DNA of 22,298 nt from Sediminispirochaeta sp. GTDB taxonomy: Bacteria; Spirochaetota; Spirochaetia; DSM-16054; Sediminispirochaetaceae. A program made the translations under genes and the position numbers. The stretch is taken from assembly GCA_011046055.1 (NCBI GenBank), contig DSBN01000243.1:1-22298 (forward strand), in the 5' to 3' direction. Shown in pieces: positions 1 to 22,298 of the stretch (position 1 is its first letter; the number at the start of each line of letters is the position of its first letter). The notes beneath the pieces were generated by a model. The model was not told where the DNA came from. It did not search any database and worked only from the letters and a program-made list of their open reading frames with translations.

Positions 1-1554
1 GGAGCCATACCATGTGCCGAAAGATATGCTCGTATCGCCTTCGGGGAGTTTATGTTGTCCAGCTTGTCCATACCGCTGAGCATACCGATATACTTTCGCC
101 AAGGTCAAGAGAAGAAGAGAAAGCAACAGAACCCAGGGCCACGCATCGGGAGAGAGGCGCCATACCGGCAGGGATTGCATATTTCGCAGTATATATAAGG
201 TAATACCCGCAAACTCCTCCATCATTACACGAAGCACCTGATCGAGCCGCAGAAAGAGAGTTCCCGCCGCCTGGGCGATCAGGGAAAAGCAAATATAAAC
301 GAGCCCCAGCCACATCCACAAAACCACGAAGCCGGTCAAGCCGAGCACCGCCACTATGCCCCACGGATAGAGGGTACCGAACTCCCGCACCATCAACGCG
401 GCGGTCCCCAATTGGGCAGCCAGAGCGGCGGCACACATCTTCCGCGGGACCGGAGGTATCCAGAAGGGAAGAGTTTCGTCTAAGGTTTTGGAAAAGCAGA
501 GCAGCGATGCCAAGGCCAAATAGGAGAGACGGAAGCCCAGAGCCTCCGCCGCCGTGGGATCGAGAAATATTTGGATAAAAAAGGACACGCACAGCAACGG
601 AAGGGGGCGAGTTTTTTTTCCATAAAACAGATAGACCAGAGCAGCCAGACCGTACATCATGACCGCGCGCAGCAGGGAGGCGCTGACTCCGACCAGGTAG
701 AGATACAGCAGTGAGAGCAACAGTGAGAGGGTCAAAGCCCTCTTTCTCGAACTCAGGAGACCGAACAGATAATAGGCACCCCCCGCCAGGATTCCCAGGT
801 GCATCCCCGACAGAGCCAGCATATGAGCCGCGCCGGCCTGTTTGAACCGTTCGTACAGGCGAGCCGAGGCACCTTCGCGGTAACCCAGCAGCAGGGCCAA
901 CAGGAGGGGAGGACTCTCTCTCCCGATACTCGACAACCTTCGCCGCAGGAAGCGATACACCCGTCCCCGCCGTTCCAGATCTCTCCTGGCGGCCCCGGTG
1001 ATACGGGGCTCGTCGGAAGCGTAGCCGCGGACCTCCTCCCCGTTGCCACGTGCCGGGGCCAATTCGAGGGCAATCTCTACGGGAGTACCCCGGAAAAGCG
1101 GCTCCGTCAGCGGTCCGTAGACCCGTATCTCGCCTCGAGCGAAGCCCCGGTTGCCATAGAAATCATCGACACTCTCCAACTCGAGCCGGTAGACTCCTCG
1201 TCGCCCCTCTTCAAAGCGACGACTGTCCGAGGCCAGCACACCCCGGGCCGATCGAATCGTATCCACGGGCAAACCGAAACAGGGGTCCATCGCCTCTTTT
1301 CGCCACAGCGCCAGGCAGACGAGCAGGGAAAAAACCGCAACCCACAGCAGATAAGCGCCGTATCGCCGCCAGGACTCGTTGGAAAAGACGCTGAGAGTAA
1401 CGGCTAAGGATGAAGATCCAAGCGCGGTGATCAACAGCAACGATTCCACGACAGCCCGGTTCTCCGACGGCAGCCATGCAATAGCCCCCGCCGCAAGGAC
1501 GCAGATAGCTGAGAAGAGAAACTCCGGTGCAAGACGCCCCGAAAGGCGGCTCAC
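1..1554 (-). CDS. comEC: ComEC/Rec2-family DNA-uptake channel (3' end beyond window)
   Basis: Inner-membrane channel that carries single-stranded DNA into the cytoplasm during natural transformation. The frame is open from a GTG at 1554 to the left edge, giving 518 residues; an in-frame TAA lies just upstream, and the GTG is the only plausible start seen, though it lacks a clear ribosome site. The N-terminus has hydrophobic helices, then a DUF4131-like soluble domain (about residues 90-190). The competence-domain signature HMLALSGMH lies at residues 244-252, followed by ASLLRAVMMYG and GFRLSYLALASLL, all typical of the family, and a long run of membrane helices. The last visible residues are polar and basic, past the helices, so the protein may either end soon or carry on into the metallo-beta-lactamase-like domain of long ComECs. 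It is the third gene of a unit with the HEAT and PilZ genes, 22 bases after the HEAT stop. Family assignment is firm; active transformation is not shown. Confidence 0.88.
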   Translation of the reverse strand, partial: MSRLSGRLAPEFLFSAICVLAAGAIAWLPSENRAVVESLLLITALGSSSLAVTLSVFSNESWRRYGAYLLWVAVFSLLVCLALWRKEAMDPCFGLPVDTIRSARGVLASDSRRFEEGRRGVYRLELESVDDFYGNRGFARGEIRVYGPLTEPLFRGTPVEIALELAPARGNGEEVRGYASDEPRITGAARRDLERRGRVYRFLRRRLSSIGRESPPLLLALLLGYREGASARLYERFKQAGAAHMLALSGMHLGILAGGAYYLFGLLSSRKRALTLSLLLSLLYLYLVGVSASLLRAVMMYGLAALVYLFYGKKTRPLPLLCVSFFIQIFLDPTAAEALGFRLSYLALASLLCFSKTLDETLPFWIPPVPRKMCAAALAAQLGTAALMVREFGTLYPWGIVAVLGLTGFVVLWMWLGLVYICFSLIAQAAGTLFLRLDQVLRVMMEEFAGITLYILRNMQSLPVWRLSPDAWPWVLLLSLLLLTLAKVYRYAQRYGQAGQHKLPEGDTSISFGTWYGS

Positions 1555-1576
1555 GCCGCTATTTTTTTCGTTGGTA

Positions 1577-2764
1577 TCAGTCTTTGAGTTCGCTTAATAC
1601 CTCCCGGGCGGCCTGTTTGACCGAACGGGGGTAATCAAGATACATAGCGTAAAGCAGCGAGTCGAAGGCCACATCGTCTTCGAGCTCACCGAGACCGTGA
1701 ATGACCGCCAGTACCACCTGTTCATCAACGCCCTGCCCATTTTCCATATAGGTGTTCAACACTTCTATATAGAGGCTTAGACGAACAGCTGCTTCATGAC
1801 TGCCCATGACCCCAAGCGCGGCAATCGCCTCGAGGAGGTTCGATTTGGCGGCCTCTCCGCGGTCGACTTCGATGTTGGTAATATCAAAATGCCGAATAAG
1901 CAAGGAGCTGGCGGCAGTCCACTTCAGATCGGTGAGGTACCGTACCGCTTGAAAACGCAGCTCCCGTCCCCCCTCCTCTTCTCGTCCGCGGGCCAAGCCC
2001 TCCTGCAGCGCCTGCTGGGCGATCTCTCCGCGCTGTTGCCGGGAGAAGCCTTCCCGCTCCATCGACCAGTCCAAAACGGCCTGCTTCTCTTCCAGACTTC
2101 CCTCCCGCAGAACCGTCAAGACCGCGTCGGTCAGCTCTCCCTGCAAGGAGTTAATGGCGTCTTCGGATCGCTGTTGCAGGACCTCGCCATAGCCTCCCAT
2201 CCGGATGGAGAAAATCACCGGAAAAGCGCCGGGGTCGCCCACCTTGCCCAAACTGCTGACGGTCTCCGACAAAACCTGGATATCCACTTCTTCCCCGCCG
2301 GCGTAATCGCCGGTTTGCCCCTGCAGGTACCGGTAGATTTCGGGCAGGAGCTCGTGCCCCGGTTCTAAGAGCTTGCCCAAGGCGGCCATGGCGGCCACCT
2401 GGACCTCGGTCTCTTCGCTGCGTCGAAACAGGTTCCACAAGCTCTCCGTGGCTGGCAGGTACCCGTCACGGCCGCACAGTCGAGCGGCCAGTTTGACCAG
2501 CTCTTGCGCGGTGGCGTCCTCGCTGAGCGTTCGGAAGTTGCTCAAATAAAACTCCACCGCCTGCAGGTAGAGCTCCCCCATTGTGCCTTCTTCCATCTCC
2601 GAGGCATCCTGCAGAACCTGAACCTTAGTCGACAGGCTTCCCCGGGCAAAATTACGCTGGTAGGCCATCAGCATCTCGTTCCGCTGCTCTTGGCCGAGGA
2701 GCGAACCGGCCGACAAAAGGAGAATAACCGTTACGCCTACAAGCACTTTGTAGAAGCTCTTCAT
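1577..2764 (-). CDS. Secreted HEAT-repeat protein
   Basis: A 395-residue protein with a clear signal peptide (residues 1-24, hydrophobic core at about 8-22), so it probably acts in the periplasm. The rest is helical with HEAT-like pairs: examples are near residues 118-146 (VQVAAMAALGKLL), 162-205, 268-292, 307-336 (LLEAIAALGVMGSHEAAVRL) and 348-393. These repeats usually form a curved protein-binding scaffold; no catalytic motif is visible. The ATG at 2764 is preceded by a purine-rich GAGAGA stretch that overlaps the end of the PilZ gene, whose stop is only five bases away, so translation is probably coupled. The partner is unknown. Being sandwiched between a c-di-GMP receptor and ComEC suggests an envelope role, but that is only inference. 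Confidence 0.8.
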   Translation of the reverse strand: MKSFYKVLVGVTVILLLSAGSLLGQEQRNEMLMAYQRNFARGSLSTKVQVLQDASEMEEGTMGELYLQAVEFYLSNFRTLSEDATAQELVKLAARLCGRDGYLPATESLWNLFRRSEETEVQVAAMAALGKLLEPGHELLPEIYRYLQGQTGDYAGGEEVDIQVLSETVSSLGKVGDPGAFPVIFSIRMGGYGEVLQQRSEDAINSLQGELTDAVLTVLREGSLEEKQAVLDWSMEREGFSRQQRGEIAQQALQEGLARGREEEGGRELRFQAVRYLTDLKWTAASSLLIRHFDITNIEVDRGEAAKSNLLEAIAALGVMGSHEAAVRLSLYIEVLNTYMENGQGVDEQVVLAVIHGLGELEDDVAFDSLLYAMYLDYPRSVKQAAREVLSELKD

Positions 2765-2769
2765 ACTAT

Positions 2770-3801
2770 CTATCTCTCTCTTTCGTTAAAGATATTGTAC
2801 ACGAATATCAGAATTCGGTTGCGCATCGCCGCCGACAGGGGCGATACTTGGATGTGGAGGATGGACTGGTTCTTCGGTTGGTTGTAGCGCACCCCTTTGA
2901 CCACCCCGTCCATCAGAATAGTGTTGTTCCCCAAATGGAACTGCAGACGCAGGGGCATCCCAATTTTTCCCCGCCCGCCGATGATCAAAGCGGCTCCGTC
3001 TTCGGAAACGTCCCGGAGCCGGCAGCGGAGCCCCCTGCCGCCGCTCTGTACGGCCCCGTTTTTGGGAGGCTCCGAACCGGCGGCATTGGGAAATATCTGG
3101 GCCGGTTTGTTGGTCTCTACTCTCACCGAACGCCTCTTCTGACTCCGCACCAAGGAATCGGAGTGGCTGATGTGCAGAATCGGGTACTTGCGCTGCAGAT
3201 AGTCCTCTAAGACCCGGGATTCGAAGACATATCCCGCGTCATCCTGCCGCCAGAAGTAGATGTTTATCCTTCGCCCCCTCCAGACGAAGCCGGGGGGAAG
3301 CTTGGGCCCCTCGGGGTAGCTGATAGCCATGTACCGGCGAAGGTTTTCCACGATTTGTGAATTATAAGTCCCCACTCCCGGCAAGTTGATCAGGATCCGT
3401 TGACGGTTTGGCAGTTTGCGGGTGGATTTGAGGCCCAGTTTGTACTTGGGTAGATCCATCTCGACGCTTTTTCGAAAGTCAAAAAGCTTCGACAAGAAAT
3501 GAATGCTCTCTTCGGAGTTCAGGGTCTCTTCGTTTTTGAACTTGATGATCATCCCCCGGATGGATCTGTCGATCTGGTTGATGGACCAAAACAGGGAGGT
3601 GGGATTCCGCAGGCGATTCTCCACCGCTACCTTGCGCAGGAGATTGACCTCCTTGAAGGTGAAACCCGACTCCTTCCCTTTGGCGTAGAAATGGAGCCAG
3701 GGGAAACTACCACCTCCGGCTTTGCGCAGGGCGGCAAAACTCAAACCGAGAAGTAAAATAAACAGTATTATCAGTACCCATAACAACATTGTCGAACCCA
3801 C
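2770..3801 (-). CDS. Membrane-anchored PilZ-domain c-di-GMP receptor
   Basis: Predicted cyclic-di-GMP effector of 343 residues. An N-terminal membrane helix (about residues 6-25) is followed by a soluble domain (about 45-215) with no motif I recognise. The C-terminal PilZ domain carries both binding signatures: RRSVR at 223-227 and DVSEDG at 264-269 (D-x-S-x-x-G). The long N-terminal domain before PilZ recalls the spirochaetal PlzA-type receptors, which link c-di-GMP to motility and host or environment adaptation, but orthology was not tested. The listed start is a GTG at 3801; an ATG at 3789 (starting MLLWVLII) is equally possible and better fits the promoter, because a TATAAT at 3815-3810 would start transcription almost on the GTG. 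First gene of the unit continuing into the HEAT protein and comEC. Confidence 0.87.
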   Translation of the reverse strand: MGSTMLLWVLIILFILLLGLSFAALRKAGGGSFPWLHFYAKGKESGFTFKEVNLLRKVAVENRLRNPTSLFWSINQIDRSIRGMIIKFKNEETLNSEESIHFLSKLFDFRKSVEMDLPKYKLGLKSTRKLPNRQRILINLPGVGTYNSQIVENLRRYMAISYPEGPKLPPGFVWRGRRINIYFWRQDDAGYVFESRVLEDYLQRKYPILHISHSDSLVRSQKRRSVRVETNKPAQIFPNAAGSEPPKNGAVQSGGRGLRCRLRDVSEDGAALIIGGRGKIGMPLRLQFHLGNNTILMDGVVKGVRYNQPKNQSILHIQVSPLSAAMRNRILIFVYNIFNERER

Positions 3802-3817
3802 TCACTTATATTATATA
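3789..3817 (+). promoter_or_regulatory. Candidate promoter for the CPBP protease gene
   Basis: TTGTCG at 3789-3794, a 17-base spacer and TATATA at 3812-3817 fit a housekeeping promoter pattern. Transcription would start near 3824, leaving a leader of about 25 bases before the ATG at 3850. It overlaps the start of the divergent PilZ gene and that gene's own candidate -10 box. Based on sequence pattern alone. Confidence 0.4.
3810..3815 (-). promoter_or_regulatory. Candidate -10 box for the PilZ-HEAT-comEC unit
   Basis: Consensus TATAAT on the minus strand, in the only AT-rich stretch of the divergent intergenic region. No good -35 element is found 16-18 bases upstream. The predicted transcription start lies around 3803, so the mRNA would be leaderless for the GTG start at 3801 or have about a 14-base leader for the ATG at 3789. 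Confidence 0.35.
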
Positions 3818-3849
3818 CAAATAGGACCCGTTTAGGGTATGGTCCATCT

Positions 3850-4590
3850 ATGGAGTTTAACGAATCTCAACCATTTTACACAAATATCGGGCAAAAAAAA
3901 CCGCCTTTTTTCGAAGCTTTGCTGCTTTTTTTAGTTTTTTTCTTTCCCGGCTACCTCGGTCAGAACTCGGGCTTCCACATCTCCCAGCTCTTCAGTCCAG
4001 AATTTCACCTCGGCAGTCTTGTGTTCACCCTGCCCCAACTGCTTCTCATGCTCTATATTATCGGGCTCCGTTTGGGCCCCCTGGTTCACGGCTTGGGAAT
4101 TCGGCCTTTTGAATCGCGGCTGCTGCCGCGATCGCTGCTCACCCTCATCTCACTTTTGGCTATCACCTTCGGCTTGGGAGCTCTTCTCCAGTTGTTCAAT
4201 TATATCAGTGATGCGGAGCTTTACAACCCCACCCTGGCCCCGGGCAAGATGAGCATAAGCTACTCCGAGATAGAAGGAGTACCGTTCATAGCCGTACTCA
4301 TACTGGCCACCAGCCTCTGTATCGCCTACCTGGAGGAGCTCTTCTTTCGGGTCTACTTGATCGGCCAGTTCGGGGAGGATCGGAGGTCGACGATCATTGT
4401 CGTCCTGCTCTCCAGCGCGCTCTTTGCCGCTGGGCATCTCTACCAGGGCCTCGTCGGCGGGATGGGGACTTTTTTGATCGGTCTGTTTCTCTCACTATCT
4501 TACATACGTCGGCGCAGTTGGCACGAGATCTCCATCGCCCACGGACTCTACAATTTTATCATCATTATGTTGGCTCCCCTGACATACTGA
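3850..4590 (+). CDS. CPBP-family intramembrane glutamic protease (CAAX/Abi type)
   Basis: Polytopic membrane protein of 246 residues with all three motifs of the CPBP (Rce1-like) family in its C-terminal half: EE at 162-163 with R167 (EExxxR, catalytic glutamate), F192 and H196 (FxxxH), and H231 with N235 (HxxxN). Hydrophobic helices cover about residues 20-36, 52-75, 94-116, 144-160, 180-198, 205-219 and 233-243. Family members cleave substrates within or next to the membrane; bacterial ones act in bacteriocin immunity, peptide maturation or protein control, and the substrate here cannot be told from sequence. The ATG is preceded by only a weak ribosome-site match. It is divergent from the PilZ gene and followed by 78 bases before the next gene, so it is probably its own transcript. 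Confidence 0.85.
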   Translation: MEFNESQPFYTNIGQKKPPFFEALLLFLVFFFPGYLGQNSGFHISQLFSPEFHLGSLVFTLPQLLLMLYIIGLRLGPLVHGLGIRPFESRLLPRSLLTLISLLAITFGLGALLQLFNYISDAELYNPTLAPGKMSISYSEIEGVPFIAVLILATSLCIAYLEELFFRVYLIGQFGEDRRSTIIVVLLSSALFAAGHLYQGLVGGMGTFLIGLFLSLSYIRRRSWHEISIAHGLYNFIIIMLAPLTY

Positions 4591-4652
4591 AGGACGACGC
4601 AGTTCGGTACAACGAAAAATAGAAACCTTTCCCTTGCCTTCCAGGACAAACT

Positions 4653-4658
4653 ATATTA
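4653..4658 (+). promoter_or_regulatory. Candidate -10 box for the tlpA-dsbD-acyl-CoA ligase operon
   Basis: TATATT ends ten bases before the ATG at 4669. No Shine-Dalgarno sequence sits at normal distance; the nearest AGGA (4643-4646) is 22 bases away. If the box is used, the transcript begins within a few bases of the start codon. No convincing -35 element is seen. Confidence 0.3.
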
Positions 4659-4679
4659 GCTTTTTCATATGAAAAAGCT
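4658..4679. repeat. Perfect 22-bp palindrome centred on a start codon
   Basis: Eleven bases, AGCTTTTTCAT, are followed directly by their exact reverse complement. The ATG of the tlpA-like gene is the first triplet of the right arm. It could be a dimer-binding operator, or an RNA hairpin that hides the start codon; part of the right arm is simply the common Met-Lys-Lys-Leu signal-peptide beginning. Confidence 0.55.
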
Positions 4680-5253
4680 CAACAAATCTTTCACCGTTAC
4701 CGCCTTTTTGGTATCTCTTCTGCTGTTTTCGCTCTCCGGAGCTTCGGCGCAGCAAGATGTGGAACTCACCCCTCTGCAAGAGGAGCTTTACAACATGGGT
4801 TTCGGGGTTTTCACCGAGGAGGTAGAGGCTCCGGATTTCACCGTCCCCGACCTGGAGGGCTCCCAAGTGAGTCTATCGAATCAGAAGGGGAAGCTGGTAC
4901 TCCTGAACCTCTGGGCCACCTGGTGCCCCCCCTGCCGCGAGGAGATGCCCTCGATGCAGGAGCTCTACGATCGATTGGAGCCGCGGGGATTCACTATTCT
5001 GGCGATCTCGGCACCGCAGCCGCCGCGGGAGACGGAGGAGAAGATCAGAGGCTACATAGGGGAGAACGGTTTTAACTTCCCCGTTCTCATCGATTCTGAG
5101 TTCCAGGCCTTTCCCATCTACAACACCGGCAGTATTCCCACCAGCTACCTGATCGACCCGGAGGGAAACCTGGTGGCCCGTCTCACCGGCTCCATCGACT
5201 GGACGAGTCCGGGGATAGTGGACATACTGGAAAAAATGCTGCCCCGCTCCTAG
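4669..5253 (+). CDS. TlpA/ResA-like periplasmic thioredoxin
   Basis: Thiol-disulphide oxidoreductase of 194 residues, predicted to act in the periplasm. A signal peptide covers residues 1-28 (ending GASAQ). The mature part is a thioredoxin fold of the TlpA/AhpC-TSA type: entry strand with APDF at 54-57, active site WCPPC at 85-89, and a cis-proline at P157 (SIPTSYLID). The WCPPC motif is the form seen in reducing members such as TlpA, ResA and CcmG. The next gene, 21 bases downstream, encodes a DsbD-type reductase that is the natural electron donor. The target could be an apocytochrome or another oxidised envelope protein; no cytochrome genes are in the window. The start codon is fixed by the signal peptide but has no ribosome site at usual spacing and lies in a perfect palindrome. 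Confidence 0.9.
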   Translation: MKKLNKSFTVTAFLVSLLLFSLSGASAQQDVELTPLQEELYNMGFGVFTEEVEAPDFTVPDLEGSQVSLSNQKGKLVLLNLWATWCPPCREEMPSMQELYDRLEPRGFTILAISAPQPPRETEEKIRGYIGENGFNFPVLIDSEFQAFPIYNTGSIPTSYLIDPEGNLVARLTGSIDWTSPGIVDILEKMLPRS

Positions 5254-5274
5254 CAGCACGCACGGAGTACAGCC

Positions 5275-7155
5275 ATGAAAAACGGGCCGATCGCCACAGT
5301 CCCAATCTCCACGGTGAAGGGTCATCGCGGAGGTAGCCTCCAGCTGCTCATCGTCATGTTCCTCCTCATATCCCCTCCGATGTGGTCGCAGCTCCAGGAA
5401 CCTCAGCTGCCGCAGCGATCCGGAGGCGCCGATTCCGATTCGGTCACGGTAGAGGGATTCGATACGGGCGGGGCGATGAATCAAGAGCCGCCTAAAGCCC
5501 TGATCGAGCTGGCGGATGACTCGGTCCCCCTCGATCATTCCGGCCAGGCTGGATTCGCGGTAAGGTACAGCTTCCCCGAAGGTTTTTACCAGAGTCTACG
5601 GAAGGACTTTTTCTACCTGGCCCTTCCCGAGGGATCGCCCTTCGTCATCCGAGAACTGGACTACCCCTCCGGAACCGTAGAGGATAATGAAACAAAATAT
5701 TACGGCGAAGCCACCCTCGAGGCGCGTATCGCCCTATCCGAGTCGGTTCGGCCGGGAGAGTACCGCCTCCCCGTGACGGCGGCCTACCAGCTCTGCGATG
5801 AGGCGGGTACCTGCTACTTTCCCCAGGAGGAGAGTTTGGAGATCACCGTACGGGTACCCGAGCAGGTCTCACCGGCCGGCGCCGAGACGTGGTCCGAAGC
5901 GGGGTCCGAGAGCAGCGGGGAATCCTGGACCCTCTTGCTGCGGTTTTTACTCTTCGCCCTGATCGGAGGCGTGCTGCTGAACGTGATGCCCTGCGTCCTG
6001 CCGGTACTCTCGATACGGGCCCTCAACCTGGTCAAGCAGAGCGGGAACAGCCGCGGGGAGATTTTTCGGGGCTCGCTCTTTTATACTCTGGGCGTACTTG
6101 CTTCCCTCCTCATTTTGGCTCTGGTGGTGATCGCCCTCAAACTCTCCGGTGAGATGGTGGGGTGGGGGTTCCAGTTTCAGAACCCTCTTTTTACGGTCTT
6201 TCTCATAGTGGTGATCTTCGCCTTCTCCCTCTCTCTGTTCGACGTATACGTGTTCCAAGCGCCGAGTATGAACCGGAGTCTGCAACGGGCCAGCAACAAA
6301 GGATATCTGGGCTCTTTTTTCAATGGCATCATCGCCGTGCTCCTGGCCACCCCCTGTACCGCCCCGCTTCTTGGCAGCGCCCTGGGCTTCGCCTTCTCCC
6401 AGAGTCCTCCGGTCATCCTCGGGATATTCGGCATGGTCGGGCTCGGCTTCGCCCTCCCCTTCTTGCTGATAGGACTACGGCCGGGTCTGATCAAAAAAAT
6501 TCCCAAACCCGGCGCGTGGATGAACACCTTCAAAGAGCTGATGGGATTCCTGCTCCTGGCCACGGTGATCTACCTCATGTGGATTCTCCAATACCAGATC
6601 AGTGAAGCCGAGATGCTGAGCTTGCTGATCTTTCTACTCGTACTGGCTTTCGTTCTCTGGATCTACGGCAAATACGCGAAACCTACCGCCAGCAGCGGGA
6701 GAAAGTGGATTCTTTTGCTTCTCTCTATTATACTGCTCGTGTCGGCCGGTGGTCGGCTGCTCCGTTTCGACGGAGATACGGAAACAAGTAAAACTTCAAG
6801 CATGTATGAGGGATGGCGGGAGTTCTCTCCCGAGCTGCTGGCCGACTACCGCCAGGCCGAGGAACCGGTTCTGGTGATCTTCTCCGCCAAATGGTGTACC
6901 GTCTGCAAGCTCAACGAGGAGTCGGTACTGAAAACGGAGCGGGCGGACCGGCTTTTCGACCAGCACGGCGTGCAGGTACTCTACGGAGACTACACCAACG
7001 AAGACCAGGTGATCGGTGAATGGATTCGGTCATACGGACGGGCGGGAGTGCCGGTCTACGCCTATTATCCCGCCGGAGCTTCCTCCCACCGGCTGCTGCC
7101 GGAGGTGCTTAGCTTCCGGGTATTAGAGGACTCTCTAGGCTCCACCTCATTCTGA
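5275..7155 (+). CDS. dsbD: DsbD-type transmembrane thiol-disulphide reductase
   Basis: Moves electrons from cytoplasmic thioredoxin across the inner membrane to periplasmic thiol proteins. All three classical modules are present in 626 residues. After a signal segment (hydrophobic about 21-38) comes the DsbD-alpha immunoglobulin-like domain with the redox pair C174/C180. The membrane domain (about 219-495) carries the conserved cysteines C240 (NVMPC) and C361 (ATPC). The C-terminal thioredoxin domain has WCTVC at 540-544 and a cis-proline at P593. All six redox cysteines are therefore intact and the length matches full DsbD. A GGAG at 5264-5267 sits seven bases before the ATG. The gene follows the TlpA-like thioredoxin, its probable partner, and is followed 21 bases later by the acyl-CoA ligase. 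Confidence 0.93.
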   Translation: MKNGPIATVPISTVKGHRGGSLQLLIVMFLLISPPMWSQLQEPQLPQRSGGADSDSVTVEGFDTGGAMNQEPPKALIELADDSVPLDHSGQAGFAVRYSFPEGFYQSLRKDFFYLALPEGSPFVIRELDYPSGTVEDNETKYYGEATLEARIALSESVRPGEYRLPVTAAYQLCDEAGTCYFPQEESLEITVRVPEQVSPAGAETWSEAGSESSGESWTLLLRFLLFALIGGVLLNVMPCVLPVLSIRALNLVKQSGNSRGEIFRGSLFYTLGVLASLLILALVVIALKLSGEMVGWGFQFQNPLFTVFLIVVIFAFSLSLFDVYVFQAPSMNRSLQRASNKGYLGSFFNGIIAVLLATPCTAPLLGSALGFAFSQSPPVILGIFGMVGLGFALPFLLIGLRPGLIKKIPKPGAWMNTFKELMGFLLLATVIYLMWILQYQISEAEMLSLLIFLLVLAFVLWIYGKYAKPTASSGRKWILLLLSIILLVSAGGRLLRFDGDTETSKTSSMYEGWREFSPELLADYRQAEEPVLVIFSAKWCTVCKLNEESVLKTERADRLFDQHGVQVLYGDYTNEDQVIGEWIRSYGRAGVPVYAYYPAGASSHRLLPEVLSFRVLEDSLGSTSF

Positions 7156-7164
7156 CGCTTGACT

Positions 7165-7172
7165 GGAGGAGG
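7165..7172 (+). promoter_or_regulatory. Strong ribosome-binding site deciding the acyl-CoA ligase start
   Basis: GGAGGAGG lies four bases before the ATG at 7177. It selects this ATG over an upstream in-frame TTG at 7159 that would add six residues encoded by the ribosome site itself. Confidence 0.8.
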
Positions 7173-7176
7173 AATA

Positions 7177-9081
7177 ATGGCAAAACTCGACACCATACCC
7201 AAGAGGGTGCGTTCCACCGCAAAGAAGTACCCCGACCTACCGGCGCTGATGAGCAAAAACGGCGACGGTGACTTCGTCCCCGTGAGCTACCAGGAGCTCT
7301 ATCGGAAGCTAAAAGCCGTTGGATTGGGTCTGCATGGGATCGGTATTCGGCGGGGCGATCACGTGGGGATCATCTCCGACAACCGACAGGAGTGGATCAT
7401 CGCCGACCTGGCTCTGCTGGGCATGGGGGCCGTGGACGTACCCCGGGGCTCGGACTCAATGGCCGAGGAGATCTCATACATTCTGGGTCACGCCGAATGC
7501 TCCACGGTCATCGCTGAGAACGTTGCCCAAGCCGAGAAGATTCTCTCTCAGAAGGAGCAGCTGCCGAAGTTGGAGAAGCTTATTCTATTCGATCCGAGCG
7601 GACGGATAGAATCTCCCCAGCTCAAGGAGGTGGAGCTGCTCCATTTCTCCGATATCGTCGATCAAGGCGAGCGGCAGCTGGCGGAGAAGCCGGATTTTTT
7701 TGACATCGAGGTGGATGCCGGGCAGATCGACGACCTGGCGACTCTGATCTACACCTCCGGGACCACCGGAGAGCCGAAGGGAGTCATGCTCTCCCATCGC
7801 AGCTTTATTTTCCAGATCGAACGAATCTACGACTACATCAGTATCAAGGCGGGACATCGATTTCTCAGCGTCCTGCCCATCTGGCACTCCTTTGAACGGG
7901 CGGTGGAGTACATCATTCTCAACATCGGTGCGACCATCGCGTACTCCAAACCGATTGGTTCGGTCATGCTGCCGGACATGCGGAAGGTCCGTCCCCACTG
8001 GCTGACCTCGGTCCCCCGTATTTGGGAAGGTATCCGTAGCGCCATGATCAGAAATATGAAAAAAGAGGGCGGAATCAAGCTGGCGATGTTCCGCTTTTTT
8101 GTTGCCGTCGGGGAGATGCACGCCACCTTCATCAATATGTTCACCGGCCGTCTACCCGATTTTTCCAAAAGGTACCGCCTCTTGGAGAAAGCCGTCGCCC
8201 TGCTGCCGATCCTGCTGCTGAGTCCCTTCAAGCTTCTGGGTTGGGCCTTGGTGTTTCGAAAAGTGCAGGAGAAGCTGGGGGGCAACTTTATCGCTGGAAT
8301 TTCGGGCGGAGGAGCCCTGCCGCAGTACGTGGACCGTTTCTTCTTCGGTGTCGGCATCAAGCTGCTGGAGGGATACGGTCTGACCGAGACGGGCCCCATC
8401 CTTTCGGTACGGAAGGAGAGCCACCCGGTCTTCGGGACCATCGGCTCCCTGCTGCCCGATATCGAGTACCGGGTCATCGACTCGGAGGGGGCTATAGTGC
8501 CTCCTGGTCACAAGGGTACTCTCTACGTCAAGAGTCCGCAGATCATGAAGGGCTACTACAAACGACCGGAGGCCACCTCGGAGGTGCTCCAAGACGGCTG
8601 GCTGAACACCGGAGATGTGGCGATCTTCACCCACGGCGGGGAGCTCAAAATCTTGGGACGGACCAAGGAGACCATCGTCCTGCTGGGCGGCGAGAACATC
8701 GAACCGATCCCCATCGAAGACCGTCTGAACGCCTCCGAGGCGATCGGGATGTCAATGGTGGTGGGACAGGATCAGAAGTACCTGGCCGCCCTGATCGTCC
8801 CGGAGATGGCCAAGCTGGAAGAGTACGCCATCGCCAACAGCATCCCCTACGTGCAGAGCGAAGAACTGCTGTACAACCCGGAGATACAGGAGTATATGCA
8901 CGACGAGATCCAGCAGCAGGTCAACCCCAAAAATGGTTTTCGGCACTACGAAAGGATCTTCCGTTTTGCCATGCTTCCGGAGCCCTTTGAGATCGGCGAA
9001 GAGCTGACCCATACGCTGAAGATACGCCGGGATGTGGTGTATAATAAGTACCATCACCTGATCGAAAAGCTCTTTGAATGA
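7177..9081 (+). CDS. Long-chain acyl-CoA synthetase (AMP-forming)
   Basis: Activates fatty acids in two steps (acyl-AMP, then acyl-CoA) on the cytoplasmic side. The 634-residue protein has the ANL-superfamily signatures in order: YTSGTTGEPKG at 192-202 (P-loop), GYGLTETGP at 399-407, TGD with D480 and GRTKE with R495 (ribose binding and hinge), and a late lysine in THTLKIRR near the C-terminus. A hydrophobic segment at about residues 333-355, between the two halves, and the overall length are like the FadD15/eukaryotic ACSL branch rather than E. coli FadD. Substrate chain length cannot be read from sequence. It is the last gene of the tlpA-dsbD operon, 21 bases after dsbD; the functional link to redox genes is unclear. 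A FadL-like barrel about 8 kb away may supply its substrate. Confidence 0.9.
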   Translation: MAKLDTIPKRVRSTAKKYPDLPALMSKNGDGDFVPVSYQELYRKLKAVGLGLHGIGIRRGDHVGIISDNRQEWIIADLALLGMGAVDVPRGSDSMAEEISYILGHAECSTVIAENVAQAEKILSQKEQLPKLEKLILFDPSGRIESPQLKEVELLHFSDIVDQGERQLAEKPDFFDIEVDAGQIDDLATLIYTSGTTGEPKGVMLSHRSFIFQIERIYDYISIKAGHRFLSVLPIWHSFERAVEYIILNIGATIAYSKPIGSVMLPDMRKVRPHWLTSVPRIWEGIRSAMIRNMKKEGGIKLAMFRFFVAVGEMHATFINMFTGRLPDFSKRYRLLEKAVALLPILLLSPFKLLGWALVFRKVQEKLGGNFIAGISGGGALPQYVDRFFFGVGIKLLEGYGLTETGPILSVRKESHPVFGTIGSLLPDIEYRVIDSEGAIVPPGHKGTLYVKSPQIMKGYYKRPEATSEVLQDGWLNTGDVAIFTHGGELKILGRTKETIVLLGGENIEPIPIEDRLNASEAIGMSMVVGQDQKYLAALIVPEMAKLEEYAIANSIPYVQSEELLYNPEIQEYMHDEIQQQVNPKNGFRHYERIFRFAMLPEPFEIGEELTHTLKIRRDVVYNKYHHLIEKLFE

Positions 9082-9121
9082 GCACTTCGGAATAGGGGAA
9101 TGATTCTCCCGGGATAGCTGA

Positions 9122-9478
9122 CTAGCGCAGCAAGAGGAGGACGAAACCTCCGGCCAGACTGGCCAGCAGGATGATCACCAGCAGGGGAGCCCATAGGGAG
9201 CCGCGTCGCTTGCCGCTCCCCTGCTCCTCCCGATCGGTGTTGCCGTGGATATCCTGGGTGGTCAGTACCGGCATGCTCCCCTGGGAGCTATTCCGCGGTG
9301 CAGCCGAGCGATAGCCGCAGCGGGGACAGCCGCTTTTGAACTCCGCGGCTACTCCGCTGTAGCCGCAGCGGGGGCACATGACCCCGTAGAAACGCATGCC
9401 GCAGTAGGGACAGTAGTCCAAATCCACCGGAACCTCGCGTCCGCAGGTCTCACAGAAAAATTTAGGTTTCTCCCTCAT
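9122..9478 (-). CDS. Small double zinc-ribbon protein with C-terminal membrane anchor
   Basis: A 118-residue protein with two CxxC-CxxC zinc ribbons: C9, C12, C23, C26, and C35, C38, C51, C54. A polar linker (about 55-92) ends in a basic RR, followed by a single hydrophobic segment (about 96-117) at the extreme C-terminus. This suggests a tail-anchored protein with the ribbons in the cytoplasm. It has no signal peptide. Its ATG overlaps the TGA stop of the receptor phosphatase gene by four bases (ATGA), so translation is coupled and stoichiometry with that receptor may matter. Function is unknown; zinc ribbons of this kind bind proteins or nucleic acid. It could be an adaptor for the phosphatase domain, but this rests on position alone. 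Confidence 0.82.
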   Translation of the reverse strand: MREKPKFFCETCGREVPVDLDYCPYCGMRFYGVMCPRCGYSGVAAEFKSGCPRCGYRSAAPRNSSQGSMPVLTTQDIHGNTDREEQGSGKRRGSLWAPLLVIILLASLAGGFVLLLLR

Positions 9479-12400
9479 TCACTTCCCCGGTCCGTCTTTT
9501 TTTTGACCCCCAGCAAGGTCAGGTCGTCGTACTGTTCGTCCTCCTTGATGTGGCTGTAGCGAAGGTACTCCTCCTGATCCTCCGACACTTTCAGGGGATG
9601 GTGAAAATAGAGATCGTACTGCTTGAAGTGCTCTCTGAGGAAGGCGTCCACCTTTTTGTCCATCACCACCACGTCGTTTTCGTCGGCCTTGGGATCGGGG
9701 TACATGCGAAAAATCTTCTCCACGGCCATCAGCGCGATGACCACCTCTTCTATCGTCCCCTGGCAGGATGAAAAATCGAACTCCAGCTCTTCGTCTTTGA
9801 TCGGGTTGTGGTACTTGAACAGACGGTACGTACCCCCCGCGACCAGGGTGTTAACTATATCGTATATGCGAGGTATTCCCAGCTCTTCGTTGTCCGTCCC
9901 CAGAGCATGGGTATCGTGCAGTTCGCCCTCGGCAAGTCCCTTTTCCTGGCAGGTGGTGATCTCAAAATTTTCATCTCGGAAGTGGCGCTGCGCCTCCTCC
10001 AGACCGTCGGTAAACAGCAGCAGCATATCGCCGGCGCGAAGCACATGAGGAATACGCTTGAAGCCGGACTGCATCTCCACCAGATCGTTGGGGAAAACCC
10101 CCGCCGCCGGCGCTTCGGGCAGGGTCTTGGCCTCCATTTTTCTTTTCTCCCCATTAAAAATATGTACCAAGTTGTCCCCGGCGTTGCACATCACGGTTTT
10201 GCCGTCCTTGCTGTCAAAAAGCAGCACCGTCAGAGCGGCGAAACGCCCAGAGAACCCCCTTTCCTGAACCAGGCGGTTGATCGAGTAGACCAGCTCCTGA
10301 ATATTTGGATCTTCCTCTACTCTTTTCACACCCTTGCGGGCGGCCAACTCGTCCTTTCGTTTCTGCTCCTCCACCCAGGCGTTGAAAAAGCTGTGAAAAA
10401 TCGTGGCCACTTCGACCATTATCAGCGAGGCGGCTACGCCCTTGCCGGCGACGTCGCACTTGATGATCCCGTATTTCCCCGGAGTCAGCTCCATATAGTC
10501 GAAGTAATCTCCGGAGACCCCCTTTGCCCCTTCGTAATAGCCGAAAAACTCCGCCCCCTCCAACGACAGCGCGCCGGTGGTCAGTTTTCTCCCCCGGGAG
10601 TTCTGCTCTAAGGGGATGAACATCTTCTGTATTTCCTTTCCGACGATCAGATCCTTGTTGGCCGCCGCGGCGCTCACCAACCCCTTGGTCATTTGGTTGA
10701 TCGTGTCAGCCAGAATCGATATCTCGTCTCGCGTCTTGACGTTGATTTCGTGGTCCTTGAGCTTCTCCTTGTCTTCGGTGTCGCGAATAGTTTCTATTCC
10801 TCGGACGAGCCGCTTTATCGGGATAATGATAATAGTCGCCAAAATCAAGGCTCCCACTATCCCCAGACCAATGGCGACCAGGGCTATGACCACGGTCCGC
10901 CTTATCAGCGTATCTCGTGAGCTGATTATTTCTCGTATTATACGATCGGTGGAGATACCAAGCCGTACCATTCCGTGGTAGTAAACACCTTGGCGCGAGG
11001 AATCCTGGTATACAATGGGCCGGTAAAAAACGTACTCCCGAGGCCCAGTCAGAATTTGGCCGGTTTTGAACTCGGGCTCGCTGTATACCTGATCGCTGAG
11101 CGTCGCCAGCTCGTCTTCAATCAGGCTGCTCAGTCGGCTGATCTCGTCTTGGAGCTCGGTGAGCAGCTGCGCCGTGTCCTGGTCCTGGCGACTGGCCAAG
11201 CTTCCCGCGGCTTGTCGCGCCTCCTGCTGCAGCTCCTCCAGATTGGTGACCATCTCCCCCACCCTCTCTTCGGCTCGACCGTTGATCTTCTCGACCAGGG
11301 AGGGGATCCGAGGGCTTATCGCGTCTTCCACTTTGATGGTTCCTCGCTCGTAGGAGAAGTCGCCGGTCTGAATCTGTTCGATCCCCTCCTGTTGATCCTC
11401 CTGCCGCACCTTCTCCTCGATGAGCGGGTCGTTGGTGGCCCACAGATAATCAAAGAAATCGGGATCGATGCCCCCGGTGGAGCTGGACCCCGGTCCGGTA
11501 ATAGTGATGAACCGGGCGTCCTCGGCGGCGCTCATCTGCCGGGGCAGACGACCGAGCTCGATGCTGTTCTCCTCGGGGAGGAACTTCTCAGCGCCGGAGG
11601 TGATACTCTCGATGAGTACCCGGGTACTCTCTTGCAGACCTTCGGTGAGGTTCTTCCGCTGAGTCTCTATCAGATAGTTGCCCAGGGGTACGGCCACCAT
11701 GAGCACGATTATCAGCACCAAAAAGGTAGTCAGCAGCGCGAATTTGACACGCAGTCCGATTCCACGTTTTCTCATAGCTTCAAGTTTCTCCTCTCTAACT
11801 TCGTACGGCAACTGCCGGCTTTCGATGAGAGCCCTCACGTCTCGGCGCAGCTTGAAAGTCTCCCGTACGATCTGGCTGATCTTCCATACGGCGAACATCA
11901 TCATTGCGGTGAGCAAAATCATCAGAAGCAAGAGTTGCAGGTCCCCGCCTAAGAGTATTATCTTCTCTTCTCCCCGTAGGGGCTGTTCCGGGCCCGAAAT
12001 CAGGGTAAAATCGCCGAATTTCACCACTCCAGTGCTCTCGAACTGGAGGGTATAGGCGGTGAAGTAGGTTCCCCGACGTGGATGAACCAGCCCGATTCTA
12101 TACTCTCCTTGATCGATCTGATCTATAAAAGGTCCGGTGATGAGACGGTCGTTGTCAACGGTGTAGAGGTCGCTCCCTTGGGAGAAGGAATAGTCGTAGG
12201 GAGGCTCTCCGTCACGGTCGAGAATTATCTCCTGTATCTCACCACCCTCGCTGAATCCTCGGCCGATGATTCTCAACTGGTAGCGGTTCAGCTGATCCTG
12301 CTCCACCTGCACCCTGGTGACATAGGTCACCGGAATATACTTGTTGAGCTGAAAATAGAGGGTCTTCGTCGGGCCCACGTTCCCCACTCCGTCAACCGGC

Positions 12401-14223
12401 GCTACCGTGAAAGCCCAGGTGCCGTTGTCGATATTGCTGAATGAGTAGTTCGGTTCCCGGCTGAGGATTCGATCGGGCGGATCCAAAATATCGAAATCCT
12501 CGAAGTCACCCTCGTAGCTCTCAGACGCCAGGTACTGGAGCCGGTAGGTGTAGCCCTCCAGATCCTCCGCCTCCGGTGCTTCCCATCGCAGGGTGGTGCT
12601 GTTGGAGCTGAGGTATCCCTCCTCGTCTCTCTCCGGTGCTTCAAACTCCACCGCTTCCGGCGGAGTGGTGTCCCGGTAAAACCTCAGGCTCGATGTATCG
12701 GACCAGTTCCCAGCGTAGTCCCTGGCGATTACGTGGAAGTACCACCAGCCGTCCCGCTTGACCTCCACCTCCGCTCGGCGCGCGTCCCTCCGCAGGAGCC
12801 TCATATTCTCTGCCGGTCGTCCCTCGGGATCGCGGTCCAGTAGGTAGTTGAACCCGGCGATTCCCGAAGAATCCTCGGGAACACTCCAGGTAATCGTATA
12901 TCGATCACGGGCGTTTCGATCGTTCCTCCGGAAATCGACGGCATTCAACACCGGCGGGTCCACCGTCTGATCCGGCTCCAGAAGCACCAGCCGATACCTT
13001 CCGTTGCTGCTATTCTCCCACACGGCGTTAAGTTTCCCCGCCGCCGGAACCAACTGTCCGTTGCGGTTCTCTCCCGTCATTACGCTGATATCTTCGTCCT
13101 GCCAGCTCAGCCCCTGACGATAGGCCACAAAAACCCGGTTTACCCCCTTCCTGTTGTCGTACCAGGTCAGATAGGTTTTTCCGTCGAGCTGGGCTATACG
13201 GGGGCTTCGGCACACATAGTTACCGCTGCTTACCCTCTCGGCCGAATCACGGAAAAGGCCGTCGGTCCCCAGGGAACCGTAATATATCTGCGGGGAGGTG
13301 ACGTTGGCGAATTTTCTCTCCCAAGTCAGCAGAAGTCCATCATCCCCGGTGCTGAGAAAGGGGCGCTGATTGTCGAAGTTGTTGGGATCGCCGCCTTCGC
13401 CGCCCAAGGAGTCGGAAAAATCGGTGATTCTCCGTGCCGCGCCCCAACTTCTCCCCCCATCATCACTGGAGACCAGAAACAGCTGATAGTAGCGGCTGTC
13501 TCGGGGAGAACCCTGAAACACTACATAATCCCGTCCCTGATAAGTACTATGGCTGGGGAGATAAACCCAGGCAATGTCGCTTTGGCTCAGTAAGGGACGC
13601 AGGGGAGTCCAGGATCTGCCATTTCGACTGACCGCGTAGTTCACCCCCAAGGAGCCAGTGAGAATCGCCTCCTGCTCGGACTCGACTCCCAGTGTATGGG
13701 TGGCGAAAACGATCATCCCTCCATCGGCGGTGTGGGAGAGGCGCGGAGCCAGAGAGATGCCCTCAGTCCCTTCGGCTCCCAGGCTGCCGATCCTCCTCGC
13801 CTCGTCGTCTCCCGTTTCGTAGGAGAAGATCTCGATCCTTTGACCCGAGGCAGCGGCGGCGATAAATATCTCCCCCTCATCGGAGATACTTATCGAGGCG
13901 TAGGGGACTTCGGAACCGGAAAATTGGTAGGGGCCGATGATGCCTCGATGGATACTCCACTCCTGATCACCCCGGCTCCACATCAGGGAGACACTGGTCC
14001 GTGTCGCCTCCCCCCCCTGGTACTCGTACTCGTGCCATAGGACCAGGCTCAACTCATCCTTGTACGCGGTCTGGGGAAATCGTGCTCCATCGGGAATTAC
14101 TATCCGCGGATCCTCCCAGTAGAGCTCTTGAGCGGAGAGTCCGAATACCGACAAGAGAAAAAACTGGATTGTGACAAAGAGCAGTGTCCAAAACTTTCGG
14201 CTATGTTCCCTTTTCACCCGCAC
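9475..14223 (-). CDS. Giant receptor SpoIIE/PP2C-type serine/threonine phosphatase
   Basis: Predicted membrane receptor of 1582 residues. Order: signal peptide (1-31); beta-propeller/sialidase-like region (about 32-420) with a perfect Asp box SxDxGxxW at 253-260; two FN3-like domains (about 420-520, 520-630); an IPT/TIG-like domain (about 630-735); TM1 (763-782); short cytoplasmic loop; TM2 (825-848); a second extracytoplasmic domain with a long coiled coil (about 975-1045); TM3 (1110-1136); HAMP (about 1136-1185); SpoIIE phosphatase. Metal-binding aspartates are all present: D1239 (GVSGDYFD), D1257 (DVAGKG), D1406 (TDG) and DD at 1566-1567, so it should be active. Family members dephosphorylate anti-anti-sigma (STAS) proteins; none is encoded here. 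An unusual insertion splits the catalytic domain. GTG start with AAAGGAG upstream. Second gene of the TPR operon, coupled to the zinc-ribbon gene. Confidence 0.9.
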   Translation of the reverse strand: MRVKREHSRKFWTLLFVTIQFFLLSVFGLSAQELYWEDPRIVIPDGARFPQTAYKDELSLVLWHEYEYQGGEATRTSVSLMWSRGDQEWSIHRGIIGPYQFSGSEVPYASISISDEGEIFIAAAASGQRIEIFSYETGDDEARRIGSLGAEGTEGISLAPRLSHTADGGMIVFATHTLGVESEQEAILTGSLGVNYAVSRNGRSWTPLRPLLSQSDIAWVYLPSHSTYQGRDYVVFQGSPRDSRYYQLFLVSSDDGGRSWGAARRITDFSDSLGGEGGDPNNFDNQRPFLSTGDDGLLLTWERKFANVTSPQIYYGSLGTDGLFRDSAERVSSGNYVCRSPRIAQLDGKTYLTWYDNRKGVNRVFVAYRQGLSWQDEDISVMTGENRNGQLVPAAGKLNAVWENSSNGRYRLVLLEPDQTVDPPVLNAVDFRRNDRNARDRYTITWSVPEDSSGIAGFNYLLDRDPEGRPAENMRLLRRDARRAEVEVKRDGWWYFHVIARDYAGNWSDTSSLRFYRDTTPPEAVEFEAPERDEEGYLSSNSTTLRWEAPEAEDLEGYTYRLQYLASESYEGDFEDFDILDPPDRILSREPNYSFSNIDNGTWAFTVAPVDGVGNVGPTKTLYFQLNKYIPVTYVTRVQVEQDQLNRYQLRIIGRGFSEGGEIQEIILDRDGEPPYDYSFSQGSDLYTVDNDRLITGPFIDQIDQGEYRIGLVHPRRGTYFTAYTLQFESTGVVKFGDFTLISGPEQPLRGEEKIILLGGDLQLLLLMILLTAMMMFAVWKISQIVRETFKLRRDVRALIESRQLPYEVREEKLEAMRKRGIGLRVKFALLTTFLVLIIVLMVAVPLGNYLIETQRKNLTEGLQESTRVLIESITSGAEKFLPEENSIELGRLPRQMSAAEDARFITITGPGSSSTGGIDPDFFDYLWATNDPLIEEKVRQEDQQEGIEQIQTGDFSYERGTIKVEDAISPRIPSLVEKINGRAEERVGEMVTNLEELQQEARQAAGSLASRQDQDTAQLLTELQDEISRLSSLIEDELATLSDQVYSEPEFKTGQILTGPREYVFYRPIVYQDSSRQGVYYHGMVRLGISTDRIIREIISSRDTLIRRTVVIALVAIGLGIVGALILATIIIIPIKRLVRGIETIRDTEDKEKLKDHEINVKTRDEISILADTINQMTKGLVSAAAANKDLIVGKEIQKMFIPLEQNSRGRKLTTGALSLEGAEFFGYYEGAKGVSGDYFDYMELTPGKYGIIKCDVAGKGVAASLIMVEVATIFHSFFNAWVEEQKRKDELAARKGVKRVEEDPNIQELVYSINRLVQERGFSGRFAALTVLLFDSKDGKTVMCNAGDNLVHIFNGEKRKMEAKTLPEAPAAGVFPNDLVEMQSGFKRIPHVLRAGDMLLLFTDGLEEAQRHFRDENFEITTCQEKGLAEGELHDTHALGTDNEELGIPRIYDIVNTLVAGGTYRLFKYHNPIKDEELEFDFSSCQGTIEEVVIALMAVEKIFRMYPDPKADENDVVVMDKKVDAFLREHFKQYDLYFHHPLKVSEDQEEYLRYSHIKEDEQYDDLTLLGVKKKTDRGSE

Positions 14224-14233
14224 TATAACCCCG

Positions 14234-14240
14234 CTCCTTT
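14234..14240 (-). promoter_or_regulatory. Ribosome-binding site of the receptor phosphatase gene
   Basis: AAAGGAG on the minus strand, ten bases before the GTG at 14223 and touching the TAA stop of the TPR gene. It supports the GTG over another in-frame GTG two codons later, and suggests translational coupling. Confidence 0.65.
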
Positions 14241-17200
14241 TACAACCGGCTCTCGATTCGACGTCGCAGATCGAGCAGTTTCGGGTTGCTCCGGTTCTCC
14301 GGATTTTGCCACAACTGTTCGACTATCGCCTGGGCTTCGTAATACCTACCGTCGATGTACATATCCTGCGCTCGCCGCAGCTGCTGCTGATCCGAGCTGG
14401 AGAGAACCACCGAGATCTGGCCGCCCTGCCCAGCCTGCAGGCGGTCCTTCAATACCATAGCTTCCTGATAATTGGGATCAAGGTTGATTGCCTCGTTGAG
14501 ATAGGTGAGAGCTACCGGGAACTGAGCCCGTACATCTCGGTTGACAATCGATTCAGCCTGGGCGTAGAGGCTGCGAGCCCGGGCTAACTTCTCCGGATCC
14601 GGGGGAGGTTGTCTAATTCCGGTGGCGATCTCCGCCTTGTAGATAGCATCCTGCAAGCCCGGAAAATCATCGTCGATCTGACGCAAGACCTGTAACTCTC
14701 GATACGCCTCTTCCGGTTGGCTCTCCAGCTTGTTGGCGGCCGTTCGAAACCTCTCCCGGTAGATCGATTCGAATTGGTCCGGCTGGGTGTACTGTAATAT
14801 CCGCAAATAGAGGGCTCCCGCCTCTTGGTTGTTGGGAAAGGGCTCTTTTATATACTCGGTTTTTTTCTCAGCGGCGGCAAAACGTTCCAATGCCCGCTGC
14901 CTATCACCCTGCTCGAAAAGTTCCACTCCCCGCCTGAAGTCCTCCTTGGCCAGGTTGAGAATCTGCATCATCTCCGGGTACAGGGGATCATCCTCTTCGA
15001 TGGTGATGCCGCTGGTAGCCTCAAGCGCCCGTTCAACTCGGTTGAGCCAGAAGACCACCTCCTGGTTGTCCTCCGTGTGAGTCAACAGCCAGCGAGACTG
15101 GGCCCGAGAGAGAACCTGCTCGGCCTCGATGAAACGTTCCTGGAGAAAAAGCTCCCTACCCCGGTTGATCATCTCCCGAACTTCCCGCACCACCAGCTGG
15201 TTCTGTTGAAAAATGATCTCTTCGCCGATCTCCGGGATCTCTTCATCGATGATCCGCCGGACTTCCGGGTCCTCACGGTACAACAAGGAAGCAGAATAAG
15301 CCTCACCGGCCTGCTCGAGCCTCTCCCGGGCCGCTTCGAAACTCTCCGCGGCAAGCTCGTTCTCCGCCTGGCCGAGACGAATATCCCCCTCGGCCAGGGC
15401 GATATCCGCCTGTCGGTTCAGTTCCACCGCTTCCGCGTTGATCTCAGCAATGCTGGTGTTCAACGCTTCGAAGCGCTCTAGAAAGATCCGTCCCTCTTCC
15501 ACACGCTCGGCTATCCGCTCTTGGCTGCGGATATAAGGTTTTTCACCAGTCAAGTCCTCTAAAACGCCGGAGACGGTCTCCCGCGCCGCAGCGAGGCCGT
15601 TTTCAGCCTCTCGTATGAGATCGATAGCGCCGTTGGGGTCGCGAATCAAGACGGGCTCCCCTCCCTCTTCCAGAGGCTCCTGAACTCCCTCGACCAGGCG
15701 GGACGCTCGGTCTATCGATTCGGATGAGCTCTCCAGCGTCGCTCTCACCGATCGATAACGGATATCGGCGATTTTATCTACCATCCGCCCCTCGAAATCC
15801 CTTCCCTCAGCCAGGGATACTCGAAGCTGACGGAGCAGCTCATTCACAATTCCCTGGGCCCGCTCGACCTCTACTCCGCTCTGGGCGTAGCCGTCGTACT
15901 GCTCCCGATACTCTTCAACCAGCTGCACCTGGTTTTGAAGGATGCTTAGATTTCTCTCGAGCTCCAGACGATTTTCCTGAATCGATTCTACCTTCCGTAG
16001 GTTCCCGTAGATCTCCTCCAAGCCCTCCATTTCTCTGAGCTCTTGGGCCAGGTCGATATAGACTTCGGCGGCGAACCCGTGCGCTTGATAATAGAGAGAG
16101 CTCGCTTGACTCTGCCGAGCCCGAGGCCCAACTTTGTGTTCCATATCGAGTTCTTCCCTTCTATTGTGCAGCGCGATCTGGCGCTCAAAGAGGCTCCCGC
16201 CCTGCTCAGCCAGCGCGATCACCGTCTCAAAGCCCGCTTCAGGCTCCACGGCGGGGACTCGCCCGCTTTCCGGCACATCCTCGACCACCGTTTCCTCTTG
16301 CTCCGGCGCCGTTTCAAGCGGACGGAAACGCTGAGTGAAGCGCAGCACCGAGCTTTGGTACTCCTGCTCTATCCATGCCAATGCATCAGATCCGAGCCGC
16401 TCCATCGCCGCGACCAGGGGTCGTTCCACCGCGCCGGCGATTCCATTGGGTCTTTCGCTGGCCGGTCTTCCTCTGGTGAGCACCCGGAGGGTCGAGAGGA
16501 AGGGGATGTCGGTAGTATCGGCGTCCATGATCGAGAGTCGAATCGAGTCGATAGAGTTGGCCTGTTCCACGACTTGTCTCCAGAGGTCTAAAAGTTCGGA
16601 AAAGAGTTGGGAAAAATCGTCCCACCGCCGCGGGGCGTCGCCCGCACTGGCCGAATAGTCGCGAAGACTCGAATCCAAGCGTGGATAGAGAGAGCGGAAA
16701 CTCTCGCTGAGCCCCTGGATAGTCTCGATACGGCTGTCGATCTGCCGAAGCAACTGTGGGCTGTTGAAGTCTTCTTCCTCTTCGAAAAGCTCGCGATGAA
16801 GATCAAATCCGCTGAGGTACAGCTCTATCGCCTCGATATACCTCTGATCCGCCAGGAGAGTATCGGCTTGATTCATGATCTGCTGAAAACGCTGGTCGTT
16901 GACGGTAAAAATGATCGACCTACGTGCCTGGGCGAAGGCTTCGATAGAGGCGCTGTTGGGTTCGGCGTCCAATTCCTCGAGCCGCCTGATTATTTCGTAA
17001 GCCTCCTGCTCGTCGAGCTCTTCCCCCTCCCGTATGTCCAGGGTTTCCAAAAGCTCACGGTAGGTTCGGTTGTAGAGTTCTCTCGCCTCTCGTATTTTGG
17101 CCAGGAGTTTCTCCGCCTCGTCAAAATATCGGGGAGAGTCGCGCATCACCTCGGTCAGCAGCTCAATAGCCTGGTTGTAACGACGCTCCTCGATAAGGAG

Positions 17201-17314
17201 CTCCGCCTCCTTCAGCTCATCATCCTTGTTCCCCATTGCATAGAGCTCTCCCATAGTACATAGGTAGAGGGAGGATAGAATCAGACTGAAAAAAAAGAGG
17301 CCTCGCTTTGTCAC
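14240..17314 (-). CDS. Large periplasmic TPR/coiled-coil scaffold protein
   Basis: A 1024-residue secreted protein made almost wholly of acidic helical repeats. The signal peptide covers about residues 1-26 (LYA at its end). TPR-like units are recognisable at about 29-64 (AELLIEERRYNQAIELLTE), 146-175, 645-680, 715-745, 790-815, 930-960 and 977-1010, separated by long coiled-coil stretches (about 420-690). A Pro/Glu-rich linker lies near 333-362. The only cysteine is C19, inside the signal region; the preceding residues (SLYL) make a poor lipobox, so lipidation is possible but not favoured. No enzyme motif is seen. The GTG start has GGTGAG upstream at a short spacing. It is the first gene of the operon with the receptor phosphatase, 16 bases ahead of it, and may present ligands or envelope partners to that receptor. 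Confidence 0.85.
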   Translation of the reverse strand: MTKRGLFFFSLILSSLYLCTMGELYAMGNKDDELKEAELLIEERRYNQAIELLTEVMRDSPRYFDEAEKLLAKIREARELYNRTYRELLETLDIREGEELDEQEAYEIIRRLEELDAEPNSASIEAFAQARRSIIFTVNDQRFQQIMNQADTLLADQRYIEAIELYLSGFDLHRELFEEEEDFNSPQLLRQIDSRIETIQGLSESFRSLYPRLDSSLRDYSASAGDAPRRWDDFSQLFSELLDLWRQVVEQANSIDSIRLSIMDADTTDIPFLSTLRVLTRGRPASERPNGIAGAVERPLVAAMERLGSDALAWIEQEYQSSVLRFTQRFRPLETAPEQEETVVEDVPESGRVPAVEPEAGFETVIALAEQGGSLFERQIALHNRREELDMEHKVGPRARQSQASSLYYQAHGFAAEVYIDLAQELREMEGLEEIYGNLRKVESIQENRLELERNLSILQNQVQLVEEYREQYDGYAQSGVEVERAQGIVNELLRQLRVSLAEGRDFEGRMVDKIADIRYRSVRATLESSSESIDRASRLVEGVQEPLEEGGEPVLIRDPNGAIDLIREAENGLAAARETVSGVLEDLTGEKPYIRSQERIAERVEEGRIFLERFEALNTSIAEINAEAVELNRQADIALAEGDIRLGQAENELAAESFEAARERLEQAGEAYSASLLYREDPEVRRIIDEEIPEIGEEIIFQQNQLVVREVREMINRGRELFLQERFIEAEQVLSRAQSRWLLTHTEDNQEVVFWLNRVERALEATSGITIEEDDPLYPEMMQILNLAKEDFRRGVELFEQGDRQRALERFAAAEKKTEYIKEPFPNNQEAGALYLRILQYTQPDQFESIYRERFRTAANKLESQPEEAYRELQVLRQIDDDFPGLQDAIYKAEIATGIRQPPPDPEKLARARSLYAQAESIVNRDVRAQFPVALTYLNEAINLDPNYQEAMVLKDRLQAGQGGQISVVLSSSDQQQLRRAQDMYIDGRYYEAQAIVEQLWQNPENRSNPKLLDLRRRIESRL

Positions 17315-17478
17315 TTACTCACCAGTTATATAACAATGTACCACAATTATCGACATTATAAATAATATCGACAGTAAAAAGGGGCATAGTAAATCTTTCA
17401 CCCTTCGAAACTTGCCAGTTTTCGATTTTGTTTTTGAAAGTGGAAAAATAGGCCGAAACAGTGTATATTAAGGGTAGT
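17315..17478. promoter_or_regulatory. AT-rich divergent promoter region
   Basis: 164 bases, far richer in A+T than the flanking genes, between the TPR operon (leftward) and the FadL-like gene (rightward). For the rightward gene, TGGAAA at 17441-17446, a 17-base spacer and TATATT at 17464-17469 form a reasonable promoter ending nine bases before the ATG. Leftward, a TATAAT lies at 17360-17355 and a second AT box, the palindrome GTTATATAAC, at 17325-17334. Two direct copies of ATCGACA (17349-17355 and 17367-17373) flank the leftward TATAAT. Confidence 0.5.
17349..17373. repeat. Direct 7-bp repeats flanking a -10 box
   Basis: ATCGACA occurs twice, 18 bases apart start to start, with an AT-only spacer that contains a leftward TATAAT. 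This arrangement could be a regulator binding site controlling the TPR-receptor operon, or chance in a low-complexity region. Confidence 0.35.
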
Positions 17479-18729
17479 ATGAAGAAATCTGGCTGGAAAA
17501 CGGTACTGCTTATCACCCTCCTCGCTTTCGCAAGTCTCGGGCTCGCCGCCGACGACCTGGCCGATTTCTACTACGGTTACAGCGACTTCTCGAACCACTC
17601 TTTCTTTCGCGACCCCAACACGGGACGGACACTGTTTCCAACCCTGCAGATCCCCATGGGCGGAGAGTACGAAGGGATGGGCACCGCCTACACGGCGATC
17701 GCCGAGGGCGCCGGCTTCCTCGAATCCAACCCCGCCGGCAGCAGCCTCCTTCACAACACGGAGCTGGCCTTTCTGCACAACAACTGGATAGCCGACTCGA
17801 GCCTGGAAAGCCTGGTGTACAGTATCCGTTTTGGGGACCTCGGAATCGGGGCTGGAGCCAAACACCTCTACCTCCCCTTCACCGCCTACAACCAGTGGGG
17901 AGATCTGGACTCCAGAGCCTACGTGTCGGAGACCGTGGCCACCGCGAATCTCTCTTACAACTTCCTCTCCTCGTACTACTTTCACGGAATCGCCGTGGGG
18001 GCGAACCTGAAACTGGCCTATCGAAGCATCCCCAGTGTGATCTACCCCGGCCAGAGTCTCTTTTCACCGATGGTCGACCTGGGAGCTCTGACCAAGTTCA
18101 ACTTCCTCAAATTCTACCCGGCTCGAGAGAGGAACCTCTCGGTGGGAGTGGTTGCTCGCAATCTCGGACCACCCAACGACGAAGAGCCTCTCCCATCGCT
18201 GCTCTCCGCCGGTCTGGCCTACGCCCCCTGGCGTCCGGTTTTGCTCTCCTTTGATTTCAACTATCCTATAGCCTTTGGACTGGCTCCGGATGAGTGGGAG
18301 AAGTGGTACATCTCCTCGGGCTTCAAGGTTCAGTTTACCAATTTTCTGGCACTGCACACCGGTTTCACCCACCGGGGAGCCAATCCCCGCTTCAGCATCG
18401 GCAGCAATATTGATTTCGACTACATCGATCTCATCCTCAACTATACTTTGGACCTCACCACCCAAGTCACTTCCATCGACCGTTTCAGCCTCGAGGCCAG
18501 TATGGAGCTGGGCGACCGCGGACGAGCCGAGCTGCAGCAACAGGTCGAAGAGTACTACATCGAAGGTCTGAAGGCTTACGCCTCGGGAAGCCTGCAACGA
18601 GCCATCGAGTATTGGGAAGCAACTCTGGAGCTGGATCCGGATTTTCAGCCCGCTGAGGAGAATATGAGCGTCGCCCGACGCTCATTGGAGCTGCAAAGGG
18701 AGATGGAAGCGGTCACCAAAGTCGAGTAA
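17479..18729 (+). CDS. FadL/UPF0164-like outer-membrane beta-barrel with C-terminal TPR
   Basis: Predicted outer-membrane protein of 416 residues. A signal peptide covers 1-23. The mature N-terminus shows the FadL-family NPAG motif (LESNPAGSSLL, near residues 82-91), followed by alternating amphipathic beta strands to about residue 343, rich in aromatic residues as barrels are. This matches the spirochaetal UPF0164 group, proposed to be FadL-type transporters of long-chain fatty acids or other hydrophobic compounds. Residues about 356-405 form a TPR-like helix pair (YYIEGLKAYASGSLQRAIEYW), an unusual tail that should lie in the periplasm. The ATG at 17479 with TAAGGG four bases upstream is preferred over an in-frame GTG at 17461, which would lie upstream of the ribosome site and spoil the signal peptide. 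Divergent from the TPR operon. Substrate not determined. Confidence 0.82.
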   Translation: MKKSGWKTVLLITLLAFASLGLAADDLADFYYGYSDFSNHSFFRDPNTGRTLFPTLQIPMGGEYEGMGTAYTAIAEGAGFLESNPAGSSLLHNTELAFLHNNWIADSSLESLVYSIRFGDLGIGAGAKHLYLPFTAYNQWGDLDSRAYVSETVATANLSYNFLSSYYFHGIAVGANLKLAYRSIPSVIYPGQSLFSPMVDLGALTKFNFLKFYPARERNLSVGVVARNLGPPNDEEPLPSLLSAGLAYAPWRPVLLSFDFNYPIAFGLAPDEWEKWYISSGFKVQFTNFLALHTGFTHRGANPRFSIGSNIDFDYIDLILNYTLDLTTQVTSIDRFSLEASMELGDRGRAELQQQVEEYYIEGLKAYASGSLQRAIEYWEATLELDPDFQPAEENMSVARRSLELQREMEAVTKVE

Positions 18730-18769
18730 TATCAAAACCTGGGGTGACGTGACCGCCGCGCTCCGCCAA

Positions 18770-19576
18770 CTATACTTTCTGATTCTCCATTCTCTGATGG
18801 TACAGCTTTTCCAAACTTTTGTAGGTGAAGTAGAGTGAGAGGTCCATCGAGGCCAATCCCTGCGGACTCTCGAGGTCTTTTAGTTTTTTCCCCGCTAATC
18901 CGCCGCTCTTGCTCAACTGATCGATCGAGCGTCTCTGGCGTCGGTACTTTTTTCCAGAAAAATAGCGATCCAAATAGGCCAGCAGTTGGCGAGCGTCGTT
19001 CAAATCGTCTTGGTCCAGCGCCATCTCCTCGCCTTGGAAAAAAAAGTCGAAAAGCCGCCGTGGGTCCACCGCCTCGTAACGATGCAGCAGCTCCTCCACC
19101 TCTTTGACAAAGGGAGCCTGGTTGAACTCGATATTGTCGACCTTCTCGCGCAGTTTTTTCTGCAGCTCCCGCGCCTGGGGTCTCTTCTGGTCTTTGCGAG
19201 TACGCCTGATATGAAGCACCGCAGTGATACCCAGGGAGAGCAGAATCTCATCGAGCATCGGAATTGGGTCACGGACTCCAAAGGTGAAAACAAAATAGAG
19301 CAGCAAAAAAGTGCCCGCCGAGAGCAGCAGGTTCGTGAGAAAACGGGAGTCCGCCACCGATCTTCTCACCGCCGTATCTACCGCCCGGTAAAGCTCGTCA
19401 CGAAAGGCGATTATATTCTCGACCTCCGGTTCACGGCCGTACTTGCCCGTCACCCGAGTACGCTCGTCGAAGGAGAGAAACGACTCCGGCTTCTGAAAGG
19501 GGTGCAGAAAAATCGCCGATCCGTCCCGACGGTAGAGATGAAATATTGTCAATCGCGTCTCCCTATCCAAACTCAT
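18770..19576 (-). CDS. Conserved-looking protein with two membrane helices, function unknown
   Basis: A 268-residue protein I do not recognise. The N-terminal part (1-75) is soluble with mixed charge, two hydrophobic helices lie at about 80-100 and 105-123, and a charged RRTRKDQKR run follows. By the positive-inside rule both ends would be in the cytoplasm, joined by a very short loop. The C-terminal half (125-268) is strongly helical and very basic near 208-217 (GKKYRRQRR). No catalytic motif is seen. The ATG has an AGAGGGGG ribosome site. It lies 76 bases downstream of the polymerase gene on the same strand and may be co-transcribed with it, and it converges on the FadL-like gene with 40 bases between stops. 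Confidence 0.72.
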   Translation of the reverse strand: MSLDRETRLTIFHLYRRDGSAIFLHPFQKPESFLSFDERTRVTGKYGREPEVENIIAFRDELYRAVDTAVRRSVADSRFLTNLLLSAGTFLLLYFVFTFGVRDPIPMLDEILLSLGITAVLHIRRTRKDQKRPQARELQKKLREKVDNIEFNQAPFVKEVEELLHRYEAVDPRRLFDFFFQGEEMALDQDDLNDARQLLAYLDRYFSGKKYRRQRRSIDQLSKSGGLAGKKLKDLESPQGLASMDLSLYFTYKSLEKLYHQRMENQKV

Positions 19577-19652
19577 GCCCCCTCTCTCTTCTCTTCTATT
19601 CTAAACCAGCCCCTTCGGACAATCAATAATCAAATGCAGATTGAAAAATATG

Positions 19653-22298
19653 TCAAAAGCCTTCCGGCTGTCTCGGACGACTGAGGGAACGCACATCGTG
19701 GACCTGGAGCTGCAGACTTCCCCAGTCCTCCTCCACCACGGCCCGCAGCAGAAAAGCCCCGCCCCGCTCCAAAACCACGGCCAGACGCCGGTAGGCCTGG
19801 GGAAAAAACACGGTCTCGAAAATCCCATACGGATCCTCGAAGGAGACAAAGCTCATCTCTTCATGTCGGCTGGTGCGAAGCTCTTTCTCGGTGACCAAAA
19901 AGCCGGTGATGAAGACCCTCCGTCCCACCAGCCGCGCCAATCCCCGGGAATCCACCAGGGTCTGGTCTCCGACCAGGCGTCGAGCCCGGTCCATAAAGAT
20001 ATCCAATGGATGGCGGCTGACGATCAGCCCCATACTCCGGAACTCATCCATGAGCTTCACCTGCGAGGAGTAGTCCCCCACCACCGAGGGAAGCGGCGGG
20101 GCCAGAAAAAGCGAGCCCCCCGCCTCCCGATGATAGAAAAGCCAGAACATCTGCGGTCTGGTATAGGGTCCTGCCAATGAGTCCAAGGCTCCCGCTCTGT
20201 TGAGCGCGCGGAAGGCGGCGATATCCAGTTCGACGCGACGGCAGAAATCGTCGAAATCTCCGTACGACCCCCGCTCTTGGCGGTCGGAAAGAATTCGTTC
20301 GATGCTCCGCTGCCCCAAATCCCGCAGCTGTCCCAAGCCGATGCGTACCGCCCCGTCTTCGATACGGAACCGCAGTCCACTCGAATTGACATCCGGCCCG
20401 AGAATCGTGTAGCCCCTCCTCCGCAGGGCGTTCAAATAGACCTGGCGCGAATAAAAGCCCCCCCCGTTGTTGATCACCGAAACGTAGAACTCCAAGGGGA
20501 AGAACCTCTTCACCCAGGCCAGGCGATAGGACAACAACGCGTAGGAGGCGCTGTGGGCCTTGCAGAAGGAGTAGCCGTCGAAGGAGAGAATGGACTTCCA
20601 AAGCTCTTCAATCACGGCGTTTTCGAATCCCCTCAGTTGAGCTCCGCGGAAGAATCGTTCCTTGAACAGGGGAAGCCGAAACTCCCGATCCTTTTTGGAC
20701 AGCACCTTACGCAGACGGTCGGCCTCGGAGGCGTCAAAACCCGCCACCGCCACGGCGATACGAGAGACATCTTCCTGGTAGACCATGATACCGTAAGACT
20801 CCCGCAACACCGAGTCCGCCGGTTCGGGAAGCGGATCGTACTGACCACCCCGCAGGCGGCGCAAAAACTCGCCGATCAGACGGTTGGCGGCGGGGCGGAT
20901 AATGGAGGAGGCGATGACCAAGTGCTCGTAATCGCCGCGGCCCATCTTTTTGAGCAGCTGCCTGGTGGCGGGGGACTCGACGTAGAAAACCCCCAGGGTA
21001 TCTCCCGATGCGATCATCTCTCGAGTGCGAGAGTTCCGCAGGGGCGAGAAGCTCTCCCACTGCAAAGATGTGCCGTGCCGCCGGTTGATCAGCGAGATGG
21101 AGTCGCGAAAAACCCCCAGCGAGCGGTTGCCCAGCAGGTCTATCTTGACCAAGCCCGTCTCCTCGACGGCGTCCTTCTCCCAGGCCAGCAGGGGCCAGCC
21201 CAGAGCCGAGGTCTGGACGTGACTGTAGTCGTGGATCACGGTGGGGGTGATCACCACCCCGCCGGGGTGGGTGCCGATGTGCCGGGGCATGCCGTAGAGC
21301 CGGGGCACCACATCGCGAAGCTCTTTGGGCAGATCCGCCAGGCGTCCATGCCGCCACGAACGGGAGAGCTTCCGCAGCTGCTCCCGTTCGTACCCCATCA
21401 CCCGCGCCGGTTCCCGGATGGCCGATCGGCGGGCGAAGGTCACATGGTCGGCCACCATGGCCGCCCTGGACCGGTAGGTCCGGAATACGTAGGCCAGAGC
21501 CAGGTCCCTCTCGTCCCAGGGAAAGTCCACGTCGATGTCCGGCGGATCTTGACGCCCCATATTGAGAAAGCGTTCGAAAAAGAGATTGTGGCGCAGGGGG
21601 TCCACATGGGTGATTCCCAAGAGATAACTGACGATCCCGGCGGCGGCGCTCCCCCGCCCGCAGGTACGGGGTACTTGGGAGACGATATCGTGAACCACCA
21701 GAAAGTAGGAGGAGAATCCCTTACGGCGGATAATGTTCAGCTCGTAGTCCAGGCGCTCTCGCACCCGGCGGCGCATATCGGCCGGGCCAGTCCCGTGCTG
21801 CCCCGACAAGCCGTCGCGGAGCTCCTTGCCGTTGGACTCTTTGCCGGCGGGTGCTGCAGCCGCCCCGCCGCCGCTCTCCCCTCCGAAGCTTTCGCCGGAG
21901 CCCTCCATCACCGGCCCGTCTTCTCCCCCGCTACCAGGCCCGGCGGACACGGGAGAGGCGGCTTTCGGCTCAGAGGGAGCAAAGACTCCGTAGCGCCGCC
22001 GAATCCCCTGCTCGCACAGCTGCCGGAGCCGAGAGAAGGCCTCCTCCTCGTCGAGACCGGCGAAGCGGGGAAAGAAAAAACCCCGGGGCAGCTGAAACCC
22101 CTCGGCGATCAGCGCGAAACGCCGGGCGTTTTCCAAAGCCTCGGGAACCGCCGAGAAAAAGCTCTCCATCTCCCGCCCCTCCACCATGCGCCGCGCTTCG
22201 TTGAGCCCACCCCCAGGAGCTATTTCGGAAAACATCCGCCTGCTGCCGATCGCTCGGAGCAGCCGGTAGAAGTGCAGGTCCTCGGTGCTCCTGTAGAC
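19653..22298 (-). CDS. dnaE: DNA polymerase III alpha subunit, DnaE family (5' end beyond window)
   Basis: C-family DNA polymerase. The frame is open to the right edge, so at least 882 residues are visible and the true start and most of the PHP domain lie outside; an internal ATG at 22235 is not the start, since DLHFYRLLRAIGSRR upstream matches the family. Numbering from that ATG: GRGSAAAG at 193-200, catalytic PPDIDVDF with D233 and D235, third aspartate D366 in GLVKIDLLG, GTHPGG at 321-326, a FCKAHSASYA thumb/fingers motif, a helix-hairpin-helix region and a final OB-fold. It ends soon after the OB-fold, without the long C-terminal tau-binding domain of replicative DnaE1; with GGFYSRQVYL and GPDVNSS this suggests a DnaE2/error-prone-like class, though no imuA or imuB is nearby. 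A Gly/Ser-rich insertion sits at 84-156. Confidence 0.9.
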   Translation of the reverse strand, partial: VYRSTEDLHFYRLLRAIGSRRMFSEIAPGGGLNEARRMVEGREMESFFSAVPEALENARRFALIAEGFQLPRGFFFPRFAGLDEEEAFSRLRQLCEQGIRRRYGVFAPSEPKAASPVSAGPGSGGEDGPVMEGSGESFGGESGGGAAAAPAGKESNGKELRDGLSGQHGTGPADMRRRVRERLDYELNIIRRKGFSSYFLVVHDIVSQVPRTCGRGSAAAGIVSYLLGITHVDPLRHNLFFERFLNMGRQDPPDIDVDFPWDERDLALAYVFRTYRSRAAMVADHVTFARRSAIREPARVMGYEREQLRKLSRSWRHGRLADLPKELRDVVPRLYGMPRHIGTHPGGVVITPTVIHDYSHVQTSALGWPLLAWEKDAVEETGLVKIDLLGNRSLGVFRDSISLINRRHGTSLQWESFSPLRNSRTREMIASGDTLGVFYVESPATRQLLKKMGRGDYEHLVIASSIIRPAANRLIGEFLRRLRGGQYDPLPEPADSVLRESYGIMVYQEDVSRIAVAVAGFDASEADRLRKVLSKKDREFRLPLFKERFFRGAQLRGFENAVIEELWKSILSFDGYSFCKAHSASYALLSYRLAWVKRFFPLEFYVSVINNGGGFYSRQVYLNALRRRGYTILGPDVNSSGLRFRIEDGAVRIGLGQLRDLGQRSIERILSDRQERGSYGDFDDFCRRVELDIAAFRALNRAGALDSLAGPYTRPQMFWLFYHREAGGSLFLAPPLPSVVGDYSSQVKLMDEFRSMGLIVSRHPLDIFMDRARRLVGDQTLVDSRGLARLVGRRVFITGFLVTEKELRTSRHEEMSFVSFEDPYGIFETVFFPQAYRRLAVVLERGGAFLLRAVVEEDWGSLQLQVHDVRSLSRPRQPEGF

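Follow-up and report, generated by a model that had tools for sequence, protein, structure and literature searches.

What would a spirochaete read with a membrane phosphatase in which two sensory regions are stacked ahead of the enzyme? The window, i.e., the whole stretch of 22,298 nucleotides analysed from Sediminispirochaeta sp. (contig DSBN01000243.1), encodes such a protein, P0001, and its neighbours bear on the question. The features concerned are these, with the residues of the phosphatase where parts of it are listed.

9475..14223, minus: receptor phosphatase P0001, 1582 residues, open frame
14131..14223, minus: signal peptide, residues about 1-31 (hydropathy only; signal-peptide-like segment 11-29)
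12964..14127, minus: beta-propeller, residues about 33-420 (AlphaFold2, Foldseek, Asp-box)
11989..12951, minus: FN3/Ig-like domains, residues about 425-745 (model; FN3 in homologue P0035; titin FN3 profile match)
11878..11934, minus: TM1, residues 764-782 (hydropathy)
11683..11739, minus: TM2, residues 829-847 (hydropathy)
10900..11676, minus: second periplasmic sensor, Cache-like, residues 850-1108 (model secondary structure)
10837..10893, minus: TM3, residues 1111-1129 (hydropathy)
10678..10821, minus: HAMP, residues 1135-1182 (Pfam, just under cut-off here)
9493..10617, minus: SpoIIE/PPM phosphatase, residues about 1203-1577 (Pfam, aligned aspartates, model, fold matches)
9544..9966, minus: folded insert before the last DD motif, residues about 1420-1560 (Pfam break, spacing, conserved columns, model)
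9122..9478, minus: double-zinc-ribbon protein with a C-terminal hydrophobic segment, its ATG overlapping the phosphatase stop
14240..17314, minus: TPR-like protein of 1024 residues, signal peptide judged by eye, ending 16 bp ahead of the phosphatase start
17479..18729, plus: UPF0164 FadL/PorV-like barrel (PF03687), predicted outer membrane, divergent from the TPR-like gene

The receptor phosphatase gene is real. It starts with GTG at 14223, with an AAAGGAG-type ribosome site immediately 5', and a single open frame on the minus strand extends over 9475-14223, the span given in a sequence-only reading of this DNA. From the N-terminus the order is signal peptide, propeller, FN3/Ig-like domains, TM1, a short loop and TM2, and then a Cache-like domain carrying an inserted helical hairpin, followed by TM3, HAMP and the phosphatase. 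Could such a chain be a rare fusion or an assembly error, as that reading had itself allowed? Both are ruled out. Two samples were used, 296 genomes of the phylum and 346 of its own class; in the latter, ectodomain and core both occur in 184, and one open frame is found in single-contig genomes, e.g., G006, G049, G194 and G130. Chain coverage is at least 95% in 117 of 120 homologues among the matches listed. Every organism name in three homologue listings is spirochaetal, with most rows of two of them nameless. Nor is the layout an oddity of this protein: in 8 of 10 phosphatase ORFs recovered from other classes TM1 and TM2 lie close together and TM3 follows later, the TM1-TM2 gap being wide in the other two (L136, L137).

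The ectodomain had been read as propeller, FN3 and IPT. A propeller in residues 32-420 is indeed predicted, as the AlphaFold2 model of residues 30-760 (mean pLDDT 87.6) matches PDB propellers in Foldseek. Six homologues were scanned with Pfam: BNR_2 stays under its cut-off in every one, and FN3 is over its own in one (P0035); the scan finds no IPT domain, and the model has a beta domain at that place. When solved structures were searched with the single sequence, antibody chains and weak phosphatase matches (SpoIIE chains, E 0.05-0.5) were returned, and a profile search gave titin FN3. The top Foldseek match of the ectodomain is ROS1, and plexin and titin also appear. Apart from such large multi-domain chains, the best are glycan-acting propellers, BT3686, a rhamnose-glucuronate lyase, PL24 and NanA. 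A further match is the heparin sensor BT4663, through its periplasmic part. Only one canonical Asp-box is present, at residues 253-260. Sialidases have a six-bladed propeller bearing several Asp-boxes, and as their catalytic set an Arg triad, Tyr/Glu and Asp.

The membrane hairpin is borne out by hydropathy at TM1 and TM2, a weaker peak at 1258-1280 falling inside the phosphatase domain. Being basic, with 13 K/R against 7 D/E, the intervening loop (783-828) is probably cytoplasmic. Two stacked periplasmic regions are supported; the second, taken before for a coiled coil, is in the AlphaFold2 model a mixed alpha/beta domain interrupted by a helical hairpin (residues about 970-1043) and no bare coiled coil. 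Pfam has no Cache match in this part of P0001. Among six homologues scanned, sCache_3_2 reaches 33.0 bits in P0081 (cut-off 28.4), is under the cut-off in P0086 and P0093, and is unlisted for the remaining three. The HAMP claimed to follow the last membrane segment scores 24.6 bits in P0001, just under the cut-off of 25, and passes in four of the six.

The phosphatase assignment is firm, with a Pfam SpoIIE match over residues 1248-1418 of 75.9 bits (cut-off 25). All the metal-ligand aspartates are retained, as claimed: D1239, D1257, D1406 and D1566 are invariant in 26 of 26 aligned sequences. By motif we take them to pair with D628, D746 and D795 of SpoIIE. Those SpoIIE residues are named in the available part of PMC5468089. 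Residues 750-1582 are modelled with a mean pLDDT of 86.5, and their fold matches are the RssB, Rv1364c RsbU, SpoIIE and SiaA phosphatases. The Pfam match ends at profile position 139 of 192, and the SGD-to-DD spacing is 329 residues in P0001 against 214 in L129 from another class.

How does this compare with known systems? With the Bacillus partner switches SpoIIE, RsbU and RsbP it shares the PPM fold, the metal aspartates and the helix leading into the phosphatase, but has three membrane segments, two periplasmic regions and, ahead of the last DD motif, a conserved insert. A fold match to 6k4e links it to SiaA, a membrane PP2C receptor of Pseudomonas aeruginosa with the order sensor, HAMP, PP2C; SiaA has one sensor and is not known to have a propeller ectodomain or TPR or barrel partners. 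BT4663-type hybrid sensors, alike in Foldseek in that their receptor too has a periplasmic propeller, have a histidine kinase output and are not known to have a hairpin and second sensor.

Evidence on what the ectodomain reads comes from the neighbours, in the order GH57, UPF0164, TPR-like, phosphatase; further neighbours are likewise conserved in the lineage. The TPR-like protein stays below the Pfam cut-off (TPR_1 score 18.8 bits, cut-off 27.8), as does its L070 counterpart (TPR_12 29.0 bits against 30.1). In other classes, the protein encoded just upstream of the phosphatase has clear TPR repeats, over the Pfam cut-off, in three of five scanned, the others having weak TPR (L129) or none (L132). 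The barrel scores 151.2 bits for PF03687 (cut-off 21.4), has at residue 84 the NPA hatch motif, taken from the available text of PMC8407342, and has a weak C-terminal TPR (TPR_2 20.0 bits, below cut-off). It was also tried as the PorV of type IX secretion, and rejected at 66.1 bits against an NCBIfam cut-off of 90.

These genes are inherited together. In the phylum sample the full-length phosphatase occurs in 54 own-class genomes, exactly those own-class genomes with a TPR-like match. In 53 the TPR-like gene is co-directional and directly upstream, with gaps of 3-793 bases. G081 is the exception: just 137 bases separate the beginning of its phosphatase from that of the contig, and a different contig carries the TPR-like gene. 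A UPF0164 gene accompanies them in 51 of the 54, each time divergent from and adjoining the TPR-like gene. Among named loci the TPR-like gene is upstream of the phosphatase in 74 of 77 (full-length L071, L078 and L109 have none adjacent), and in 50 of 52 UPF0164 follows on its far side. Given its signal peptide and TM1 in a two-membrane cell, the ectodomain should be periplasmic; the adhesin-like role once proposed for it, reading a polymer or surface ligand, is not supported. Another envelope protein is the likelier input, because the genes that accompany it most faithfully encode the TPR-like protein, which has a signal peptide, and a barrel predicted to lie in the outer membrane.

On balance, then, P0001 probably belongs with the barrel and the TPR-like protein to an envelope signalling module, of which it would be both the receptor, in the inner membrane, and the output. 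The outer-membrane barrel and the periplasmic TPR-like protein would carry the signal, the propeller/FN3 ectodomain would read them, and the TM1-TM2 hairpin, the route earlier envisaged, would couple it to the Cache-like sensor, which may itself bind a small ligand. TM3, HAMP and a helical linker would in turn control the switch helices of the phosphatase, presumably a dimer, linker control of PPM phosphatases being treated in the available parts of PMC12143880 and PMC5468089. The enzyme would dephosphorylate a cytoplasmic phosphoprotein, for which a STAS anti-anti-sigma factor is our best guess.

Might the propeller instead sense a soluble periplasmic glycan or peptide by itself, the TPR-like and barrel genes being mere neighbours in an ancient operon? 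The glycan-acting and BT4663 matches, and the conservation of other neighbours, suit this, but the TPR-like gene is present in 191 of 194 own-class genomes with the ectodomain and missing from all 152 without it, and six genomes with an ectodomain-less phosphatase have neither a TPR-like nor a UPF0164 match: the short forms retain the phosphatase gene while the TPR-like gene goes, which makes solo sensing unlikely. An ectodomain moved to another gene was looked for and not found in any of these six, the sole match being one of 50 residues (E 0.003, in G259). With six natural variants lacking the ectodomain, the second sensor, HAMP and phosphatase are a separable core.

Joint loss could also be a by-product of deletions from one flank of the cluster, with no functional coupling. 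Losses are nested from the outside in, barrel, TPR-like gene, ectodomain, matching gene order: the barrel alone is missing in G218, G236 and G290 (locus L062 likewise has a full-length phosphatase without barrel), L078 has lost the barrel and keeps a TPR remnant with a full ectodomain, and six genomes are without all three. The gene adjoining the remnant is of GH57 type in L078, as it is in two short-form loci, L116 and L117. However, the ectodomain disappeared independently in at least four lineages that retained the other parts, and none of the 191 genomes with the TPR-like gene lacks the ectodomain. Further, the cut was made inside the phosphatase gene, since the short forms L114 and L115 still carry an extra signal-peptide-like N-terminal hydrophobic segment (L117 by eye). 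Flank deletion alone is accordingly improbable. A single inherited event for the short forms was rejected, at least five changes being needed on the tree, which was made by a quick method and leaves 15 of its 59 inner branches open. The four independent loss pairs on well-supported branches give a sign test p of 0.125, with one vector for both traits as they coincide in these 57 rows; significance would take at least six pairs. Faster ectodomain change in L078 after partner loss was not seen, its propeller/phosphatase ratio ranking 66th of 78 when counted from the lowest.

Beyond the module, it is conceivable, though we hold it only tentatively, that a FadL-like barrel which senses or imports a hydrophobic compound, the TPR-like protein as periplasmic relay and the dual-sensor phosphatase form one envelope-spanning complex, a line from outer membrane to cytoplasm conserved from uncultured spirochaetes to the apparent syphilis group and lost from the outside in; given the gene order, successive one-sided deletions could also produce this nesting.

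For the apparent relative 0854 the syphilis literature points to a sialidase or adhesin exposed at the surface. As a reading of the present ectodomain this can hardly be right: sialidases are among the propeller matches and PMC5956850, in its available part, puts TPANIC_0854 with sialidases (98.9-99.5 and 17.0-25.8, taken as confidence and coverage), but the signal peptide and TM1 place it in the periplasm and its Asp-box is solitary. In available text, Treponema pallidum 0854 carries the annotation of a SpoIIE family phosphatase and has a model built on sialidases (PMC10600179, PMC5956850), and 0856/0858/0859 are UPF0164 proteins (PMC10600179); the set TPANIC_0854, 0855 and 0856/0858/0859 is among the known systems nearest to the one described here, and the text available does not connect a phosphatase with a TPR-like protein and FadL proteins. 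The order barrel, TPR-like gene, full phosphatase is seen in G056, a genome of 1.14 Mb with five UPF0164 matches that presumably belongs to the Treponema pallidum species group. If the module reading is true, a protein kept even in this 1.1 Mb genome gains partners and a role, the printed label of sialidase-like virulence candidate becomes a testable receptor hypothesis, and UPF0164/FadL proteins, which accessible reports have as syphilis vaccine candidates under study, are tied to signalling output. Signalling that begins at the outer membrane is known elsewhere from TonB-receptor/anti-sigma systems, to which the module would add a counterpart with a phosphatase.

As to the output, no STAS or anti-sigma family match is found among 13 window proteins scanned, and STAS proteins are present in 12 of 12 genomes searched. 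HATPase_c_2 matches were uninformative, many being in frames of more than 400 residues, probably histidine kinases. A partner-switch gene downstream was considered and rejected, the stop-overlapping ORF encoding the double zinc ribbon and no STAS protein. Between the barrel, TPR-like and phosphatase genes there are no terminator-like sites; in all, promoter-like sites show no excess (4 against 3.5 in shuffles), and terminator-like sites do (16 against 8.4). The double-zinc-ribbon gene lies within 250 bp downstream of the phosphatase in 18 of 73 named loci.

The receptor phosphatase stands beside two other genes:
9475-14223, minus strand: phosphatase, an open frame of 1582 residues with a GTG start at 14223
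14240-17314, minus strand: TPR-like gene
17479-18729, plus strand: UPF0164 FadL-like barrel

Directly 5′ of the GTG is a Shine-Dalgarno-like AAAGGAG (the source assembly is 2.29 Mb in 400 contigs and 68% complete, and the window is its contig 2). Hydropathy gives the phosphatase a signal peptide and three transmembrane (TM) helices, and Pfam gives it SpoIIE at 75.9 bits and HAMP narrowly under the cut-off. Is there a propeller in the ectodomain, as the sequence-only reading had proposed? AlphaFold2 models, made as two overlapping pieces (mean pLDDT 87.6 for the first and 86.5 for the second), suggest that there is, as the first piece matches multi-domain chains such as ROS1 and then beta-propellers, namely BT3686, a rhamnose-glucuronate lyase, PL24 lyases and sialidase NanA. 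The second matches PPM domains (P. aeruginosa RssB, Rv1364c, SpoIIE and SiaA), and the metal-ligand aspartates said to be retained, D1239, D1257, D1406 and D1566, do not vary across any of the 26 sequences aligned. A folded insert precedes the last DD motif, and SGD-to-DD spacing is 329 residues as against 214 in L129, a locus of another class. The proposed second sensor is present in the model, but its predicted form is alpha/beta with a helical-hairpin insert rather than the coiled coil envisaged; sCache_3_2 is over the cut-off in one of six homologues scanned, under it in two and without a listed match in three.

Such a receptor phosphatase is not rare. Among the best 120 of 347 protein matches, 117 span at least 95% of the chain, and identity among these 117, the window's own record set aside, is 40-63%. 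The ectodomain gave 522 matches, and in the best 120 of these, as in those for the phosphatase, the organism names, which a minority of rows carry, are all spirochaetal. Relatives are encoded by 361 stretches of the genome collection, the best 80 all titled as spirochaetes, and 240 genomes of the 296-genome phylum sample have some match, many to the phosphatase half only. Other classes yielded ten phosphatase ORFs, the filter giving none at L123, L124, L125, L128 and L135. Eight of the ten have a close TM1-TM2 pair and TM3; in the exceptions, L136 and L137, TM1 and TM2 are far apart.

The 1024-residue TPR-like protein, with a signal peptide discerned by eye and TPR similarity under the Pfam cut-off, ends 16 bp upstream of the phosphatase. 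Divergent from its gene is the barrel (151 bits), which carries an NPA motif and, at the C-terminus, a weak TPR. The five FadL proteins of T. pallidum are described as assigned to 14-stranded barrels, and three of them as having TPR helices at the C-terminus that lie in the periplasm (PMC8407342). All 54 class genomes of the phylum sample with a full phosphatase have a TPR-like match, co-directional with the phosphatase in 53 (gaps 3-793 bases); in the 54th, G081, 137 bases separate the beginning of the contig from that of the phosphatase, and a different contig carries the TPR-like gene. UPF0164, divergent and adjoining the TPR-like gene, is found in 51 of the 54 (gaps 151-2560, some to a partial match). 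Of the named loci that extend far enough, 74 of 77 have the TPR-like gene upstream and 50 of 52 have UPF0164 past it. In other classes a co-directional ORF is upstream of the phosphatase in 14 of 15 loci, and scanning five of the encoded proteins revealed clear TPR repeats in L123, L126 and L137, a weak one in L129 and none in L132.

Are these parts inherited together? Six genomes of the phylum sample (G206, G212, G259, G262, G276 and G288) encode an ectodomain-less phosphatase in frames of 748-914 residues, and all six lack TPR-like and UPF0164 matches; nor was the ectodomain found elsewhere in them, a 50-residue match (E 0.003) in G259 apart. G056, a genome in which every part is present, carries the same genus code as G276 and G288. 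The short forms require at least five changes on a tree built from the HAMP-phosphatase part, and four independent pairs on well-supported branches give a sign test p of 0.125, significance being unreachable with four; since the tested rows agree in presence or absence of ectodomain and TPR-like gene, a single vector stood for the two traits. A second, overlapping sample of 346 class genomes was searched for core (second sensor, HAMP and phosphatase), ectodomain and TPR-like gene, found in 191, 194 and 191 respectively. Of the 194 ectodomain genomes, 191 have the TPR-like gene (the others being G399, G493 and G495), as against none of the 152 without ectodomain (Fisher's p = 1e-96, kinship ignored). 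Core without ectodomain occurs in seven, the six known short forms and G405 (73% complete), and ectodomain without a core match in ten.

Partial sets are nested. One clade of the HAMP-phosphatase tree, G218, G236 and G290, has kept TPR-like gene and ectodomain, a UPF0164 match being absent from these genomes, and a GH57-resembling gene there abuts the TPR-like gene. L078 has a full-length phosphatase, with UPF0164 not found in its genome, and between its GH57 gene and phosphatase (L078:9552-9935) a remnant-like short frame matches a TPR-like protein over its first 99 residues and, directly adjoining, its last 28, which could be an assembly collapse; the L078 ectodomain shows no speed-up (rank 66 of 78). 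No class genome of the phylum sample has UPF0164 without the TPR-like gene, and none of the second sample has the latter without the ectodomain. Parts therefore disappear in an order that begins at the outer membrane and moves inwards. The genes are arranged in that same order, so that one-sided deletions are a real alternative source of it; against this alternative, the core survived repeatedly and the short forms L114 and L115 carry an extra N-terminal hydrophobic segment. L071 and L109 have no TPR-like gene adjoining the phosphatase, the L109 genome carrying one, and UPF0164, on another contig; L062 has the TPR-like gene with no barrel beside it.

A signal path can be proposed in which the periplasmic ectodomain would read the TPR-like protein, itself possibly in contact with the periplasmic end of the barrel, the signal then passing through the hairpin to the Cache-like sensor, TM3, HAMP, a helix and the switch helices. 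In PPM phosphatases dimerisation is described as driven by the linker (PMC12143880; PMC5468089). As substrate a STAS protein would be the likeliest; such proteins are in 12 of 12 genomes searched, and none was found among the 13 proteins of the window that were scanned.

In T. pallidum, TPANIC_0854 is given as a SpoIIE phosphatase and also among sialidase-like virulence candidates (PMC10600179, PMC5956850), and its SS14 counterpart as a SpoIIE phosphatase (PMC11668736); for TP0855 a place in the outer membrane is predicted (PMC5015957). TPASS_0854 was assigned a different function (PMC4403809) in a table that a correction calls misaligned. No paper joining the phosphatase with FadL was found in the literature searched, whose coverage leaves out most subscription journals. 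G056 has five UPF0164 matches, and its positions differ by no more than about 2 kb from those given in PMC8407342; from this and its size we infer that it belongs to the T. pallidum species group.

Convergent with the phosphatase is a long-chain acyl-CoA synthetase-like gene (AMP-binding; 7159-9081, plus strand), which 8 of the 80 named loci keep downstream, many of them ending sooner; with the nearby FadL-like barrel it hints at fatty acids as a signal. A double-zinc-ribbon protein gene (9122-9478, minus strand) overlaps the phosphatase stop; of 73 named loci 18 have such a gene at most 250 bp away, and of the 39 that extend far enough 26 have it at some distance downstream. On the barrel side of the module a GH57 alpha-glucan branching-type gene is found in L070, L114, L116, L117, L078 and L158-L160, and by tblastn in 27 of 91 loci searched, with a Pfam basis for L117 and L078 only. 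A DNA polymerase III alpha-like frame (19653-22298, minus strand) runs past the window edge, and CAAX-type protease, TlpA-like and DsbD-like genes (3850-7155, plus strand) form a block kept in several named loci.
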